DNA from: a virus
DNA: 64,000 nt
Direction: 5' to 3' (one strand)
IMG/VR virus record: IMGVR_UViG_3300009167_000007
Location: 1-64,000 of that record
Within the stretch, counting starts at the first letter, position 1, and each line of letters opens with the position of its first letter. Below, one piece after another: positions 1 through 64,000 of this stretch. Under the pieces are notes generated by a model. It was not told where the DNA came from. It did no database searches and saw nothing but the letters and a program-made list of their open reading frames with translations. The position numbers and the translations under genes were made by a program.

Positions 1-2
1 AT

Positions 3-1577
3 GTCGCCCGCGAAGATGCCGTGTCTGCGCGCCGACGGGCTGAAGCGCTAACGGATGTTGAGGATACCCGTCGGTATCAGTCTGCCCTGGACGAACGCCG
101 GCGTCGCGAAAGGAAGGAGGACACCGCCGAGGAGCGCCTACGCCAGGCGCGGGTGACGCTCGCGGGATTCCTCCCTCCCGGAACCGCCATCGACCCGAAT
201 CTCACCGAGGCGGAACTTCAGTCCAGGATCAACGAGGCTCAATACGCGCAGACGACGCGCCGGGAAACCGAGGCATCCAAGCGCAAGTTGGACGAGTTCA
301 TTGCGGAGGCCAACGCCAAGACCGACAACGAGCTGGACCGTGACGCGGACCTGTACGGGGTATCGAAGGATCTTCCGCGCCGGGACAAGGCCGTCGAGAT
401 TGCGAAGGCGAAGCAGGCGAGGGCCATGGACCTTCAGTTCGGGGAGTTGGACCAGCGGGTGATTCGCGCCAAGGCAAGCCCTTACTACGCCTCCGCCAGG
501 TCCGAACTGGAAAGTCTCGCCAGGCAGCGTGACGCACTGATGCACCAGGCTTCTCCGGCTGGAGCTGTCGGAAAGTCGATGAGCCAGGATGAAGCCAATG
601 CCCTGTGGGCGTCGCTGGCAACCCTGCCGCAGACGAAGTTGATCCTCGCCAAGTACGATCCCAAGGGTGTCGATGAGCGGTTGGAGGCGCTGGCCAAAGG
701 CGATCTCGCAACAGCGTTCGGCGGCGACATGGACCAGATGGCCCAGTCGGACATCATGGATCAGATGCTGACTCAGTTCAACGCACTGACCAGCAACGCT
801 GAGAAACTGGGATACTCGCTCAATGCCCAGGACATGCAGAACTACCGCAACTCAATAGACAATGTTCCGGCGCTGGTGAGACAGCTCGATGCCCGGCGCG
901 ACGCCATCTTCCAGGACCCGCTGTTCGGACAGGTTCTCCGATACGAATACGGCGACATCATTAAGGGAGTCAGAACTCCCCAGGCTCCAGTGGGAATGCC
1001 GGGTGTTGGAGATGCAACCGGAATCCCGGCAACCACAGCTCCAGGGGGGCTTCCGGCGGAACTTCCCGAGCCCGGTAAATACTCGCAGATTACGACGCCA
1101 GAGAATGTCGATCCATATCAGATGGAGGGACTGTTCTCTGGACTTGGCGCTGGTGCCGTCAGTCTTGGGCGCGACTTCATGAGCGGAGCGGCAAAGACTC
1201 CAGCGCTGGCTTCGGGTGGACAAAATCTTGGGTCGGGAGCATACAGCTCCGTGATAGAGTCCGTCGGAAAACCAGTGAACAATCTGCTGGCCGCCGGATT
1301 CGGAGGCAGGTTGAGGGACATCGACGCTGCTCAGATGGTAACGGCTCCAGTTCAGGCGGCGTTTGGAGGAATCGAAACTGCCACCGGCCTCATTGGTGCT
1401 CCATGGCAGGGTGCCAAGAAGGCAGTGTTCGATTACCTGCCACGCCGGGGATACGACTGGAGAAGTCCGGTCGAGGAGGAAGCGTATCAGAATCTGCTTT
1501 TCGCCGAGAACCAGAAGCTCCTGGCCCAGAACCCGATGCTTAGATATTCAGCCGCCATGCCCCCAATCGTGAGGTGA
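3..1577 (+). CDS. Coiled-coil virion-associated protein, 5' end cut by window edge
   Basis: The reading frame is open to the first base of the window, so the true start lies to the left; a GTG at 21 is only an internal candidate. The first ~150 residues are rich in Arg, Glu, Lys and Ala with a long charged helical (coiled-coil) pattern. The middle is helical and moderately polar, and the last ~150 residues are Gly/Pro/Ala-rich. No enzymatic motif is visible. It ends one base before the ATG of the giant ejection protein, so the two are co-translated. Position and composition fit an internal virion or ejection protein; the specific role is unknown. Confidence 0.6.
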   Translation, partial: VAREDAVSARRRAEALTDVEDTRRYQSALDERRRRERKEDTAEERLRQARVTLAGFLPPGTAIDPNLTEAELQSRINEAQYAQTTRRETEASKRKLDEFIAEANAKTDNELDRDADLYGVSKDLPRRDKAVEIAKAKQARAMDLQFGELDQRVIRAKASPYYASARSELESLARQRDALMHQASPAGAVGKSMSQDEANALWASLATLPQTKLILAKYDPKGVDERLEALAKGDLATAFGGDMDQMAQSDIMDQMLTQFNALTSNAEKLGYSLNAQDMQNYRNSIDNVPALVRQLDARRDAIFQDPLFGQVLRYEYGDIIKGVRTPQAPVGMPGVGDATGIPATTAPGGLPAELPEPGKYSQITTPENVDPYQMEGLFSGLGAGAVSLGRDFMSGAAKTPALASGGQNLGSGAYSSVIESVGKPVNNLLAAGFGGRLRDIDAAQMVTAPVQAAFGGIETATGLIGAPWQGAKKAVFDYLPRRGYDWRSPVEEEAYQNLLFAENQKLLAQNPMLRYSAAMPPIVR

Positions 1578-1578
1578 C

Positions 1579-4500
1579 ATGCCCAACCAACTCGTCAATT
1601 TCTTCCGGACCAAGTTTCCGGATCAGGCGAATCTTCCCGAGGATGAGATCACGCTGAAGTACGCCGACGCCGCGCCGATATACGCGCAGCAAGGGCAGAA
1701 TCTGGAGGAGTTGTATCCGGATTGGGCAGCGGATGTGAAGCGCATCCGTGACGAGAAGACCTGGTCGACAATCAGCACCGGTGAGAAGTTGAAGCACGCC
1801 GCCGGAGCGCTGGGTTCGAGCGTTGTCCGCACGGCTGGTGAGATCGGCGTCGAGTTCCCGGCAACCGCACTATCCGCACTGACCGGGGAATACTTCCGTC
1901 CGGACATCCCGGCACGAAAAGCTGTCGAGGCGGCGGCGGAATACGTCAGACCTGAAATCGACAAGGAGAAGGAGGCGGTGCTCAGGCAGTCATTCATGCT
2001 TGAGGACGTTCCATCCGGGCTTGGCAGCATGGGCGTTTACGGTGCCGGTGGTGCCGGGTTGGGCGCAATCGGCAAGGCGGCTGGAGTTGCCAAGACGGCA
2101 GCCGGAGCGGCGAGGCTTGGAACTGCCGTGTCCGGATTCGCTTCCGGGTTCTCTCAGGGATTCAACGATGCCACTTCGCGTGGTGCGGATTTCGAGACGG
2201 CGTTCAAGTCAGGTGTGCTCAACGCCGGTGTTGGACTTTCGGAAGCTGTTCCCATTGCCAGGTTCGTCGAGCGGCTTTCTGGTATAGCGCCATCGGCCAA
2301 ACAAACTTTGGTCAGGGCGCTACTCGAAACCAGCAAGGAAACCTTCGAGGAGGGCTTCCAGGAATTTGGTCAATCGGCAGCAGCGGATACCATCGCCGCC
2401 GAGATTCTGAAGTATGACCCGGACCGGAAGATGTTCGATACCCTGGCGCGTGAATCCGGGGCTGGAGCCGTCACCGGCGCGCTGGTATCCGCGTTGACCC
2501 AGGCCATCAGTCGCGGCAGGAGAAGGCGTGCTCCCGGTGCGGTCGAGAAGGACGCAACGATCCCGCTGGAAGATGCCAAGGAAATCATCGGGAAGGAGAA
2601 GGCACCTCCTGGACCACCGCCGCCTACAGGAATCCGGGGTGAGACGCCTCCGCCTCCCCCAGCAACCGAAGCCGAAGTCGCAGCCCAGGAAGAAGCTGAG
2701 GCGCTGAAGACCGAGGTTGCCGCCCAGCAATACAACATCGACGAGAAGGGTCTCAACGACCTCGTGGCTCGCAGGGTATCAGGCGGTGAGGACTCCGTCG
2801 CCGTCGAGGTGTCCAAGCTCGAACCGGACGCCCGCCGGCTTTACGAGGGCAAGCTCGTCGAGGCATTGAAGGTGGTATCCGAGAAGCCGGAGCCGAAGCC
2901 TGAGCCTGGAACTCCAGTCACCGCCACCACAGTCACCATTCCAGCAGTTGAAGCCACCAAGGTGGAGACGCCGGCAGTGGAGGCGACCAAAGTCACAACC
3001 GAACCAGAACCCGCAGTACCAACAACCACAGGAGCACCAAATGCCATTCCAGTCGAAGGCGCAGCAACGATACCTGTTCAGCCAGGAGCCGGCCCTGGCC
3101 AAGCGGTGGGCCAAGAAGTACGGGGTGCCGAAGAACCTGCCGCAGTGGGTCAAGAAGCACCAGCGCAAGAAGAAGGCAAGGTAACACCGGCTCCAGATAC
3201 GGCTGCCGCAGGGGCTGCCACAGCGGCGACCGCCCCGCCGGCTACAGAGGCACCAGCTCCAGAAGCTCCCGCTCCGGAACCGGCACCTGAAGTCGCCAAG
3301 CAGGACGCGAATCAAAAGCGCATCGGCGAGAAGATCGCCGAACTGCACACGACGAACACCGGAGAGGACAGCCGCGAGTTCGTGGCAGGACAGGCCGCTG
3401 GAATGACGGACCTGTCGCGGCGATACGCCGGGATGGAGGCGGTCTTGCGTTCAGCCATCCAGCGCGTTGACACCGCCATGCAGACGATGCCGGACAAGCC
3501 GGTTGATCTGCTCACGGCGGATGAGGTCATCGCCCTCGGAGAACTGGACGACACCAAGACCGGGGCCACTCAAGCCGCTGGTGTAAAGGAGCTGCTCGCA
3601 CACAAGAAGGCCAAGACGCTGAACCGTGGACTGCTCATCTCGTGGGCGAACCGGGTTCGAGGCGAAAGCATCAGCGCTGACAACCGGCTCAGGCGTCTGA
3701 GTGAGAAGTCCGGCACGATTGATCCAAGAGGCAAGGAGCCGCTGACTCCGGACCAGTTGGTCAACCCTTACGCGATCAACTACAACCCGCAGAAGAAGGG
3801 TGATACCCCGCCACCGGCTGGATACTTCGAGCTGAATGGCTCAGGTGGTGAAGCGGCAACCAACGCACTGCTGGAATACGAGCGGGCCGCAACCGACGAA
3901 GCCCGTGAGGCGGCGGCCAGAAAGCTCGGAGACGAACTTCTGGTCGGGTCACGCGTTGGAGCCAATCGCAAGCTTACCAAGCGCCTCGTGGCCTGGCAAT
4001 CTCCCGACGGCAGCGTATCCGTTCTGGCAGGGAAGGACCAATCCCAGCCAAGATCAGAAGGAAAGAAGGCAACCGCAAACCAGGCGTGGCGCTTCACCAT
4101 TGGATCGACGGACCGCACGAAGAAGGGCGACATCGAGGGTGGGAATGTCGGCATCGACACGCTCCTGAAAGCAGGGTATCGCCCGATTGCGTCCATGGCG
4201 ATGATGACTCCCCGGGTCACCGTGGCCGTTCGTTTCGCGGATCGGGCCGCCTACAACGAGGCCATCGGAACCGAGGCTCGAACCCAGCAGTCCGAAGCCA
4301 ACGAGACCCAGGCCAGATTCGTGGCCGACTTCGCTGCAAACAAGGCAGCAGCCACGTCGGCACCAGCAGAAGCGGCGGCTATTGGCGGAGAATCTCCGGC
4401 GTTGCAGGCATGGGCTGAGGCCAATGTGATGGGGAAACCCACGGGTGCGGCCGGCATGGAGTCGGTCGAGTCCGAAGCTCCGACACCCAGCGAAGTCGCC

Positions 4501-7500
4501 GCTGCGAAAGAGGAGCGGAAGAAGTCCAAAGCCGAGCGCTCCGAGGAGGAGATGAAGGCGCTGGTGCAGCGCGCCGGTGAATGGATTGGAAATCACATGG
4601 ACGTGGCGAGTCAACTGATTCGCTACTTCGATGCCAATCCGAAAGCCACGTTTGCTGATGCCGTCAACGCGTTCTTCGGAAAGCTCGTCACGGAAAAGCT
4701 GGCGCAGTCCGGAACCAGCAAGCGGGACCAGGACGCTCTCGCGGCGCATATCGAGGAACTGTATCGCAAGATTTACGACAACGAAAAGGCATTCAACAAC
4801 TTCCGAGCGGAGGTACGGAGGGTCATCAACGATGAAATCAGACTCGAAGCACCAACTGGCAAAGTGGTCGAGGGAAAGCCCGGCGGCCTTTGGCAAAATG
4901 CTCCTGGTGGCGGCAGGGGTGGCGGAGTTCCTGGACAAGGCGCGCAAGCGGGGACAGAAGAAGCCGCGCCAGGTCAGGCCGGCGCAGGTGGCGAAGGGGC
5001 TGGCGTAGAGTCGCCAAAAGCTTTCGCCGAAGCCAGTCGCAAAGCCACCGAGTTCGTCCGTGGTCAGGCACGGGAGAACATGCTCACCCGGGAGGAAGCT
5101 GATGCAGCCATTGAGAAGATCGACAATGCTGAGAGCATCGAGCAACTCAACGAGATTGTCGGGTCCATTCGGATTGATGAGTCCAGAGCAGCGCTTATCG
5201 CTTCGATCAACAGCACCGTCGAGCTGGTTGAATCTCACGTTGAATCCGAGACCTTCACCCGGGAACAGGCCGACTCCATCATCACCCAGGTCAGGGCAGC
5301 AAAAACCCTGGACCACGTGGAATTGCTGACGAACGCTATTTCCATCAGAGCTGAGAAGATCAAGGAGGAGAACCAGTCCCACGACGACGAGGAGCCGGAT
5401 CAGGATGAGGACGACAGCCGTCCAGACTACAGCCGGTCGTTGGTCGATACCCCGCAGAACATCCGGAGAAACATCTCCCGGGCGGCGGCGCGTGACAGCA
5501 AGCAGGCCACGGCGGCGCGTGGGGTTCGCGGCGTCATGAGCCTGAAGGCGGCGCAGAAACTCCTGGAGACGCCCACAGTGGCGCTGAAGTGGGCCGCCTC
5601 ATTCTTCCGCAGCAGCGACCGTGGCGGTGGTGAAGCCCAGGCCCGGGTGGCGGATTTGCTGGCCAGCATGGTCGAGCTGACCGGCGTCACCATCCGGGTG
5701 GTGGACGATCCGACGCTCGCTCGCACAGTCGTGGTGAACCCCGAGACTGGAGAGACCCGCGACGAGGCAGTCCATGGCCGTTACAACTCATCGGAAAACG
5801 AGGTCCTCATCAATCTGGCCCACCAGCAGGACGGTTACAGCATGGCCCAGACGGTGACGCACGAGTTCGTCCACGGATTGCTGAGCCGGCTGATCCGAAG
5901 ATTCCACACGGATCGCAACTCGCTGACTCCGGCTCAAATCAGGGTCATCGAACAGCTCGAACTGATTTCGTTGCAGGCGGAGCAGTCCGGAATCAGGTGG
6001 CAGGACATGAATTCCTCGGCGGCGAAGCGCCTGAACGAGTTCGTGGCCGCCGCCATGACCGACTCCGGGTTCCAGGTCAAACTGAACCAGACGATGGGTA
6101 GGTTCAGGGTGTCGGCCATCCCGCAGCTCAAGGTGACGAAGCCCGAGCGCCTCAGCCTCTGGCAGTCCTTCAAGCGCGCCGTGGCTTCGCTCATCGCCAG
6201 CGAGCAGATGAAGCTCATCGGCATCACCAAGCTGCTGGCCTCCGCTGGAATCACCCGCGAATCGCTGAGGAACGAGGAGCAGCGCGAAGCTGTGGTTCAG
6301 CGGAACCTTCTGGAGCCAGCGCTCGAAGCCCTGGAGTTCCTGATCATCGGCTACAACGGGCAGACGGCCTATCTGGACGCCGACTTCTCGATGCAGATGA
6401 AGATGCCTCAGAAGCGCGGCAATGCAGCCAACAAAGCCAACGAGGATGAGGACATCTCGTACATGGTCGTCGAGGGTCAGTTCAAGAACAAGCACGACAT
6501 CTCCGTCGAGACATCCACGACTGGTATCGCTGTCGCCGAAGCCCGCCGGACCATGGCCACGGTAAACGATGTGGACGACGCCATCCAATCGTGGATGCGG
6601 GCCTGGAATACGCTCGGCAAGGGTGTGGCCACGGCCAGCGATTTCATGAAGGGCATCGTCAGCGAGATCGTTGGCACCTCGCTTCGCAGCACGGAACAAG
6701 CCCGGCTGGCGATTCACGATGCAGTCGGCACAGCCCTGGCACCGCAGGTCAGCAATGCAACGTCCATCGCTGATCTGCCAGACGGTGAGCGGCAGAAGGC
6801 GATGCGCGACAGCTACATCATCAAGAAGAAATTCGAGAGCCGGCTGCGGAAGCACAACCGCGTGGCTGAATCGTTCCTGCGTGATACCGAGAATGCCGCC
6901 AAGCTCACGGAACTTCAGAAAGACGAGGCTGAATCCCTCAGAGCCTACGACGACCTGCGCACAACGAAGCGGTTTCTTCTTCGCGACATGCGCCGGGCGC
7001 TCGAAGGCAAGGAGGATACCGGAGCCATCGCCATCGGCACAGCATTGAAGCTCGGCAATCCCAATGCGGATACCCGGGATGCCCTGCGTGCGATGCAGGG
7101 TAACATCGACCAGTCCGTGAACTCCATCGTGGCCCTGGCGAACACCGGAGTCGATTTCTCGCAGGTTGGAAAATCCGGTGGACCAACCATTGTCGATGTT
7201 CAGAACGCGGTCACCACTTCGACGGACCCGGATCTGAACATGCTCGCCACGGACCCGGCCAAGCTGGCGGTTGCCATCATGTTCGCGAGGAACAGGCCGC
7301 TGCTCATGGACTTGCTTTCCACGCTGAAAGCCGGCCAGGAACGCGGTCTCCTGAACGACATCATCAAGCTTGCGGTGGAAGATCGACCGGACGCGTTTGA
7401 CCGTGCTGTAGCGTCGCTCTCAAAGCTCACGCGGCTCGGGGCTCAGGGCCAGCGCGTGCTCCAGAATCTGCGCAAGTCCAGGGCCAGGACGAAGGAATTC

Positions 7501-10500
7501 GCTGACCTGACGAAGCGTTACACTGAAGTCCGGGAGTTCTACGATACCATCATCCCGGTCATCTACCGCGACCTGAACCGCCTGGAGAATGAACTCGGAA
7601 TGGAATACGGTATTGGCGGTGCCCAGTGGTCAGCATATCACGGTGTCGGTTACTTCGTTCCTCCCGACAAGAACGCCAAGGAATGGGATTTCGGCAGTCC
7701 AACCAAGGCCAATCCGGATTACAAGAAGCTGAAGCTCGGCGACGAGTATGACGGCAAGGCTGTTCAGGAGGACATCTTCAAAATCAAGGCATGGTTGGAT
7801 GCCAATCCTGACAAGGCCGGCTCCGCGATGTACCGGCGTCTCCAGCGCCAGGCCGACCGTCTGACGCGGGTCCATGCCGATCAGGCTGACTATCACATTC
7901 GCCGTGGTCCGCTGGGCTGGATCATCGGACTGCTCGGGGACATCGCGACCAAGCTGGATTGGACCGGAATGGCCCACTGCCGGAACATCGCGGTCATGTG
8001 CCGTGACTACAACGCGAAGCACGACCGCTTGATCCGCGACAAGTACCAGCGGGAGTTTCTGGAATACGACAAGTTGAAGCGGGAAGTCAGGCAGGCCATC
8101 GGCATCACGAACCTGGAGGATTTCAACGTCCGCTTCTACGACCGGGCTCTCAACTACCTGGAGATGCGCCAGGATTTGATCGATCCCAAGTTGACTCCAC
8201 AACAGCAGAACAGGGTATCAGCCAAGGCGGCCATCGAATGGCTGGCTGACGGGCGTGAACCCATTGCCAAGAAACCCGAGGTGCGCGACGGATTGCAGGC
8301 ATTCTTCGAGAAGGCATTCGAGTGCAGCGACATCACAGTGCGGAAGAAGATGCCCGCCGTCGGACTCAGGATCGCCGAGTCCATTGGCAAGAACCGCTAC
8401 GTCTTTCGCGATCCCGTGGGTGCCACACCGCACGCCATGAGTCGTGGACTCAGCGGTCTGGCGTTTCGGGTGGTCACCGACGACATGGTAAAGGCCGGCT
8501 GGAAGAAGCCCATTGCGCCGGACATGCCCGGATTCGAGAATCAGTCATCGCTTCGTGGCGAGCTGGTCGAATCCCTGTATTCCAAGGACCGGGCGCGACT
8601 CCAGGCCATTGTCAAGGAGCGGTTCCCGGACACCGTGGTTCGGGACTTCGCCGGGGAGCTTTGCTACAAGGAGGGAACCTCGAACTTCTTTGGAGTCAAG
8701 GAGGAGAGCGGTCGTCTGGACAAGGCCGAACGAGCCAATGTCATCGCTGCTTTCGACGAGGCAGTCGCAAATCATAATGGCGACATGCTCTGGTTCACAG
8801 AAAGACTCTATACGCTTGAAGGAGGAAATAATGCCGACGCCGTGGCCAAGGCTGAATTCGTCGCGCAGACGCTGGGCACATTCCAGAAATACTACGGCAT
8901 CATCTACGCGACGACGGAGCTGGTGAAGTCCAGCCAGCTCGATGAAAGTGACACCATGGGGCGCTCGTTCATGGATGCCCGCGAAGGGGAGGATTTCCCC
9001 GCCGCCTGGTTGAGCTACCTTCACTATGGCGAGAAGGAGAACGTGCGCTATGGCCGCATGATGGCCCAGCAATCGGCCTTTGGGCGAGACTCCGAATCCT
9101 TGGTCAACTCGTTCAATGCCGCCAAGGCGCAGCTCAGGAACATGATCGACAAGTCCGACAGGGCAAAGATGGATTCGACCAGTGAAGCCGAGCGTATCCG
9201 TCTTCTGGGTGGCAAGGAACAGGCCAAGATCATCGATGCTGCTCGCGACAATCTGGTGCGGGTGGAGACCCTGGAAAGGGACTTGAAGAATCTCCTGAAG
9301 ACCCAGAACGGCGTACCGCAGGACCTTCGCGCCGGGATGAAGTTGCTCGGCCTGATCGCGGGCTACACCGTGCAGGGTGCTTCAACCGCATTCACGGATA
9401 CGATCTCGATGGTGGACTCGCCCTTGCGCAAGTTTGGATTCTCGAAGCTTTCGCGGGACATGGTCTTCGGGAACTACAAGGGATTCGTCAACGAAGTCTG
9501 GGCGACGCTGATGCAGGCTTTCGGCATGAGCATCCACGTCAACAAGGAGTACGCCGACCAGACACGCCTGCTGAATGAATCGGGGTTGCTGGACCCGGAC
9601 GCCATGGTGAACGAAACATGGATCAAGTCCTACGCCGTGCGCTTCAAGGAATTCCTGGGTGACGAACAAACCTTCGCAGGATTGTGGCAGGAGTACCAGC
9701 GCACGCAGAAGGCGGCTGGAACTGGAAGCGCGGTTTCGGGGATGTCCAAGGGAGCCCTGCGCAAGCTCACCGCCACGGCGGCTGCCGGGATGCGCGCCGG
9801 GCTGGATGTCGGCATTGGCAGGGCCAAGTCGATGGAAGTGGCCGCCGCCACCTTCAAGCCATGGGCAATCTTCACGCAGATCAATTTGTGGATGCACCGT
9901 GCCGTTGCCCGCTCCTGGCACAACACCATTTGCGAGGCGGCGCGCATGGCCGGCGTCTTCATGAAGGCGAACCCGGCCGCTGCCACCGATCCGTCATTCA
10001 AGCTCACGGCCAAGGACATGGAGATGGTCAGCTCCAGGCTGGGAGGGTTCTCGACGAACGATCAGTTCAATGCGCTCAACGAGTTGCTCCAGAAGAACGG
10101 CATCCAGTTGGAGGAGTGCGGTCGCCGGCTGGCGCTCGGACTTGAGCCGTTCACGAAGGAACAGGAGATGTCGATCATGTCGCTGGCCCAGAGCGAAATC
10201 CTGAACAACACCGGCATTCTGACCAGGCCAGCGTGGTCGCTGAACAGTCCGATTGGGAGGATGAGTTCCCCGCTCGTCGGCTGGTCGATCTACCGCATGG
10301 CGGATGTCGCGAAATCCTTGCGCGATCCAAAGGGGCGGGCCACGGCTGATGCGTTCCGCCAATCTCTCCTTGTGTGGAGTCTGGGCGTCCTTCCCGCAGC
10401 GCTGACCTATGCCCTACTGCGTGACTGGTACGAGGAGGAGATCGTCGGGAAGAAGCCCAATGTGCTGGCACTCAAGGCCGACGCGAGCCTGCCGTGGGCG

Positions 10501-11325
10501 CTGCTCGACAACCTGAACCGGGTCGGAACGCTGGGCATCGCAGGAGATGCCACTTCCAGCATCTTCCAGGTTTCCACCCAGCGGGAATTCTCGGTGGACA
10601 GCCGCGTGTTCGCGCTCAACTCCATGATGAATCTAGCCAGGACACTCGGAGCCGCCGTTCAACAGGGCGGAACGACGACCTGGGCCTCAACGTGGCGGCA
10701 GGTGGCAACATCTCTCGGAGGTTCGGGGTATCTCCAGAACTTCGATGCGGTGAACAACCTGCTGGAGATGTCCCCCACGGAGCGACGCATCATCCGGCGC
10801 ATCAACGTCAACAACCAGCTTCGCGCTGCGGGACGGGCGCTGGAACTCGACGTGGCAGTTCCCCGGGGAATCAAGGCCATCCCCAATCCGATGAAGCCAT
10901 GGATCAGGCAGATGGAACTGGCAGCCTACGGCGATGACATGGCTGGTTTCCGTGATGCCTATGCCAAGGCCCGTGAAGCAGCCACGAACATGGCCAAGAA
11001 GAAGAAGGACTATCAGGCCGATCCCGTTGCCGACGTGGCTGAGGCGTTGCAGCGAATCCACCCGCTCAGGAACGTCTTCGGAAAGTCTCCGAGCACAGCC
11101 GAGTATCAGCGGTTGCTCCGTGAACTCGGGAACGATGCCCCTGAAGTGGCAAAGGCCATCCGCAACTTCAACTCGTACGCTGCCCAGATTCCGTCCAAGC
11201 GTGGCGGAGAAGGCATCAAGCCGTTCTACGGGACCGAGCGGAAGAAGCCGTCTGGCATTACGACAAGCTTCGGTGGTTCGGGGTTCGGGTCCATGGGATT
11301 CAGGGGAATCACTGCATCACCCTGA
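1579..11325 (+). CDS. Giant polyvalent phage protein with zincin motif, putative ejection protein
   Basis: This gene encodes 3,248 residues. The start is an ATG with GAGGTG just upstream, one base after the preceding stop. In order: an N-terminal globular part; a Gly/Ala-rich amphipathic stretch near residues 150-215, typical of membrane-active segments; a Pro/Ala/Glu linker around 340-575; a second Gly-rich linker around 1085-1145; a HEFVH zinc-metallopeptidase signature at about 1428-1432; long helical regions; and a hydrophobic segment near 2931-2950. Such multi-domain giants are known in phages as polyvalent proteins injected with DNA to protect it or modify the host. Virion RNA polymerase activity cannot be assigned, because I see no T7-type polymerase motif. 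The final TGA lies inside the palindrome at 11319-11334. Two other genes are nested out of frame in its linkers. Confidence 0.85.
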   Translation: MPNQLVNFFRTKFPDQANLPEDEITLKYADAAPIYAQQGQNLEELYPDWAADVKRIRDEKTWSTISTGEKLKHAAGALGSSVVRTAGEIGVEFPATALSALTGEYFRPDIPARKAVEAAAEYVRPEIDKEKEAVLRQSFMLEDVPSGLGSMGVYGAGGAGLGAIGKAAGVAKTAAGAARLGTAVSGFASGFSQGFNDATSRGADFETAFKSGVLNAGVGLSEAVPIARFVERLSGIAPSAKQTLVRALLETSKETFEEGFQEFGQSAAADTIAAEILKYDPDRKMFDTLARESGAGAVTGALVSALTQAISRGRRRRAPGAVEKDATIPLEDAKEIIGKEKAPPGPPPPTGIRGETPPPPPATEAEVAAQEEAEALKTEVAAQQYNIDEKGLNDLVARRVSGGEDSVAVEVSKLEPDARRLYEGKLVEALKVVSEKPEPKPEPGTPVTATTVTIPAVEATKVETPAVEATKVTTEPEPAVPTTTGAPNAIPVEGAATIPVQPGAGPGQAVGQEVRGAEEPAAVGQEAPAQEEGKVTPAPDTAAAGAATAATAPPATEAPAPEAPAPEPAPEVAKQDANQKRIGEKIAELHTTNTGEDSREFVAGQAAGMTDLSRRYAGMEAVLRSAIQRVDTAMQTMPDKPVDLLTADEVIALGELDDTKTGATQAAGVKELLAHKKAKTLNRGLLISWANRVRGESISADNRLRRLSEKSGTIDPRGKEPLTPDQLVNPYAINYNPQKKGDTPPPAGYFELNGSGGEAATNALLEYERAATDEAREAAARKLGDELLVGSRVGANRKLTKRLVAWQSPDGSVSVLAGKDQSQPRSEGKKATANQAWRFTIGSTDRTKKGDIEGGNVGIDTLLKAGYRPIASMAMMTPRVTVAVRFADRAAYNEAIGTEARTQQSEANETQARFVADFAANKAAATSAPAEAAAIGGESPALQAWAEANVMGKPTGAAGMESVESEAPTPSEVAAAKEERKKSKAERSEEEMKALVQRAGEWIGNHMDVASQLIRYFDANPKATFADAVNAFFGKLVTEKLAQSGTSKRDQDALAAHIEELYRKIYDNEKAFNNFRAEVRRVINDEIRLEAPTGKVVEGKPGGLWQNAPGGGRGGGVPGQGAQAGTEEAAPGQAGAGGEGAGVESPKAFAEASRKATEFVRGQARENMLTREEADAAIEKIDNAESIEQLNEIVGSIRIDESRAALIASINSTVELVESHVESETFTREQADSIITQVRAAKTLDHVELLTNAISIRAEKIKEENQSHDDEEPDQDEDDSRPDYSRSLVDTPQNIRRNISRAAARDSKQATAARGVRGVMSLKAAQKLLETPTVALKWAASFFRSSDRGGGEAQARVADLLASMVELTGVTIRVVDDPTLARTVVVNPETGETRDEAVHGRYNSSENEVLINLAHQQDGYSMAQTVTHEFVHGLLSRLIRRFHTDRNSLTPAQIRVIEQLELISLQAEQSGIRWQDMNSSAAKRLNEFVAAAMTDSGFQVKLNQTMGRFRVSAIPQLKVTKPERLSLWQSFKRAVASLIASEQMKLIGITKLLASAGITRESLRNEEQREAVVQRNLLEPALEALEFLIIGYNGQTAYLDADFSMQMKMPQKRGNAANKANEDEDISYMVVEGQFKNKHDISVETSTTGIAVAEARRTMATVNDVDDAIQSWMRAWNTLGKGVATASDFMKGIVSEIVGTSLRSTEQARLAIHDAVGTALAPQVSNATSIADLPDGERQKAMRDSYIIKKKFESRLRKHNRVAESFLRDTENAAKLTELQKDEAESLRAYDDLRTTKRFLLRDMRRALEGKEDTGAIAIGTALKLGNPNADTRDALRAMQGNIDQSVNSIVALANTGVDFSQVGKSGGPTIVDVQNAVTTSTDPDLNMLATDPAKLAVAIMFARNRPLLMDLLSTLKAGQERGLLNDIIKLAVEDRPDAFDRAVASLSKLTRLGAQGQRVLQNLRKSRARTKEFADLTKRYTEVREFYDTIIPVIYRDLNRLENELGMEYGIGGAQWSAYHGVGYFVPPDKNAKEWDFGSPTKANPDYKKLKLGDEYDGKAVQEDIFKIKAWLDANPDKAGSAMYRRLQRQADRLTRVHADQADYHIRRGPLGWIIGLLGDIATKLDWTGMAHCRNIAVMCRDYNAKHDRLIRDKYQREFLEYDKLKREVRQAIGITNLEDFNVRFYDRALNYLEMRQDLIDPKLTPQQQNRVSAKAAIEWLADGREPIAKKPEVRDGLQAFFEKAFECSDITVRKKMPAVGLRIAESIGKNRYVFRDPVGATPHAMSRGLSGLAFRVVTDDMVKAGWKKPIAPDMPGFENQSSLRGELVESLYSKDRARLQAIVKERFPDTVVRDFAGELCYKEGTSNFFGVKEESGRLDKAERANVIAAFDEAVANHNGDMLWFTERLYTLEGGNNADAVAKAEFVAQTLGTFQKYYGIIYATTELVKSSQLDESDTMGRSFMDAREGEDFPAAWLSYLHYGEKENVRYGRMMAQQSAFGRDSESLVNSFNAAKAQLRNMIDKSDRAKMDSTSEAERIRLLGGKEQAKIIDAARDNLVRVETLERDLKNLLKTQNGVPQDLRAGMKLLGLIAGYTVQGASTAFTDTISMVDSPLRKFGFSKLSRDMVFGNYKGFVNEVWATLMQAFGMSIHVNKEYADQTRLLNESGLLDPDAMVNETWIKSYAVRFKEFLGDEQTFAGLWQEYQRTQKAAGTGSAVSGMSKGALRKLTATAAAGMRAGLDVGIGRAKSMEVAAATFKPWAIFTQINLWMHRAVARSWHNTICEAARMAGVFMKANPAAATDPSFKLTAKDMEMVSSRLGGFSTNDQFNALNELLQKNGIQLEECGRRLALGLEPFTKEQEMSIMSLAQSEILNNTGILTRPAWSLNSPIGRMSSPLVGWSIYRMADVAKSLRDPKGRATADAFRQSLLVWSLGVLPAALTYALLRDWYEEEIVGKKPNVLALKADASLPWALLDNLNRVGTLGIAGDATSSIFQVSTQREFSVDSRVFALNSMMNLARTLGAAVQQGGTTTWASTWRQVATSLGGSGYLQNFDAVNNLLEMSPTERRIIRRINVNNQLRAAGRALELDVAVPRGIKAIPNPMKPWIRQMELAAYGDDMAGFRDAYAKAREAATNMAKKKKDYQADPVADVAEALQRIHPLRNVFGKSPSTAEYQRLLRELGNDAPEVAKAIRNFNSYAAQIPSKRGGEGIKPFYGTERKKPSGITTSFGGSGFGSMGFRGITASP
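3041..3184 (+). CDS. Small basic phage protein nested out of frame in the giant gene
   Basis: This is a 47-residue ORF in another frame of the giant gene. ATG 3041 is preceded by GGAG at 3031-3034, six bases upstream, an ideal ribosome binding site. The product begins MPFQSKAQQRYLFSQ and continues with a Lys/Arg-rich part (ALAKRWAKKY, then NLPQWVKK). I recognise this as the pattern of a short stand-alone protein seen in many phages (MPFxSKAQQRxMF...AKRWAKE...LPE). In the giant frame the same DNA gives only an Ala/Pro/Gly/Glu linker. The combination of a family match, a good ribosome binding site and a featureless host frame argues for a real overprinted gene. Its function is unknown; it is probably a virion or DNA-associated peptide. 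Confidence 0.7.
   Translation: MPFQSKAQQRYLFSQEPALAKRWAKKYGVPKNLPQWVKKHQRKKKAR
4832..5008 (+). CDS. Second candidate gene nested in the giant gene
   Basis: This is a 58-residue ORF out of frame with the giant gene. ATG 4832 has GGAGGG at 4817-4822, a strong ribosome binding site with nine-base spacing. The product has a natural composition: a polar start (MKSDSKHQLAKW), a hydrophobic helix (GKMLLVAAGVAEFLDKA) and a basic tail (RKRGQKKPRQVRPAQVAKGLA). The host frame over this stretch reads as a Gly/Ala/Gln/Glu linker. I do not recognise the family. The parallel with the nested gene at 3041-3184 strengthens the case, but chance cannot be excluded. Confidence 0.45.
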   Translation: MKSDSKHQLAKWSRESPAAFGKMLLVAAGVAEFLDKARKRGQKKPRQVRPAQVAKGLA

Positions 11326-11334
11326 ACTCAGGGT
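11319..11334. promoter_or_regulatory. Palindrome ACCCTGAACTCAGGGT
   Basis: Seven-base arms (ACCCTGA/TCAGGGT) surround a two-base centre. The palindrome overlaps the stop codon of the giant gene and lies 17 bases before the next start codon. Closely related palindromes occur at 50155-50170 and 61341-61356, each just ahead of a gene cluster. No T-run follows, so it is more like a protein-binding operator than an intrinsic terminator. Confidence 0.45.
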
Positions 11335-11351
11335 AACACCAAGGGGAGAGC

Positions 11352-12077
11352 ATGACTGTCGCTCAAAGGAAGCGATTCCACATCGCACTGGAACAAACCG
11401 GAGGTTCCACCTACGACGCCGCCAAGCTTCTGGGAATTTCGGAGGGCACGCTTCGTCGCGAGATCGAGGAGAATCCGGAGCTTCAAAGTTACGGGGAGTG
11501 CAGCCAGCCATCACAGGAGGAGACCGTCAAGGGTCCTCCATTGCCAGCGCCGCTCTTTGGCGAGGCCATGAACCGGGCGCAGATGATGCGCGAAGACGAA
11601 CGCAGTGTGGCGCTGGCGGTGGTCGGAGCCGGAGTCACCTCGCGACAGCTCGGCGAGGTCATGGGATTCTACCGGCTCGGCATCGATCACTTCAACTCGA
11701 TCCGGCATTGCGCCTACGGAGGACTGGCGGCGTCCTACTTCCGGCTCATGGAGTACCAGAAGGTTCTCATCGGCGAGATCAAGGAAGCAAAGGATGCTGG
11801 TAACGCAGAGCTTGAAGCCGTGCGCCGCGAGGACTTCAGCCGCATTGCCAACTGCATCAACCAGACCTTCGACCGGATGCTCCAGGCGTGGAAGATTCAG
11901 GTGAGCGTCGAGGCAGCCAAGGCAGCGTCATCGAAGCAGGGCGAGGCCAGGCGCAAACCCGGGTTCGCCCCGCTGTCGATGAATGTCGCCGGCAATGTCA
12001 CCGTGCATCAGCCTGCTGCCGGCGTTTCTTCATTGCCGCAGCCGCCCCCAGCAGAGCTGCTCTCAGCTCCGGTGTAA
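11352..12077 (+). CDS. Helix-turn-helix phage protein, possible small terminase
   Basis: This gene encodes 241 residues; ATG 11352 follows AGGGGAGAGC, a strong ribosome binding site. Residues ~8-40 form a Fis-type helix-turn-helix (EQTGGSTYDAAKLLGISEGTLRR read in two parts). The middle is a helical bundle with many acidic and basic residues, and the last ~40 residues are Pro/Ala-rich and probably disordered. An N-terminal DNA-binding domain plus helical core is the usual plan of small terminase subunits, and it closes a late operon. The large terminase is 43 kb away on the other strand, so the assignment is tentative; a late transcription regulator is the alternative. Confidence 0.45.
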   Translation: MTVAQRKRFHIALEQTGGSTYDAAKLLGISEGTLRREIEENPELQSYGECSQPSQEETVKGPPLPAPLFGEAMNRAQMMREDERSVALAVVGAGVTSRQLGEVMGFYRLGIDHFNSIRHCAYGGLAASYFRLMEYQKVLIGEIKEAKDAGNAELEAVRREDFSRIANCINQTFDRMLQAWKIQVSVEAAKAASSKQGEARRKPGFAPLSMNVAGNVTVHQPAAGVSSLPQPPPAELLSAPV

Positions 12078-12180
12078 GACGGGGCCACAACTCCATCACT
12101 TTTTTTCTGTTCAGTGTTCCCATCATGGCTGCCCGCAGAATCCACTGGAACGCCTCCCGTGTTTCCTGTTCCTGTGTCAT
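11998..12180 (-). CDS. Small helical protein, antisense-overlapping the preceding gene
   Basis: From ATG 12180 this encodes 60 residues: MTQEQETREAFQWILRAAM, then LNRKKVMELWPRLTPELRA, then an Ala-rich helix and basic tail. The composition and amphipathic spacing look like a real protein, and the strand matches the long leftward operon. It overlaps the 3' end of the rightward gene by 80 bases, so the two transcripts converge here. I recognise no family. Confidence 0.4.
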   Translation of the reverse strand: MTQEQETREAFQWILRAAMMGTLNRKKVMELWPRLTPELRAALLGAAAAMKKRRQQADAR

Positions 12181-12255
12181 GGGATTGTGGTGATACCCCG
12201 TTGGCGAATCCACGCGACCGGTCGAATCGGCTTCTGGGTTTGAGAAATCGGAAGC

Positions 12256-12891
12256 TCATGGATTCTCTTTGTTGAAGCTTTTGGCCTCGTAGGATTTCGC
12301 GCACATGTCACGCGCCATTTTCGGGAGATGCCCGAAATCATCGACCGACTGCGCATCCGTGATGGACCAGACCACGTAGCTGAGCTTGAGGTCACGCAGC
12401 GGACACACCGAGGATGCCGAGCTGCTCGGCTTGATTTCCAGGACCCGGTTGCGCATGCCCTTGATTGGTGAGCCTTCGATGGTGAGCACGGCGCTTCTGC
12501 CAGCCAGGGAAGCCAGATCGAATTGAGCGCACTCCTCGATCCGACGTCCGGTCCAGCAGCCGAGGAACGTGCTCAACGGAGTCCGGTCACGCAGCTCGGC
12601 GACGAACCGGCGATACACCGTCCGCATGGTTCCATCAGCCAGAGAGCCGTGGCACCGTATCACGGGCGCGTCCGGTAGTGTCCACTCGAACACGACCATC
12701 CTTACTTTCCTATCATTCGCGACCTTGCTGTCGTGGGTTCCGCAATCGAATATCCCGGTGCAGATACCGTAGTAATCGCCATTTTGAAGGATGTCGTCAT
12801 TGCGCACCTCGAAGGGAATGATGAGCGTCTTGCGGGGCTCGCGCAAACTGTTGAGTGACTTGGGGATCATTTCTTCAATTACTGTATTCAT
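12256..12891 (-). CDS. Phage single-stranded DNA-binding-like protein
   Basis: This gene encodes 211 residues. The pattern GDYYGICTGIFDCGT near residue 38, then a wExxxP stretch, then PLSTFLGCWTGRR and FDLASLAGRSAVLTI, matches a common phage protein built on an OB fold and usually described as a replication or ssDNA-binding protein. The family's sLxxxWrGRxF...FDlxxLlGk signature is visible in adapted form. It sits just downstream of the integrase and is the last but one gene of the leftward block. A second SSB-like gene is at 46113-46616, so this one may serve recombination rather than general replication. Confidence 0.55.
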   Translation of the reverse strand: MNTVIEEMIPKSLNSLREPRKTLIIPFEVRNDDILQNGDYYGICTGIFDCGTHDSKVANDRKVRMVVFEWTLPDAPVIRCHGSLADGTMRTVYRRFVAELRDRTPLSTFLGCWTGRRIEECAQFDLASLAGRSAVLTIEGSPIKGMRNRVLEIKPSSSASSVCPLRDLKLSYVVWSITDAQSVDDFGHLPKMARDMCAKSYEAKSFNKENP

Positions 12892-12907
12892 GTGCTTGTT
12901 CTTTTGT

Positions 12908-13993
12908 TTACCGCATATCGACCTTGGCGGCGTCCGGGTTGCGGACGTACACCTTGGTCACATCTGTGCCAGCATGCCCCAGCGCCTTCGCGATGTCAGC
13001 CAGGGAAGCGCCCGCATTGGCCATCGTCGTGGCGTATGTGGCGCGCAGGGAGTGGAACGAGTATCCTTCCAGCCCGATGGATTTCAGGAACCTTCCGAAC
13101 GCCACGGATATTCCAGCGCGACGGTTCACATCATTGATGATGCTGTGCTCATTCGGGAACAGGTATCTTTCTCCGGATGATTTGAGTGCGAGCAGGGTAT
13201 CAATCACGCGCTTGGTCAGCGGTATCTCAACTCTCGATCCTCCCTTGGATGTCCAGACAACTGCCACGCATTTTGCGGTATCGAACGATGCCCACTCCAG
13301 GTTGCAGATGTCGCCCAGCCGCAGCGCCAGGTCCCGGCCAAGGATGATGGCTGCCCGGAAGAACCCGGGTGTCAGATACGCGGGCTCGGCACCGCCGGAC
13401 TTGCCCAGCATGTACTCAATCTCGGCATCGGTGAACGTGTTCTTGTGCCTGGGTTCAAGTTGGGCATGGCTGAGCAGCCGGTGATTGACGCACACCAGCC
13501 GCGAAGGATCGGACAGGATGATCCGCTTGGTCAGGCACCAGGAGAACAGCTTGCGGATGGCGGCAAGTCGCAGGGCGCGGGTGCCGCGTTTGATGGTCAC
13601 CTTGGTGTCGTTGACGTAACCGTTGATGTCCGCTTCCGTGATGGAGCCGATGGGCTGGTCTTTAAGTCCAGAATCCTTGAGCCACTTTCTCAGGATCATC
13701 ACGGTGTTCGTGTGCGTTCTCATCGACAACGCCACCGTAGTCAGCCACTTGTCCAGATCCTCCACCGCCTGGCTGCACGTCGTGTTCCGGTCGGTGACAA
13801 TCAGCGAGACCACCTCGTTGGTCAGCTTGAGCTTCTGCCCCATTTCCTCCAGCGTTTCGACACGGGCCTGCTTGAGCATTTCCTCCGCTTCCCGCTGGTC
13901 GGTGGTGTTTAGGTTTATCGTGTGGACTTGCCCACTTTCCGACGTAACGGACACCCAGTAGTTTGAGTCGTTTTCTTTCTTGAATAGCTTCAC
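12908..13993 (-). CDS. int: Tyrosine recombinase / phage integrase
   Basis: This gene encodes 361 residues from GTG 13993, which has AGAGGAG upstream. The C-terminal catalytic domain shows the expected order: first Arg in RDLALRLGD (~residue 217), Lys in TSKGGSR, HxxR in FHSLRATYAT (~312), His in KALGHAG, and the nucleophilic Tyr in TKVYVR (~347). The N-terminal part has a SAM-like core-binding domain (residues ~70-170). It implies site-specific integration or dimer resolution, so a temperate or phage-plasmid lifestyle is possible. No clear attP is visible: both flanks are coding to within 20 bases. The upstream ORF runs into this gene in another frame. Confidence 0.9.
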   Translation of the reverse strand: MKLFKKENDSNYWVSVTSESGQVHTINLNTTDQREAEEMLKQARVETLEEMGQKLKLTNEVVSLIVTDRNTTCSQAVEDLDKWLTTVALSMRTHTNTVMILRKWLKDSGLKDQPIGSITEADINGYVNDTKVTIKRGTRALRLAAIRKLFSWCLTKRIILSDPSRLVCVNHRLLSHAQLEPRHKNTFTDAEIEYMLGKSGGAEPAYLTPGFFRAAIILGRDLALRLGDICNLEWASFDTAKCVAVVWTSKGGSRVEIPLTKRVIDTLLALKSSGERYLFPNEHSIINDVNRRAGISVAFGRFLKSIGLEGYSFHSLRATYATTMANAGASLADIAKALGHAGTDVTKVYVRNPDAAKVDMR

Positions 13994-14234
13994 GTCTTTT
14001 CTCCTCTATTTCCCAGAATCTTCTTGTTGACTGTGAACCATGGACCGGGATTCCATGCCTCTCCAGTTCTTCATAGAATGCAGCGCGGTTAATCTCTATC
14101 CTGCGCATGTCATCCTTGTCTTTGATCCGGATCAGCTTGCGCACAATGGCAGCTCTCTGTCGCTCGCTCACGCTCCGGTATTCACTTCTTTTGCGAATCG
14201 CCTCGGAGAGTGGTGTTGGTGCTGGATTTTCCAT
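13662..14234 (-). CDS. Hypothetical basic protein overlapping the integrase gene
   Basis: The open frame from ATG 14234 gives 190 residues, but only the first ~80 (ending near KRREAIQERKR) look like protein: Arg/Lys/Glu-rich and helical. From 13993 on, the frame is the out-of-frame shadow of the integrase, which clearly owns that DNA. So either the gene truly overlaps by about 330 bases, or a frameshift at the A-rich run near 13975-13990 joins it to the integrase as an N-terminal extension. I list the formal ORF. The first 52 bases overlap the preceding gene. Confidence 0.4.
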   Translation of the reverse strand: MENPAPTPLSEAIRKRSEYRSVSERQRAAIVRKLIRIKDKDDMRRIEINRAAFYEELERHGIPVHGSQSTRRFWEIEEKRREAIQERKRLKLLGVRYVGKWASPHDKPKHHRPAGSGGNAQAGPCRNAGGNGAEAQADQRGGLADCHRPEHDVQPGGGGSGQVADYGGVVDENAHEHRDDPEKVAQGFWT

Positions 14235-14658
14235 TGTTGATCAGGTATTCGACATACCGCTCGATGAGCGGAAGGTAGTACGGTTTCCACTGCGGAGACC
14301 GGCGCAGGTACGAAAACCGTTTCAGCGGAGTTCGCGGCTGCGTCTTCAAGTACATGTAGATTCTCCGGCAGTGATTGCGGTCAGCCAGGTCGGTGTTGCA
14401 TGCCCGCATGAAGGCATGTGCGGTGGGAACATCGATGCCCGTCCAGTCCGTCTGATGACTGATGGCTTCGATGGTGACGGGTGGAAGCCCGCTGCGTGCG
14501 GACAGCTCGCTGGTCGTAAAGGGCTTTCCCTTCGGCGGGCGGGCGAGCAGGCGCAGCAGGATGGGCGGGTAGTTGAATACCCGGGACCAGAAAACCTGCG
14601 CGTTGCTTCCACGTCTTGACACGAAGAAACCCATACTCCAGGGTATCGCCACGGTCAA
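14182..14658 (-). CDS. Hypothetical protein with possible helix-turn-helix
   Basis: This gene encodes 158 residues. The segment FTTSELSARSGLPPVTIEAI around residues 47-66 resembles a helix-turn-helix, and AHAFMRACNTDLADR follows. It overlaps its neighbours by 4 bases upstream and 53 bases downstream, as is typical of this tightly packed operon. It could be a DNA-binding regulator of the integrase region (inference). I do not recognise a named family. Confidence 0.5.
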   Translation of the reverse strand: MTVAIPWSMGFFVSRRGSNAQVFWSRVFNYPPILLRLLARPPKGKPFTTSELSARSGLPPVTIEAISHQTDWTGIDVPTAHAFMRACNTDLADRNHCRRIYMYLKTQPRTPLKRFSYLRRSPQWKPYYLPLIERYVEYLINNGKSSTNTTLRGDSQKK

Positions 14659-14975
14659 GCGGGATGTGACTGTTCAGTCAGATTCGCCCGGTGCTTGGGG
14701 TGAATGAACAACGCCGGCCCGCACACCGATCTCCCGGCAATATCGGATGCCACGACGTTGTGGTCTGCGAGCTTCAGGATGGCCCGATTGTTCCAAACGA
14801 TCTGGGAGTTGTAGAGAACCTTCGCGTCGATTTGATCGATGTCGTCACCAAGCAGGTGGACGACTTCTTTGAGCTTCCATTGCTCTCCGTTCTTCGGCGA
14901 GACGTTCTCCAGCCGACCGTCCGGATGGATTAACACGCTCCCGGTGGCGAACTTCAGGTGGTATAGATTGAGCAT
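14655..14975 (-). CDS. Small hypothetical protein, weakly DUF3846-like
   Basis: This gene encodes 106 residues. It starts with a beta-rich part (LYHLKFATGSVLIHPDGRLENV), has an acidic middle (EVVHLLGDDIDQID), and ends with a segment resembling phage proteins of the DUF3846 type, in which a late IAGxxVxGPALFI strand is usual (here IAGRSVCGPALFIHP). The match is by eye and weak. It overlaps the end of the ART-like gene upstream by 22 bases. Confidence 0.45.
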   Translation of the reverse strand: MLNLYHLKFATGSVLIHPDGRLENVSPKNGEQWKLKEVVHLLGDDIDQIDAKVLYNSQIVWNNRAILKLADHNVVASDIAGRSVCGPALFIHPKHRANLTEQSHPA

Positions 14976-15676
14976 TTGTTCTCAGTGTTTATCGGGTTAA
15001 TGACCACTTCGCGTTCCTGCCGGCAGTTGGTGTAGAACAGGACATTCTGTTTCCGGACCAGCGCCGTGACGATCCGACCCTTCGATCCGTTCTTCAGGAA
15101 TCTGCGGGCGAAGAACTCGGCGACCTTCCGCTCGGTCGTCCAGCTCCACCCACGCCGGTTCCGCCACTGGCAACCCCGGTAGATGTCCAGCGTATCCGGC
15201 AGGGCGTCGAAGGTCTTGCGGTCATCTTCGTCCGTCATCATTTCCGTGATGGTCGTCTGTCGTCCACGGAACAGAATGGGCAGAACTGACTTGTATTGCC
15301 ACAGGTTTTCCACGGACGTCCAGACCGCATGCAGCAGCTCCCACCATTCGTTGAGCGGGATGTCGCTGATGTGCTTGAGCATGTACTCGATGCGGAACGG
15401 CTTCTCGATGAGACAGGCGATGGCTCCGACCCAGTTTTTCTTCTGGATGTAATCCTCCAGCATCGCGCACTTCATCTCGTACCGCTTGTTGATGACGGCG
15501 TTCATCTCAGGGGAGTAGAACAGCTCAATCATCAGCGGGTGTGAGATGTGTGGTATCCTGCGATCTCGGACGATGTGCGGCTTCAGGTCAGGGTGAAGTT
15601 CCTCCTTCTTGCCGAATCCCATGTCCATCCAGACTTTCAATCCCTCTGGTACTTCTGGCAATGTCGTTGTGCTCAT
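14954..15676 (-). CDS. ADP-ribosyltransferase-like protein
   Basis: This gene encodes 240 residues from ATG 15676, one base after the preceding stop; an in-frame start at 15700 would overlap that gene. The C-terminal half has the order of an R-[ST]-E mono-ADP-ribosyltransferase: LDIYRG (Arg, ~residue 163), GWSWTTERKVAEFFARRF (the S-x-T strand followed by a helix), a strand IVTALVRK, and QEREVVINP (ExE, catalytic Glu). This is the fold of phage RNA-polymerase modifiers such as T4 ModA/ModB, but no specific subfamily is claimed. The N-terminal ~140 residues are helical and unrecognised. A second ART-like domain is encoded two genes upstream, which suggests a host-takeover cluster. Confidence 0.5.
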   Translation of the reverse strand: MSTTTLPEVPEGLKVWMDMGFGKKEELHPDLKPHIVRDRRIPHISHPLMIELFYSPEMNAVINKRYEMKCAMLEDYIQKKNWVGAIACLIEKPFRIEYMLKHISDIPLNEWWELLHAVWTSVENLWQYKSVLPILFRGRQTTITEMMTDEDDRKTFDALPDTLDIYRGCQWRNRRGWSWTTERKVAEFFARRFLKNGSKGRIVTALVRKQNVLFYTNCRQEREVVINPINTENKCSIYTT

Positions 15677-15677
15677 G

Positions 15678-16127
15678 TCAGTTGAGGTGAAGGTTTGCAC
15701 AGTAGGGCAGCGAGTACGCCAGCTTCTTTCGCTTCTTCGGCTTCAGCTTGCCGTCGATGGTCTTGGGATTCTTCGGGTCGTGCTGGAGTTTCTGGATGGA
15801 CGGCTTGAGCTTGGCCATGAGTTGCTTCTTCCTAGCTTCGGCATTTTTCACGAAGTTCGTGTCGCTGGAGTTCTTAGCTTGGTTATAATCCATCTTGGCA
15901 TGGATGTCGCGCATTATTTCCGTTGGCAGCTCGGATACTAACATCTGCAACATACGCAACGCGGTGACTGCGATATGTGCGGTTGCCAGCCTGGTATCTT
16001 CATCGTCCGAGGATAACCTGTCGAGCACTTCATCGTCCGAGGAGAACGCGCCGAAGTACCTTACGTAGCCGGCCATCGATACAAGATAGTGCATTAGGTC
16101 CGTCTTGAATGTGAATGACTTGTCCAT
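15678..16127 (-). CDS. Hypothetical protein with acidic SSDDE repeat
   Basis: ATG 16127 (MDKSFTFKTD) is chosen, giving 149 residues; the longer frame up to 16208 would overlap the HD gene with an Arg/Ser-rich, non-protein-like start. Residues ~28-43 contain two copies of FSSDDE/LSSDDE. The rest is helical, with a Lys-rich C-terminal third. The family is unknown. It lies between the HD-domain and ART-like genes and is probably co-translated with them. Confidence 0.5.
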   Translation of the reverse strand: MDKSFTFKTDLMHYLVSMAGYVRYFGAFSSDDEVLDRLSSDDEDTRLATAHIAVTALRMLQMLVSELPTEIMRDIHAKMDYNQAKNSSDTNFVKNAEARKKQLMAKLKPSIQKLQHDPKNPKTIDGKLKPKKRKKLAYSLPYCANLHLN

Positions 16128-16140
16128 GGTGGTGTTCGGT

Positions 16141-17412
16141 TTACGATGCAACCTGTGCCGGCGTGATCTTCTCATGGAACTGCAACTCGAAGTAACGGAA
16201 CGGTTCATCTCCCATGATGCGGGAGAAGGTGTTGTTCATCCGGTCCTCCGCAGTGCGGACGCTGCGGGCGCTCAGGTGTGCCACCCAGTGCAGCGCCAGC
16301 ACCAGCGCGATGTTCTTCTCGCTGTAAGGGAAGGCGAAGGGCGACATCTGATTGTCCCCCGCCGTGAATGAGGCGTACTCCAGAACCTCCGGCTTCAGCA
16401 CCACGCGACGGCTGCCGTACATCTCCGGCAGACGCTGCACGGCGGAGGGTATCATGACCTCCTCGCCAAAGAGAACGCCATGCGCCATGTGTCGGCACGC
16501 CTCGCCGAACAGCCGGACCTCATTGTACGCCCGGGCATCCAGCGGGTTGTCGTTGTACTTCGTGTGCCAGGTGGCCCCGGTGTCCCAGATGGTCTTGTAG
16601 TATCCGTCGCGCAGGAACTGCTGGTATCTCTCCTCCGTCATGTAGATGACCGGAGCGACCTCGCCGATGGGTTTGACCGATGCCGCCATCATGATGGTGT
16701 TCTCCGACAGTCCCTCGCGTATCCGGTCCAGGAATCGCTGAGGGTCCTTCAGCATCTTGCCGGCTCTCACCCGTCGCAGCATGCGTTCACGCGCCGGCTC
16801 GCTGGGGTCGTACTGCGGCGGGTGCATCTCCGCGAATCCCAGCGACGGGTTGAAGATGTTCACCGCCGCGTTCCACACCGTGTTCCAGTCCGAGTGCTCC
16901 GGGTCGCACGTCTCGTTGAAAAGCCGGCGGGCGTACTCGATCATCATCGGCGTGCGCTCCAGCCGCAGGCGTCGTGGGTCCAGGTCTCCGAGACGGCAGC
17001 GGTCCAGCGCGTCGGCGTCTTTCAATACGACGCACACCCTGTTCTTGGGATTCTCGCTTCCAGCACCAGCCAGCGAATGGCGGCGTACGGCGTCCTTCAC
17101 GGAGTCGAAGTTCTTCACCCCGGCGCGCTCGTAGAGCTTCCGGAACTGTGGGAGCTTCTCGTCAATCGCCCAGCTACCGTGATATTCACATTGACCTTCG
17201 TGTCGTCTAGCCAGGTCGTGCAGGTGCGCCGCCGCCCAGCATTCGGGAAAGATGTCGTCGTAGCCCATCACCCGGCACAGCAGGAGGCTGTGGTAGATGA
17301 CGCGGTTGACGTGACCCTGTCCGTGCAGCAGCGACTCATGGGTAAACATCTCGTCCGTGACTCCCATCTCCTCCAGCGGGATCAGTATCTGTTCTGGTTT
17401 CTTGGTTAGCAT
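16141..17412 (-). CDS. HD-domain phosphohydrolase fused to a possible ADP-ribosyltransferase-like domain
   Basis: This gene encodes 423 residues. The N-terminal ~150 residues are an HD-superfamily domain: HGQGHVNRV, then the paired metal ligands in HLHDLARRHEG, then a distal DADALDRCRLGD. Such enzymes hydrolyse nucleotides or cyclic nucleotides. The C-terminal ~170 residues contain QQFLRDGYYKTIWDTG, a conserved-looking HGVLFGEE, and YGSRRVVLKPEVLEYASFTAGDN. The last segment resembles the YGxxxxVLKPxVxxxxTFTFGDS pattern of DUF3626, a family related to ADP-ribosyltransferases. The HD call is firm; the C-terminal call is tentative. Confidence 0.65.
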   Translation of the reverse strand: MLTKKPEQILIPLEEMGVTDEMFTHESLLHGQGHVNRVIYHSLLLCRVMGYDDIFPECWAAAHLHDLARRHEGQCEYHGSWAIDEKLPQFRKLYERAGVKNFDSVKDAVRRHSLAGAGSENPKNRVCVVLKDADALDRCRLGDLDPRRLRLERTPMMIEYARRLFNETCDPEHSDWNTVWNAAVNIFNPSLGFAEMHPPQYDPSEPARERMLRRVRAGKMLKDPQRFLDRIREGLSENTIMMAASVKPIGEVAPVIYMTEERYQQFLRDGYYKTIWDTGATWHTKYNDNPLDARAYNEVRLFGEACRHMAHGVLFGEEVMIPSAVQRLPEMYGSRRVVLKPEVLEYASFTAGDNQMSPFAFPYSEKNIALVLALHWVAHLSARSVRTAEDRMNNTFSRIMGDEPFRYFELQFHEKITPAQVAS

Positions 17413-17430
17413 TGTTCTCTCCTTCTTGGT

Positions 17431-18018
17431 TTAGTGTATGTACAGCGAACCCTGACTCAGTGCTTGCTTCAAGTGATCCTTGAAGGTGTATTCCAATCCA
17501 GTCTCGTCCAGCAACAACTTCCAGGCTACCGCCATGTGCGCAAACTTCCGGCAGAGGTCGGACACCAGTTCGCAGCCGCCGCTGTCGATGAACTTGTTGA
17601 GCTTCGCGATTCTCTCCTCGGCTCCGGGTCCGCTGTGATAGTCCAGGTTCCTGAATTCTCCCAGGTCAAACCTGACGTAGGACGCGTCATCCTCCTGCTT
17701 GGCGATGCGATGACTTCCAGGCATAACCACCCAGTGGTTGTAATCCTGGCGCACGCTCCAGTTCTTGGAGCAATACTCAGACCCGGATTCCAACGGAGCC
17801 TCGGGGTGGTGCAGATTGAGCTTCGCTTCTAGTTCATGCTTCTTGCGCATCACGGTCTTGCCGATGAACTTCGGGATGAATCCCTTGATGATCTCATGTC
17901 GTTTGATGCGGACTCTTTCGTCAGCAATCATGGTGTATATCTTATTCTTCATCTCGCCCACATCGGGCGGTACATAGTGTTGACTCATTGCGGTATGTGA
18001 AGGACGGGTCGCCACCAT
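17431..18018 (-). CDS. Hypothetical protein
   Basis: This gene encodes 195 residues from ATG 18018; ATG 17988 (MSQHYVPPDVGEMK) gives 185 residues and may be the true start, since neither has a clear ribosome binding site. It is mixed alpha/beta with a basic segment (FIPKFIGKTVMRKKHELEAK) and a C-terminal helical part (FAHMAVAWKLLLDETGLEY). It sits 18 bases upstream of the HD-domain gene. No family is recognised. Confidence 0.5.
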   Translation of the reverse strand: MVATRPSHTAMSQHYVPPDVGEMKNKIYTMIADERVRIKRHEIIKGFIPKFIGKTVMRKKHELEAKLNLHHPEAPLESGSEYCSKNWSVRQDYNHWVVMPGSHRIAKQEDDASYVRFDLGEFRNLDYHSGPGAEERIAKLNKFIDSGGCELVSDLCRKFAHMAVAWKLLLDETGLEYTFKDHLKQALSQGSLYIH

Positions 18019-18045
18019 GGCAGGGCCGTCATGTGATGCGGTGAT

Positions 18046-18450
18046 CTACTCCAGATCGAACGTCGCGATCTTCACCGCGCAGTTGGGTCCGGCGGTTTGC
18101 TCGAAGTAATGAATCAGCCACATTGCGGACTCATTCTTGTTGCGCAGGTTCGGCGAGATCGTGAGCGTCCAGCCGTTGTTGGCTTCGCCATCGAATCCAC
18201 GGAAGCGGCTGTACATGGCCAGCCGGTTGTCCGACCACGGACGGATGGTAAAGAATCCCTGGTTCTTCTTCTTCTCCGATGATTGGTAGCACTTCTCCGA
18301 CGCCGCGACGATCCAATCCTCCCGTTCCCGGATGATCTGTTCGATAACCTCGTCGTCCAGGATCAGTGCGGGTTGATCGGGATTCAAGGCTGTCTCGCGT
18401 TCGAGTTCGGCTAGCGATCCGACCGATGTGATGAGGTTGGGGTGATTCAT
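18046..18450 (-). CDS. Hypothetical protein coupled to the VWA gene
   Basis: This gene encodes 134 residues. Its ATG overlaps the stop region of the VWA gene by 4 bases, so it is translationally coupled to that gene. The sequence is mixed, with DEVIEQIIREREDWIVAASEKCY and FRGFDGEANNGWTLTI. It may be an accessory subunit of the VWA/AAA+ module, by position only. No family is recognised. Confidence 0.55.
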   Translation of the reverse strand: MNHPNLITSVGSLAELERETALNPDQPALILDDEVIEQIIREREDWIVAASEKCYQSSEKKKNQGFFTIRPWSDNRLAMYSRFRGFDGEANNGWTLTISPNLRNKNESAMWLIHYFEQTAGPNCAVKIATFDLE

Positions 18451-20798
18451 ACCTTGGCGGTCATGCGGCTGAGGAATTGGCTGACGACCCGGGCTACGGT
18501 CACGGTGGACTGGACATTGATGAAGTGTCCCTTTCCGTACATCTCCTCACCGTGCGACCTGGTCGGCTCGCCTTCGACGCCGATTCCGAAGGTGCGGATG
18601 TTGAACTTGCGCAGCCCCCACTGGCAGACACTGCGCATGTGAACCCGTGCGTCGTAATTGCCATAGGTTGATGGATGGCTCACCCCATAAGAATCCAGGA
18701 TATAGCCCCGGGCATTCGGGCACCCGTCGGCGATGACGAACAGGAACTTCTGCTTGGCGTCCGGCTTGTTCTCGTTGAGCAAGCGCATGACGTGTTGCAT
18801 GGCATAGCCATCGGCGTTGACTCCGTGACACTTGATGCAGGCAATCCTGGTCTTGTCGCGATGAGTCTTGTCCAGATACGGATACAGGTCAACTCCAGCT
18901 CCTGATTGGGAATGACCCCAGACACAGGTGTGAATCCCCATCAGCTTCGAGAACGCCTCGACCATGGCAATGACCGTGTACCTGGCCGCCTCGAACGCAT
19001 GGACGCGGTTGACCTTCAACCCTGGAATCTCCCGGCCATAGCGCACTGTTCCCATGGAGCCGGACTCATCTACCAGAATGCCAATGCTGACATCCGGCAT
19101 GGCGTTGACTTCCATCCGCTCGAAGACGTGCGGGTGATTGTCCTTGCGGTCGATCAGCTTGTAGAGCGAACCGTCGTCCAGTTCTCCGGACTGAAGCCCA
19201 TGCACTGGCATGGACGGATTAGTCGCCCGAAACCTGAGCGACTGCATGATGCTTTGCGTGAGCGGTTTGGCTGCTGTGGCGATGCGGGCATAGACTCTCT
19301 CCTTGGTCTTGAGACCGTAATCACAGAGGATGTCGTCATCATCCTTGATGCGCACACCTTCAATAATGGCACACCCATCCGGAACATCCGGAAGATCGAA
19401 GGCGTCGAGGTTGTCATCCTGCCGGATTTCGTCCGGTGTATTCCGGCAGTTCGTTTCGATGGGATCGCCGAACAGCGTGTTGTCGTTGGACTTGGGAGCG
19501 GGTGCCTTCTTCTTCGGCTTGGGCTCGGGCTTGGGCTTGGGCTCAGGCTCAGGCTCAGGCTCAGGCTTCGGATCGGGCTTCGGATCGCCAGAAACGCCAT
19601 CGCTGTTCTTGCCCTGGCCGCTGTCGTCCGGCTTGTCGTCCGGCTTCGGACCATTCTCAGCAGTGTCACCGTCATCCTTCTCGGGTTCCTTCTCAGGCTC
19701 ATTCTTCTCCTTCTCCTTCTCCTTCTCGGAGTCGTCCTGGTCCTGGTCCTGGTCCTGGTTTTCACCCTGGCCGCTTCCACCATCGGAACTGTCACCCTGA
19801 TTGTCGCTGCCCGGAGGAGGGTCCAACTCGGGCGGGTTGTATCCTCCGTCTTCAGGCTTGTCCCCATCGTTACTCTCCGGAGGCGGAGGCGGTGGGAAGT
19901 GGCTGGCGAGGTAGTTGAAGACTTCGACAGCCACCTGATACCGTGCGGTCTTGCGGGCCTTCTCCAGTATCTTCACGGCTACCTTGAGGTGAGTTCCCGT
20001 ATCCGGCGGCACCACCAACGGATGCTTCGGATTGTTAAGCGCCCAGCACAGCGCCGCCACTGCGCCGGCGAGGTTGCCGGAGTTCTGAGCCACGAACATC
20101 TGTGCCTCCATCTGGTTGGTGCAGGTGAGCATTTGATGCCGGTGCAAATACGGTGCAGCCCCGGGCCAGTTGGCGAGAAGTTCCTGCCGTGCGATGGCGC
20201 TTTCGGTCGCCATCCAGATTTCCTTCACGGCGGAGGCGTTCGGTTCAGACGCCCCGTTGAGGGCATCCTTGCAAGCCTGACGGCTGCGGGTTCGCAACAG
20301 GGTAGCGCCCAGAAGGAGCTGCCCACCGAGACCGTCCACGATTTCTGGCTTGGAGCTGTTGTCCTGCTTCCCATCCTTCCCGATGATGAAGTCGGGATTG
20401 ATGGCGATGGCTGACTTGCCCGGTCCATTGGTTGCCGGGTTCTCCTTGGACGCCCAGCAGACGGAGAGAATCTTCTCCACGTCTTCGCCTTCGAGCGCCG
20501 AGTTTCTCACCGAGTTCAACAGGCGGACCAACTCGCAGCCCACCTTGTTCAGCTTGGCTGAGGAATCCGTCCCCCAGTCCCGGTCCCACCCGGCGTAGTG
20601 CCCCAGGATTTTGCTGGTGGACGAGACGGAACGACCGGTGTACTGACTGTCATCCCAGGCGTCCAGCTCCTCCAGTTCCTGCTCGTACCACTCCTTGGCT
20701 TCCGCAGCCGTCGGCTGTTCGGCGGGGGCGCTGGTGCTCACGCGTCCGCTGATGCCGGCTGCGGCCCGTTCGATGTACTCCTGTTCGTATTTGGTCAT
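18447..20798 (-). CDS. VWA-domain protein, CobT-like
   Basis: This gene encodes 783 residues. The C-terminal ~210 residues form a von Willebrand A domain: a strand IGILVDESGSMG with the MIDAS DxSxS at about residue 577, a later GVNADGYAM, FLFVIADGCPN and RTFGIGVEG. Residues ~305-435 are a low-complexity acidic linker rich in Asp, Glu, Lys and Pro (PEPEPEPKPKPEP type), as in cobaltochelatase CobT and related VWA partners of MoxR ATPases. The N-terminal ~300 residues are helical. The AAA+ partner lies 12 bases upstream. CobT-like genes are known in phages; cobalt chelation itself is not implied, since no other cobalamin genes are here. Confidence 0.8.
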   Translation of the reverse strand: MTKYEQEYIERAAAGISGRVSTSAPAEQPTAAEAKEWYEQELEELDAWDDSQYTGRSVSSTSKILGHYAGWDRDWGTDSSAKLNKVGCELVRLLNSVRNSALEGEDVEKILSVCWASKENPATNGPGKSAIAINPDFIIGKDGKQDNSSKPEIVDGLGGQLLLGATLLRTRSRQACKDALNGASEPNASAVKEIWMATESAIARQELLANWPGAAPYLHRHQMLTCTNQMEAQMFVAQNSGNLAGAVAALCWALNNPKHPLVVPPDTGTHLKVAVKILEKARKTARYQVAVEVFNYLASHFPPPPPPESNDGDKPEDGGYNPPELDPPPGSDNQGDSSDGGSGQGENQDQDQDQDDSEKEKEKEKNEPEKEPEKDDGDTAENGPKPDDKPDDSGQGKNSDGVSGDPKPDPKPEPEPEPEPKPKPEPKPKKKAPAPKSNDNTLFGDPIETNCRNTPDEIRQDDNLDAFDLPDVPDGCAIIEGVRIKDDDDILCDYGLKTKERVYARIATAAKPLTQSIMQSLRFRATNPSMPVHGLQSGELDDGSLYKLIDRKDNHPHVFERMEVNAMPDVSIGILVDESGSMGTVRYGREIPGLKVNRVHAFEAARYTVIAMVEAFSKLMGIHTCVWGHSQSGAGVDLYPYLDKTHRDKTRIACIKCHGVNADGYAMQHVMRLLNENKPDAKQKFLFVIADGCPNARGYILDSYGVSHPSTYGNYDARVHMRSVCQWGLRKFNIRTFGIGVEGEPTRSHGEEMYGKGHFINVQSTVTVARVVSQFLSRMTAKV

Positions 20799-20810
20799 GG
20801 GGTATCTCCC

Positions 20811-22607
20811 TTAGTCTGCGAAGGTGTAGCCCTTCAGTTGGAACATGTTGATAACCTGCGCCCGCTCCGAGTCATTTCCACCCTCGGCGGTGAAGTGATT
20901 GAACACGGTGGACTGGAACGTATTGGTCCCACCGAGCACGAAGTCCTGCGCCGCCGCAATGAGCTGGCGGGTGGACATGGTTTCGGACAGACCGCCTCCG
21001 AAGCCGGTTGCCTTGGCGCGGATGGTGTTGGCGAGACTGACGAGGTTCTCGGCGTCAGGCTTGGACAGCCCGGGAATCTTGTCCAGCAGGACCGTCTGCT
21101 CCTTGTCCTCGGGAAGGAAGGAGAGTTCGATGCGGCGCGGGAACCGGTTCTTCAACGCCCGGTCCATCGTGTGGGTGCCGGAGTAGTCCAGCCCCTCGTT
21201 CATCGTGGCGAAGAACACGGTGCGCGGTCCGACCTTGAGCACCTCGCCCACTTCCTCGACGAACGACTGCCGGCGGTGATCCAGCAGCGGCATCAAAGCG
21301 TTGAGGACGTGCGGAGACAGGCGGTTGAGTTCATCCAGCAGGATGACGGCGTTACCCTTTTCAACCGCCATCCAGAACTGTGACTTGCGGAAGTACGTTG
21401 CCCCGTTGGCAGCGCCCTTGGTGCCGAACCATTCGCGGGCCTCACGGATGTTGGCGCAGTCCATGATCATGATGAACCGGCTGTACGTGGCGGCGAATTG
21501 AATCGCCAGTTCGGTCTTGCCACACCCTGCTGGTCCGACGAGCACGGCGTTCTGTGGCGCGATGTCCGATGCCTTCTCGATCAACTGCGCCATGATGGTG
21601 AGCTGTTTCGTCCAGGCGTAGGCCGGGTCCACCTTCGGTTGGTACGCGGCGGTGAGGCGAACCTCCATGTCCGGTCTGGCAGTGACGGAGGACACGGCAT
21701 CGGCGGCCTTGCTCAGCACCTCGCTGAACATGGACGGGGCGACACCCTGCATCAGCTTGCGCAGCTCGCCGTCCGCCCGTGAATTGAACTGCTCGTTCAC
21801 GGCCCGGGCCACGTCCTCCGGCTTGACCTGCTCCACGCTGAGCGCCCTTCCGGGCATCGCTGTGACCCGGCGGTCAATGCCCTCAACGGCTTCCGCCACG
21901 GCATCCAACGCCGGCTTGACGTGGAGGATGGCGCGAGCCTCGCAGGCTTTGATGGCGTGCATGATGGACGGTTCGAGATACTTCCCGATGCTCTCCGCCA
22001 TGACCGACATGGGGTCTCCAGGCTTGGCGATGGGCTCGACGGTCGGCTCGAAGCTTGGAGCTTCCATGCGGGGGACCTTGATGCCGTGCTTAACCTTGGT
22101 GCCATTGACAGTGTCAATCGTGCCCAGCGCCACGGCCACCGGAACTGGATCGGGAACGGTTTCCGTCTCCGGTTCGTTCTCAATGACGGCCTCGACGGGT
22201 GTCGGCGCAATGGGATTTGATGTGGGAATGGAAGGATTCACCTCGATGAGGCCGAGAATCTCGCGGAACTTGCCCTCAACGATGTGCGAGGCCAGAGGAC
22301 CCAGTTTGTTGGCGAAAACGCTCCACGCAATGGTGCCATTGATGCAGCGGTTGGTCAGAGTTTCGAGGGTGGCCATCAAGTCCTGCGACTTGAACAGGTC
22401 GTCCTGCTTTAGGTTTCCGACCAGCACTGTGCAGGAGAGGGACTGGTGCATGGCCGTCATGTCGGGAATCTTCTTGCGGATGGCCCCGATCCAGCCGGAG
22501 CATTTGATGCGGCTCTCCAGCTCCTCGGCTGCTGACTTCGTTCCAGTGTTCAATGTTGCGGTGATCATGTGTTGCTCTGTCTTCTGCGTTGCGCCGGTCT
22601 CCATCAT
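20811..22607 (-). CDS. MoxR/CobS-like AAA+ ATPase
   Basis: From ATG 22607 this encodes 598 residues (a TTG at 22619 or ATG 22568 are other starts; none has a strong ribosome binding site). The C-terminal half is a MoxR-type AAA+ domain: Walker A GPAGCGKTELA near residue 356, Walker B VILLDELNR near 422, sensor-1 FFATMNEG, and an arginine-finger region ALKNRFPRR. The N-terminal ~320 residues are unrecognised, with helical and Pro-rich parts. It is paired with the VWA protein downstream, the classic MoxR-VWA arrangement in which ATP hydrolysis remodels a target bound by the VWA protein. The target is unknown. Confidence 0.85.
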   Translation of the reverse strand: MMETGATQKTEQHMITATLNTGTKSAAEELESRIKCSGWIGAIRKKIPDMTAMHQSLSCTVLVGNLKQDDLFKSQDLMATLETLTNRCINGTIAWSVFANKLGPLASHIVEGKFREILGLIEVNPSIPTSNPIAPTPVEAVIENEPETETVPDPVPVAVALGTIDTVNGTKVKHGIKVPRMEAPSFEPTVEPIAKPGDPMSVMAESIGKYLEPSIMHAIKACEARAILHVKPALDAVAEAVEGIDRRVTAMPGRALSVEQVKPEDVARAVNEQFNSRADGELRKLMQGVAPSMFSEVLSKAADAVSSVTARPDMEVRLTAAYQPKVDPAYAWTKQLTIMAQLIEKASDIAPQNAVLVGPAGCGKTELAIQFAATYSRFIMIMDCANIREAREWFGTKGAANGATYFRKSQFWMAVEKGNAVILLDELNRLSPHVLNALMPLLDHRRQSFVEEVGEVLKVGPRTVFFATMNEGLDYSGTHTMDRALKNRFPRRIELSFLPEDKEQTVLLDKIPGLSKPDAENLVSLANTIRAKATGFGGGLSETMSTRQLIAAAQDFVLGGTNTFQSTVFNHFTAEGGNDSERAQVINMFQLKGYTFAD

Positions 22608-22623
22608 GGAGGGCGGCAAATTG

Positions 22624-23130
22624 TTACAGGTTGTTTTTGATCCAGCCAGCCCAGTGTGAAGTGGACTCGAACAACTCGATGCCCTTGTCCTTGCACTGCC
22701 GGCGGACCCAAATCTTGACGCACTCTCTCATTCCATGTGCTTCCATCATTAAGGCAGCCACCTCAGCCAGCCCATCGTCCCGAATGTGGCTAAGCGAAAG
22801 GACAGAGAACGGCATCTTGTCATCCGCCGAACCGGAACCCTGCTGCCACTTGCATTCCAGGACAAGGCCGCGCCTGAATTTGACCGGATGCCAGATGAAC
22901 ATGTCCAATACCCACGGCACTCCATAGATGCTGGTGATATACGGGATGGCAATGTGCGTGGCGAAGTATGGCCTTCCCATGTTGATGGATGGCAGCGTTG
23001 CCAGAGAGGATTGACGAAGCAGCTTCCTGCCGTGCTGGTCAAGCAGTGCGCATCCGGCATCAGAGACCGGCTTGACCACGAACTGTTCCAGTGAAGCGCC
23101 GTGAATTCCGGCGGCAGATTTTCCAGGCAT
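22624..23130 (-). CDS. PD-(D/E)XK superfamily nuclease
   Basis: This gene encodes 168 residues. The core motif is VPWVLDMFIWHP (catalytic Asp), followed after about 14 residues by LVLECKWQQGSGSADDK, the ExK motif with the KWQ...GS...DEK signature common in a phage and mobile-element nuclease family. An N-terminal stretch of ~60 residues precedes the fold. It lies between a Dam-type methylase and the MoxR/VWA pair. Possible jobs are cleavage of competing DNA, or part of a conflict system with the methylase (inference). Confidence 0.7.
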   Translation of the reverse strand: MPGKSAAGIHGASLEQFVVKPVSDAGCALLDQHGRKLLRQSSLATLPSINMGRPYFATHIAIPYITSIYGVPWVLDMFIWHPVKFRRGLVLECKWQQGSGSADDKMPFSVLSLSHIRDDGLAEVAALMMEAHGMRECVKIWVRRQCKDKGIELFESTSHWAGWIKNNL

Positions 23131-23133
23131 ACG

Positions 23134-23679
23134 TCAGATGATTGCGCTGCCCAGAATCACTACGCCATGTTTGACGAACTCGCCAGCAAAAGTGTGCGGC
23201 TCGTCTCCGAAGTAGAAGAACGCCTGTCCCCTCGTGTTACCGCTGATCTCCTTGCCATCCGCATTCCAGAACGAGATACGGTGGTTGGTGAAACACACAG
23301 CGTCACATGACTTGAGCACCTGCTGGAACCACTGTGTTTCCGTGGCGTTGTTCACGAGGAAGATGCCAGACTCGAAGTGTTCGAGGTTCCACTCGGCGAG
23401 GAACTTGAACACCGCCGCCTTGCATTCCGCGCCGGAGTAGGGCGGGTTCATCCAGAGGGTGCCGCACTTCCACGGCTTGCGGAAGGCGTTGTCTTCCACT
23501 GTGTAATACTTGCCCGCCTTGACGACGAGGTTGGCATGGTCATCGGAGAACGGATCGAGATCGATGTTCCCGAGCACGGCCCGGGCGCTCTCGATGTACT
23601 TGGAAGGGGTGAACCACGCATTCGAGTTCCGTCCTTCCTGCTTGCAGGCGTAGGCCATCTTTGATTTGTCAGCTTTCAT
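23134..23679 (-). CDS. Phage Dam-type DNA N6-adenine methyltransferase
   Basis: This gene encodes 181 residues. Early motif NAWFTPSKYIESARAVLG, the acidic signature NIDLDPFSDDHAN, and the catalytic LWMNPPYSG (NPPY, motif IV) identify the phage Dam family of adenine methylases (PF05869-like), which methylate GATC or similar sites. The length is normal for the family. It overlaps the upstream 3D-protein gene by 4 bases. The likely role is self-modification against host restriction or regulation of packaging; the recognition sequence cannot be read from the protein. Confidence 0.85.
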   Translation of the reverse strand: MKADKSKMAYACKQEGRNSNAWFTPSKYIESARAVLGNIDLDPFSDDHANLVVKAGKYYTVEDNAFRKPWKCGTLWMNPPYSGAECKAAVFKFLAEWNLEHFESGIFLVNNATETQWFQQVLKSCDAVCFTNHRISFWNADGKEISGNTRGQAFFYFGDEPHTFAGEFVKHGVVILGSAII

Positions 23680-24173
23680 TGTAACACTGTTACCCTGAGT
23701 TTCTTCTTACCGAAGGCAAGGGCGTCCGAGTGACGCTTGAAGTAGATGTCGAAGCGATGGTCATACCGCTTCGCGAGCCGGTCTTCCACCCGGCGGCGAC
23801 CCACGCCCTCGATGTGGACGAGTGAGTTCAGGGGCAGACGCCTTGGTCCGGCCACCGTGATACCCTGAATGGGTTTGCGTCCCAAGGCAGTGAGTCCGGT
23901 GCCTTTTGTGCATGTGCGGCAATGGCAGAACGCTGTCACCTCTGCTGTGATCGTCTTCGCTTCGACTCCTACGCACAGCAGGAGTACGATGATGAGTGTC
24001 TTCGCTTTCATGGCATTTCTCTGTAACGAATTCCCAATGATGTTCGAGCGCAACCGGGCAGCCCGCTCGATGGTGATCTTCTTCTGCCGCACATCTGCCC
24101 AGAGTTTCTTAAGGGCAGCGCAGGCGGCTTCGTCCCTCTCGACGATGGCCATGCGTTGGTCTTCGGTGATCAT
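23676..24173 (-). CDS. 3D-domain (RlpA-like) cell wall hydrolase with membrane segment
   Basis: This gene encodes 165 residues. A C-terminal 3D domain shows GLTALGRKP, TVAGPRRLPLNSLVHIEGVG and VEDRLAKRYDHRFDIYFKR, with the conserved aspartates that name the family; such double-psi beta-barrels cut peptidoglycan. Residues 55-72 (MKAKTLIIVLLLCVGVEA) read as a signal peptide or membrane anchor. ATG 24173 is coupled to the preceding stop, but ATG 24011 would place the signal exactly at the N-terminus; both are possible. It is the best endolysin candidate in the window, although it lies in the early-type operon. Confidence 0.65.
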   Translation of the reverse strand: MITEDQRMAIVERDEAACAALKKLWADVRQKKITIERAARLRSNIIGNSLQRNAMKAKTLIIVLLLCVGVEAKTITAEVTAFCHCRTCTKGTGLTALGRKPIQGITVAGPRRLPLNSLVHIEGVGRRRVEDRLAKRYDHRFDIYFKRHSDALAFGKKKLRVTVLQ

Positions 24174-24175
24174 GA

Positions 24176-24511
24176 TTACTTGATGTCTTTGATCCCATCC
24201 GCAATGGACTGGGGCGTCCCGCCATTGGCTATGGACTCGAACACGACGGCGCTGAAGGGCTCGTCAATGCACAGCTCGTTGCCCGTGAACACTTCGTCCT
24301 CGTCGCATCCGCAATAGATGCAGCGTGGAACTTCCGCCTGACTCATGACATGCTCCCGGTTGGTGTACTCCGGGAACCCTTCGATCCCGGATTCCAACCG
24401 GACCGTCTTCGTCTCGGCGGAGATGACGATCAGGAACAAGTCCCTGTCATCCGCCCATTGTCTTGCCGCATCCAGATTGTGAACGCGTAATTCTCCTGTG
24501 GTTTGTTTCAT
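24176..24511 (-). CDS. Small hypothetical protein with CxxCxC motif
   Basis: This gene encodes 111 residues. The first half is mixed alpha/beta (LFLIVISAETKTVRLE). The second half begins at an internal Met (MSQAEVPRCIYCGCDEDE) with a small zinc-ribbon-like Cys cluster, and ends in SIADGIKDIK. The second half could be a separate 56-residue gene starting at the internal ATG. No family is recognised. Confidence 0.5.
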   Translation of the reverse strand: MKQTTGELRVHNLDAARQWADDRDLFLIVISAETKTVRLESGIEGFPEYTNREHVMSQAEVPRCIYCGCDEDEVFTGNELCIDEPFSAVVFESIANGGTPQSIADGIKDIK

Positions 24512-24540
24512 GTTTACTTGATTGTCTTGCGGAAATAAAC

Positions 24541-24625
24541 CGGGGCTGCACGGCGAAGAACTGACGCTCTCCTGTCAACCATGCAGCCCCGGCCCCAGCC
24601 CCCGCGCCCCTTGTGAGGACGCGGG
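24541..24625. repeat. Two GC-rich intergenic hairpins
   Basis: Perfect arms CGGGGCTGCA (24541-24550) and TGCAGCCCCG (24582-24591) are followed by CCCGCG (24601-24606) and CGCGGG (24620-24625). They lie between two minus-strand genes and have no T-run. They would form strong RNA structures, possibly transcription pause, processing or partial termination signals. Confidence 0.6.
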
Positions 24626-24628
24626 AAA

Positions 24629-24862
24629 TCACTCTCTCACTGCATACAATGCCGGAGTAGGGCTGAACCCGAATCGCACCCAGCACTGCGTCGGTCGAAA
24701 GCTCCCGTGCTTTACGGGCAACCGCCACATGAGCGCCGTGTGCCATTGCTCCACCGCCTCGGCGTGCGTGGCCAGGCGATACCCCATCGGCGGAAGCGGT
24801 AGCTCGGGTTGATCCGGGATGCGTGATCTGATGTCGAAGCGGAGTTCGAGGTTGTCGCTCAT
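24629..24862 (-). CDS. Small hypothetical protein
   Basis: This gene encodes 77 residues beginning MSDNLELRFDIRSRIPDQPE, with PMGYRLATHAEAVEQWH and a C-terminal Phe/Trp-rich stretch. It is spaced 4 bases from the upstream stop and belongs to the chain of tiny operon genes. No family is recognised. Confidence 0.5.
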   Translation of the reverse strand: MSDNLELRFDIRSRIPDQPELPLPPMGYRLATHAEAVEQWHTALMWRLPVKHGSFRPTQCWVRFGFSPTPALYAVRE

Positions 24863-24866
24863 GGTA

Positions 24867-25190
24867 TCAATCCAGAACCCAGCGTTCCTTCATTGCCGCC
24901 TCACTGTCGAACACTTCGAGCGTATCCGAACAGGTGTAGCTGATTCCACGATACGGCAGCACGTACCAGTGCTTGCCGTCGTTGCCGAGGAACACGCCCC
25001 ACGCCGTGTCCACGTTCACAATGTCGTTGTCACCGATGTTGACGAAGGGACGCTTGAGCTGAAGCCTCACCGTGTCGTTGTCCCCGAAGTCCAGCTTGTT
25101 CTTAGCGTTCCGCTTCGGGAAAGTACCCTGCCCGAGCAGAGACTTGATGTGCGCCCGGAAGTCCGGGTCGCTGATGGGTGTGGTAGTCAT
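24867..25190 (-). CDS. Small hypothetical protein
   Basis: This gene encodes 107 residues. ATG 25190 is preferred over 25208 because it overlaps the upstream stop by 4 bases, the coupling used throughout this block. The product is beta-rich and acidic (DFGDNDTVRLQLKRPFV, NIGDNDIVNVDTAWGVFLG), with a repeated GDND motif. No family is recognised. Confidence 0.5.
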   Translation of the reverse strand: MTTTPISDPDFRAHIKSLLGQGTFPKRNAKNKLDFGDNDTVRLQLKRPFVNIGDNDIVNVDTAWGVFLGNDGKHWYVLPYRGISYTCSDTLEVFDSEAAMKERWVLD

Positions 25191-25384
25191 GATGTTCGTT
25201 CGTTCCATTTGGTGTCCGCCGCCACCTCCTCGACAGTGACGTCAATCTTCCTGGTGTAATTCCACGGACCTTGGGCACCGCAATCGTCACACACGACGCT
25301 CACCGGGCAGCCTTCCCGATCCGTAGTGCCGATGGCGATCTCAAGCTTTGAGCCGCCGCAGAATGGGCATGGTTTGATGGTCAT
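25187..25384 (-). CDS. Lar-like restriction alleviation zinc-ribbon protein
   Basis: This gene encodes 65 residues from ATG 25384 (the longer frame upstream overlaps another gene). The layout KPCPFCGGSKLEI, then VVCDDCGAQGPW, then KWNERTS matches the Lar family: two CxxC knuckles and a terminal WN. The Rac prophage protein Lar modulates type I restriction of incoming DNA; the family name is often applied to any such zinc ribbon, so the activity is not proven. With the nearby Dam-type methylase it suggests an anti-restriction role. Confidence 0.65.
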   Translation of the reverse strand: MTIKPCPFCGGSKLEIAIGTTDREGCPVSVVCDDCGAQGPWNYTRKIDVTVEEVAADTKWNERTS

Positions 25385-25391
25385 GGTGGTA

Positions 25392-25748
25392 TCAGGGGAA
25401 CGGAAGCCATTGCCCGTTCTCGAAGTGCAGCCAGTCGAACCGGAGTTCGTCCCTGGGAACAAGGAGACCTCCGATCAACAGCTCCTTTGTCGTCGCTCCG
25501 ATGACCATGAATACGTCCAGTCTATTCTTCCGCTTGACCAGATGCCGGATGAAGTAGGTGTCAACCTCCTCCTCCGGCTTGATGCGGAAGTCGCCCGGCT
25601 CTCCAAGCAGCCCGATGTTGAAGTCGGGGGTCACGTCCCTGAATTCGTATGGACCTCCTGCACTTGGGTGGTGTTTGTACTGAATCTGTTTTCCATCCAG
25701 TATGGCCGAAAGAATCGGCTTCCACTGCTCGATGTCTTTGAGTTGCAT
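25392..25748 (-). CDS. Small hypothetical phage protein
   Basis: This gene encodes 118 residues from ATG 25748 (MQLKDIEQWKPILSAILDG); the longer frame is Arg/Ser-rich shadow. The pattern IQYKH...GPYEFRDVTPDFNIGL, with later strands DVFMVIGATTKELLIGGL, is a small beta-rich phage protein type seen in replication and early regions. The function is unknown. Confidence 0.55.
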   Translation of the reverse strand: MQLKDIEQWKPILSAILDGKQIQYKHHPSAGGPYEFRDVTPDFNIGLLGEPGDFRIKPEEEVDTYFIRHLVKRKNRLDVFMVIGATTKELLIGGLLVPRDELRFDWLHFENGQWLPFP

Positions 25749-25749
25749 A

Positions 25750-26088
25750 TCAGTCTTCTTCGATGGGTTCATCCGCCGTGTAGTTGCTGTCACTGAGAAC
25801 CTCGGGGCGGAACTTGCCGAGGCGCTCCGGCTTGCACTGAGAGCACATGCGGCCAAGCTCGATGCCGCGTGCGTCGTATTCCCATTCCGATTCCAGCCCG
25901 CTGCCACAAGGGCATGGGTGCAAAGCAATGGTCGTTTCGTGGGTGCATTCGACCACCTCCGCCTCGATGTTTCCGGTGAGCAAACCGTTGTCCAGCAGAT
26001 GCTCCGCCGCACGGTGCAGTTGCTGGCACAGTTCCTCCGCGTGCTGCGTGCTGCTGTACTCGACGAACAGCTTCAGTGTAATGGTCAT
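25750..26088 (-). CDS. Small zinc-binding phage protein
   Basis: This gene encodes 112 residues from ATG 26088 (MTITLKLFVEYSS). The centre has HPCPCGSGLE and GRMCSQCKPERLGKFRPEVLSDSNYTADEP read in parts, a zinc-ribbon pattern whose KFRPxxxxDxNYxxDEPI tail I recognise from other phage small proteins of unknown function. It is spaced one base from the next gene. Confidence 0.55.
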   Translation of the reverse strand: MTITLKLFVEYSSTQHAEELCQQLHRAAEHLLDNGLLTGNIEAEVVECTHETTIALHPCPCGSGLESEWEYDARGIELGRMCSQCKPERLGKFRPEVLSDSNYTADEPIEED

Positions 26089-26348
26089 GGTGTGATTCCT
26101 TTCACTTTGGCTAGGGTGGAGCGAGCGGCATTTACATCGAAGCCCTCGCATTCTTCGCTGAACCATTCATCCGGCGCGTTATCAATCCGTTGAATGATAG
26201 TCTGCAATGCCTCCGCAAGTTCGTCCCGCTGTTCGCGCAGCACCCGTAGTTGATCCTGCAAGCCAGCGACTTCAGCTTCGTGCAGGGTGGGATACTCCCG
26301 CCCGTTGTAGATGTAGGCGTCGTGCGCCCCGTCGTAGGTGATGATCAT
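26085..26348 (-). CDS. Small hypothetical protein with coiled coil
   Basis: This gene encodes 87 residues from ATG 26348 (MIITYDGAHDAYIYNGREYP). A short N-terminal beta part is followed by a coiled coil (LQDQLRVLREQRDELAEALQ). It overlaps both neighbours by 4 bases (ATGA coupling). Confidence 0.55.
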   Translation of the reverse strand: MIITYDGAHDAYIYNGREYPTLHEAEVAGLQDQLRVLREQRDELAEALQTIIQRIDNAPDEWFSEECEGFDVNAARSTLAKVKGITP

Positions 26349-26584
26349 GGTTTCTCCCCCATCAGTTTCCACGCCAGCCCCGCCGCCCGATCCTGTCGGG
26401 TAGCCAGCAGGTCCGCATCGTGGGCGAGTTCGGCACGTTGAGCCTTCGTGGGTTTGCCTCTGCCAGAGAGAACGTCGGAGCAGCACAGCAGGGCAAATCC
26501 CCCTTCGTGCAGCGCCCGATACATTCTCCGCAGTTCGGAGCGTTTGATTCGGATGGTTTCTGTCTTCTTCGCGGGTTTGGTCAT
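26345..26584 (-). CDS. Small hypothetical basic protein
   Basis: This gene encodes 79 residues from ATG 26584 (MTKPAKKTETIRIKRSEL). It is helical and Lys/Arg-rich, with a Cys pair in LLCCSDVLSGRG. ATGA coupling joins it to the genes on both sides. No family is recognised. Confidence 0.5.
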   Translation of the reverse strand: MTKPAKKTETIRIKRSELRRMYRALHEGGFALLCCSDVLSGRGKPTKAQRAELAHDADLLATRQDRAAGLAWKLMGEKP

Positions 26585-26829
26585 GCCTCCTCCTTCTCCC
26601 ACTTTTCGTGGGCTTCCATCGCCTTAAACGTGGGACCCAGCGACTCCCCGATGAGGTAGCTCAGATGTCCGACGATGCACTTGACCGCCGGATGATCGCG
26701 GACTTCGCCGGGACTCAGTTCGGTGATGGCTTCGCCCAGGCACCGGATGAGGGCATAGCTGTTGCTCATGCCATTGTTGCATCCCTCCGCCAGCGCAGCG
26801 AGCTTCGGGCATTCAGTCTTGGTTTTCAT
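26581..26829 (-). CDS. Small hypothetical protein
   Basis: This gene encodes 82 residues from ATG 26829 (MKTKTECPKLAALAEGC). It is helical, with GHLSYLIGESLGPTFKAM. ATGA coupling joins it to both neighbours. No family is recognised. Confidence 0.5.
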   Translation of the reverse strand: MKTKTECPKLAALAEGCNNGMSNSYALIRCLGEAITELSPGEVRDHPAVKCIVGHLSYLIGESLGPTFKAMEAHEKWEKEEA

Positions 26830-27041
26830 GGATTGCTCAGTCTTTCCGTCTTGGTTTGCTTTGCCCACTCCCGGATATTGGAAATGGTCATAGGTGTGGT
26901 GTGCTCCGCCAGAATATCCCAGGCGTGCATGGCACCCATGACGAAGCAGTTCCGCTCCGCTTGGGTCCACAGGGTTTCCGGTTCGTTGTCGTGGAAGCGG
27001 ACGATGAGTCTCGCCAGCTTCGTCATGGATCGTTTGGTCAT
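26826..27041 (-). CDS. Small hypothetical protein
   Basis: This gene encodes 71 residues from ATG 27041 (MTKRSMTKLARLIVRFHDN). An amphipathic helical start is followed by TQAERNCFVMGAMHAWDIL. It is coupled to its neighbours by 4-base overlaps. No family is recognised. Confidence 0.5.
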   Translation of the reverse strand: MTKRSMTKLARLIVRFHDNEPETLWTQAERNCFVMGAMHAWDILAEHTTPMTISNIREWAKQTKTERLSNP

Positions 27042-27535
27042 GGTGTTCCTTCCTTTCGTTTCTCCAGCAGCCGGGCAATCTCGCCGCACCGCTTGAGCGC
27101 CTCCCGCTTGGTAGCATAGAGTTCCTCATTCCAGGCCACCGTGTTTGCCTGCCACTGGACTTTCCAGCGCATTCGTCTCGGCGGTTCATCTCCGCATCCC
27201 TCGGTCCATTCCACGCACGGGATTAGACGGAACCGCTTCTCGTTCCACGGCGTCAGCTTCCACTGCTCGCAAGTGTGGGGCACGAATACTGGGCCGTCCT
27301 CGCCGCTGGTTAAGAATCCCGTGATGATTGCACCTTTGTGTCTGGTCCGCGCCGGCACCGAGAAGAACGTGTCCGCGTATCCGGTGGCGTAGGCCGTGTG
27401 CTTGAAGTTCGTGCCCTTGATCGGGCAGTTCTCCACCTTGGCGTAAGGCCCGAGGCAATCCATCGGACCGCCCGGTGCCCATCCGACCGCTCCGTTCGTG
27501 AAGTCGCGCCTGACTCTGGCAATGAATCTCTGCAT
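27038..27535 (-). CDS. Hypothetical protein
   Basis: This gene encodes 165 residues from ATG 27535 (MQRFIARVRRDFTNGAVGW). The N-terminal half has several Gly/Pro turns and GTNFKHTAYATGYADTFFSV. The C-terminal part, beginning RRMRWKVQWQANTVAWNEE, ends in a basic helix. No catalytic motif is evident. Confidence 0.5.
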   Translation of the reverse strand: MQRFIARVRRDFTNGAVGWAPGGPMDCLGPYAKVENCPIKGTNFKHTAYATGYADTFFSVPARTRHKGAIITGFLTSGEDGPVFVPHTCEQWKLTPWNEKRFRLIPCVEWTEGCGDEPPRRMRWKVQWQANTVAWNEELYATKREALKRCGEIARLLEKRKEGTP

Positions 27536-27545
27536 GTGGTTCTCC

Positions 27546-27896
27546 TTACAGTGTGGTGAACGGAAAAGCCACCGGCACATACCGGCGACCGTCAATCTCG
27601 ATGGTGGTCAGCTCCCCTGGACAGCACGCGCAGAGTTCAGCGACCAGCCTGACATCCTCCCGAAGTTCGGGATTGGTGGCGATACCCTGTTCATCCACCT
27701 CGATGAACTTCAGGTGCATGAGGATACGGGTCTTGCCCTTGTAGTGCAGCTCCATCTTCTGGTAGAGTTGTGTTTCCATGTCCTCCCCGTTGAAGTCCCC
27801 ATCTTCTTGAAGGGGACCGACGTCAATCATTTCGATGACGGTTTCGTGATGGTCAATCATAGGTAATAGTGATTCGGTGAGGATGGCGGTGATCAT
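27546..27896 (-). CDS. Small hypothetical protein
   Basis: This gene encodes 116 residues from ATG 27896, which overlaps the upstream stop by 4 bases. It is acidic, with a central METQLYQKMELHYKGKTRIL and a late ELCACCPGELTTIEIDG containing three cysteines. No family is recognised. Confidence 0.5.
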   Translation of the reverse strand: MITAILTESLLPMIDHHETVIEMIDVGPLQEDGDFNGEDMETQLYQKMELHYKGKTRILMHLKFIEVDEQGIATNPELREDVRLVAELCACCPGELTTIEIDGRRYVPVAFPFTTL

Positions 27897-28171
27897 TCGC
27901 CGGCATCCCATTGCGCGTCCCGGACTTCCTGGATGGCGTCGAGCAGTTCATTGTGGCGATTCTCCGCCTCACTGGCCTTGTCCATCGCGTTCAGTTCGGC
28001 ATTCAACTCCGCCTGTTGCTGGCGGTGGTTCTCCATGTACCGGAGATGTTGTTCGTGACGGTATTCCCGAAAGGCGATGCCGTCTGAACGATCTTTCCAC
28101 CACGTGCCGATTCCGATGGCGGCACCGACGGCCACGATGGCGAGGAATATCTTGGCTGCTTTCTTGTTCAT
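27893..28171 (-). CDS. Small membrane protein with coiled coil
   Basis: This gene encodes 92 residues: MNKKAAKIFLAIVAVGAAIG is a signal anchor or membrane segment, followed by a charged coiled coil (RQQQAELNAELNAMDKASEA, ELLDAIQEVRDAQW). This plan fits an inner-membrane spanin-like or other periplasmic protein. No lipoprotein partner is adjacent, so a lysis role is only a possibility. Confidence 0.5.
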   Translation of the reverse strand: MNKKAAKIFLAIVAVGAAIGIGTWWKDRSDGIAFREYRHEQHLRYMENHRQQQAELNAELNAMDKASEAENRHNELLDAIQEVRDAQWDAGE

Positions 28172-28194
28172 GTGTTTCTTGTTTCGTTAGGGGT

Positions 28195-28410
28195 TTAGTA
28201 AAGGATGGCCGTTTCCAGTTCGGCGCGCTTGTCATTCCACGCCTCCGCCTCGTCCGGCTTGCGCTCCAGCGAAGCGAGGCTGGCCCGCGTGTCGTACCAG
28301 TCGAGCGATGCGAAGATGACTTCGTCCCGGCGCTTGTTGCCGATCCACTGTGACGGCACGCCGTGACGGATGGCGATCCTGCGGATGAGGGAGACGGGCT
28401 TTGGCTTCAT
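28195..28410 (-). CDS. Small hypothetical protein
   Basis: This gene encodes 71 residues from ATG 28410 (MKPKPVSLIRRIAIRHGVPS). It has the small helical part DEVIFASLDWYDTRASLASL and an acidic C-terminal half. No family is recognised. Confidence 0.5.
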   Translation of the reverse strand: MKPKPVSLIRRIAIRHGVPSQWIGNKRRDEVIFASLDWYDTRASLASLERKPDEAEAWNDKRAELETAILY

Positions 28411-28418
28411 GGTTCGGT

Positions 28419-28763
28419 TCAGTTGCAGACGAGTCCCCGGCACCCGATGGGCTGACCCTGTTCGTTGCGGATCAGTTCACCCGGAGAGAACAGGTCCCGC
28501 CGCCACGCCAGCGCCTGCCGCACCAGTGTCGAGACGATCCAGCCCACGCCGTCCTGTGGTGCGGGCAAGCCGACAATCTCGCCCGGCTCCATGACATAGA
28601 CCGGGATGCCGTTGACCGTGAGTTCGAGGTGATTCTCCGTCCCGATGCGGGCGACGGTGCCGTCCGGGTTGAGGATGGCGAGCGGACCTTGCGATACGTC
28701 ATCGCCATAGACGGAGACTTGGTGCGAGGTGAGATTGATGAGCTTGAGTGTCTTCTTTTCCAT
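28419..28763 (-). CDS. Small hypothetical beta-rich protein
   Basis: This gene encodes 114 residues from ATG 28763 (MEKKTLKLINLTSHQVSVYG). The pattern, with ILNPDGTVARI, IPVYVMEPGEIVGLPAP and WIVSTLVRQAL, resembles small phage and actinobacterial-type proteins of unknown function in which a late strand reads YIVSxLVxxA. It is an isolated beta-rich fold with no catalytic motif. Confidence 0.5.
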   Translation of the reverse strand: MEKKTLKLINLTSHQVSVYGDDVSQGPLAILNPDGTVARIGTENHLELTVNGIPVYVMEPGEIVGLPAPQDGVGWIVSTLVRQALAWRRDLFSPGELIRNEQGQPIGCRGLVCN

Positions 28764-28803
28764 GTTTTTCCTTGGGTTGTTGTTGTCTCTGAACCGAAGG
28801 CAA

Positions 28804-28825
28804 CCCCGGAGGATGAACCCCGGGG
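28804..28825. repeat. GC-rich hairpin after the AAA+ partner gene
   Basis: Arms CCCCGG (28804-28809) and CCGGGG (28820-28825) lie in the 74-base gap between two minus-strand genes. There is no T-run on either strand. It may attenuate or process the transcript. Confidence 0.5.
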
Positions 28826-28837
28826 CTGGTGTTCGTG

Positions 28838-29659
28838 TCAGACGACGGCGGATTCGAGTTCCGCGATGATCGCCTTCGCCTTGGCGGCTGCGCCTTCGAG
28901 CGTGCGCCATTCGGGCGTGCTCCACGAAGCGCACGGCACCACGTACGCTCCCGGCTCGGGTGTCGGGTCTTCAGGGTAACCGTAGGATTTCCCGCCCCGA
29001 CGTTCCCATTCCGCGTCTGTTCCGAGTTCGTGCGTCCGGAAGCAAAGCCGCCGGAGCATGCTCGGATGGCACAGGGCGAAGGCGATCCGGTCCAGATCCA
29101 GGCTGTCCTCCGCCCGCTTGACCATGATGCGGTTGGTGTAGGTGTTCCCCTTGCCGCTGGGCGAGGCGTTCACCGTGTGGTCCGCCTCGATTTCGCAGCG
29201 AACGCCCGATGCTTCGAGTCCGTCCACCACGGCCACGATGGCCGCACCCTTGCGGAAGATGGTCTCGGCGCTCACGCCGCAACTGGCCGAGATGCTCACG
29301 ATCAGCTTGACGACGGGGTGCGCCTTGGGCATGAGCGGATACTCGATCCAGTGCTCCGGGTCGCCGTCCAGAAACAGACCGACTTCGACATCATCTCCGC
29401 TGTCCGACAGCCGGGAATTCATTTCATCCCCGACGTTCAGGACTGCTTTGATGGCGGTGAACTGCGCTCTGATCTGCTCCAGCCCTTCCGGCCAGCCCTT
29501 CCGGGCAAGGTCAAGCGCCTCGGCGTAGGTGGCGGTCTGGCTGAAGCCGTCGCGGTCCGGCCATTCAGACTGGCGCGATTGCGGGCTGACCGTGGCCGGC
29601 TGTCCGACGTGCGCCAGCCACGCGTCCCACGTGTACCGTTCCAGGTGTTCGGTCTTCAT
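28838..29659 (-). CDS. Partner protein of the AAA+ ATPase, DUF7192-like
   Basis: This gene encodes 273 residues. The start LERYTWDAWLAHVGQP and the motif ALDLARKGWPEGLEQ, then VEVGLFLDGDPEHWIEYP, resemble phage proteins found beside MoxR/CobS-like ATPases (DUF7192-like by memory; not searched). The central region VVKLIVSISASCGVSAETI could be a VWA-like Rossmann fold without a complete MIDAS. It overlaps the ATPase gene by 4 bases, so the two proteins are made together. The function is unknown. Confidence 0.55.
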   Translation of the reverse strand: MKTEHLERYTWDAWLAHVGQPATVSPQSRQSEWPDRDGFSQTATYAEALDLARKGWPEGLEQIRAQFTAIKAVLNVGDEMNSRLSDSGDDVEVGLFLDGDPEHWIEYPLMPKAHPVVKLIVSISASCGVSAETIFRKGAAIVAVVDGLEASGVRCEIEADHTVNASPSGKGNTYTNRIMVKRAEDSLDLDRIAFALCHPSMLRRLCFRTHELGTDAEWERRGGKSYGYPEDPTPEPGAYVVPCASWSTPEWRTLEGAAAKAKAIIAELESAVV

Positions 29660-30639
29660 GATTCATGATGATTGAGAACCCAGGTTTCGATCTTCGTGCG
29701 GGTGGCGGAATCCATGCCCCTCCAGAGAATGCCCGCTTCGACGTGCGTCCGGCCCACGCCTGCCGCAAAGAGCTTGTTACCCTCGATCACGGCCCGGGGC
29801 GAGACGATGACTTCCAAGCCCAAGGCTTCGACGGCCCGGCTGACACCGTAAACCCGGCGGAACCAGTCGGCGGCAGAGAGAAGTCCACCTTCGGCGAGGT
29901 TCAGTTCGGGACTCGGGAAGTCCGGGACTCCCGACAGGCTGGCGGTGAGACCCCAGTCGTATCCCCATTCCACCACGAACAGGCGGTCAAGGGACGCGGC
30001 GTCCAGTTGATTCCGTCCCACGTACTTGCGATCCCGTCCCCGACCGTAGGTATTCATCCCGAAGACGGCCCGGAATCCACCGTGCTTGGAGAGCATCCCG
30101 TCCACCGTGTTGAAGTGTCCGTTGGCGAGCACCATGTTGATGCCCGTCACGATGCCCGGGTGGCCGGCATCCAGTTCATCCCCCAGGAAGACCTTGCCGT
30201 CCCGGGCGGACCGGACCAGACCCGTGTCGTGATACTTGCCGCTGGCGTCCCGCATGCCGAACAAATCCGACTTGGACGTCGTTGGCCCGAAGGACACGGC
30301 TTCAAACCCCATGCCCAGGACTTCTGCCGCCATGGCAGCCGCCGTGGTCTTCCCGGAACCCGCCGGGCCGACCAGCGCCACGTTGACGCCCGCCTTCATG
30401 GCGGCCACCAGCAAGGGCAGCAGGTAGTGACCACGCTTCCCGTCCGGCAGGGTAACGGCTGCCGCCGTGGTCTTTGGCGCTTCGCTCCGCGCCTTGTGGA
30501 TCGCCTCCATTTTGAGGCGTTCCTGTTCCGCCATCTCCCGCGCCTTTTCCTCCCGCTTCCGGGTGGCGGCTTCGAGCAAATGCTCAACGATTTCATCCGT
30601 GCTATATCCCGCACGGCTGAGACTTTCGATCTTGGTCAT
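29656..30639 (-). CDS. AAA+ ATPase, CobS/MoxR-like (second module)
   Basis: This gene encodes 327 residues. Walker A GPAGSGKTTAA lies at about residue 91, FGPTTSKSDLFGMRD follows (pore-side region of this clade), Walker B is KVFLGDELD near 152, sensor 1 is VFGMNTYG, and LDAASLDRLFVVEW carries the arginine finger. A coiled coil (residues ~15-50) precedes the domain. This clade is known from phages as CobS-like, but no cobalamin genes are present. It is a second, separate ATPase/partner pair in this genome, distinct from the one at 18.4-22.6 kb. Confidence 0.85.
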   Translation of the reverse strand: MTKIESLSRAGYSTDEIVEHLLEAATRKREEKAREMAEQERLKMEAIHKARSEAPKTTAAAVTLPDGKRGHYLLPLLVAAMKAGVNVALVGPAGSGKTTAAAMAAEVLGMGFEAVSFGPTTSKSDLFGMRDASGKYHDTGLVRSARDGKVFLGDELDAGHPGIVTGINMVLANGHFNTVDGMLSKHGGFRAVFGMNTYGRGRDRKYVGRNQLDAASLDRLFVVEWGYDWGLTASLSGVPDFPSPELNLAEGGLLSAADWFRRVYGVSRAVEALGLEVIVSPRAVIEGNKLFAAGVGRTHVEAGILWRGMDSATRTKIETWVLNHHES

Positions 30640-30667
30640 GATTTCCTTTCGCGTTTTAGTTCACCGC

Positions 30668-30820
30668 TTACAGTTCGTCCGCGATGAAGATGGTGCCGTT
30701 GCGGGCAGCGCGAATCAGGTGAGCTTCCCGGCAGTTCTCCGGCAGATTCCGGACGGTGGCAGCCAAGATCAGCCGATTGATTTGTTCCGGGGTGAGCCGG
30801 CGCTTTTTGGCATGTTTCAT
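30668..30820 (-). CDS. Small basic protein
   Basis: This gene encodes 50 residues from ATG 30820 (MKHAKKRRLTPEQINRLILA), with a helical basic start and an ARNGTIFIADEL tail. The longer frame upstream is unlikely. It is too small to assign. Confidence 0.4.
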   Translation of the reverse strand: MKHAKKRRLTPEQINRLILAATVRNLPENCREAHLIRAARNGTIFIADEL

Positions 30821-30917
30821 TGGTTCCTTGTGATTGAACGGTTCCCCCATCCCTCTTTGGCTCTGGGCTTGGGACCAGCACCGGACGCACAATTTGCCCG
30901 GCGGCGAGGTTAGGAAC

Positions 30918-30947
30918 GCACGGCGGCCCCTTGGCGGACCACCGTGC
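30918..30947. repeat. GC-rich hairpin in intergenic gap
   Basis: Arms GCACGG (30918-30923) and CCGTGC (30942-30947) lie in the 157-base gap between two minus-strand genes. Pairing continues inward with one mismatch. There is no T-run. The rest of the gap shows nothing recognisable. Confidence 0.45.
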
Positions 30948-30977
30948 GCGGTTCTGGCGGAGTGTGGCTAAGGTGGG

Positions 30978-31256
30978 TCACTCCCCCACGATGGCCTTGA
31001 TCTCTGCCTCGGTCTTGCCCATGGCGCGGAGCCGGGCGATGATCCCGCTGTAGTCGGGCTTGCTGGCCGGCTTGTGATGCTTCCCGACAAACGCCTTGAC
31101 GGCTTCCGCGTTGGCGAGGAAGGCCCGGCACTTGCGGACGCCGAACTGGATGCCCGGCTTGGCCGAGTCATCGGGATCGGGCAGCGTGATGACCGGCTTG
31201 CCCTTGAACGAGGCTTCCGCCGGGGCGGACACTGCGGGAATGCTGCTGGTGTACAT
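30978..31256 (-). CDS. Small protein with shared C-terminal IIARL motif
   Basis: This gene encodes 92 residues. The final segment SGIIARLRAMGKTEAEIKAI nearly repeats the end of the protein encoded at 31771-32211 (SGIIARLKAKGHSDAEIAEI). The middle has FRCxxF-like VRKCRAFLANAEAVKAFVG. The shared tail suggests a common helical docking module. No family is recognised. Confidence 0.5.
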   Translation of the reverse strand: MYTSSIPAVSAPAEASFKGKPVITLPDPDDSAKPGIQFGVRKCRAFLANAEAVKAFVGKHHKPASKPDYSGIIARLRAMGKTEAEIKAIVGE

Positions 31257-31347
31257 GATGCTTTGCTTTCGACTTCTGCTTGTTGCGGTTTACGGGAGGA
31301 CCATCCTCCGTTCTGACACTCTGAGATCAGGGGATCAGAAGGGAAGA

Positions 31348-31365
31348 CCCGGAGCAAGGTCCGGG
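31348..31365. repeat. Short perfect hairpin
   Basis: CCCGGA (31348-31353) and TCCGGG (31360-31365) have a six-base loop. They lie in the 122-base gap ahead of the 92-residue gene on the minus strand. The gap has no other recognised element. Confidence 0.45.
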
Positions 31366-31378
31366 AATCTCCGGGAGA

Positions 31379-31774
31379 TCAGCGAAGGGCAAGGGGCAAA
31401 TCCCACGAAGGACGGACTTCGCGCCGGCGTTCCTGATATTCCGGCGCGTTGCTGATCGTCACGGCCCGGCCCGCCCACCGTTCGGAGTCCAGCACGATCC
31501 GGCCCGCGGTCTGTTCCAGCTCGCCCAGAGTGAGCTTTCCAAGGCCAAGCTCCGGGATTTCGATCAAGGCTTCCCGTTCTTCCGCTTCGCCTTGGACGGT
31601 GAAGGGAACGATGAACTGGTGGACCGTAATGGTATGAAGGGAAAACTTCACGATGAACCTTTCAGTTTTGCCGGGAGAACCGTCCCGGCGCGGAACGACG
31701 ACGTGAGATTCCCGGGCTTGCGACCGGGATGCCGCATTAGACGGGGCCGATCCCCGTTCGCTCTGCGCTTTCAA
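31379..31774 (-). CDS. Hypothetical protein
   Basis: This gene encodes 131 residues from ATG 31774, overlapping the upstream stop by 4 bases. The N-terminal ~35 residues are Ser/Arg-rich. The middle is beta-rich (FIVKFSLHTITVHQFIVPFTV) with an acidic EAEEREALIEIPELGLGKL. No family is recognised. Confidence 0.5.
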   Translation of the reverse strand: MKAQSERGSAPSNAASRSQARESHVVVPRRDGSPGKTERFIVKFSLHTITVHQFIVPFTVQGEAEEREALIEIPELGLGKLTLGELEQTAGRIVLDSERWAGRAVTISNAPEYQERRREVRPSWDLPLALR

Positions 31775-32211
31775 GCTCCGAGAATCTCGGCAATCTCGGC
31801 ATCGGAGTGACCCTTGGCCTTGAGCCTCGCGATGATGCCCGACACGTCCGGCGCGGGAGCCGCGACCTTGATTTCGTCGGGGCGGACATAGGTGACATTC
31901 AACTTCTCACCCTTGCACAAGGGCTTTAACTCCGCCGGGACGAACCCCGCCGACCGTGCCGCCGACAGAATCCCGTCGTGCCGCACCCATGCCGCCTTGG
32001 CCAGATCGCCCCGGAAGGCCGCTTGGCGGAACCGCTTCAACGCCTTGCCCTTCAATCCATCGGCCCGGCCCGCTTCATTCAATTCCGCGTACGTTTTGCC
32101 AGCGAACGCCAGCACCGGGACGAACCCTTTGCCGCGCTTCACCGTTGTCATGCCCGTACCTTCGGGAAGGGCGATACTCTTGGAACCGAGAACGATCATG
32201 CCTGTATTCAT
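31771..32211 (-). CDS. Hypothetical protein with shared C-terminal IIARL motif
   Basis: This gene encodes 146 residues. The N-terminal half is basic (GLKGKALKRFRQAAFRGDL), the central part has GFVPAELKPLCKGEKLNVTY, and the C-terminus repeats the SGIIARL...AEI...G tail of the 30978-31256 product. It is the first gene after the 1.1 kb noncoding region and is probably transcribed from a promoter within it. Confidence 0.5.
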   Translation of the reverse strand: MNTGMIVLGSKSIALPEGTGMTTVKRGKGFVPVLAFAGKTYAELNEAGRADGLKGKALKRFRQAAFRGDLAKAAWVRHDGILSAARSAGFVPAELKPLCKGEKLNVTYVRPDEIKVAAPAPDVSGIIARLKAKGHSDAEIAEILGA

Positions 32212-32591
32212 TATGTTTTCCTTGTGCTGTGGTGACCCTTGGCCAGAGCGTCATTGCTCTGTTTTCGTCTCACACTGCGCGGAAGTGTTCACCTTGGTGA
32301 GACTGGCAACGGGGCGAATGCCGTAAGCAAACACCCCTTTGCCGAAATAGCTCCCGCAGTACCCTAAGCAAAGCGGGAATAACGGAAGGCTTTCCCTTTG
32401 TTCAAGCTCTCACTGACAAGCAAGAGGGAACGGGAAAGCGCGTGCTCCTTTTGGCTGGAGCATGCAACCCTGTTTGACTTCAGACTTGACGGGATTCCCC
32501 CGTTGTCCTGCCACGTACTTCAGCACAAACAGCAAACCAAGGCGTACGTTGAACCTTTATCCTTTCGGGCGTCCGCCCCGTCACGTAGGTC

Positions 32592-32628
32592 GATCAAGGC
32601 GCTTTTTGCAGCATGCCACACCTTGATC
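32592..32628. repeat. 8-base inverted repeat
   Basis: GATCAAGG (32592-32599) and CCTTGATC (32621-32628) are perfect arms with a 21-base spacer. It is noncoding. Confidence 0.5.
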
Positions 32629-32956
32629 ATCCCCCACGCTCCAAGGGAAACGGCTTGCATGCCTCATGTTCCCCCTTGTATCGTCGCGGACAAAATCCCG
32701 GATTCAGCCCCGGGCTGGCCTCTTTTGCGCCAAATTTCCGCTTGGGCTTTCTCACTCACCGCCGCAGCCTTGTTTTCGCTGCTCGCCGTTGTCCCTTTGA
32801 AGGGCCGCTTCGGACTCACCCCACAAGGGGCATCCAATCTGCGGGGGACTCGGGCTTTCTGGCATCTAAGAGAGGTTTCGCCACTGAGGAAATTTGCCTA
32901 GCCTAATGAGAAAGAGCGTTGCGATCCAGTGACCGCACAATCCAGAAAGTGTGGCT

Positions 32957-33058
32957 AAGTTGAGAGAAGTAACCCCAGATAAGAAGGGTAATGGGAGGGG
33001 GGGAGGGGTGGGAACGCCATCAGTGCCTGGGCATATAATACACCCCTTCTCTCAACTT
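32957..33058. repeat. 13-base perfect inverted repeat enclosing a G-rich tract and TATAAT
   Basis: The arms are 32957-32969 (AAGTTGAGAGAAG) and 33046-33058 (CTTCTCTCAACTT). The 76-base interior holds a run of four or more GGG blocks at 32986-33012, a G-quadruplex pattern on the plus strand, and TATAAT at 33034-33039. There is no good -35 box at the standard spacing, so promoter activity is uncertain. Confidence 0.6.
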
Positions 33059-33077
33059 TCAGCCCCTTCCACCCAGT

Positions 33078-33201
33078 AAACAGAGGACACCGGGGAGGCG
33101 TCCGTTCCAGCAGGCAACCAGTGCGAGTGAACAGAGTGGTGGCGGGAACAGAGAACAGAGAGTCTCGCGCAGAGCCCCTTGGCGGTGAACAGAGAACAGA
33201 G
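33078..33201. repeat. Iteron-like GAACAGAG repeat cluster
   Basis: There are five exact GAACAGAG copies (33129, 33146, 33153, 33187, 33194) plus one AAACAGAG (33078), several in the longer frame GTGAACAGAGAACAGAG. The spacing within pairs is 7 bases. The distribution suggests binding sites for a phage initiator or regulator. Confidence 0.55.
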
Positions 33202-33348
33202 GAAGGAGGACGCGCACAGCGGTGCGTACGACCCCTCGCGCTTGACGAGGACCGGGGCGCTCGGGGTACGGGGGCCGAGGCAAAAAGTCAAGCCTGAATC
33301 TGGCCTCTACCTCGCAAGTGCTTGATCACCAACGAAAGATAGTTCCCT

Positions 33349-33573
33349 TCACTGATCCTCCTTCTGGAACCTCGGCGGTTTCAGGTCCCCCTTCCAGACC
33401 CATTCGGTCCTGCCGTGGTGGAAGGCAACGGTGGAACCGTCGGAGAGCGTGCGGGAGACGGTCTTCAGCCGGACTTCGTGGGGGGTCTCCTCAACGACTT
33501 CCATCACGAAGTCCAGCTTGTTGATCCACCGGGTGTGGAGCAGGGGATCAGAAGTCCCGGTCGAGACATTCAT
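33349..33573 (-). CDS. Small protein, paralogue of the next upstream gene
   Basis: This gene encodes 74 residues from ATG 33573. The plan RWxxKLDFVMEVVEETPHEVRL, then W-V-W-K-G-D-L-K-P, parallels the 33548-33733 product (SRWRHRKKGTLYRV, DEIRLVPE, WKWSSLLP). Both look like small SH3-like beta barrels. It overlaps that gene by 26 bases. The function is unknown. Confidence 0.5.
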   Translation of the reverse strand: MNVSTGTSDPLLHTRWINKLDFVMEVVEETPHEVRLKTVSRTLSDGSTVAFHHGRTEWVWKGDLKPPRFQKEDQ

Positions 33574-33733
33574 AGTCCAAGGGTAACAGGGACGACCACT
33601 TCCAGAGACTCCGGACCCTGCCCTTCTGGAAGGGCTCGGGCACCAGCCGGATCTCGTCGCCCTTGATGAGAGTGACCCGGTAGAGCGTCCCCTTCTTCCG
33701 GTGTCTCCAGCGGGAATGGAGTTCAATCTTCAT
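33548..33733 (-). CDS. Small beta-barrel-like protein
   Basis: This gene encodes 61 residues from ATG 33733 (MKIELHSRWRHRKKGTLYRV). It has an SH3-like strand pattern with DEIRLVPEPF and WKWSSLLPL. It appears to be a tandem paralogue of the downstream gene. It overlaps both neighbours. Confidence 0.5.
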   Translation of the reverse strand: MKIELHSRWRHRKKGTLYRVTLIKGDEIRLVPEPFQKGRVRSLWKWSSLLPLDYECLDRDF

Positions 33734-33899
33734 ACACGGCGGTGCTGTAGGCGATGGCTTCCTCCAGCTCATTCAGATGCTTCAGAGCCTGCTTCTTCGT
33801 GGCGAACCCGGGGATGGCGACCAGGAGCTTTCTCCCCTTCCGGATCGTGAGCCGGTGGGTGTCGTCGATGTCCTTCGTGATGGTGATGCTGTACTTCAT
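33723..33899 (-). CDS. Small hypothetical protein
   Basis: This gene encodes 58 residues from ATG 33899 (MKYSITITKDIDDTHRLTIR). Two beta strands are followed by GFATKKQALKHLNELEEAI, a helix. It overlaps the downstream gene by 11 bases. Confidence 0.5.
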   Translation of the reverse strand: MKYSITITKDIDDTHRLTIRKGRKLLVAIPGFATKKQALKHLNELEEAIAYSTAVYED

Positions 33900-33911
33900 G
33901 GGGTGTGTGAG

Positions 33912-33942
33912 TCCGGAGAGAGAGTGTGGGTCCCTCTCCGGA
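33912..33942. repeat. 9-base perfect hairpin upstream of a small gene
   Basis: TCCGGAGAG (33912-33920) and CTCTCCGGA (33934-33942) have a 13-base loop. It sits between a minus-strand stop (33952) and start (33899). There is no T-run; it may be a leader hairpin or attenuator. Confidence 0.55.
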
Positions 33943-33951
33943 GTTGAGGGT

Positions 33952-34221
33952 TTAACCGCAACCGCTGCCCTTCTTTCCGCCCTTCGGCTTGCCTTTAGGC
34001 ATGTGTGTCTCACCGCCTTTCGTGCCTGGTTGGCAAAGATACAGTCCGGCCAGGAGAATGCGGTGGATGTTCCGTCCCGGCAATGACAGAATGAACGCGG
34101 CGGGATGGGGCTGCCGCCAGCCGTGGAGCGACGGGCAGACCACGGCGAGATGGTTCTCCTGCGCCATGACCAGATGGTCGAGGGAAAGAATCCGGATGCC
34201 GCTGTGGTTCAGGGATGGCAT
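33952..34221 (-). CDS. Small protein, tandem paralogue of the next upstream gene
   Basis: This gene encodes 89 residues. GIRILSLDHLVMAQENHLAV, CPSLHGWRQPHPAAFIL and LLAGLYLCQPG align along their length with the 34209-34442 product. A Lys/Gly-rich tail (MPKGKPKGGKKGSGCG) could also be read as a separate 16-residue peptide. The function is unknown; the central Pro/Trp and hydrophobic strands suggest a small beta domain. Confidence 0.5.
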   Translation of the reverse strand: MPSLNHSGIRILSLDHLVMAQENHLAVVCPSLHGWRQPHPAAFILSLPGRNIHRILLAGLYLCQPGTKGGETHMPKGKPKGGKKGSGCG

Positions 34222-34442
34222 GAGGGACAGACGCCTCCCTTCTTCTCCGGCGGCGATGGCTTCTCATACAGGTAAAGCCCCTCCCGGAGCAGGCGCAGAA
34301 TGATCTCCCCGGAGAGATTCAGGATCACGGCGGCGGGGCGGGGCGTTCTCCAGCAGTACACGGAGGGGCAGACCAGGGACCTGCGGCCTTCCCGGGCCAG
34401 GGCAATGCCCTCCAGCGTGGTAACCCTGATTCCGGCGCTCAC
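34209..34442 (-). CDS. Small protein with GTG start, tandem paralogue
   Basis: This gene encodes 77 residues from GTG 34442, whose GTGA overlaps the upstream stop. GIRVTTLEGIALAREGRRSL, CPSVYCWRTPRPAAVIL and LLREGLYLYEKP match the neighbouring 33952-34221 product position by position. It ends in CPSCHP. The pair arose by tandem duplication; the function is unknown. Confidence 0.55.
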   Translation of the reverse strand: MSAGIRVTTLEGIALAREGRRSLVCPSVYCWRTPRPAAVILNLSGEIILRLLREGLYLYEKPSPPEKKGGVCPSCHP

Positions 34443-34852
34443 ACCTCCGGCTCCTCCTCCTCCGCGATGCCGTACCGCCGGAGCCGCTCCTCCAGATGCG
34501 CGATCCGGGACTTGAGCCGTTCGACTTCCGCGTAGGGGATGTAGACCACGCTCTGGGCTCCGTCGAAGCGGATGTGCCGGATGAAGTCCCCCGCCTCGAT
34601 GGCCTGGGCGATGACGTCGGCGAGCTGGGCCTCGGTGAGCCGCTCCACCTCCAGGACGTACTTCCGGACCAGCTTCCGCGTGGCTTCGTCCAGATGGCGG
34701 CGCAGGTCGGCGAAGACCTTGGGCATCTCGAAATCTCCGGTGTTCATGGCGTGGGACAGGGCCTGGGAAAGCTGGTATGCTGTGGGCGGTCCTTCGGGTC
34801 CGGTCAGGGTGGCTTCCATCCGCTTCAGCCAGTCTTTCAGGTCCACGATCAT
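34439..34852 (-). CDS. Hypothetical protein with C-terminal coiled coil
   Basis: This gene encodes 137 residues: MIVDLKDWLKRMEATLTGPE, a helical middle with EMPKVFADLRRHLDEATRK, and a terminal coiled coil (VERLKSRIAHLEERLRRYG) with an acidic end. The VFADLR stretch shares a 22-base DNA repeat with the tiny gene upstream. Confidence 0.55.
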   Translation of the reverse strand: MIVDLKDWLKRMEATLTGPEGPPTAYQLSQALSHAMNTGDFEMPKVFADLRRHLDEATRKLVRKYVLEVERLTEAQLADVIAQAIEAGDFIRHIRFDGAQSVVYIPYAEVERLKSRIAHLEERLRRYGIAEEEEPEV

Positions 34853-34920
34853 CTCCAGTCCGCCTCGATGACATTTTCGTCCAGAACCACCTCCGCCTGG
34901 CGCAGGTCGGCGAAGACCTT
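34699..34920. repeat. 22-base direct repeat, copies exactly 200 bases apart
   Basis: Identical copies lie at 34699-34720 and 34899-34920, inside two adjacent genes, both encoding KVFADLR on the minus strand. This indicates a recent partial duplication or gene conversion between neighbouring small genes. Confidence 0.7.
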
Positions 34921-34950
34921 CAGCTCGTGGTGCGCGGGCGTGTGGGACAT
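34849..34950 (-). CDS. Tiny gene made of segments shared with both neighbours
   Basis: This gene encodes 33 residues from ATG 34950 (MSHTPAHHELKVFADLRQAE), with the stop overlapping the next start (ATGA). The KVFADLR part repeats the downstream gene, and AEVVLDENVIEADW resembles AEVVLDGTVIKVDI at the end of the upstream gene. It is either a real tiny gene or a remnant of duplication that kept coupled translation. Confidence 0.4.
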   Translation of the reverse strand: MSHTPAHHELKVFADLRQAEVVLDENVIEADWR

Positions 34951-34954
34951 GGCT

Positions 34955-35311
34955 TTACAGGTTTTGACCCGGTGAAGGGTCCGCACACCGGCAGGGAACC
35001 TGGCCGCAATACAGATCGATGTCCACCTTGATGACGGTCCCGTCGAGGACCACCTCCGCCCAGTTGATGACGATCTGGTCGATGAGCAGCTCCTCCTCCG
35101 TGGCCTGCAACATCTCCAAAGCCTCCGTCGCGGTTCGTTTCTGCGCCAGCTCGTGAATGGCCCGGCGTCGCATCCGGATGGCCCCGTCCACCGTGAGCGC
35201 CATCACCGCATCCACCAAGACTTCGTTGCCCAGCTCGTCCAGCCCGTACCAGGGCTCGTGCCACTGGATGCGCGCCCGGTCTCTCAAGGTCAACAGTTCG
35301 GGTATCGTCAT
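34955..35311 (-). CDS. Hypothetical protein
   Basis: This gene encodes 118 residues: MTIPELLTLRDRARIQWHEP, a helical acidic centre, and a C-terminal beta segment with the AEVVLDGTVIKVDI motif and three cysteines. It overlaps the upstream gene by 4 bases. No family is recognised. Confidence 0.5.
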   Translation of the reverse strand: MTIPELLTLRDRARIQWHEPWYGLDELGNEVLVDAVMALTVDGAIRMRRRAIHELAQKRTATEALEMLQATEEELLIDQIVINWAEVVLDGTVIKVDIDLYCGQVPCRCADPSPGQNL

Positions 35312-35562
35312 GGTGTTCTCCTCAATGCGTCACAGATCAATCTCGCGCTGTCGGAGGGAACGGCGTTCTCGATGGCCTCGATCAGGCGATGCACCACGGC
35401 CCGGAGCCTGTCGTTCTCCTGCTTCAGGGCAGCCAGCCACCGCGCCTTGACCCAGTCCGGTTCATCGAGCATCATGCGGATTCCTGCATGGCAGTACGGG
35501 CACGGGAACTCCTTCACGGGGTGTTCCAGCAAGGCGATGCCGTCTTTGGTCAATGCGCTCAT
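35308..35562 (-). CDS. Small protein with CxxC and coiled coil
   Basis: This gene encodes 84 residues. EFPCPYCHAGIRMMLDEPDW carries one CxxC and possible His ligand, then ALKQENDRLRAVVHRLIEA forms a coiled coil. It may dimerise around a zinc knuckle. It is coupled by ATGA overlaps on both sides. Confidence 0.5.
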   Translation of the reverse strand: MSALTKDGIALLEHPVKEFPCPYCHAGIRMMLDEPDWVKARWLAALKQENDRLRAVVHRLIEAIENAVPSDSARLICDALRRTP

Positions 35563-35831
35563 GGCTTCTCCATCGACGCGGCAATCGCCATGTAGCCGGC
35601 GGCATCCAGCATCGAGTCACGGTGGTCCTTGGACGCCTTGAGCCGGAGGACTTTCATCAGCGCCATCATGCAGCACACGTCCGTTGCGCTGATCTCGTGG
35701 TTCAGATACACGGACCATGCCTTCGCCGTGTCGTTCAGATTGCGGTCCGCGTCGCCATAGACGGCGGGGCGGTCGACACAGATCAGTTGCTCGATCTGCT
35801 TCAGGGTTTCAATGCGGCGCTGGGTGCTCAT
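35559..35831 (-). CDS. DUF6378-like phage protein
   Basis: This gene encodes 90 residues. CVDRPAVYGDADRNLNDTAK, then ISATDVCCMMALMKVLRL, then KDHRDSMLDAAGYMAIA follow the DR...YG...f..ia..W...i...dVa.mM..lKl.R......DS..DaaGY pattern of a small phage family (DUF6378 as I recall it). The family is related in layout to MazG-like nucleotide-handling folds, but no activity is established. Confidence 0.65.
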   Translation of the reverse strand: MSTQRRIETLKQIEQLICVDRPAVYGDADRNLNDTAKAWSVYLNHEISATDVCCMMALMKVLRLKASKDHRDSMLDAAGYMAIAASMEKP

Positions 35832-36058
35832 GGCTCTGGCGGTGGTCTCAGTTCCTCCAGCAGCCGGATCAGCTCCTGGACCTTGTAGTTCTGCTTGCGA
35901 ATCAGGGCGTTCTTCTCGATGATCTTGTCCAGCGGAACCTCCCGTGGGTTCTCGTCCCTCCCCACCTCAATCTCCAGACCGGACAGTTCCGTGTCCGCGA
36001 TCTCCACGATGTACTTCGTGGGGTAACACTCCCTTCCAGCTCGTCCCAGTATCTTCAT
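35828..36058 (-). CDS. Small hypothetical protein
   Basis: This gene encodes 76 residues: a beta-rich start (CYPTKYIVEIADTELSGLEI), then a coiled coil (KIIEKNALIRKQNYKVQELI). ATGA coupling joins it to both sides. Confidence 0.5.
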   Translation of the reverse strand: MKILGRAGRECYPTKYIVEIADTELSGLEIEVGRDENPREVPLDKIIEKNALIRKQNYKVQELIRLLEELRPPPEP

Positions 36059-36264
36059 GCGGTTGGTTTCTCCTCCTCAAAGTCGCTGTTCATGGCGGAG
36101 CAATGCGGGCACTCCAGAATGGTCCGGTTGCTTTCCGGGTGAAGGACCGCCGTCCAGTAACGACCGCACCCACGGCACCGGGCGATTCCCGTGACGAACC
36201 CCTCCTGGCGAAAGTAGCGCAGGGCCTGGTCGCGGGTCTTCCAATGGGTGTGCCAGCGGCTCAT
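36055..36264 (-). CDS. Small zinc-ribbon protein
   Basis: This gene encodes 69 residues from ATG 36264 (MSRWHTHWKTRDQALRYFRQ). CRGCGRYW and LECPHCSAM give two CxxC knuckles. The acidic tail ends EEEKPTA. It is probably DNA- or protein-binding; the family is unknown. Confidence 0.55.
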   Translation of the reverse strand: MSRWHTHWKTRDQALRYFRQEGFVTGIARCRGCGRYWTAVLHPESNRTILECPHCSAMNSDFEEEKPTA

Positions 36265-36467
36265 AGCGGTTGCTCCGGTGTCTTGCGCACAAACTCGACG
36301 GAGAGACCGCGCTCCGCCCTGGCTTCCGCCATCAACGCCTGGCAGTCGCGGGCGCTGTGCTCCGTCGCGAACACCAGCTCCCGCACGACACGCATTTCCC
36401 GGTGGGCGGACCGCATCCACCGGATGGTGATGCGCAGGACGAACTGGACGGGCGGGGTCTCGCTCAC
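36261..36467 (-). CDS. Small hypothetical protein with GTG start
   Basis: This gene encodes 68 residues from GTG 36467, whose GTGA overlaps the stop of the upstream gene. It is beta-rich, with PPVQFVLRITIRWMRSA and an Ala/Arg helix. No family is recognised. Confidence 0.5.
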   Translation of the reverse strand: MSETPPVQFVLRITIRWMRSAHREMRVVRELVFATEHSARDCQALMAEARAERGLSVEFVRKTPEQPL

Positions 36468-36847
36468 ACGCACTCCTTCGGCGGGAGGGGAAACATGGCC
36501 GACTTCCAGCGCCACCAATGCAGAACCCCCGGATGCAGGTTCACGTAATCCGCCGCCGGCGGGCGGTACTGAACCAGACAGTCATCGTCATCCCAGAACA
36601 GCTTCGCCGCCTCGATCATCTCGTTCCAGGACGGCGTATCCGGACTGTTCAGCCTGGAGACAGAGACATGCTCGAACATTGTGTCCGACTTCCCGTCCAT
36701 CACGCCGTTGCTCGCAATGATCTTGAGGCCCCACGGGAGCAAATGACACGGGGCGATGAAGAACGCGCCGAACGGATCGCCGGGCTCGGAATCCAGCGGA
36801 TGACCCGGCATACGGAATCGCAGATGCTCGGGAACGTGAAAGCTCAT
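36464..36847 (-). CDS. DUF7694-like phage protein
   Basis: This gene encodes 127 residues. The order GAFFIAPCHLLPWGLKIIAS, then EHVSVSRLNSPDTPSWNEM, then AAKLFWDDDDCLVQYRPP, then YVNLHPGVLHWWRW matches a widespread phage protein of unknown function (DUF7694 as I recall it). The start codon directly abuts the 3' arm of a 9-base inverted repeat, and no Shine-Dalgarno is evident, so translation may depend on RNA structure. Confidence 0.65.
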   Translation of the reverse strand: MSFHVPEHLRFRMPGHPLDSEPGDPFGAFFIAPCHLLPWGLKIIASNGVMDGKSDTMFEHVSVSRLNSPDTPSWNEMIEAAKLFWDDDDCLVQYRPPAADYVNLHPGVLHWWRWKSAMFPLPPKECV

Positions 36848-37137
36848 GCCGCCGGGAGGTTACGGACTCGTGTCAGCGCGTAACAGCTTGTGATTTGCGT
36901 TCCCCCGGCGGCACTCCCCGGCCCGGACACCCGGCGGAGAGAAAGGGTGCCACCGACGCTGTTGCGGTCCATTCTGGCTGGTGGCATGCCAGGTAAGGCG
37001 GTTAAGTCATGAAACAAACCGTGGACCTTCCCACCTGCGTCTGGGGATGAGGAGTGGGGCGCAGTGGGATTTCCACCCACATCTCCGGCTTTGTCAACCG
37101 GGTCCTTGAAGTTGGATGATGCGCCCATGCGAAAGTG
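36848..37137 (-). ncRNA. Structured noncoding leader region
   Basis: The 290 bases between two minus-strand genes have no convincing ORF but many nested helices. There is an outer pair GCCGCCGGG/CCCGGCGGC (36848-36856 with 36904-36912) enclosing GTTACG/CGTAAC (36859-36864 with 36879-36884). A second domain has 36980-36984 with 37031-37035, 36995-36998 with 37026-37029, and 36999-37003 with 37017-37021. A tRNA-like fold lies at 37057-37126. The outer stem ends at the start codon of the downstream gene, as in a cis-regulatory RNA. It could instead be a trans-acting RNA. Confidence 0.4.
37057..37126 (-). ncRNA. tRNA-like fold, not canonical
   Basis: On the minus strand, GGGCGCA and TGCGCCC form a perfect 7-base acceptor stem at 37120-37126 and 37057-37063. 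A GTGGG/CCCAC stem with a 7-base loop sits where the T-arm should be, a 5-base stem with 7-base loop lies in anticodon position (one T-G pair), and the D-arm is weak. The total is 70 bases. However, the T-loop lacks TTC, the D-loop lacks GG, no T precedes the anticodon position, and CCA is not encoded. It is a tRNA mimic, a degenerate tRNA, or chance. Confidence 0.25.
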
Positions 37138-37803
37138 TTACTTGACCAGCCCCAGCTCAATCATCCGGGCCATGCTCATCCGGCGGTCAATGCGTTTCCT
37201 CAAGGGCTCGTATTTCACCCCAAGCCTTCTGGCATGTCCAGCCACAGTATCGACGACTCCGGAAATGTTGACGACCCGATTCCACCTTGTGTTGTTTGCC
37301 TGCTGCACTGGAGTTTCCCACCGGCAGTTCGACTTGCAATACGGGCCACCGTTGTCGATTCGACCAAGCGTAGTTCCCGGAGGTCTTGGTCCCATGTCGT
37401 TGCGGAACTGGATGAATCCGTCCATCCCCAGCCACTCGTCGCAAATCGTGATTCCACGGGCTCCATACAGACGGAACTTGGGATGGCTTTTGGTGAGGCA
37501 GCGCTTCCTCATCTCCTGCCACGAAATGACTTCAAGAGACCCGGAAGACCTGGCTTCGGAGACGCCCGTGAATCTCACTTCGCCACCCTTCCTGCCGCCA
37601 CCCCAGCAACCACACGAGAATACTTTTCCGTAAACCAGATGGTCAAACAGGACGAAGGAAATGCCATCGCACCGCTCACAGACGCAGGGGTATTTGTACC
37701 TGAGTCTGGGGTGCGTCCTGCCAACTTTTGTCAGCATGGGTTTGCCAGTTACCCGCAGCCACCCGAATTTGGCTCCAACTGGAATTTGGAAATGTGTCTT
37801 CAT
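37138..37803 (-). CDS. HNH homing endonuclease-like protein
   Basis: This gene encodes 221 residues. The N-terminal part has a zinc-binding CVCERCDG and FSCGCWGGG, and the centre has YGARGITICDEWLGMDGF, DMGPRPPGTTLGRIDNGG and CKSNCRWETPVQQANN. That is the usual order of phage AP2/HNH-type homing nucleases with GxTLxRIDNxGxYxxxNCRWxT. The last 13 residues (MSMARMIELGLVK) resemble the last residues of the DHH protein encoded just upstream (MSMKRFVELGLAQ). The ATG overlaps the upstream stop by 4 bases. It is likely a mobile insertion in the 3' end of that gene. Confidence 0.8.
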   Translation of the reverse strand: MKTHFQIPVGAKFGWLRVTGKPMLTKVGRTHPRLRYKYPCVCERCDGISFVLFDHLVYGKVFSCGCWGGGRKGGEVRFTGVSEARSSGSLEVISWQEMRKRCLTKSHPKFRLYGARGITICDEWLGMDGFIQFRNDMGPRPPGTTLGRIDNGGPYCKSNCRWETPVQQANNTRWNRVVNISGVVDTVAGHARRLGVKYEPLRKRIDRRMSMARMIELGLVK

Positions 37804-38768
37804 TGAGCCAGCCCGAGTTCAACGAACCTTTTCATTGACATTCTAGCACCTGCTGCTCCTCTGTGTCCGCCTCCGCCATGCTTCACCGCAATCGGAGACA
37901 GGTCAAGGTCTTCTCGTCCTGGCCGATGGTAGAATGACACGTAGCACTGCTTCCCGTCCCAGCGCCAGGCGAGCAATGCGTCGTGGTCGTCGCGATACCC
38001 TCCCTCGAACATCTGGGAGTTCCCGGGAGACCCTGTGTTCAAGGCGCAGAACTTCAGCCCCTCGAAGGTGACGTCGTACGCCGCGTTCTTCGCGTGCTTG
38101 CGGTTCTCCTGGTTCACGTACTTCTGGATGGCGAGTCCTTCCTCGATGGCCTCACCCAGCTCCCACATGGTTCCCGGGCATTCCTCCCCGTTGAACCTCC
38201 GGAACTCGTTTCGCAGCAACTGCGCTGCCTTCTCCTCGCCCATGGCCTTCATCCCGAGCTGGAGTGGAATGACGTCGGAGTCGTGCAGGTCGAAGATGTC
38301 CCATTCCCCGAGCAGCGTCAGGATCATGGGTTCTTCCAGCTTGCGTTCGACGTAGGGCTGCCGGTCGGAAACCGGGCGTTCGTCCGACTCCATCCCCACG
38401 AACCACTGCCAGCAGAGACGACACGCGGCGACGCCATCCACCCGGAGCCCGTCGTGACCAAGCTCCCCCCACTTCTGGATGGCGCTCTTGTGGTGGTCAA
38501 TCCAGACGAGCTTTCCCTTTGTGTACGGCTTGTCCATGAGTGAATCCAGGCAGATGTCCACCATGTACACCTTGGTCAATTCATCCACGCGTTCCATCTC
38601 GTTCGGCAGCGGATCGCCATAGTCCCAGCCGGCACAGACGACCTCGTAGTTCAGCTTTTCCAGGTGATACCGGCAGACCTCGCGGGAGGCGATGCCGTCG
38701 AAATCTGAGCGGTGGTAGATGACCAGGACCTGATTGCGCTTCTCAGGAATCGTGACAGTGTTTTCCAT
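37800..38768 (-). CDS. DHH-family phosphoesterase
   Basis: This gene encodes 322 residues. Motifs: IYHRSDFDGIASREVC (residues ~14-29, metal-binding Asp pair), VYMVDICLD, LVWIDHHKSAI (the DHH motif near residue 100), and a C-terminal DHHA1-type GGGGHRGAAGAR. The family includes oligoribonucleases, RecJ-like exonucleases and cyclic dinucleotide phosphodiesterases. The length fits a single-domain phosphodiesterase rather than RecJ. A phage role in degrading cyclic dinucleotide or oligonucleotide immune signals is possible but not shown. Confidence 0.8.
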   Translation of the reverse strand: MENTVTIPEKRNQVLVIYHRSDFDGIASREVCRYHLEKLNYEVVCAGWDYGDPLPNEMERVDELTKVYMVDICLDSLMDKPYTKGKLVWIDHHKSAIQKWGELGHDGLRVDGVAACRLCWQWFVGMESDERPVSDRQPYVERKLEEPMILTLLGEWDIFDLHDSDVIPLQLGMKAMGEEKAAQLLRNEFRRFNGEECPGTMWELGEAIEEGLAIQKYVNQENRKHAKNAAYDVTFEGLKFCALNTGSPGNSQMFEGGYRDDHDALLAWRWDGKQCYVSFYHRPGREDLDLSPIAVKHGGGGHRGAAGARMSMKRFVELGLAQ

Positions 38769-38792
38769 GTGCTCTCCAGATTTCGTGAGTGG

Positions 38793-39281
38793 CTAAAAGT
38801 TGTTGAAGTCGAACACCGCCGGATGGACTGGTTCCATCTCCTCGGCGTCTTCCTTCGCTTCTGGCGGTGGCGCTCCCGGCGTGATACCCTGAGATGCCTG
38901 CGCCGCTGTCACCGCTGCCCCATCTTCAACCGGGACCTCAAGCAGTGCAAGCTGCTGGCTCACGGGCAGGTCATGGGCTGCGGATGCTACTGTCCCTTCC
39001 TGGCCCGATTCGGCGGCGACTGCTGGCTCGTGCTCACCAACCAGTCCAATCCGGGGATTCCGGGATGGAGTGATCTTCAGCGGTAGCGGATACTGCCCGC
39101 TCGCCGCGTCCACCAGTTGCTGCGGGGTCATCGTCCAGGGGTGCCGGCTGCCGAAGCGTCGCACCGTCAACGTCTGGCTTTCCAGCCACCACGTCAGGGT
39201 GTGCTCCACTCCATCGACCTTCATCTTGATGACCCGCTTCCGGTTCTTTCCCCGGCGCTTTCTCTCCTGTGGTTCGCTCAT
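38793..39281 (-). CDS. Hypothetical protein with acidic C-terminus
   Basis: This gene encodes 162 residues from ATG 39281 (MSEPQERKRRGKNRKRVIKM). A basic start precedes a compact part (VDGVEHTLTWWLESQTLTVR, HPWTMTPQQLVDAASG), then a long Ala/Glu/Pro-rich acidic tail ending HPAVFDFNNF. The aromatic acidic end resembles protein-docking tips of replication proteins. Its start lies inside the frame of the HU-like gene upstream. Confidence 0.5.
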   Translation of the reverse strand: MSEPQERKRRGKNRKRVIKMKVDGVEHTLTWWLESQTLTVRRFGSRHPWTMTPQQLVDAASGQYPLPLKITPSRNPRIGLVGEHEPAVAAESGQEGTVASAAHDLPVSQQLALLEVPVEDGAAVTAAQASQGITPGAPPPEAKEDAEEMEPVHPAVFDFNNF

Positions 39282-39993
39282 GACTGTTCTCCTGTTGGCG
39301 GCAGAGTCCCATGCCGCAGCTTCTGACTTTTCCACTGACCAGATTTCGGCCATTGACAATGAACGTCTTTCCGCAGTCGCAATGGCAGAGATACGAACAC
39401 CACCCGCGATGATCCGTCTTGCTGGACGGCTTTGCTGAAGCTTGCCCTACGACAATCAGAAGACCAAACCTCCGACCGGCTTCGAGTTGCTCGGGAGGGT
39501 GTTTTGGAGGGACAGGCTTCCAGTTTGGATTCCACTGCTGGTTCTTCTCATGAGCCGGCTTCGGGTTGGTGAATCTCGCGTTGGTGCTCCATTTCCACCT
39601 GAAATACTTCGTCCGGTTCTCGGGTCCCGCATCGGCGGCGAGCTTCTTCAGGAAGGGCTTCAGCGACTCCGCCGGATCGAACTTCAGAACGTACTGGTGC
39701 GGATGTTTCGTCCTTCCACGACCAGCTCCATTCCTGGCCGCCCGGAACGACGCGAAGATAGTTCCCAGTCCGTACATGGTCACGCAACGACCCTGGGAGA
39801 GCATCCGGAAAATCCAGTTGTGGTAGGCGTTGATTCCGTTGCGCACTATTCCGGCACGGCTTTCCCGGTTGTCACCGCTGCCGTTGGCGATCCCAAGTAC
39901 CTCATGCAGGAAATCCCGGTGCGTCAGCGCATCACTGGGACCAGGAGCAAGCCCGAACCCGCGCAGCGGATTTACCTGGCGGTCGTTTGGCAT
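39034..39993 (-). CDS. HU-like DNA-binding domain fused to a homing-nuclease-type zinc module
   Basis: From ATG 39993 the formal ORF is 319 residues, but beyond ~235 it is shadow of the next gene (overlap 248 bases). Residues ~25-140 resemble the HU/IHF fold: LTHRDFLHEVLGIANG, RAGIVRNGINAYHNWIFRML, YGLGTIFASFRAARNG, then YVLKFDPAESLKPFL. Residues ~180-235 have RFGLLIVVGQA and YLCHCDCGKTFIVNGRNLVSGKVRSCG, the zinc module that normally starts AP2/HNH homing nucleases, here without an HNH. The real stop is unclear; a frameshift near 39.3 kb would shorten it. Confidence 0.6.
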   Translation of the reverse strand: MPNDRQVNPLRGFGLAPGPSDALTHRDFLHEVLGIANGSGDNRESRAGIVRNGINAYHNWIFRMLSQGRCVTMYGLGTIFASFRAARNGAGRGRTKHPHQYVLKFDPAESLKPFLKKLAADAGPENRTKYFRWKWSTNARFTNPKPAHEKNQQWNPNWKPVPPKHPPEQLEAGRRFGLLIVVGQASAKPSSKTDHRGWCSYLCHCDCGKTFIVNGRNLVSGKVRSCGMGLCRQQENSHERTTGEKAPGKEPEAGHQDEGRWSGAHPDVVAGKPDVDGATLRQPAPLDDDPAATGGRGERAVSATAEDHSIPESPDWTGW

Positions 39994-40229
39994 TCCAGCT
40001 CCGGTTGCCTGAGTCCCGCCTCGAACAGCCATCGCTCGGCGCGAAGGACGAACAGGAAGCAGTCGCTGCACAAGGGGGCGGACTCTCCCAGCTCCGGGTC
40101 GCGGAACTGGTGGAGACCCTCCTGCTCGCAGATGACGCAGACACAACGAACCGCCTTCGGCTTGTGGACGAACTGGCAGCGCGTGTTTGGTCGCTTCCGG
40201 ATGTATTCGTCGTTGCTCATCGTGTTCAA
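39972..40229 (-). CDS. Small zinc-finger protein
   Basis: This gene encodes 85 residues (or 82 from ATG 40220). CVCVICEQEG and APLCSDCFLFVL provide two CxxC pairs of a treble-clef-like zinc domain, followed by an amphipathic helix. It overlaps the start of the HU-like gene by 22 bases and lies just downstream of dnaB. Confidence 0.55.
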   Translation of the reverse strand: MNTMSNDEYIRKRPNTRCQFVHKPKAVRCVCVICEQEGLHQFRDPELGESAPLCSDCFLFVLRAERWLFEAGLRQPELECQTTAR

Positions 40230-40274
40230 GCATGTGCCTGAATGGGCAAATCTTGATCTCGAAATGACGGGCTG

Positions 40275-41633
40275 TCAAGTGGGGAAGTTGATATTTGCGA
40301 ACGGATGGACGGTGTAGTCTTCAAACGAGGTGTAGGCAGGGATGAAAGTGAACGGGATGTCGAAGCAGGAACTGCCGTCCCTTTGCTTCATGATGCGGAG
40401 CCGGACCTCCCGTGGGTCGCAGGGATTCTCCGGCGCGTTTCCGGGCTGGTACAGGGCTCCCGCAAAGTCGGCGTCGGCCTCGATCTGACCGGACTCGCGC
40501 AGGTCCGACAACTGCGGGGTGCGCTTGCGGTCCCGCTCGAACTCCCGGTTGAGCTGCGCCAGCGCCAGGACGGGTATCCCGGTGGACTTGGCCAGATTGG
40601 AGACACCCCGGCTGACGGCATCGACGACTTCCCTCCGGTCCCGGGCGCGCATGCCGCTGTCCGGATTGACGTACTGAAGGTAGTCGATGATGAACAGCCT
40701 CGTGTCCTTCGTCGCGATGTAGCGCTTCGCCCGGGCCACGAGCTGGCTCACGGTGACACCCGGTGTGTCGTCGATGTGCAGGTGCTTCTCCAGCGCGGCG
40801 ACGTGCTCCATGGCCCTCCCCAGCGCCTCCTGTTCGGCCTGGCTGGTGTAACCCTGCTTGGCGTTGACCCGGGCCTCGGTGTGGAACATGCGGCTGAGCA
40901 GGGCCACCCGGCGCATCTCCAGCGAGAAGACGGTGACGCAGCCAGCCGCCGCCTTTTTGAGCAGCTCGGCACATCGTCGGGCAATGCCCAATGCCAGGGC
41001 CGTCTTGCCACTGCTGGGGCGTCCGCCGATGATCCAGGTCTCCCCGGGCTGGAACCCCAGCGTGTGCTTGTCCAGGTCCAGGTAGCCCGTCTTGAGCCCG
41101 ACCTGGTTGTTCAGGCGCATCTCCAGGTAGTCCGTCGCCTCGATGACGGCGTCGACCAGCCCGACTTCGCGCTGTTCACCTGAGCCGACGATGCCGAGAA
41201 GTTTCCCGTGCATCTCGGTGAGAATCTCCAGCGGGCGGCGCTCCCCGGACCGGAGTTCCTGCGCGGTCGTCCGGAACAGCGCCAGCCCCTTCCGCGCCAC
41301 GAGCTTCTCCCGGAGTTCGTCGAAGTAGTACCTCAGCATCGCGGAACTGGGCACGTTCGCCCCCAGGGACATCAGGTGCTCCGTGCCGCCGGCGAACTCG
41401 ATGCGCCCCTGGTCCTCCAGCCGGGTGATGAGCAGAACCATGTCCACGGGCTTCCCTTCGCGGTGAAGGTCGAGGATGACTTTCCACAGGTAGGCGTGCC
41501 TCAAGTCGTAGAAATGCTCGCCGGTGAGTCCCATCGAGATGGCTTCGTCAATCTTGGTGGCGGTTTCGAGAAGGATGCACCCGAGGACGCCGGCTTCGGC
41601 TTCGGGTGAGTTCGGAGGCAGTTTGTCGCTCAT
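40275..41633 (-). CDS. dnaB: DnaB-family replicative helicase
   Basis: This gene encodes 452 residues, the usual size. The N-terminal domain begins PPNSPEAEAGVLGCILLE. The RecA-like ATPase has WIIGGRPSSGKTALALGIA (Walker A, ~200), VFSLEMRRV (H1a), TRLFIIDYLQYV (Walker B and DYLQ, H3), VLALAQLNRE (H3/H4 with the conserved Gln) and LRESGQIEADAD (arginine finger region). It is the 5'-3' hexameric helicase for phage replication, overlapping the initiator-like gene upstream by 4 bases. Confidence 0.95.
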   Translation of the reverse strand: MSDKLPPNSPEAEAGVLGCILLETATKIDEAISMGLTGEHFYDLRHAYLWKVILDLHREGKPVDMVLLITRLEDQGRIEFAGGTEHLMSLGANVPSSAMLRYYFDELREKLVARKGLALFRTTAQELRSGERRPLEILTEMHGKLLGIVGSGEQREVGLVDAVIEATDYLEMRLNNQVGLKTGYLDLDKHTLGFQPGETWIIGGRPSSGKTALALGIARRCAELLKKAAAGCVTVFSLEMRRVALLSRMFHTEARVNAKQGYTSQAEQEALGRAMEHVAALEKHLHIDDTPGVTVSQLVARAKRYIATKDTRLFIIDYLQYVNPDSGMRARDRREVVDAVSRGVSNLAKSTGIPVLALAQLNREFERDRKRTPQLSDLRESGQIEADADFAGALYQPGNAPENPCDPREVRLRIMKQRDGSSCFDIPFTFIPAYTSFEDYTVHPFANINFPT

Positions 41634-42601
41634 GGTGCGGTCGTTTCTGAATCTCGCTGATTTTTGGCATCTTCGAGTTCCTTCTCCAAGGCGGAAACGC
41701 GGTCCTTCTTCGCTTTCCAGTCCAGCTTCTGTTCAGAAGTCGGGTTCAACGCACAGCCGATGAAATCCTTGTTCGCAACATGCTCGAAGGCAGCAACCTT
41801 AGCGGCTTCCAGTTCCCGCTCCAGCCGCTTGACGCGAGCCCAGGCGGGTTCTGGTTTCTTCTGCTCCTTGGGGAACTGGGCTTCGAGGTCGTCGTTGTAT
41901 CGCTCCTGATTGAACCAGGTCGCCGGGAAGGGGATGAACTTCAGCTCCTTGCCGTTGGCTGCCTCAGCAAAAGCCATGGTTCGGTTCAGCAACCACATCC
42001 CGGGATTCTTCTCTCCACGAATGCGAAGGATGGCTTTCCCGATGGCTTTTCTGGCTGACGGCTTTGCGGTTTTCCTCGGGTAGGCGTTGTAGATGAGGTC
42101 TTCGATGTTTCCCTTGAATCCAACCGGCGGTTCAAGTTCCAGCTCGTCGGGTTCCAGTTCTTCTGGCTCTTGGCTGGATGGGACCGCAAGAGCTTTAGTC
42201 TCCTCCTTAGTCTCCTCCTTAGTCTCCTTAGTAGTGGATTGCAGAAGGTCGGCAGGCCGGCTTGCAGAAGGTGGACAAGCCGGTTTGCAGACGGTCGGCA
42301 AAGTAGTTTGTAGAGCTTTTTCGAGCTTTTCGAGGTTCACCCGGTAGTAGGTCTTGCACGGAAGTCCCTCGTTTTTGCGCTCCAGGAACGGTTCGCACGA
42401 CTTTCTGGCCTGCTCGAACTCGTAGCGACGCATCCCGGTTTCCTCCTGCCACTTCTCGGCGGTCTTCCACCACCACTCGTCCGAGCGTCTTTGCCAGTAA
42501 ACCGCCTGCGACAACAGCAGTGCTCCGGCTACGGACTTGGTGATTTCGACGAAGCAGCGGTGGAAAGCGATGGGGCGGTCTAGGATGTCGATGGTGTTCA
42601 T
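41630..42601 (-). CDS. Phage replication initiation protein
   Basis: This gene encodes 323 residues. The N-terminal ~110 residues match the phage replication-initiator winged-helix pattern: ITKSVAGALLLSQAVYWQRR, WWWKTAEKWQEETGMRRYEF, CEPFLERKNEGLPCKTYYRV. A Glu/Lys/Thr-rich linker with a 12-base DNA tandem repeat follows, then IEDLIYNAYPRKTAKPSARKA and a coiled-coil C-terminus. Lambda O-type or DnaD-like proteins bind origin DNA and bring in DnaB, which is the next gene. Its binding site may be the iteron-like cluster at 33.1 kb (inference). Confidence 0.75.
   Translation of the reverse strand: MNTIDILDRPIAFHRCFVEITKSVAGALLLSQAVYWQRRSDEWWWKTAEKWQEETGMRRYEFEQARKSCEPFLERKNEGLPCKTYYRVNLEKLEKALQTTLPTVCKPACPPSASRPADLLQSTTKETKEETKEETKALAVPSSQEPEELEPDELELEPPVGFKGNIEDLIYNAYPRKTAKPSARKAIGKAILRIRGEKNPGMWLLNRTMAFAEAANGKELKFIPFPATWFNQERYNDDLEAQFPKEQKKPEPAWARVKRLERELEAAKVAAFEHVANKDFIGCALNPTSEQKLDWKAKKDRVSALEKELEDAKNQRDSETTAP
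42195..42230. repeat. 12-base tandem repeat in the initiator gene
   Basis: There are about three copies of TTAGTCTCCTCC, the last incomplete, encoding KEET/KEE repeats in the linker of the replication initiator. It is a slippage-prone, length-variable linker. Confidence 0.7.
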
Positions 42602-42607
42602 GATTCT

Positions 42608-43060
42608 TCAGGAAGCTTGTGCAGTGAACATCGCCACTTGCTCAACTTGCTCTCCGACTTGGGACTCCTGTTTTTGCAGCTCAATCGTGTTCTTCACCTT
42701 AGCAGTTATCGCCTTAAGGCATTCATTAAGAAATCCTCTGGGACTGCAATCGAAAGCGGTGATGGAAACAAACGAACTCAGGCAACTGATGTCCTTCATG
42801 CTCATTCTGGAAATCTCACGCTTCAAGCTGTCTTCGTAAAAATGCCGCTCCTCATGGCACTCGGCGCAAAGCACATGCAGGTCCTGTGGCAGGTAGTTCC
42901 ACGGCTCCTTGCCCTTTTCGTAATGCCCGTGGTGAACATGGAGCTGCTTGTCCTCTCGCCCGCAGGCGTCGCATTTCCAGCCGTGTTGCTCCAGAACCCT
43001 CAGCCTGCGTTTCTGCCATCTCGGGTCCTGCAACTTCTGCCAGTAAGGGGTGTCGTTCAT
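42608..43060 (-). CDS. HNH endonuclease with C-terminal extension
   Basis: This gene encodes 150 residues from ATG 43060. QDPRWQKRRLRVLEQHGWKC with CDACGREDKQ, then LHVHHGHYEKGKEPWNY and LHVLCAECHEERH form a classic HNH with two zinc CxxC pairs (one as CAECH). The last ~70 residues are helical and unrecognised. It could be a free-standing homing nuclease or a packaging/replication nuclease. A 10-base inverted repeat lies just upstream. Confidence 0.75.
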   Translation of the reverse strand: MNDTPYWQKLQDPRWQKRRLRVLEQHGWKCDACGREDKQLHVHHGHYEKGKEPWNYLPQDLHVLCAECHEERHFYEDSLKREISRMSMKDISCLSSFVSITAFDCSPRGFLNECLKAITAKVKNTIELQKQESQVGEQVEQVAMFTAQAS

Positions 43061-43078
43061 GGAAATGGAATCCGGTGC

Positions 43079-43138
43079 CGCGTGGTGGGTGAAGAATCGG
43101 GGAGACCGAACGGAAACCCGCGTTTTGTCCACCACGCG
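43079..43138. repeat. 10-base perfect inverted repeat in the leader of the HNH gene
   Basis: CGCGTGGTGG (43079-43088) and CCACCACGCG (43129-43138) have a 40-base interior and lie 19 bases upstream of the HNH start on the minus strand. They sit within a 158-base gap that holds no gene. A leader hairpin or operator is likely. Confidence 0.55.
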
Positions 43139-43218
43139 ACCCCGGAAAGCTGTTGCTGAATTCCGATCTGCTTCATGCGACTTTCGTCACGGCGTTCTTC
43201 ACGCGCCGCACCAGACCA

Positions 43219-43452
43219 TTACACCACGGACCCCGGGGTTGTCAATCCATCACCGCAGGCGGCGTTCGGATGGTACGCATCGAGACCGCCAGCCATGGAA
43301 TTCACCGGCTTGGCGTACAAATAGCCACAGACCCAGATGGACAGCTTTTTGCGTCGAGCCGTGGAGATTGTCCCGGCATCAATGGCGTCCCAGTCTGATG
43401 GTCTGGCAAACGGCCTCGCGGCGAAGAAGTGGCGTATCTCTTGAGTGGTCAT
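43219..43452 (-). CDS. Small hypothetical protein
   Basis: This gene encodes 77 residues beginning MTTQEIRHFFAARPFARPSD, with a short helical region (TARRKKLSIWVCGYLYAKP) and a Gly/Pro-rich end. It lies 5 bases from the upstream gene. No family is recognised. Confidence 0.45.
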   Translation of the reverse strand: MTTQEIRHFFAARPFARPSDWDAIDAGTISTARRKKLSIWVCGYLYAKPVNSMAGGLDAYHPNAACGDGLTTPGSVV

Positions 43453-43456
43453 TCGT

Positions 43457-44092
43457 TCAATAGGTTGTCAAAGGTTGTCTGTGTTGGCGTGGAATCAGGT
43501 CGAGTAACCCCTGTTGTGCATCGCTGTTTCGGTGCCGGTCTCGCAGCAAAGTCCTCATGTCAATCTCCCTGAAGAATGGGTCTGCCGTCATAGACAGCAA
43601 GTCAACCAATGTGTCTACCGAAATGTTTCTTCCTTCGCTTCCAACGTGACTCCACGTGATGGTATGAGAATTCAATGGATTCGTTCCCGAAAGCTGCAAC
43701 AAGTGGTAACCGAGATACCTGACGTTTACTGGCTGACCGTTGAATGTGCTTCGGATGTTGCTGAATGTCGGTGTGCAAAACGCGCCGTGCATGTTTTTCG
43801 TGGCTGATCGGCAGATAATCTGGTCCAGCACCGACATGACATCGAATTGGGATTTGTCAGGGATGGCTCCGCGCTCTTTCACTTCCAGCAGTTGGAAGCA
43901 GTAGAATTTTCGTTTGCCGGATACGTCAGTCAGGATTCGCGTGATGATATAATCGAAGTCGCTTCGGATTACGCCTTTGATTCTCGAATCAAGTCGCGGC
44001 TCATCCCTCATCCACCGGCAGAACCCACTTTCTGCTGTGATGTCTTCGTAACACGACGGGCAATCAATGTGTTGGTGAAATCTCTTGGTCAT
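43457..44092 (-). CDS. PD-(D/E)XK nuclease-like protein
   Basis: This gene encodes 211 residues. After a CPSCYEDI knuckle, the stretch CRWMRDEPRLDSRIKGVIRS, DFDYIITRIL and FYCFQLLEVKERGAIPDKSQ places an Asp and a following E-V-K in the layout of the PD-(D/E)XK fold. A family with CRWMR...LDS...DxDxxIxxY...LLEVKxxGA is familiar from many phages and bacteria. The C-terminal half is unassigned. It overlaps the methyltransferase gene by 4 bases. Confidence 0.5.
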   Translation of the reverse strand: MTKRFHQHIDCPSCYEDITAESGFCRWMRDEPRLDSRIKGVIRSDFDYIITRILTDVSGKRKFYCFQLLEVKERGAIPDKSQFDVMSVLDQIICRSATKNMHGAFCTPTFSNIRSTFNGQPVNVRYLGYHLLQLSGTNPLNSHTITWSHVGSEGRNISVDTLVDLLSMTADPFFREIDMRTLLRDRHRNSDAQQGLLDLIPRQHRQPLTTY

Positions 44093-45369
44093 GATTTACC
44101 AATGCGTCGCGCAGCTTTCGCCGCAGTTCCGGGGTCAATCTCGATTCCAACCCATGGTCGCTTCAATTTCTTGGCTGCCACTGCTGTCGTGCCAGACCCA
44201 AGAAATGGGTCACACACGATGCCGTCTCCCGGACAGAGGTGCTCGATGTAGTATTCGGCTTCAGCTAGGGACTGCTGCCACTCGTGTTCTTCTTTCTGCC
44301 GTTCACCAGTAGTCACATCCTTGATGATGTCACTTGGATCGTGGCGCGTCTTCTTCACATACCAGAGCATTGGTTTCCATCCAACGCGGATGCCGTACTC
44401 CCGCATGAGAGCTTGCGACCCGGAATGGATGCATGCAACGGGCCACCAGAAACGTAGGTGTCTCCCCAGTGCTTCTATAGCCTCCGGCAACTGGATGTGA
44501 CCGACGTAGCAGATGAGGCTTCCACCCGGAGCCAGCTTGGCGGCGGCGAGTTCACCCAGCGCGTCGAACAGCTTGATGGCCTGCCGGTCATACGGAGGGT
44601 CCGTGAAGAACAGGGAGACGCTGTTGTCCGGAATCTGGACCCCGACCTTGCGGAAGTCCCCGAGGAGCAGTCCCTGGGGCATCTCCACCCCGGACGCGAT
44701 GACCGCCGACCGTTCCTGGTTGCGCTTCTCCTGCTTGAGTTCCTCGATGGCGCGGCGGGCGGACTTGCCTTTCTCGACTGCCACGATGATGTCGGGGCGC
44801 TTCGTGTCTTTGGCCAGCTTTTGCAGGGTTGCAACCCGCTGAACCGCATTTCTGTCAACCCCCGCTTTCGCGGCTACGGCGCTGCGGCTGGAACGGGATT
44901 CCTTCTCAGCGGGGTCTCGTCTGGTCGGCGCTCCACCGGAGCTCCCACCTGACGCCAGGCGTCTGCCGTCTGGTGTGCGGGGTTGCGCCTTGGTGGCTTC
45001 GGACCGTGCTGCGTTGGCTCTGGCTTCGACGGCTTCGCGGGCCTGCTTGCGCATGGACTCCAGCTTGTCGTAGCACAGGAGTTTCTGTTCGTCCGACTTC
45101 CAGTTGCGCCGGGCCGAATGCTGCTGCCACACGAACAGGAACGGGTCGCCGTCACAGGCAAGTCGGTCCCATTCACGGAGGACGGGTTCAACCTTCACCT
45201 CCTTGCACGCCTTCCAGCGGTGTCGGCCATCCAGGAGCATCCCCTCGAACAGTAGGATGGGTTCCTTGTTGGCGTCCCATCCGGAGGCGATGGAGCGCTT
45301 CAGTTCTTCGTACTCGTCCTCTGCCATTTCCGGCAGGCAGGCGCAGGCGGGGTGGATTTTCATGGTCAA
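44089..45369 (-). CDS. ParB-like domain fused to DNA methyltransferase
   Basis: This gene encodes 426 residues. The N-terminal ~100 residues are ParB/Srx-like (LKRSIASGWDANKEPILLFE, MLLDGRHRWKA). After a Ser/Lys-rich linker, residues ~255-426 are an adenine or cytosine-N4 methyltransferase: SLFFTDPPYDRQAI (catalytic DPPY), and a late VCDPFLGSGTTAVAAKKLKR (SAM-binding FxGxG). Motif IV comes before motif I, as in class beta enzymes. Such ParB-MTase fusions are common in phages for genome modification. The target sequence is unknown. Confidence 0.85.
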   Translation of the reverse strand: MTMKIHPACACLPEMAEDEYEELKRSIASGWDANKEPILLFEGMLLDGRHRWKACKEVKVEPVLREWDRLACDGDPFLFVWQQHSARRNWKSDEQKLLCYDKLESMRKQAREAVEARANAARSEATKAQPRTPDGRRLASGGSSGGAPTRRDPAEKESRSSRSAVAAKAGVDRNAVQRVATLQKLAKDTKRPDIIVAVEKGKSARRAIEELKQEKRNQERSAVIASGVEMPQGLLLGDFRKVGVQIPDNSVSLFFTDPPYDRQAIKLFDALGELAAAKLAPGGSLICYVGHIQLPEAIEALGRHLRFWWPVACIHSGSQALMREYGIRVGWKPMLWYVKKTRHDPSDIIKDVTTGERQKEEHEWQQSLAEAEYYIEHLCPGDGIVCDPFLGSGTTAVAAKKLKRPWVGIEIDPGTAAKAARRIGKS

Positions 45370-46109
45370 TACGGCTCGCTATCCTGGAAGTTACGGCCCA
45401 GCAGATCAAACCGCTCCCTGCCTTCCCGCATGCCAACCAGCGTCCAACCCTTCCAACTCCCACGCGTGCCAACCTTCTTGCACAACGAGCGCAGCCCGCA
45501 GGACGCCTTGCAGTCGGTGGGAAGCCCGGTCTTCTTGTTGTAGCGCATCTCCACATCTTCCGGCTCGAACAGGTTTTGATGCGCATGGACGAACGCCTCG
45601 ATGTTGACGGCGTGGTACATTTTGTTCACCGGGCTGCGAAAGAACACGTCATGCGACTTCCAGTGCCTGGTGCTGTATTTTCGCAGGGCATCAGTTTTTT
45701 TTGGAACTCCAGTGAACACTCTGCTCAGAAGTTCTCGATGCTCTTTCGACCGCAATACCGCCACGCGCTTTTCCTCAGTATGCTCGTTAGCGACGCTGCG
45801 TGGCGTGATGCCAAAAGCCTTGTTCCGCTCCGACAGGATTTCACGCACGCATTTCTTGCAGTGGTGATGTGCATCCGACTTCTTCCGGTAGAACTTCACG
45901 CCACATCTTGGGCACGGAAAGTGATCTGCTTTGATATAGGCCGCAGCCATGCAGGCACGAGAACAGTATTTCCTCCATGAGGCGCTCGGCTTCTCCATCC
46001 ACCGGCGCTTGCACCACGGGCACTGCTTCAAAATCCGCTTGGCCAGTTTTGTTGCCCCTGACTTGGCCCCTCGGCGCATGGCGGATTCACGCGAAATCTT
46101 CTCGTACAT
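45366..46109 (-). CDS. Zinc-finger protein of homing-nuclease type with SSB-like tail
   Basis: This gene encodes 247 residues. Three Cys clusters appear (CPWCKRRW, YCSRACMAA, CPRCGVKF with HHHCKKC). The C-terminal part SPVNKMYHAVNIEAFVHAHQ, ASCGLRSLCKKVG, WKGWTLV is the NUMOD/AP2-like DNA-binding pattern of phage homing proteins. No nuclease motif is obvious. It ends QDSEPY, like the QENEPY end of the SSB-like protein encoded just upstream, with 17 of the last 21 bases identical. It is probably a mobile insertion at the 3' end of the SSB gene. Confidence 0.6.
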   Translation of the reverse strand: MYEKISRESAMRRGAKSGATKLAKRILKQCPWCKRRWMEKPSASWRKYCSRACMAAAYIKADHFPCPRCGVKFYRKKSDAHHHCKKCVREILSERNKAFGITPRSVANEHTEEKRVAVLRSKEHRELLSRVFTGVPKKTDALRKYSTRHWKSHDVFFRSPVNKMYHAVNIEAFVHAHQNLFEPEDVEMRYNKKTGLPTDCKASCGLRSLCKKVGTRGSWKGWTLVGMREGRERFDLLGRNFQDSEPY

Positions 46110-46112
46110 AGC

Positions 46113-46616
46113 TTAGTACGGCTCGTTTTCCTGCGGCGGCTCCACCAGTTGTGGCACCACCCGTCGTCGCTGCGGCACCGGGCTCGGCCTGCTCAACGGG
46201 TCGTAAGCACCCGGAGGGGCCGGCGGTCGCACCGGCCTCGGCTCATCGAACGCGGCGGCGGCGGCATCGAACTCGTCACCTTCCGGGGTCTGGGACACCG
46301 AGGTCATCGCCAGAACGGATGCCTGGTTGCAGTAGATGTGCAGGGTGCCCCTCGGTTTTCCGTCATTCTTGCCAAGGTAGGCCCGCGCCGAGACATCTCC
46401 GGTAACCCAGATGAGCATGCCCTGCCTATATTTGCTGGCCACGACATTAGGGTCCTCATTCATCCGTGGATAAACGAGACAATCGACCCGCATCGGATAC
46501 TTCATCCTCTCATCCGAGCATTCGATTTTGAACACGACGAATGGTCTCTTTCCAGTGTTGGAGACTACCTTGGCGTCCGCCATGCACACACCAATAGCTG
46601 AACCGTTTGGGATCAT
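46113..46616 (-). CDS. SSB-like OB-fold protein
   Basis: This gene encodes 167 residues. Strands VVFKIECSDERMKYPMRVDC, then LIWVTGDVSARAYLGKNDGK and GTLHIYCNQASVLAM follow the OB-fold order of single-stranded DNA-binding proteins (GxLVxVxGdxsxrxYxxKxGkxRxxLxI). A disordered Pro/Ala/Arg tail ends QENEPY, analogous to the acidic-hydrophobic SSB tip that recruits partner proteins. It sits between the exonuclease/RecT genes and the zinc-finger gene, as expected for a recombination operon. Confidence 0.65.
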   Translation of the reverse strand: MIPNGSAIGVCMADAKVVSNTGKRPFVVFKIECSDERMKYPMRVDCLVYPRMNEDPNVVASKYRQGMLIWVTGDVSARAYLGKNDGKPRGTLHIYCNQASVLAMTSVSQTPEGDEFDAAAAAFDEPRPVRPPAPPGAYDPLSRPSPVPQRRRVVPQLVEPPQENEPY

Positions 46617-47761
46617 TCTACCTCTCCTACCGTATCCCGAACCTCGGCTCTCACCAACGACGGCTTGTTCTGTTTCTCCTCAACCAGCTCCGCCAGCCGG
46701 CCCTTCAGCGCCGTCTTTCCGTCGACGACACTGAGCTTCGCAGCGGAGGAGAACGCCCGGACGAGTTCGCCGAACTTGATGGTGCAACAGGCGGTGAACG
46801 TCTTGGCGTCGACGATGTCCTTCACCCGGGCGAACGCCATCGCCGCGTTCTCCACGACATTTCGGATGGCACCCGGCTTGAGCTTCCACCCGGGAATCGC
46901 CTTGGGGTTCGCCTCAAGCGCCTTCTTCGCCGACCCGCGAATGTCCTCAATGACCATCTCCGCGACCTCGCAGGCGTCCAGCGCCGTGCCAATGTCATCC
47001 TTCGCTATCCGACCCGTTGCCGCATTCATAAATAGTGCGTACGCTTCACTACATAAGTTAATTCCATTGCAGTACCGGCATGCCTTGGGGCTGGGACTCC
47101 TGTGAATTCCCGGCGTCATGGCATCCCGAACGACGACCCCGATGGTCTGTTCAGCCAGAATGAGCGTCTGCTTGTCGAATCCCGCCATCGTGGGCGGTCC
47201 ATGGTTGGGCTGGACGATGGCTACCAGGATGTCGTCGATGCCCGTCTTGGTCCGGAGCAATACCGCCAGTGTCCTGAGCTGCCAGTTGTCGGCGGCGACG
47301 GTGACCGGAAGCCACCCCGACTTGTGGTCAACGATGATCGCCCACTTACCGCCCTTGTCGTACAGAATCAGGTCAGCCCGACCGCTGTAGGTCATGTCGG
47401 CGGACCACATGCGTTTCTCGACGAGAATCCCTACACCACCCAGTTCTATGAACGGCTGAAGGATGACGCCCCTGGCGGCGAACGCGGTGGCCGCTGCGTC
47501 ATAGACGATCTCCGTGTGCTTGATCATCTTTTGCGCCGCCGCCAGGACTTCCGGTGTCGGACCAAGCTGCGCCTGCCCGGTGAAATGACGTTCCAGGCAT
47601 TGAGCGACCTTCGTACCGAACTCGGCGAACTCGTTGCTGTTGCCGCTTCTGTCGGAACGCTTCAGCGCTTCCTGCTCCAGCAGAAAGGACCCCGGGCACA
47701 AAGCAATGCGCTCCATGCCCGAGGCCGATGGACGGTTTCTACGCTCTCCAGTGGTTTCCAT
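46613..47761 (-). CDS. PD-(D/E)XK exonuclease, DUF2800/Cas4-like
   Basis: This gene encodes 382 residues. It opens RPSASGMERIALCPGSFLLE, a RecB/Cas4-type start. The nuclease core is YSGRADLILYDKGGKWAIIV then DHKSGWLPV (Asp and D-x-K), followed by DNWQLRTLAVLL with the conserved Gln. CRYCNGINLC gives late cysteines that may form an iron-sulfur cluster with an earlier Cys. Such nucleases act as the 5'-3' exonuclease partner of RecT. It overlaps the SSB-like gene by 4 bases and is near recT. Confidence 0.75.
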   Translation of the reverse strand: METTGERRNRPSASGMERIALCPGSFLLEQEALKRSDRSGNSNEFAEFGTKVAQCLERHFTGQAQLGPTPEVLAAAQKMIKHTEIVYDAAATAFAARGVILQPFIELGGVGILVEKRMWSADMTYSGRADLILYDKGGKWAIIVDHKSGWLPVTVAADNWQLRTLAVLLRTKTGIDDILVAIVQPNHGPPTMAGFDKQTLILAEQTIGVVVRDAMTPGIHRSPSPKACRYCNGINLCSEAYALFMNAATGRIAKDDIGTALDACEVAEMVIEDIRGSAKKALEANPKAIPGWKLKPGAIRNVVENAAMAFARVKDIVDAKTFTACCTIKFGELVRAFSSAAKLSVVDGKTALKGRLAELVEEKQNKPSLVRAEVRDTVGEVE

Positions 47762-47810
47762 TTTCGTTTCGTTTCAACCCGCGCCCCAACGACCGGGGCG
47801 AATCCGAAAT

Positions 47811-49463
47811 TTACGATGCTCCAGCGTCATCCGCCTGCTTGAACAGGGCGACGATGACCTGGGAATTCGCCAGCATGCGGTTGACGTGTTCGGGTGGCAG
47901 CGACGCGAAGGAGCTGGACTGGTTGTCGGTGGGAAGCCAGCCGCAGTCGATGACGAGCTGCTTGTAGTCGGCGAAGGTCTTGCCGCAGTCCGTGACGACC
48001 CGGTGAAGCGCCATGGCCTGGCTATCGGGAGGCGTGGAAGCCGCCGAAGGTGCCGGCTTGGGAGGCGTGGAAGCCGCCGAAGGTGCCACCCTGGGAGGCT
48101 TCGGGGTGAACTCCGAGGAAATCCATGCCCGAAGGTTTGCGTGCTTCGCGATGGCAATCCGGCAGACATGGTCGCTGAGGTCCTGAACCCCTTGCGTTTC
48201 GGAAAAGTCCAGCGATCCGAACTCGGTCTGGGCGGAGAACCAGTCACGTACCATTTCCCACGTCATCATTGGGAACTCGCGTCCCAGATTGTTTATGACC
48301 GCTTCAAAGTTCTGCTGCGTTTCACTCAGAGCGGCTTGAGGCGTGCTTTGGGGCTCCGAAGGTGCCTGGACAGCCGGAGGCGGTTCAGGACTAGCCTGCG
48401 GGGCTGCTGGAGCCGGCGGAGCCAGCTTTGGCGGACGACCGCGGCGCTTCGGAGCCGCGAACGGGTCTGCGGGGGTAGCTTCGCCGGTCACTGGTACGGA
48501 TCGCGGATTCGGAACCGGGTTCAATTCGGGGTTCGATTGGTCAGCCAGGGCTTGTGCCAGCGGGGACACTGGAGCGCCGGCTGGAGCCTGTACTTTCGGA
48601 GGGGGAGGCTGGAGCATCTCAGTAGCTGCATCCGATGCAGTTGATTCAGAGGCGATTCTGGCTCGCTGTACCTGGATGGAACCGATGTCGATGGTCTTCC
48701 CTTGCTCAAACTCCTCGTCGTCGTTGAGCACATCCCGAAGTTCAGCCGATTGCGGGATGATCTTGCACAGCGCCCGGATGGCTGATTTTGACCACATCGC
48801 CGCCGTGTGGGTGTTCCAGATTGAGTCCGGCTCAGAGGCTCCACGCGAGAACGCCCTGATTTTGTTGATGTCCTTGTTGTACAGCACCTTGGACACAGTC
48901 TCCCCGGACTTCATCTTGCAGACGGCGTACACGGCGACGACCGGACCGGCGTCATCCTCACCCACGTAGCGCTCGTGCTCGATGTTCGGGTGAAGCCCAA
49001 GGGTATGCCGGAAGGTGTCCTTCGCGAACACCGGCTCGACCCAGACCGCCCCGACGTTGGGATGGTTGTAGCACAGGTCCAGAAGTCCTTGGTAACCAGG
49101 CAGGAACTGGGCCTGCATCTTGTACGTCCCGTCCGGCTGCTTGCAGTTGAACGGCACCAGGTGAGCCTGGCGACCATCCACTTCGAGTCCCCGGGCTGCC
49201 GACTTGAGCAGCGACTCAATGACGGAGAGCTTACCCTCTGGAGTCGTGAAGCACTGCTGGAGTTTTGGGCTTCGGAGGGCTGCCGTCATAGCGACCCGGG
49301 CGAATCGTTCCGGGCTGATGTGCTTGGCGCAGGCCAGACGGAGTTGTTCGAGGATGTTCGGGCTCGTCAGGAAGCTCTTGACGAGTTCCATGGGCTTTGG
49401 AGCGCCCTGTTGGGCTACTGGAAGTGCGGTATTCATGTGGTTTTGTGTCGTAACTACCGTCAA
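47811..49463 (-). CDS. recT: RecT-family single-strand annealing protein with long C-terminal extension
   Basis: This gene encodes 550 residues from ATG 49463 (ATG 49436 also possible). Residues ~15-260 are RecT: KSFLTSPNILEQLRLACAKH, AALRSPKLQQCF, SVIESLLKSAARGLEVDGRQ, AQFLPGYQGLLDLCY and WNTHTAAMWSKSAIRAL. The remainder, about 290 residues, is unusual: Pro/Ala/Gln-rich linkers (including APSAASTPP repeats) around two short helical domains. RecT anneals ssDNA made by the exonuclease downstream. The extension may tether partners. Confidence 0.9.
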   Translation of the reverse strand: MTVVTTQNHMNTALPVAQQGAPKPMELVKSFLTSPNILEQLRLACAKHISPERFARVAMTAALRSPKLQQCFTTPEGKLSVIESLLKSAARGLEVDGRQAHLVPFNCKQPDGTYKMQAQFLPGYQGLLDLCYNHPNVGAVWVEPVFAKDTFRHTLGLHPNIEHERYVGEDDAGPVVAVYAVCKMKSGETVSKVLYNKDINKIRAFSRGASEPDSIWNTHTAAMWSKSAIRALCKIIPQSAELRDVLNDDEEFEQGKTIDIGSIQVQRARIASESTASDAATEMLQPPPPKVQAPAGAPVSPLAQALADQSNPELNPVPNPRSVPVTGEATPADPFAAPKRRGRPPKLAPPAPAAPQASPEPPPAVQAPSEPQSTPQAALSETQQNFEAVINNLGREFPMMTWEMVRDWFSAQTEFGSLDFSETQGVQDLSDHVCRIAIAKHANLRAWISSEFTPKPPRVAPSAASTPPKPAPSAASTPPDSQAMALHRVVTDCGKTFADYKQLVIDCGWLPTDNQSSSFASLPPEHVNRMLANSQVIVALFKQADDAGAS

Positions 49464-49920
49464 CCGTGGTGGTTGGGGGTAAAATGGGGTCTTCGAGTGG
49501 TGTAATCGTGATCAGGCATCCTGGATTCATCAATCTCGCTGGGCACCATTGCTTCTGGGCGACCAAATGGACGATTTGAGCGTCGTCATGCCAGGCTCCG
49601 ATGGTCGTCAGGGCGTCAAAAACGCTCTTGGCGGCATTGTCGATGTCGGGTTTCTTCGTGTGATGCCTCGGAGCCGCATCCTTGAGACCGTTTTTGCCGA
49701 AATGCGATTGCGGACGTCGGAAAAAGAACGACATCTCGATGTAAATGGGCATTTCACCGAAGGATTTGAGTCCGGAAGCCTTCGCGGCAATGGCAATCTG
49801 GCTTTTCCAGCCTTCAGCCGTGCCAGGATCGTACACTCTGGCCTTTCCGTGGAAGGAGAATGCCCTTGGACGGGGCTGCCCCTTCGGATCGCCATCAACC
49901 CAGAATTGAATGCGGTGCAT
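49231..49920 (-). CDS. rusA: RusA-family Holliday junction resolvase, 3' end overlapping recT
   Basis: From ATG 49920 the first ~140 residues are RusA-like: IQFWVDGDPKGQPRPRAFSF, YIEMSFFFRRPQSHF, KKPDIDNAAKSVFDALTTIG and WHDDAQIVHL, with the catalytic aspartates in the PDxDN and DDxQ motifs. A normal RusA ends near residue 150, but this frame stays open for another 233 bases inside recT, where it is shadow-like. Either there is a true C-terminal extension or a frameshift hides an earlier stop. It is the first gene of the leftward block. Confidence 0.8.
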   Translation of the reverse strand: MHRIQFWVDGDPKGQPRPRAFSFHGKARVYDPGTAEGWKSQIAIAAKASGLKSFGEMPIYIEMSFFFRRPQSHFGKNGLKDAAPRHHTKKPDIDNAAKSVFDALTTIGAWHDDAQIVHLVAQKQWCPARLMNPGCLITITPLEDPILPPTTTVDGSYDTKPHEYRTSSSPTGRSKAHGTRQELPDEPEHPRTTPSGLRQAHQPGTIRPGRYDGSPPKPKTPAVLHDSRG

Positions 49921-50174
49921 GCGGTGAGAAATTGCCGCCGTGACCTCCCGGGGAGTCGGAATGTGTTGCAGACCGGGTCCGGTCGGTCGGCCAGCGGCGG
50001 CGAAAGTCGATTCTGCGGTCTGCAACACGGTTTTACAAGAAGCTTCCTTCGTGCCAGACTGTTTTTGGCGTCGGGAACGAGTTGTTCACCGGTTGTTCAC
50101 AGGGAACTTGATCACTGAGTGGAACTTGGTCACTCCGAAATCGCGATTGACCACACCCTGCATTCAGGGTATCG
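49921..50174. promoter_or_regulatory. Divergent control region between early and late-type operons
   Basis: This is the only place where minus-strand and plus-strand blocks start back to back. It contains direct repeats GTTGTTCAC (50081 and 50092), direct repeats GAACTTG(A/G)TCACT (50104-50116 and 50122-50134, 18 bases apart), and the palindrome-containing promoter at 50147-50175. The repeats are spaced by one or nearly two helical turns, as for regulator dimers. A leftward promoter must also be here but I cannot fix its position. Confidence 0.55.
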
Positions 50175-50175
50175 G
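50147..50175 (+). promoter_or_regulatory. Promoter with palindromic operator in the spacer
   Basis: TTGACC (50147-50152), a 17-base spacer, then TATCGG (50170-50175). The palindrome ACCCTGCATTCAGGGT (50155-50170) fills the spacer, the classic place for a repressor or activator. The first ATG (50184) lies so close that the mRNA may be nearly leaderless. Confidence 0.5.
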
Positions 50176-50183
50176 TGATTCCG

Positions 50184-50459
50184 ATGACAACCTCTTTCAC
50201 CTCGCTGTCTCCGGCAACCATTGCTGCGGCGAATGTCAGCCGGCGCAATCTGGTCATCGAGATGGCGTCCGACGGACCGATTCTGTACGTCCTGCTTCAC
50301 GACACCTGCAATCCCGATGCCGTCGTTAGCACGACCAACTACAGCTTCACGATGCGGAACCTGGATTACTGGGAGTCCCCGTTGAACTTCGTCGGGAAGG
50401 TCAGCGGATTCCTGGATTCAGCAGGAAACGCCCTGGTCACCGAAATCACCTCGTGCTGA
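50184..50459 (+). CDS. Small virion-type protein
   Basis: This gene encodes 91 residues from ATG 50184 (a GTG at 50175 adds three). No Shine-Dalgarno is seen; a leaderless transcript is possible. ANVSRRNLVIEMASDGPILY, then NYSFTMRNLDYWESP and GKVSGFLDSAGNALVTEI match small beta-sandwich proteins encoded near phage structural genes, which share the aNxsRkgLxIqN and YWExP...GkVsgxwdsA patterns. It is probably a decoration or tail-spike accessory protein. Confidence 0.6.
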   Translation: MTTSFTSLSPATIAAANVSRRNLVIEMASDGPILYVLLHDTCNPDAVVSTTNYSFTMRNLDYWESPLNFVGKVSGFLDSAGNALVTEITSC

Positions 50460-50472
50460 AAGGAGAATCACC

Positions 50473-50745
50473 ATGCCCATGTATCGAAATCCGGTTGGCG
50501 GCGGAACATCCGGGGGTATCCCGGAGGCACCGACCGACGGTAGCATCTATGCGCGGCGCGGATCGGACGCCACCTGGAGGAACCTGGAAGTCGTTGCCAC
50601 CCCGCCATCATCAGCCGATCCCAATGGTCAGATTCTCGGCTTCGCCAAGGGGCAGACTTACGCGCAGACGGATACGTCACTCACCTACAAGATTCGCGAC
50701 TGGACCTTCAACGGAACTCCTGGAACAACCACTGGCTGGATTTGA
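50473..50745 (+). CDS. Small fiber-like protein
   Basis: This gene encodes 90 residues with ribosome binding site AAAGGAG before the ATG. IPEAPTDGSIYARRGSDATW is a motif repeated twice in the next protein (APLGTSLYARSNANW and APPDGQTYGRRGSDASW). A Pro/Gly-rich tail follows. It is probably a virion surface or fiber component. Confidence 0.55.
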   Translation: MPMYRNPVGGGTSGGIPEAPTDGSIYARRGSDATWRNLEVVATPPSSADPNGQILGFAKGQTYAQTDTSLTYKIRDWTFNGTPGTTTGWI

Positions 50746-50747
50746 AC

Positions 50748-52388
50748 ATGAAAACGAAACTCCTGCTCCTCGCGACCTGGCTTGCTTCCATGGCGGCTGT
50801 GGCGCAATCCCCCATCGGAAGCTACTCCATGAGCCTGTGGGCGCACACCAACCTGAACGTCAACCGGGCGCTGGAAACCGGAGAAATTGGGCGGGCGATT
50901 GGCTACATCTCCAACGGGATCGTTTCCACCATCACCATCCCGAGCACCAACGGGTTCATCGGCGATGCACCGCTGGGCACCAGTCTCTATGCGCGCAGCA
51001 ATGCGAATTGGCAGGTGTTCACCATCCCAAGCACCAACGGGTTCATCCCCGAAGCCCCGCCTGACGGTCAGACCTACGGACGCCGTGGCTCGGACGCCTC
51101 GTGGCAACTCATGCCGGGGGGCTCCGACACCAACGCCGTCGCTGCCGTGGCCGACCTGGCGACGCTCACCAACAGCGTGGTGAATCGCACAAAGGCTTTG
51201 GTCGGAAAGACTGACGATGCGACCTGGACGGCCTGGCAACTCGTTCCGTCGGGTGGCGGCAGTCCGGCGCAAACCTTCACCAATCTCAGCACCGCTGGAG
51301 GAGATTGGGATGAAGGATTTGGTTCTTGTCTCGCGAGTGGTCAGAACTTTCAAACCAATATCACCTGGCGTGTGACAGTTCAAGATTGCAACTGTCCGAC
51401 AGTTTACAATCTAATCGCATCTGAATTTGGTGCCAGCTATCAATTTGATGGCTACATCTTCAGGGCGGTCAATTCAGCCCCGGCTGCTTTGGTGGAAGCA
51501 CCAAACACATCCGGGTTCACACTCCTTGCTGGAAGCACGAACATTGTGGAATCAACTCGGCAATATATTCGTTTCCAATTCGTTGCCTTGGCGACCAATG
51601 CGCTGTCGGTCGCCGTAAGACGCGGCGCAGCGACTGGCGGATTGAATGATTACACCATAAACGATGTTTCGTTTACCAAGCTGGCCGTCACTGGTTATGA
51701 ACCCAACGGCAGCAACATTCTCGCTTCCGCAGCGATTCCAGGATACGCCTGGAAAAAGGTCTATACTGAATCGCAGGGAGGCAGTGTCACGGAGGCGCTG
51801 GTGATGGTGGCGGATTCGACGGCGGTGTTCCCGACCAACACCAAGTATGTGCGCTTTCAGGCACCGACGGGACTTTCCATAACCCTGACGAACAACAATG
51901 TCATCCCCGATGGTTCGGCAGACTTCACCAGCTTCTTCCTTTACGATACCTACTACGGAGATTTGGGGAGCGTGCGCATCCCGCAAGATACCAACGGAAC
52001 GGACGGTGTGGGCTCCAATGTGAAGATGGCCGAGGGCACTGGGGATGTTGTCATGGTGCCACGCACATTCTACACTTATCGGTTCGACTCGGCGCAAAGC
52101 CTGTGGATCTTGGGAGCCGAGAACAATCTCGTGGCGCAGGATCTTCCCGCTGATGTGAAGGACTCGTTGATCGTGCAGCTTCTCCCCTGGGCGCTGACCA
52201 ACTACGCCCGGCTGTTTCCGCACGGCCCGATGGTCGGGACACCGGCCAACCCCATCTCACTGCCCGACATTGGTCCGCGACCGATGGGCGGTCGGGACAT
52301 TTACGCACCCGCACCGCTGGCTCCGCGATCCAGCCCGGTGTACAACGTCGAGATCAACGTCGGACCTCAAAACGAGCCAACACCATGA
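50748..52388 (+). CDS. Exported fiber-like protein with repeated DGxxYxRR modules
   Basis: This gene encodes 546 residues from ATG 50748. The first 21 residues (MKTKLLLLATWLASMAAVAQ) are a clear Sec signal peptide, unusual for a virion protein. Two copies of an APxDGxxYxRxxxxxW module follow (residues ~60-125), then beta-rich domains: one with a galactose-binding or sandwich-like look (QNFQTNITWRVTVQD), and one resembling a virion head/tail fiber domain (FPTNTKYVRFQAPTGLSITL). It may be a secreted phage adhesin or host-surface protein rather than a particle component. Confidence 0.6.
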   Translation: MKTKLLLLATWLASMAAVAQSPIGSYSMSLWAHTNLNVNRALETGEIGRAIGYISNGIVSTITIPSTNGFIGDAPLGTSLYARSNANWQVFTIPSTNGFIPEAPPDGQTYGRRGSDASWQLMPGGSDTNAVAAVADLATLTNSVVNRTKALVGKTDDATWTAWQLVPSGGGSPAQTFTNLSTAGGDWDEGFGSCLASGQNFQTNITWRVTVQDCNCPTVYNLIASEFGASYQFDGYIFRAVNSAPAALVEAPNTSGFTLLAGSTNIVESTRQYIRFQFVALATNALSVAVRRGAATGGLNDYTINDVSFTKLAVTGYEPNGSNILASAAIPGYAWKKVYTESQGGSVTEALVMVADSTAVFPTNTKYVRFQAPTGLSITLTNNNVIPDGSADFTSFFLYDTYYGDLGSVRIPQDTNGTDGVGSNVKMAEGTGDVVMVPRTFYTYRFDSAQSLWILGAENNLVAQDLPADVKDSLIVQLLPWALTNYARLFPHGPMVGTPANPISLPDIGPRPMGGRDIYAPAPLAPRSSPVYNVEINVGPQNEPTP

Positions 52389-52846
52389 AGCACCTCATCC
52401 GCATCACGCTCCTCACCCTGCTCATGCTGCAAGCCTGGTCGCAGATCATTCTGCTGCCAGGCGATGACGCCTACCTCGATCCCGTCGAGGGGTCTGGGCA
52501 GGGTTACGTCCACATCTACGACACGTTCCCAGCGCCGCTGGACGGTTCGATCATCATCCTGTCCGCCGTCCGGGACGGTCGTGGGTACGTCCACAACCTG
52601 TTCGGCGACGCCATGGCGATGGAGCTGGACTGGGGCTTCCCCGTCCACGGAAAATCACCCTACGGCCTGGAGATGGACACCTGGTATTACCTGCGCGGGA
52701 CCGATGCGACCGGGGCCACAGCGTTGCGCACGGAGCCGTTCCTCATGGACGGCCCGAGCATCAATCCGCTGATTCCTGAGCCGAAGGACTTCGCCCTCCT
52801 CTGCGCCATCGGCCTCATCCTTTTCGCAGCAACCAAACACCTATGA
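52385..52846 (+). CDS. Exported protein with PEP-CTERM-like tail
   Basis: This gene encodes 153 residues. The signal peptide is MKHLIRITLLTLLMLQAWSQ. The body has GQGYVHIYDTFPAPLDGSII and RGYVHNLFGDAMAMELDWG, a beta module also seen in the 53451-54416 product (GGQGYVLSGNTVV). It ends with IPEPKDFALLCAIGLI, a hydrophobic helix and a basic end, close to the PEP-CTERM exosortase tripartite tail. It is predicted to be anchored or sorted at the host envelope. Overlaps of 4 bases join it to both neighbours. Confidence 0.6.
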   Translation: MKHLIRITLLTLLMLQAWSQIILLPGDDAYLDPVEGSGQGYVHIYDTFPAPLDGSIIILSAVRDGRGYVHNLFGDAMAMELDWGFPVHGKSPYGLEMDTWYYLRGTDATGATALRTEPFLMDGPSINPLIPEPKDFALLCAIGLILFAATKHL

Positions 52847-53454
52847 TCACCAGCAACCAGCCTCCCGCAATACCGACTGAAACACAGGCCGGCGGGTTCA
52901 GCTTCGTCGTCGAAGTGCAACCCGACTGGAACCTGCTCGGATGCAACCTCGAAACGACGAACAACTTCCTGGCCGAACTCATCCCGACTGCGCCGGAAGA
53001 CTCGATGCTCTACCTCTACCGGCGGGAGGAAGGATTCGCGATCATCAGCTTCCTCGACGGCCAATGGTCCGAACCCGAGACGACCATCACTCCCGGCACC
53101 GGGTTCTGGTTCCGCTCGCCTGTCCACACGTGGCTGGAGTTCAGAGGCGAAGTCGTCACCGGGACCAACACCGTGACGCTGGCGAGGGATTACAACCTCG
53201 TGGCCTGCCCCGTGACACGCTCGGGCAATGTCTCATCGGAACTCGGATTCGAGCCCGACGACGGCGACATGATCTACCAGTACGTGCCGAAGGTGCCCGA
53301 CGACCCGGCCTATCCCGGCTACTACGTCACGAGCACCTTCGACGGCATCTGGCTCCCCCGCCAGCCGTTCCTTGGTATCGGCAGCGGAATGTGGATCAGG
53401 CGACAAAAGGTCGGCTCATGGACAGCGAACACGACTCCGATTTCCGGACGATGA
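52843..53454 (+). CDS. Surface protein with two WNL-type repeats
   Basis: This gene encodes 203 residues and lacks its own signal peptide. Two repeats of about 85 residues are seen: QPDWNLLGCNLETTNNFLAE ... DSMLYLYRREEGFAI ... ITPGTGFWFRS, and DYNLVACPVTRSGNVSSELG ... DDGDMIYQYV ... FLGIGSGMWIRRQ. This W-N-L ... P-x-D-G ... F-D-G-x-W ... G-x-G-x-W-I module is abundant in secreted proteins of Verrucomicrobia and relatives. Being coupled between two exported proteins, it probably works with them. Confidence 0.6.
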   Translation: MITSNQPPAIPTETQAGGFSFVVEVQPDWNLLGCNLETTNNFLAELIPTAPEDSMLYLYRREEGFAIISFLDGQWSEPETTITPGTGFWFRSPVHTWLEFRGEVVTGTNTVTLARDYNLVACPVTRSGNVSSELGFEPDDGDMIYQYVPKVPDDPAYPGYYVTSTFDGIWLPRQPFLGIGSGMWIRRQKVGSWTANTTPISGR

Positions 53455-54416
53455 TGCGCACCATCCAATTCGGTGTCAGCGCGATGGCGTGCGCCGCCCT
53501 TGCGCTGAGCGCGGATTACGGGCTGTGGCCCGACGGGATTCTTGACGTACCGACCGTTCAAGGCGCGGGGCTGGCGACGGTAGCCTACGACGCCGACGTC
53601 GACACGTCACACTTCTGGCTCATCGGCGATATTCAGGGAGGTCAGGGTTACGTGCTCTCCGGCAATACCGTCGTCAGCCTGCTTGCGCTCAACACCGGGA
53701 ACTCCGGACCGCGATACATCCGGTTCTTCGGAGAGTCCATTTTGGCTCCCAACGTCCATTACCGTCTGGGCACAAGCCAGACCAAGGTTGGACCTGGGGC
53801 GTCAATCGTCGACCCAATCTTCCTCTCTGGATCGTTCTGGATCAAGACGAGCACTGACGGAAAGCGGACCTTGATGACCGGACTGGATTTTGGCATCGAG
53901 GTACAGGCCGGCTGGAATGTTCTGGCTCCGCCGCTGGACACGGACGGTGGAACCCTGGCTGACGTGATTCCGGTGGCGCAGGACGGCACCATGGCCTACT
54001 TCTCGGACAGCGCTCTCGGATTCAGGGTATCAACATTCGATTCCGGCGAGTGGCTTCCCGACGGCAAAACCCCTCTGGTCCCGGGAACCGGCGTCATCAT
54101 CCGGGTGCGCGAGACAGGATGGCTGACATTCACCGGGACCGTCATTCGCGAGCCGCGAACCGTGAGGATTGCCAGCGGATGGAACCTCGTGGGGTGTTCG
54201 TCCGGACGCCAGGGGTTGCTCCAGACAGAACTCGGTTATGCGCCAGTTCCCGGTGATACCGTGATGGACCAGGTAGCTGGAGGATCAGGGTTTCACGCGT
54301 ACACCTGGGATGGAAACACGTGGGTTCCAGAGGAACCGCTCATCCTTTCAGGTCATGGCTACTGGATTCAGAGACGTGGTGACCCAGTGGACTGGACGCC
54401 GCCGCCAATTCCGTGA
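53451..54416 (+). CDS. Exported protein with WNL repeats
   Basis: This gene encodes 321 residues. ATG 53451 overlaps the preceding stop by 4 bases, and MMRTIQFGVSAMACAALALS is a signal peptide, which fixes this start over longer frames. Residues ~30-120 carry the GGQGYVLSGNTVVSLL module shared with the 52385 product. Then come two WNL repeats: EVQAGWNVLAPPLDTDGGTL ... DGTMAYFSDSALGF ... PGTGVIIRVRE and RIASGWNLVGCSSGRQGLLQ ... GDTVMDQVAG ... LSGHGYWIQRRG. It is predicted to be periplasmic or outer-surface. No catalytic motif is visible. Confidence 0.65.
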   Translation: MMRTIQFGVSAMACAALALSADYGLWPDGILDVPTVQGAGLATVAYDADVDTSHFWLIGDIQGGQGYVLSGNTVVSLLALNTGNSGPRYIRFFGESILAPNVHYRLGTSQTKVGPGASIVDPIFLSGSFWIKTSTDGKRTLMTGLDFGIEVQAGWNVLAPPLDTDGGTLADVIPVAQDGTMAYFSDSALGFRVSTFDSGEWLPDGKTPLVPGTGVIIRVRETGWLTFTGTVIREPRTVRIASGWNLVGCSSGRQGLLQTELGYAPVPGDTVMDQVAGGSGFHAYTWDGNTWVPEEPLILSGHGYWIQRRGDPVDWTPPPIP

Positions 54417-54574
54417 AACGACCCCTGACATGGTGTGCTACGGTGGTGGCTTTTCTGGCGCTCATCTTCCTGATTCTGGGGTGCGCGTTCAGGACGAATC
54501 AGTCTTTCGGCTGGGATGTGTTTGGCAAGTATCACAGCACGCACCAGACCAATGCGGTGAAGCCACACAAATGA
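54413..54574 (+). CDS. Small lipoprotein
   Basis: This gene encodes 53 residues from GTG 54413, whose GTGA overlaps the preceding stop. The sequence KRPLTWCATVVAFLALIFL runs into LILGC, a lipobox with Cys at about residue 25, then a 28-residue polar part (AFRTNQSFGWDVFGKYHSTH). It is a predicted lipoprotein of the outer membrane or periplasm. Phage lipoproteins of this size act as o-spanins or receptor-blocking superinfection-exclusion proteins; its place in the exported cluster favours the latter, without proof. Confidence 0.6.
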   Translation: MKRPLTWCATVVAFLALIFLILGCAFRTNQSFGWDVFGKYHSTHQTNAVKPHK

Positions 54575-54575
54575 T

Positions 54576-54604
54576 TTGACGTAGCGGCGGGGCGGGTGCA
54601 TCGT
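54576..54604 (+). promoter_or_regulatory. Candidate promoter for the PEP-CTERM gene
   Basis: TTGACG (54576-54581), a 17-base spacer, then CATCGT (54599-54604), followed by a leader of about 35 bases to the ATG at 54644. The -10 box is weak, but the -35 and spacing match the candidates at 50147 and 56907. Confidence 0.35.
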
Positions 54605-54643
54605 GTCTTCACTCGACCGGATGACCCGGGAGTGAACAACCGT

Positions 54644-55273
54644 ATGAACAAACACATCACCGCACTCGTTTCTGCATCCGCACTCGCCCTTCTGTCTGTT
54701 TCCACCTCCGCCGCCCTGTTTGGTAATCCCAGCGTGGCGATCTACCCCCCGGCCACTCCGGCTGTCCTGGGACCCTTGGTCACAACCCTCAGTTCGTCCG
54801 TCGTGGACGACAACGGCAACTTCGCTGCCACTTTGACGACCGCCGTCCACTCGGGCGGTTCCAACCCGCTGGGCGGGCTCACCTTCGTTTACACGCTCAG
54901 CAACGACCTGCTGCCTCCCAGCAACCGAGATGACGTGTACGCCTTCTCCGTCACCTGGAATCCGGCTTGGATTCCTGCTGTGATTGATGTGGATACCGCC
55001 GCGGGTGCCGGCGTCGTTCCCTTCAGCTTCGGCTTTGGACCCAACGGAGTCGTCTTCGCCTTCAACTTCGTCTCCTTGGTGGCTGGGGCGACTTCCGTGC
55101 CAATCGCCGTGGGCACTGCCGCTCCATTGTGGACCACCAGCAATGCAGGCATCATCAACGGGACCACGGAGGATGCGGTGGCGCTGGTGCCCGTGCCTGA
55201 GCCGTCCACCTTCGCCGGCTTGTTCGCCCTGGGCCTTGCCGGGTTTGCCGCTTTCCGACGTTTTCGGTGCTGA
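54644..55273 (+). CDS. PEP-CTERM sorted exported protein
   Basis: This gene encodes 209 residues from ATG 54644 (GGGAG upstream); the frame extends further 5' but without a signal peptide at its start. The signal peptide is MNKHITALVSASALALLSVS. The body is a beta-sandwich-like domain rich in Ser, Thr, Val and Gly. The C-terminus is a textbook PEP-CTERM tail: VPVPEPSTFAGLFALGLAGF then AAFRRFRC (PEP motif, hydrophobic helix, Arg cluster). In hosts with exosortase (EpsH/XrtA) this tail is cut and the protein reaches the surface. In a phage it would borrow the host system. Confidence 0.85.
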   Translation: MNKHITALVSASALALLSVSTSAALFGNPSVAIYPPATPAVLGPLVTTLSSSVVDDNGNFAATLTTAVHSGGSNPLGGLTFVYTLSNDLLPPSNRDDVYAFSVTWNPAWIPAVIDVDTAAGAGVVPFSFGFGPNGVVFAFNFVSLVAGATSVPIAVGTAAPLWTTSNAGIINGTTEDAVALVPVPEPSTFAGLFALGLAGFAAFRRFRC

Positions 55274-55296
55274 GGGTAGGGTACGCTAAGTGCGCA

Positions 55297-55337
55297 CGCC
55301 CCGGCGGGGTTCGTCTCCTCCGGGGCGGTTTTGTTTT
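55297..55337 (+). terminator. Rho-independent terminator
   Basis: The stem CGCCCCGG (55297-55304) and CCGGGGCG (55320-55327) is followed by TTTTGTTTT (55329-55337). It ends the plus-strand exported-protein operon directly against the 3' end of the convergent terminase gene. Confidence 0.85.
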
Positions 55338-56896
55338 CAGCCCCCACCGACGATGATCAGACTCGGTGCCTGGCTCTCGTAGCTGCTGGAATTCCATCCA
55401 CGCATCTCGCACTCCAGCAACGGGTAGGACAGCGAGTCGAAGACGTGGATGTGTCCCGCCACGGTCTTCTTCGGAGCCAGCGCATCTTCCTTCTTGGATT
55501 CCAGCATCAGGAGCATGTCCTTCGTCGCCGGGCACATGGCGCTGACCAGGAGCGCGTCACTGGCGAGAAGACCCTGAACCAGCCGGACACGAGTCCCGAC
55601 GCTGCCAGCACCCTTGGGGCACCCGCGCATGCGCATCTGGGGAATCTTGTGGACCAGGGAAGCCTTGTTGAACTCCTTCTCGAATTCCCACGCGTCCAGT
55701 GATCCCGAGCCTCCCGGACGCCACTGGTTCAGAGCCGAATCGTCCGTGACGTGCTCCCATGCAATGTTCCGGCCCATGAACTTGTTCCAGTCCAGAATCC
55801 GCTCCACGATTTCCACGGCCATGTTCTTGTAGAGAATCTGCTCGCGCAGGTGGACCACCTCGTCGAACACCACCCAGACGTTTCCGGTTTCAGACGGAAC
55901 CAACTGGAGGAACGTGGCGGAGCTGAACCGCTGTCCAAGGTCATACCCCACGAAGCACGGCAAGCCAGCCATTGGCGTCAGTCCGGTTCCCGCCAGCGCA
56001 TCCCCGATGACGTGCCGGTCCGGGACAAAGTGCATCCGGAACAGCGCCTCACCGGTCGGGCGCTCAACCCACTTCCCTTCGATGAGCCGGGCGCGCTCGA
56101 TGGGGTCGTTCCGCACCGCACGCTCCAGCGTCTCCAGGTATCGCGCCATTTCCGGTCGGTGGGCGTTCTCGGAGAACGGGATGTGGTAGTTGGCGAAGTG
56201 CTTGTCCATCGCCCCGGTTTCCTTGTCCACGGATTCCTCGAAGAAGACCTGGTACACCCAGTTGGACGGCCCTTTCGGGTTGCAGGTGGCGACGTACTGC
56301 TGCGGTCCCTGGATGTGCCGGCGGCGGTTCATTTGACCCGTGATGGTCGTGAAGTATCCGCGCCCTTCGCAGTCCGTCAGCTCATCCGCCAGCACAAAGG
56401 ACGGGTGGACGCCCTTGATGCGCCCGGGGATCGCCTCCTCGTAGGGTATCGAAATCTGAAGGATCGTGGACCAGCCGCCGTGACGGTTCCCGATCTTGAG
56501 CACCCGGTCCTTCGTCTGGGCATCGAGCTTTGATGGCAGCCAGTCAAGGGAAATGCCGTCTGTCCAGGCCGGAAGAACCAGCGTCTCCAGGTCGTGGACG
56601 CAGCCGAACTTCCCGGTGCGGATGGACGGCGTGATGATGACCCCGAGGGCATCCCATTCCTCGTAGCAATGCCGGATCAGCTTGTGCTCGGCTGCGATGC
56701 TTTTCCCGGTGCCCTTCTCCGACGCAATCAGGATGAACGGGGTTGGATCATGGAAGATCAGGCGCTGGGTTTTGCTCAGGTCCGGCTCCCAACCGCCAAT
56801 TTCCTCAGCCTTGTGCGGTGGCCTGGGCGGCTCAAAGTCCAGCATTTCGGCAGCAGCTACAGCAGCAAGCTCGTCGGAAGTCAGTGTTGTGGTCAT
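55337..56896 (-). CDS. terL: Terminase large subunit
   Basis: This gene encodes 519 residues, the normal length. The ATPase domain has LIASEKGTGKSIAAEHKLIR (Walker A ~residue 53), FVLADELTD (Walker B ~165) and VATCNPKGPSNWVYQ (motif III). The C-terminal nuclease has CFVGYDLGQRFSSATF (first Asp) and VTDDSALNQW (later acidic residues). It drives DNA packaging and cuts genome ends. It is the only minus-strand gene between two plus-strand structural blocks, so it has its own transcript or inverted history. Confidence 0.9.
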   Translation of the reverse strand: MTTTLTSDELAAVAAAEMLDFEPPRPPHKAEEIGGWEPDLSKTQRLIFHDPTPFILIASEKGTGKSIAAEHKLIRHCYEEWDALGVIITPSIRTGKFGCVHDLETLVLPAWTDGISLDWLPSKLDAQTKDRVLKIGNRHGGWSTILQISIPYEEAIPGRIKGVHPSFVLADELTDCEGRGYFTTITGQMNRRRHIQGPQQYVATCNPKGPSNWVYQVFFEESVDKETGAMDKHFANYHIPFSENAHRPEMARYLETLERAVRNDPIERARLIEGKWVERPTGEALFRMHFVPDRHVIGDALAGTGLTPMAGLPCFVGYDLGQRFSSATFLQLVPSETGNVWVVFDEVVHLREQILYKNMAVEIVERILDWNKFMGRNIAWEHVTDDSALNQWRPGGSGSLDAWEFEKEFNKASLVHKIPQMRMRGCPKGAGSVGTRVRLVQGLLASDALLVSAMCPATKDMLLMLESKKEDALAPKKTVAGHIHVFDSLSYPLLECEMRGWNSSSYESQAPSLIIVGGG

Positions 56897-56906
56897 GTGG
56901 CGGTGA

Positions 56907-56935
56907 TTGACGTCTCGCCACTGTTACCGTAAAGG
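56907..56935 (+). promoter_or_regulatory. Promoter for the portal-capsid operon
   Basis: TTGACG (56907-56912), a 17-base spacer, then TAAAGG (56930-56935). It lies in the 95-base gap between the divergent terL and the structural operon. A hairpin begins at about the expected transcription start. Confidence 0.5.
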
Positions 56936-56942
56936 TGGGGTG

Positions 56943-56968
56943 TCGCCAAGCAGGTAACCACTTGGCGA
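56943..56968. repeat. 8-base inverted repeat at the start of the structural transcript
   Basis: TCGCCAAG (56943-56950) and CTTGGCGA (56961-56968) have a 10-base interior containing GGTAACC. It is located at about +1 to +27 of the predicted transcript, so it may be an operator or a 5' stabilising hairpin. Confidence 0.5.
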
Positions 56969-56991
56969 GGATTGAAACGATTGAAACGATC

Positions 56992-57330
56992 ATGAACCCC
57001 AACAAGTTGAGCCTTTCGCTCACCGGAAACGACGAACTCAGGCAGGGCATGGCTGAAATTGCCCCTGGAGACGAGGTGGAACTGGAAATCACGGCGACGC
57101 TGGATGAATCCACAGGTGAGCAGGCCAGCTTCAGCGTTGTCGAGGCCAACATCATCGAGTCCGAACCGATGGAGGGCGAGGGAGAGACCGAGGAAATGGA
57201 GGAGGAGCCCGGAATGGGGGAAGGCGCGCCAATGATGGAGGGAGCCGGACCGCCGATAGCAGCCAGGGGGGCAAAGGGAAAACGCGGCGGAACCGTGGCG
57301 ATTCTTTTCGGCGGCGGAGGCAAGGCGTAG
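56992..57330 (+). CDS. Small acidic protein of the structural operon
   Basis: This gene encodes 112 residues from ATG 56992 (MNPNKLSLSLTGNDELRQGM). A short beta-rich part (DEVELEITATLDESTGEQAS, FSVVEANII) is followed by an acidic/Met/Gly tail (EEMEEEPGMGEGAPMMEGAG) and a basic end. This type of small protein often precedes portal genes in podovirus-like genomes and may be a virion or assembly factor. The function is unknown. Confidence 0.5.
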   Translation: MNPNKLSLSLTGNDELRQGMAEIAPGDEVELEITATLDESTGEQASFSVVEANIIESEPMEGEGETEEMEEEPGMGEGAPMMEGAGPPIAARGAKGKRGGTVAILFGGGGKA

Positions 57331-57377
57331 CCAGCACAGCCATTCCAGATGATGCCTCTCCGGAATCCATCCGCTGG

Positions 57378-57650
57378 GTGTTCCACTACCGAAAAATCGG
57401 CGTGTGGGGAGGATGGTCTTGGGATCGCGTCACCAAGTGCCTTCGGCTTCTGGGCATCTCGTTTCGTGAAATGGCTGCGTCATGCGCCGTACCTCCGCAG
57501 ACTGCCAAGATCTACGAAACCAGGTGCAATGCCGGATACGGAAAACTTCCCAGCCACCTCGCGCTCCTGTTCCACCTGCGCGAGCAGCAATGGCTCCAAG
57601 ACCACGGTATAACCCCATCCCTTCATGCCACTGAATTACCAGGTTCTTGA
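57378..57650 (+). CDS. Small helix-turn-helix-like protein ahead of portal
   Basis: From GTG 57378 this encodes 90 residues. The frame is open upstream, and the preceding codons (PESIRW) look natural, so a non-ATG start such as ATT 57342 cannot be excluded. DRVTKCLRLLGISFREMAAS with AVPPQTAKIY has helix-turn-helix spacing. The end overlaps the portal start by 26 bases. It might be an alternative small terminase candidate by position, but this is speculative. Confidence 0.4.
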   Translation: MFHYRKIGVWGGWSWDRVTKCLRLLGISFREMAASCAVPPQTAKIYETRCNAGYGKLPSHLALLFHLREQQWLQDHGITPSLHATELPGS

Positions 57651-59862
57651 CAAGTGCGGCACCACGGCTGAACGGCTCCGTCAGATTTTCACCGCGAGTG
57701 CGAAAACGCTCTCCCCTGACGCCACCGATGAACAGAAGGAGGAAAACCGACTCGACTGCGAGGTGCGCACCAAGCTCGACGACCTGATCGCGTCCCGCAT
57801 CGACGAATCCATCCTGCGGAACCTCAAGTCGTCGCACATGATCGCGGCGGTCGATCTGGCGTGGGACTCGTCCGTCATCACGAAAAGAACCATCCCGCTG
57901 GTCATGTACGCGCAGGGGAGAATCGATCAACGGGCGTGCATGACGAGCCTGAACCAGCTTCAGTGCGCAGACCAGTACGTGAAGAAAAAGTCGGATGGCG
58001 GCTACGAAATTGACCTTCCGAAATTCACGGAGGTCAACGTGAACATGATGCGGTCCATCATCTCGCGCCGCGTTGCCGCCCAGTCTTCGCGCTACAGCAA
58101 CCTCTATCCGTTCTTCCGCTACGATGCCCGTGGAACCGACGAGGTGTCCAAGTTGCAGGCCGACTTGTTGTCGCAGCGCACGGACATCATGTGCGATCAG
58201 TTCGGGTATCGCGAGATGCAGGTCCAGTGGATGCGCGACATGCTCCTCTATCCGTTCTGCATGGTTTTTCCATCCTGCCAGTGGCAACGGGACGTGGAGT
58301 GGATCGATGACGATGCGCTGAAGGCGGAGGAGTTCAAGACGGGCAGCGTCAAAATCGCCACCCGCGTGAAACGCGAAGGGGTTCCGATGATTGCACCGCA
58401 CCCCAGCCGGTGCTTCGCGGATGCTGCCTATCCGATCCAGTCCATCAACACCGACTCCGGCTGCGAGTGGTTTGGATTCTGGGACGTGGTCCGCTACGGA
58501 ACCATCCTGGACAACCCGGACTATTTCAACCGCTCTGAGGTCAGCTATGGCCAGTATGGAAACGAGTGGTTCAGTTCTTTTGCGAATTACTTCTCCCAAT
58601 ACTACACCACGATTCAGCCTCCGGTTCCAAGTGACGAGTTCTCCGGGTTCAACATGCGCAAGGGGAACTTCGACCGCTACACGGCGGCGATGCGCGACAG
58701 CTCGGTGTACCTCATCCATTTCTACGTCAAGATGGTTCCCAACCAGTGGCGCATGGGGAATTATCCCTGGCCCATCTGGCTGCACCTCACTGTGGCCAAC
58801 AGCCGCACGGTGATTCACGCCGAGATCATGCCTGACTGCCCGGGATTCGTGTTCGCCTACAACACCAGCGCGCAGCGGGCAGTGAATCTGTCGATGGCGC
58901 ACGAACTTCTTCCGTTCCAGGACCAGCTCACGAACCTTTTCTCCCAGCTCCTGGAGTGCTGCAAGCGGGACCTGTACAGCGTCGCCCTTCTCAACCTCGA
59001 CGCATTTCCAGCCGAGAATCCGGATTCCAAGAAGGCGCTGGAGCAGTTCCGCGAGGCGATGCGCTCGGAGAACTTCTACGCCGCGATGTCCATTCTGGAG
59101 TTCAGCCTGTCCAAGATGCGCGATCTCGGCGTGAACATGGACAGCATCTTTACGGTCATCCGGCAGCCGTCGAACACCCAGATGAACGTCATCATCAACT
59201 GCATTTCGCAGACGCTGATGATGGCTGAGCGCGTCATGGCGCTGTCGCCGCAGGAACAGGCCCAGCTCAGCCCGAGGGAGACCTCGGCGACGGAAGTGCA
59301 GATCATCGCCGGCACCACGGAGAACGTGTACCAGTTCATCTCGGACGCCATCGACAATGCCCGGGCGGCCATGAAGCGGTACGTGTACAACGCGCTGATC
59401 TCCTTCGGATCGTCCACGGTTACCCTTCCCGTGCTGAAGCGTTACCGACTCGAAACCGTGCTCCGCGCCGGATTCGCCAAGGAATCACTGTCCGCCATGG
59501 ATGAGAACGAGCCCGGATACACCGTGACCGGGGACAAGAAGTATCTCATTGGCGAGTACATCTTCACCACACGTGACGGAGCTGAGCGCGCCTCGAACAT
59601 CCAGTCGGCGCAGACGCTGGTTCAACTTCTGGGAGTTCTTATGCAGCCGCAGGTACTGGCCATGCTGACGAAGTCCCAGTTTTCGGACGTCCTGAATACG
59701 ATTCTCAGGCAGTCTGGAGCTGGAGCTGACATCGTGATCGAGCCGGCTCCTGGTGAGGAGAATCAACCAGCCGCCGGTGCAAATCCAGCTCAGGCCACGA
59801 TGCCAAACCAGGGACCACCGCCAGCCGAAGCCACCGAGCCGACCCAGCTTCCAACGTCATAA
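57625..59862 (+). CDS. Portal protein
   Basis: This gene encodes 745 residues, in the size range of podovirus portals. It has a large alpha/beta body with PFFRYDARGTDEVSKLQADL, MVFPSCQWQRDVEWID, PHPSRCFADAAYP and MAHELLPFQDQLTNLFSQLL. QLSPRETSATEVQ is the helix typical of portal proteins (R-E-x-S-A-T-E). The C-terminal ~45 residues are Pro/Ala/Gln-rich and disordered. It is followed after three bases by the scaffold gene and then the capsid, the standard assembly order. It forms the dodecameric DNA gate of the capsid. Confidence 0.8.
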   Translation: MPLNYQVLDKCGTTAERLRQIFTASAKTLSPDATDEQKEENRLDCEVRTKLDDLIASRIDESILRNLKSSHMIAAVDLAWDSSVITKRTIPLVMYAQGRIDQRACMTSLNQLQCADQYVKKKSDGGYEIDLPKFTEVNVNMMRSIISRRVAAQSSRYSNLYPFFRYDARGTDEVSKLQADLLSQRTDIMCDQFGYREMQVQWMRDMLLYPFCMVFPSCQWQRDVEWIDDDALKAEEFKTGSVKIATRVKREGVPMIAPHPSRCFADAAYPIQSINTDSGCEWFGFWDVVRYGTILDNPDYFNRSEVSYGQYGNEWFSSFANYFSQYYTTIQPPVPSDEFSGFNMRKGNFDRYTAAMRDSSVYLIHFYVKMVPNQWRMGNYPWPIWLHLTVANSRTVIHAEIMPDCPGFVFAYNTSAQRAVNLSMAHELLPFQDQLTNLFSQLLECCKRDLYSVALLNLDAFPAENPDSKKALEQFREAMRSENFYAAMSILEFSLSKMRDLGVNMDSIFTVIRQPSNTQMNVIINCISQTLMMAERVMALSPQEQAQLSPRETSATEVQIIAGTTENVYQFISDAIDNARAAMKRYVYNALISFGSSTVTLPVLKRYRLETVLRAGFAKESLSAMDENEPGYTVTGDKKYLIGEYIFTTRDGAERASNIQSAQTLVQLLGVLMQPQVLAMLTKSQFSDVLNTILRQSGAGADIVIEPAPGEENQPAAGANPAQATMPNQGPPPAEATEPTQLPTS

Positions 59863-59865
59863 TCT

Positions 59866-61263
59866 ATGCCAGAACCAGGAGAGCTGCCGACCGTCAAACC
59901 GGAGGCAGGCAGTGGAACGGAAACGCCCACCGCTACCCCATCACCGCAATCAGCTCAGGAACAAAAACCAGAGCAGCCGGCCAAGCAGCCAGAGACGATA
60001 CTGGACGACCCCATCATGGCGTCGCTGGCAGAAGACCTCAAGGAGCTGCTGAAGGTCGAGAAAAGCGCGGACAAGCTTCCGGTCATCAAACCCGTAGAAG
60101 AAGCCCAGGCAACCACGCCAAATCCGGAGACCGTGAAAGTCCAGGAACCGGTGAAGGGTGCCGTAAAGAAGCGATCTGATCCCGCGAAGGTTGCTTCCGA
60201 AGTGTTCGACCGGAAGATGGAAGAATTGAAGGGGAAGGAGAATCTTCCACCGCTTCCAGCAAAACCTGCCGAACAGCCGAAATCAGATGACACCAGCGAC
60301 CTGACCGACGAGCAGCTCGAAGAACTGGCAGATGCCGAGTACGCCGAGCAGTCCGGATCAGAGAAGTTCAAGGGCTTCAAAGAGAAGATCCGCACCTTCT
60401 ACCGCAAGGTAGACGAATGGGTGAAATCGCACGAATCGGACGCGGAGCGCACGTTTGACGACACCGACGATGAGTTCAAGGAGTTCGTCAACAAGATCAG
60501 GCCGGACTGGTCCGGGCAGCGGGACCGGTTTCGCATCGAGCGCATTTCCGAGGCGAAGGCGGAGCAGAAACTGAAGGCCCGGGAGAAGGAGACGGAGAAC
60601 AAAATCAACGAGGCTCACCGGGAGGCCCGCGAGGCGAGATACGCCCCCAAGATTCAGGGCATCGTTTCCTCAATCACGGCAAAGTACGACGAGGAAACCA
60701 AGTCCGACGATCCGCTGGAGCGCGAGGTGTTCGACACGTATCGGAATGCGTCCGCCGAGCTGTGCAGCGATTACCTGAGAATTCTCCATGGCATCGACAC
60801 GATCAGTGAGAACAACCCGCCACCTGTGCGTCAGCGCCATGACTGGCTGGTGAACTTCGTTGTGAGTTCGGCTGAAGAACACGCCAAACGCAAGCCGGAG
60901 GAAACCATGCGTGATGGCAAGAAGTTCGTGACTCCAGCCAAGATGGCTGTATTGCGCAACTCGAAAAACCACGAAGCCGAGGAATCATGGACATTTTCAC
61001 CCGAGGATGTGCTGGAAATGATCCGCCTGAAAGCCATCGAGTTGGCCAAAGCAGACATCAAAAAGGAGGAAAGCCGGATTGTGAGGCGTGGATTTGTCAG
61101 GGTCAAACCTTCTGCTTCGTCCAAACAGGCAGAAAATCCACAGCCAATGAATCCTCCGAAGGTGATTTCCCCTCCATCACACGGAGTACCGGAAGCCTCT
61201 ACCACAAGCGGTGAACCTCATTTAGGACGGGAGATTGTGGCTGAGCTTGGTCTAGATCGCTGA
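59866..61263 (+). CDS. Scaffolding protein
   Basis: This gene encodes 465 residues. The first ~160 residues are Pro/Glu/Thr/Lys-rich and disordered. Residues ~165-300 are strongly helical and charged (EEKIRTFYRK-type, KAEQKLKAREKETENKINEA), and the last part has a helical domain with basic end. Composition and location between portal and capsid are those of a phage scaffold or internal core protein. No protease motif is seen. Confidence 0.65.
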   Translation: MPEPGELPTVKPEAGSGTETPTATPSPQSAQEQKPEQPAKQPETILDDPIMASLAEDLKELLKVEKSADKLPVIKPVEEAQATTPNPETVKVQEPVKGAVKKRSDPAKVASEVFDRKMEELKGKENLPPLPAKPAEQPKSDDTSDLTDEQLEELADAEYAEQSGSEKFKGFKEKIRTFYRKVDEWVKSHESDAERTFDDTDDEFKEFVNKIRPDWSGQRDRFRIERISEAKAEQKLKAREKETENKINEAHREAREARYAPKIQGIVSSITAKYDEETKSDDPLEREVFDTYRNASAELCSDYLRILHGIDTISENNPPPVRQRHDWLVNFVVSSAEEHAKRKPEETMRDGKKFVTPAKMAVLRNSKNHEAEESWTFSPEDVLEMIRLKAIELAKADIKKEESRIVRRGFVRVKPSASSKQAENPQPMNPPKVISPPSHGVPEASTTSGEPHLGREIVAELGLDR

Positions 61264-61306
61264 TAAGACCAATCAGTCACAAAAAATCAGGTCGTTCTGA
61301 AAAGCC

Positions 61307-61326
61307 TGGAAATCGACCAATTTCCA
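61307..61326. repeat. 7-base inverted repeat between scaffold and capsid genes
   Basis: TGGAAAT (61307-61313) and ATTTCCA (61320-61326) have a six-base loop, followed by a short T-rich CTTTTCG. It could be a weak attenuator lowering or resetting transcription before the capsid gene. Confidence 0.45.
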
Positions 61327-61340
61327 CTTTTCGTTGTGAA

Positions 61341-61356
61341 ACCCTGAAGTCAGGGT
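61341..61356. promoter_or_regulatory. Palindrome ACCCTGAAGTCAGGGT upstream of the capsid gene
   Basis: Seven-base arms match the palindrome at 11319-11334 except for the central two bases. A weak TTGTGA stands seven bases upstream, similar in position to TTGACC at the 50155 copy, but no good -10 follows. It is 38 bases before the capsid ATG. Confidence 0.45.
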
Positions 61357-61394
61357 TCAACTGATCCGAACGCAGATAACAGAGATCAATCGCT

Positions 61395-63203
61395 ATGGCT
61401 TCTCAAACGACCTTCCCAGGCTTCAATGCCGACAACTGCACGCCCAAGTTCTACGGCGTCGACGGCAGCACTGGTTGCACGCTGACCCGCGCTGACATCC
61501 GGCCCTTCACCAAGGACGACTTCGCCGCCCAGGAGTTCAAGGAAGTGGGCATGGACAGGATCATCGCCTCGACCAAGGAGGCCCGGATGATTGGCGTCCC
61601 GCAGCAGTCCCTCATGGACCTCCTCCTGTCGCGCCACGCCCCGATGCGCGGTGGCTCCCCGGGGCAGGACCAATCCATCGTTGCCCCCTACCGGCTGGTT
61701 CCACGCCGGACGATGGTCAACATCAACTACTTCCTCGTGAACGCTGGCAGCGCCACGGCACCTGCCGATCCCGCAACGCCATGGCCCAGCTCGTTCCCGG
61801 CAACGACCTGGTTCGTCACGGTCGCCATCAGCACTGGTGCGTTCGGCAGCGCCGTGCAGAACATCGAGAAGTATTTCCTTCCGGGCATGTACGTGTACAT
61901 CGAAACCACAGCGCGCCATGTGGGCAGTGCCTGGCAGACCTTTGTTGGAGCCGGCCAGGAAGACAGCTCGGTCGGCCCTGTGGGGTATCGCGTTGTCTCC
62001 GCCGTCGGGAAATCAGGAGATACGAATACGGCGTATGTCGCGTTGGCACCGGTGGCGTTCCAGTCCTACGAGGCGACGCTGTCGGCATGGGAAACCCTCA
62101 AGGCGAACGTGACTCCGCCCAGTAGCGGGAAGCCTTCTCCGGCAGCCGAAACCGATGCCGTCGAAGTCACCAAGGGCACGCTGCTCATCGGCGTCAACAG
62201 CGTCTCGGACAAGGAAGCCTGGTGCTACCAGCCTCCGGCCCTGAACAACCTCGGGCTCATCGAGTACTGGCGGCAGACGTACCGCTGGACGCACCAGTAC
62301 AACGACGAGTACCTCAAGGCGCTCACCGCCCCGCTGACCTCCGACTTCTTCAAGAAATTCCGCACCCTGCCCATCGCCGAACAACGCCGGCAGCAGGAGG
62401 CGATCATGCAGAACTGGTACTACAACACCGTGTTCTACGGGACGCGCATCAGCGACAAGCAGACCATCAACACCTGGAACCAGCTCCCGGCAGTGGACGA
62501 TGTGACCAACCCGGGTTGCACGCTGGAGTACAAGTCCAACACGCTCGGCATCCGCACCCAGCTCGGCGAGTGCGGCAAGGTGCAGGACATGAACGGCGGC
62601 GCGCTGAACATGGACGCGATCTTCGACCTGTGCTACAACCTCAAGCGCGAGCGCGGGAACGACGGCACCGACGTCACGGTCATCGACTTCATGACCGACC
62701 GGTACACGAAGGGCCTGATTCGCAGCGTGATGGTGGCGTACTACAAGGCGAAGTACAACGTCACCAGCCTGGACATCACCATGCAGGGCAACCAGAAGCT
62801 CGTGGATTCCGTCACGAAGAAGACGGTGTTCGAGTACGACATCTACGACCTTCCGGATCACGGCGTGCAGTTCTCGGTGTTCACGCACACCTACTTCGAC
62901 GACCGCATCGGGGCGTCCCAGTCGCTCGGAGCCAACTCCGGAACGAAGAACCGGGCGCGTTCGCTGTGGGCCATCGACTGGTCCGACATTCTCATTGGCG
63001 TGCTGGGGAATCGTTCCGTGACCCGGCAGACCAATGTGGCGGACGATTTGTACAACTGCGTCATTAGTCCGAACATCAACCACTACAAGTTGAACTCGCG
63101 GACCATCGAGGTTCAGGTGGGCAACGTGAACCGGCATTACCTCTACGAGAACTTCGCCGAGATTTGCCCGACGGCAACGGCAACGGTCTGCACCGTGAGC
63201 TGA
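61395..63203 (+). CDS. Major capsid protein
   Basis: This gene encodes 602 residues. It begins ASQTTFPGFNADNCTPKFYG. There is a beta-rich insertion around residues 110-240, then KFRTLPIAEQRRQQEAIMQN, NTWNQLPAVDDV, DFMTDRYTKGLIRSVMVAYY and a C-terminal DIYDLPDHGVQFSVFTHTYF, FDDRIGASQSLG, WAIDWSDILIGVLGN. Position after portal and scaffold, size and fold-like pattern (long helix plus late P-domain strands) support an HK97-type capsid with an extra domain. It has its own upstream control element, fitting high expression. Confidence 0.7.
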   Translation: MASQTTFPGFNADNCTPKFYGVDGSTGCTLTRADIRPFTKDDFAAQEFKEVGMDRIIASTKEARMIGVPQQSLMDLLLSRHAPMRGGSPGQDQSIVAPYRLVPRRTMVNINYFLVNAGSATAPADPATPWPSSFPATTWFVTVAISTGAFGSAVQNIEKYFLPGMYVYIETTARHVGSAWQTFVGAGQEDSSVGPVGYRVVSAVGKSGDTNTAYVALAPVAFQSYEATLSAWETLKANVTPPSSGKPSPAAETDAVEVTKGTLLIGVNSVSDKEAWCYQPPALNNLGLIEYWRQTYRWTHQYNDEYLKALTAPLTSDFFKKFRTLPIAEQRRQQEAIMQNWYYNTVFYGTRISDKQTINTWNQLPAVDDVTNPGCTLEYKSNTLGIRTQLGECGKVQDMNGGALNMDAIFDLCYNLKRERGNDGTDVTVIDFMTDRYTKGLIRSVMVAYYKAKYNVTSLDITMQGNQKLVDSVTKKTVFEYDIYDLPDHGVQFSVFTHTYFDDRIGASQSLGANSGTKNRARSLWAIDWSDILIGVLGNRSVTRQTNVADDLYNCVISPNINHYKLNSRTIEVQVGNVNRHYLYENFAEICPTATATVCTVS

Positions 63204-63244
63204 TTTACCGGATCACCAGACGAAGCAATCAACGCTTAAAACTT

Positions 63245-63673
63245 ATGGCATACAGCAAAGTTCCTCAAAACTCTCAGGTCGGTGCGACGCAGATTCCGGA
63301 GCAGATCATGGCCGGAAGCTACATCTTCGCCGGCCCGGTCAAGTTCAACATGGCCCAGACTGAGTCTGTCCTGACGGTAGCTGCCGCCGGAACCAGCCAG
63401 GCCACCGCCGCTCCAATCGGGGCGTATGGCTCCGTCAACGTCACCGGAGCCGACGCCACCGCCGGTGTGATTTTGCCGAAGTCCCCCGCCGGAACCTCGA
63501 TCACCATCTACAGCGCTGCCGCCACCAACGTCCTGAAGGTTTATCCGCACGTCGGCGGCGACATCAATGACGGAACACCCAACGCAGCGGTGTCCATCAC
63601 TGCCAGAACACCATCGAAATTCACCAACATCGACGGCACGACTTGGGCCGGCGGGTTTGTGGCTGCTATTTGA
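63245..63673 (+). CDS. Capsid decoration or head-fiber-like protein
   Basis: This gene encodes 142 residues from ATG 63245 (MAYSKVPQNSQVGATQIPEQ). AAAGTSQATAAPIGAYGSVN, then AGVILPKSPAGTSITIYSAA, TNVLKVYPHVGGDIND and FTNIDGTTWAGGF follow a small virion beta-barrel pattern (AGVxLPxxxaGxxIxVxNxxaxxLxVYPxxGdxIN) often found right after capsid genes or as a fiber domain. It is probably displayed on the head. Confidence 0.65.
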   Translation: MAYSKVPQNSQVGATQIPEQIMAGSYIFAGPVKFNMAQTESVLTVAAAGTSQATAAPIGAYGSVNVTGADATAGVILPKSPAGTSITIYSAAATNVLKVYPHVGGDINDGTPNAAVSITARTPSKFTNIDGTTWAGGFVAAI

Positions 63674-63706
63674 GGTCTTCGGGGGGCGCTCTCCTCCTCC
63701 TGGACT

Positions 63707-63759
63707 GAGCCCGGGGTGTTGCGGTTTGCGGTGCCGCCGCTCCGGGCTCTTTCCTTTCT
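63707..63759 (+). terminator. Terminator after the decoration gene
   Basis: The stem GAGCCCGG (63707-63714) and CCGGGCTC (63742-63749) has a 27-base interior and is followed by TTTCCTTTCT (63750-63759). It is a plausible intrinsic terminator that limits the capsid transcript. Confidence 0.65.
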
Positions 63760-63796
63760 GGACACGGGAAACGCGCTGCCGCATCTTCGCCGGGAT

Positions 63797-64000
63797 ATGC
63801 CAGCATTCTTCTGTGTGGTCGCCACAGACAGCACGCCCACCTTTGAGCCGCTTGGGCAATGCCAGGGGAAGTGGTACGGGGTGGCCCAGGTGGAGGACGA
63901 AAAGGAGATCGAGCGCCTGCGCAAGCTCAAGAAGCAGGAAATCACGGAGGCCGAGTTCGCGGAAGCCGTGAAAAAAAAAGCCACATTGCAGCAGGGGTAT
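63797..64000 (+). CDS. Partial structural-region gene, 3' end beyond the window
   Basis: ATG 63797 opens a frame through the last base (68 codons): MPAFFCVVATDSTPTFEPLG, GKWYGVAQVEDEKEIERLRK, then a helical EITEAEFAEAVKKKATL. The N-terminal part is a small beta domain, then a coiled coil. No Shine-Dalgarno is strong. It is probably a small structural or assembly protein. Confidence 0.45.
   Translation, partial: MPAFFCVVATDSTPTFEPLGQCQGKWYGVAQVEDEKEIERLRKLKKQEITEAEFAEAVKKKATLQQGY

Follow-up and report, generated by a model that had tools for sequence, protein, structure and literature searches.

What might a phage gain from a run of genes, set between its recombinase and terminase genes, of which most encode products with predicted export signals and one ends in a PEP-CTERM tail? 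The locus that raises this question lies in an IMG/VR record of 70,125 bases for which end repeats are not reported, and the window (the whole stretch of DNA analysed here, 64,000 nucleotides) is part of that record. Relative to the related phages G018 and G005, the record appears to be without a stretch between a connector-type gene and the gene for a giant protein, so it is probably incomplete.

An eight-gene run between recT and terL

The first-pass annotation, made from the sequence alone, had described six consecutive plus-strand genes beginning at 50748. The plus-strand run is real, but it holds eight genes (A to H, 50184-55273); because A and B precede 50748, the operon starts two genes before the point first given. 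The features referred to below are as follows.

12908..13993, minus strand: tyrosine integrase (PF00589, E 3.7e-18)
47811..49391, minus strand: RecT recombinase, left flank (PF03837, E 9.4e-32)
50184..50459, plus strand: gene A, 91 aa, small, judged virion-type by eye, without a signal peptide (gene call)
50473..50745, plus strand: gene B, 90 aa, fibre repeat EAPTDGSIYARRGSDATW with a C-terminal module (phmmer)
50748..52388, plus strand: gene C, 546 aa, predicted signal peptide MKTKLLLLATWLASMAAVAQ then fibritin-type fibre repeats (PHROG_9687, tblastn)
52385..52846, plus strand: gene D, 153 aa, predicted signal peptide, and a C-terminal IPEP, hydrophobic stretch and KHL (crude rule)
52843..53454, plus strand: gene E, 203 aa, WNL-domain protein without a signal peptide, paralogue of F (alignment, profile)
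53451..54416, plus strand: gene F, 321 aa, predicted signal peptide, extra N-terminal domain and C-terminal WNL domain at aa 141-318 (profile, AF2)
54413..54574, plus strand: gene G, 53 aa, predicted lipoprotein with lipobox LGC and a GTG start (crude rule; GTGA overlap with F)
54644..55273, plus strand: gene H, 209 aa, PEP-CTERM protein with a predicted signal peptide (PF07589, TIGR02595)
55297..55328, plus strand: terminator-like hairpin with a T-run, 3' of H (fold z -1.75 against shuffled sequence, marginal)
55337..56896, minus strand: terminase large subunit, right flank (PHROG_2, E 8.5e-19; PF03237)

To the left of the operon, RecT is accompanied by a PD-(D/E)XK nuclease, and to the right terL is followed by portal, scaffold-like and capsid-like genes, which were assigned via gene order and homology to relatives, with no named family. 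Within the operon, four junctions are 4-base overlaps (ATGA at C-D, D-E and E-F; GTGA at F-G), as had been described for most of the genes. Signal peptides were called by a crude rule of our own making, which placed type I signal peptides on C, D, F and H, a lipobox on G and no signal peptide on A, B or E, in agreement with the four signal peptides and small lipoprotein initially reported; the export signals of F and G require starts at 53451 and 54413, where the gene caller chose 53418 and 54443. By this rule, export signals mark 5 of the 8 operon genes but 1 of the 75 genes found elsewhere along the 70 kb of the record (Fisher p = 1.1e-5). Searches of Pfam, NCBIfam and PHROGs with A, D, E, F and G returned nothing informative.

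The phage is probably temperate, given its encoded tyrosine integrase, which would be compatible with lysogenic conversion. Its portal protein has no match among 50,697 GenBank phage records and has relatives encoded at more than 100 IMG/VR loci, which together place it in an uncultured phage group. Could the operon be a host chromosomal segment, or a chimeric assembly, inside this phage contig? The bacterial homologues of E and F described below, and the restriction of E and F to this record among relatives, would fit such an origin, but we consider it extremely improbable: phage genes flank it left and right, and the relative L033 has them in the same order; gene B is linked to a virion-type gene of the phage; G+C is uniform across the operon region; and the operon genes have good scores under the phage's own codon usage. 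A host origin had been raised at the outset as what would overturn an envelope role for these proteins, and it is rejected here on the synteny with L033, the even G+C and the codon scoring.

WNL and PEP-CTERM genes and the probable host

Genes E and F are paralogues (36% over 173 aa), and the WNL domain of F is confidently modelled by AF2 as mostly beta. The AF2 model of F, searched whole, gave no significant fold match in PDB or BFVD, a negative that its disordered N-terminal part weakens; a profile search of PDB sequences matched spike proteins only, weakly and along part of the domain (best E 0.0011), which we judged to be due to chance. The bacterial connection emerged from a profile of the two phage sequences, which, while still free of bacterial sequences, recovered bacterial members at E values as low as 3.8e-11; its hits fell in 4 of 289 genomes of Verrucomicrobiota and 0 of 299 of Pseudomonadota. 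After bacterial members were added, the WNL family was detected in 72 of the 289 Verrucomicrobiota genomes versus 1 of the 299 Pseudomonadota (Fisher 1.5e-23), bearing out the homology in Verrucomicrobia that the first-pass annotation had proposed to look for. Immediately 3' of the WNL gene, on the same strand, a PEP-CTERM gene was present at 27 of the 28 testable best bacterial loci (L146 is the sole exception; L147 and L152 are truncated and fall outside the 28). This pairing of bacterial WNL and PEP-CTERM genes is a lead in itself for Verrucomicrobiota.

Exosortase was encoded in 70 of the 72 WNL-positive Verrucomicrobiota genomes versus 145 of the 217 WNL-negative ones (215 of 289 overall). 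On account of this co-occurrence and of the distribution of the E/F family, the phage probably infects a Verrucomicrobiota cell that has an exosortase. Other host clues were sparse: no tRNA genes were found, no prophage of this phage's family was recovered from GTDB genomes by an initial portal scan, and a wider GTDB scan yielded seven MAG contigs with labels in conflict (bins of related phage contigs are labelled Verrucomicrobia, Proteobacteria, Gammaproteobacteria, Deltaproteobacteria and an archaeon, and may be misbinned). Because these labels conflict, and since no host genome was found for the phage, we infer the host and its exosortase from the gene distributions.

The PEP-CTERM tail read by eye on the product of 54644-55273, and called textbook, lies above the curated cut-offs of both Pfam and NCBIfam (PF07589, 27.8 bits against 20.7; TIGR02595, 24.7 bits against 16). 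Only this tail of H matches Verrucomicrobiota proteins; against a profile of the bacterial PEP-CTERM partners, H matches at its C-terminus alone, and its body has no homologue of known function. The phage order is WNL protein F, the 53-aa lipoprotein G and PEP-CTERM protein H. This order suggests that F-H and the bacterial WNL / PEP-CTERM pair share descent, and no more than suggests it, because outside its tail H shows no detectable similarity to the bacterial partner proteins.

A second PEP-CTERM-like tail had been proposed on the product of 52385-52846 (gene D). The tail of D (IPEPKDFALLCAIGLILFAATKHL) resembles that of H (50% over 24 aa) and is possibly a degenerate PEP-CTERM; it is matched neither by PF07589 nor by a profile of the bacterial PEP-CTERM tails, so that the label is unproven. 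Gene D has no homologue in Verrucomicrobiota and none of known function. Relationships of D, and of the N-terminal domain of F, to the bacterial PEP-CTERM partners were suspected by eye, and comparison supported neither.

Neither F nor H has a match in GenBank phages. Among 49 related phage records, of which many are fragments, only this one encodes a PEP-CTERM protein above cut-off, and among the fetched phage loci, likewise often fragments, the WNL domain was found in this record only. Given this absence of PEP-CTERM and WNL from the related records examined, the exosortase element appears to be particular to this member of the group. No report of a phage PEP-CTERM protein was found in the open-access papers searched, and its combination with a bacterial WNL module is, within that literature, new.

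Fibre-type genes and export signals in relatives

Genes A, B and C have likenesses to virion-type proteins. Gene A has 88-aa homologues at other places in the relatives G018 and G006, and the C-terminal module of B is common to the phage's own connector/phosphatase protein at 64208-66106 of the record (phmmer E 1.3e-13). Gene B also matches gene C (phmmer E about 2e-6), which in turn has modest matches to PHROG_9687, fibritin neck whisker (E 1.7e-4), and, over aa 63-119, to T4-like fibritin genes (tblastn E 6e-5). Relatives of C were not found in IMG/VR, and AF2 gave no usable model of it (pLDDT 32). The fibre repeats in C suggest that some operon genes were derived from virion-type proteins. 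They had been overlooked when C was first read as an exported surface protein, a reading with which its signal peptide nevertheless agrees.

Export signals near structural genes recur among relatives. In L033, which has the equivalent recT-cassette-terL order, the interval contains two signal-peptide genes (one of them fibre-like, assigned by motif without a family match), a lipoprotein gene and a gene of a holin family (PHROG_1129, E 3.7e-8). Upstream of the terminase genes of L022 lies a gene for a Peptidase_S74 protein (E 1.7e-6) with a signal peptide. In five relatives (24-38% identity to the first), a signal-peptide-like start is retained by a protein encoded immediately after the capsid gene. 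In L009, two signal-peptide proteins are encoded after the capsid gene: the one at 9118-10347 resembles virion structural PHROGs (E 2.9e-18), and the other has a weak match to tail fibre families. Together, these data indicate that export signals are recurrent in part of the phage group. In other phages, where the first-pass annotation had suggested a homology search, the related records examined thus gave signal-peptide fibre-like genes, but no PEP-CTERM above cut-off and no WNL domain.

The cassette of L033 also bears on a possible role in lysis, with G a spanin-like lipoprotein and the remaining genes passengers. The holin-family gene and lipoprotein at the equivalent site would be in keeping with such a role, which we nonetheless regard as very unlikely, as G has 53 aa and matches no family in Pfam, NCBIfam or PHROGs, lysis families included, and as neither a holin, an endolysin nor a spanin pair (the inner-membrane partner included) was found among A-H with these databases in a record that is probably incomplete. 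The earlier remark that no lysis motif is present holds for the operon genes, although not for the L033 site.

The main rival to an envelope function is that the proteins are mainly virion parts, that is, fibres or adhesins that cross the periplasm and join the particle at a late stage or once the cell has lysed, the signal peptides serving this route. Such a role would account for the fibre repeats of B and C and the module that B shares with the connector-type protein, for the signal-peptide-like starts of the post-capsid proteins in five relatives, for the conjunction of a signal peptide and a virion structural match in L009, and for E, which is without a signal peptide. It fits less well with the WNL family, which consists of bacterial exported proteins, and with the PEP-CTERM tail and lipobox, for which we know of no role in a tailed virion; nor, to our knowledge, does any tailed phage assemble exported fibres outside the cytoplasm, and the literature searched held nothing on point on phages with signal-peptide tail fibres. 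We consider it rather unlikely that the operon chiefly serves the virion.

A candidate envelope cassette and its known counterparts

Modification of the host envelope by phage proteins is of a known kind, and we propose, with a probability of about 0.45, that in this phage the operon is one form of a variable host-envelope cassette whose products remodel or mask the surface, in superinfection exclusion or lysogenic conversion. Its resemblance to the Verrucomicrobiota surface-protein gene pair suggests that it probably gives the infected cell an altered surface. The cassette site would be the recT-terL interval in this record and L033; upstream of terL, other relatives carry exported genes of different kinds. 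C, D, F and H would cross the inner membrane by Sec, and G would be lipidated; a host exosortase would recognise the PEP-CTERM of H (and perhaps the tail of D), placing H on the surface. F and H would keep the order of the bacterial WNL / PEP-CTERM pair, and C would be an exported protein made with phage fibre repeats. Jointly, the exported proteins would cover or change the surface recognised by this phage itself, during infection or in a lysogen, with less superinfection or less adsorption to debris as the outcome.

We infer the export, sorting, surface location and effect of these proteins from sequence. A location on the envelope is the best-supported reading of the predicted signals and bacterial homology, and surface masking or change is likewise the best-supported reading of their purpose, drawing on the precedent of T5 Llp (PMC9586334) and on the variability of the exported genes in relatives. 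Superinfection exclusion, receptor masking and conversion would look alike in sequence. Several features sit less easily with an envelope cassette, namely the lack of a signal peptide on E, the position of G between F and H, the restriction of the likeness between H and its bacterial counterparts to the tail, the crudeness of the signal-peptide rule, and the lack of homologues of known function for D, G and the body of H.

Lysogenic conversion might also be directed at something other than phages, with captured host surface genes altering how the lysogen attaches or how it forms matrix or biofilm. The tyrosine integrase and the bacterial type of the WNL / PEP-CTERM module would suit such an effect, as would the linkage of exopolysaccharide genes to the PEP-CTERM system (PMC1569441), but the fibre-derived nature of C and the variation of exported genes near the terminase between relatives are better explained by a phage-receptor conflict, and E/F and PEP-CTERM are absent from every other related record examined; we judge this unlikely. 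A broader form of the envelope-cassette proposal, which we put forward tentatively and with some doubt, is that a family of Verrucomicrobiota phages exports fibre-derived proteins via Sec and that this member has in addition captured a WNL / PEP-CTERM module with which it hijacks the host exosortase, the displayed proteins blocking or redirecting adsorption. If true, this would represent phage use of the exosortase route, of which the literature searched gave no instance, and would offer a way to learn the role of PEP-CTERM surface proteins in Verrucomicrobiota. The signal-peptide fibre-like genes in relatives raise a testable question of their own, namely the destination of phage fibres.

Four known systems offer comparisons. 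T5 Llp is an exclusion lipoprotein whose gene adjoins, downstream, that of the receptor-binding protein pb5, and Llp and Cor have an intramolecular disulphide in common (PMC9586334). Like T5 Llp and the Cor of T1 and phi80, G is a very small predicted phage lipoprotein, and its gene comes after a fibre-like gene, much as llp comes after pb5; unlike them, it is without a family match, and mature G has the lipidated cysteine only, and so not their disulphide. With T4-like fibritin (neck whisker) and similar fibres, C and B share an EAPxDGxxYxRxxxxW-type repeat, whereas C starts with a predicted Sec signal peptide and is otherwise unlike any known fibre. With the Verrucomicrobiota WNL / PEP-CTERM pair, the phage shares the homologous WNL domain of E and F and the order of F before H on the same strand, but it has a lipoprotein gene in between, a duplicated WNL gene, no signal peptide on E and a dissimilar body in H. 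Finally, with the PEP-CTERM / exosortase systems (EpsH; PF07589, TIGR02595, PF09721), H shares the signal peptide, PEP motif, hydrophobic stretch and basic end; those systems are chromosomal, whereas gene H is encoded by a phage.

Genes at the ends of the phage record

Several large or clustered genes lie towards either end of the phage record, including the part past the window end, which locus L003 covers:

1579-11325: 3,248-aa protein
64208-66106 (L003:4208-6106): connector-type protein
66097-69989 (L003:6097-9989): gene run, glycosyltransferase-like by eye

The 3,248-aa protein carries an HExxH-like motif (VTHEFVHGLL), and family searches with it returned no match. The connector-type protein ends, at its C terminus, in a fibre-type module common to gene B, one of the fibre-repeat genes of the exported-protein operon; by eye, its middle part is metallophosphatase-like. 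One gene within the glycosyltransferase-like run is of radical-SAM type (PHROG_13987, E = 8.9 × 10−8).

Gene order and exported-type genes in related phages

In the window's close clade, terL (55337-56896 in the window) lies on the strand opposite to the portal and capsid genes; in more distant relatives, all three are on the same strand. In five relatives, the capsid gene is directly followed by a conserved protein with a predicted signal peptide:

L004:7921-8526
L005:14338-14886
L022:11926-12471
L024:9793-10401
L025:11899-12468

Upstream of terS/terL, L022:1668-2237 and L005:4226-4795 encode signal-peptide proteins resembling small outer-membrane beta-barrels by eye, a likeness that Pfam did not confirm. 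Two neighbouring genes (L009:9118-11873) both have predicted signal peptides, one matching virion structural families and the other giving a weak beta-helix match (E = 0.0025). Further signal-peptide calls among relatives (for example, L020:16443-17594 and L054:6609-7508) are of doubtful meaning, since the simple prediction rule may have flagged some of them wrongly.

A bacterial WNL/PEP-CTERM gene pair

In Verrucomicrobiota genomes (L139-L168), a PEP-CTERM gene stood immediately 3' of the WNL-domain gene at 27 of the 28 testable loci. The two constitute a conserved bacterial gene pair, apparently one without an existing name.
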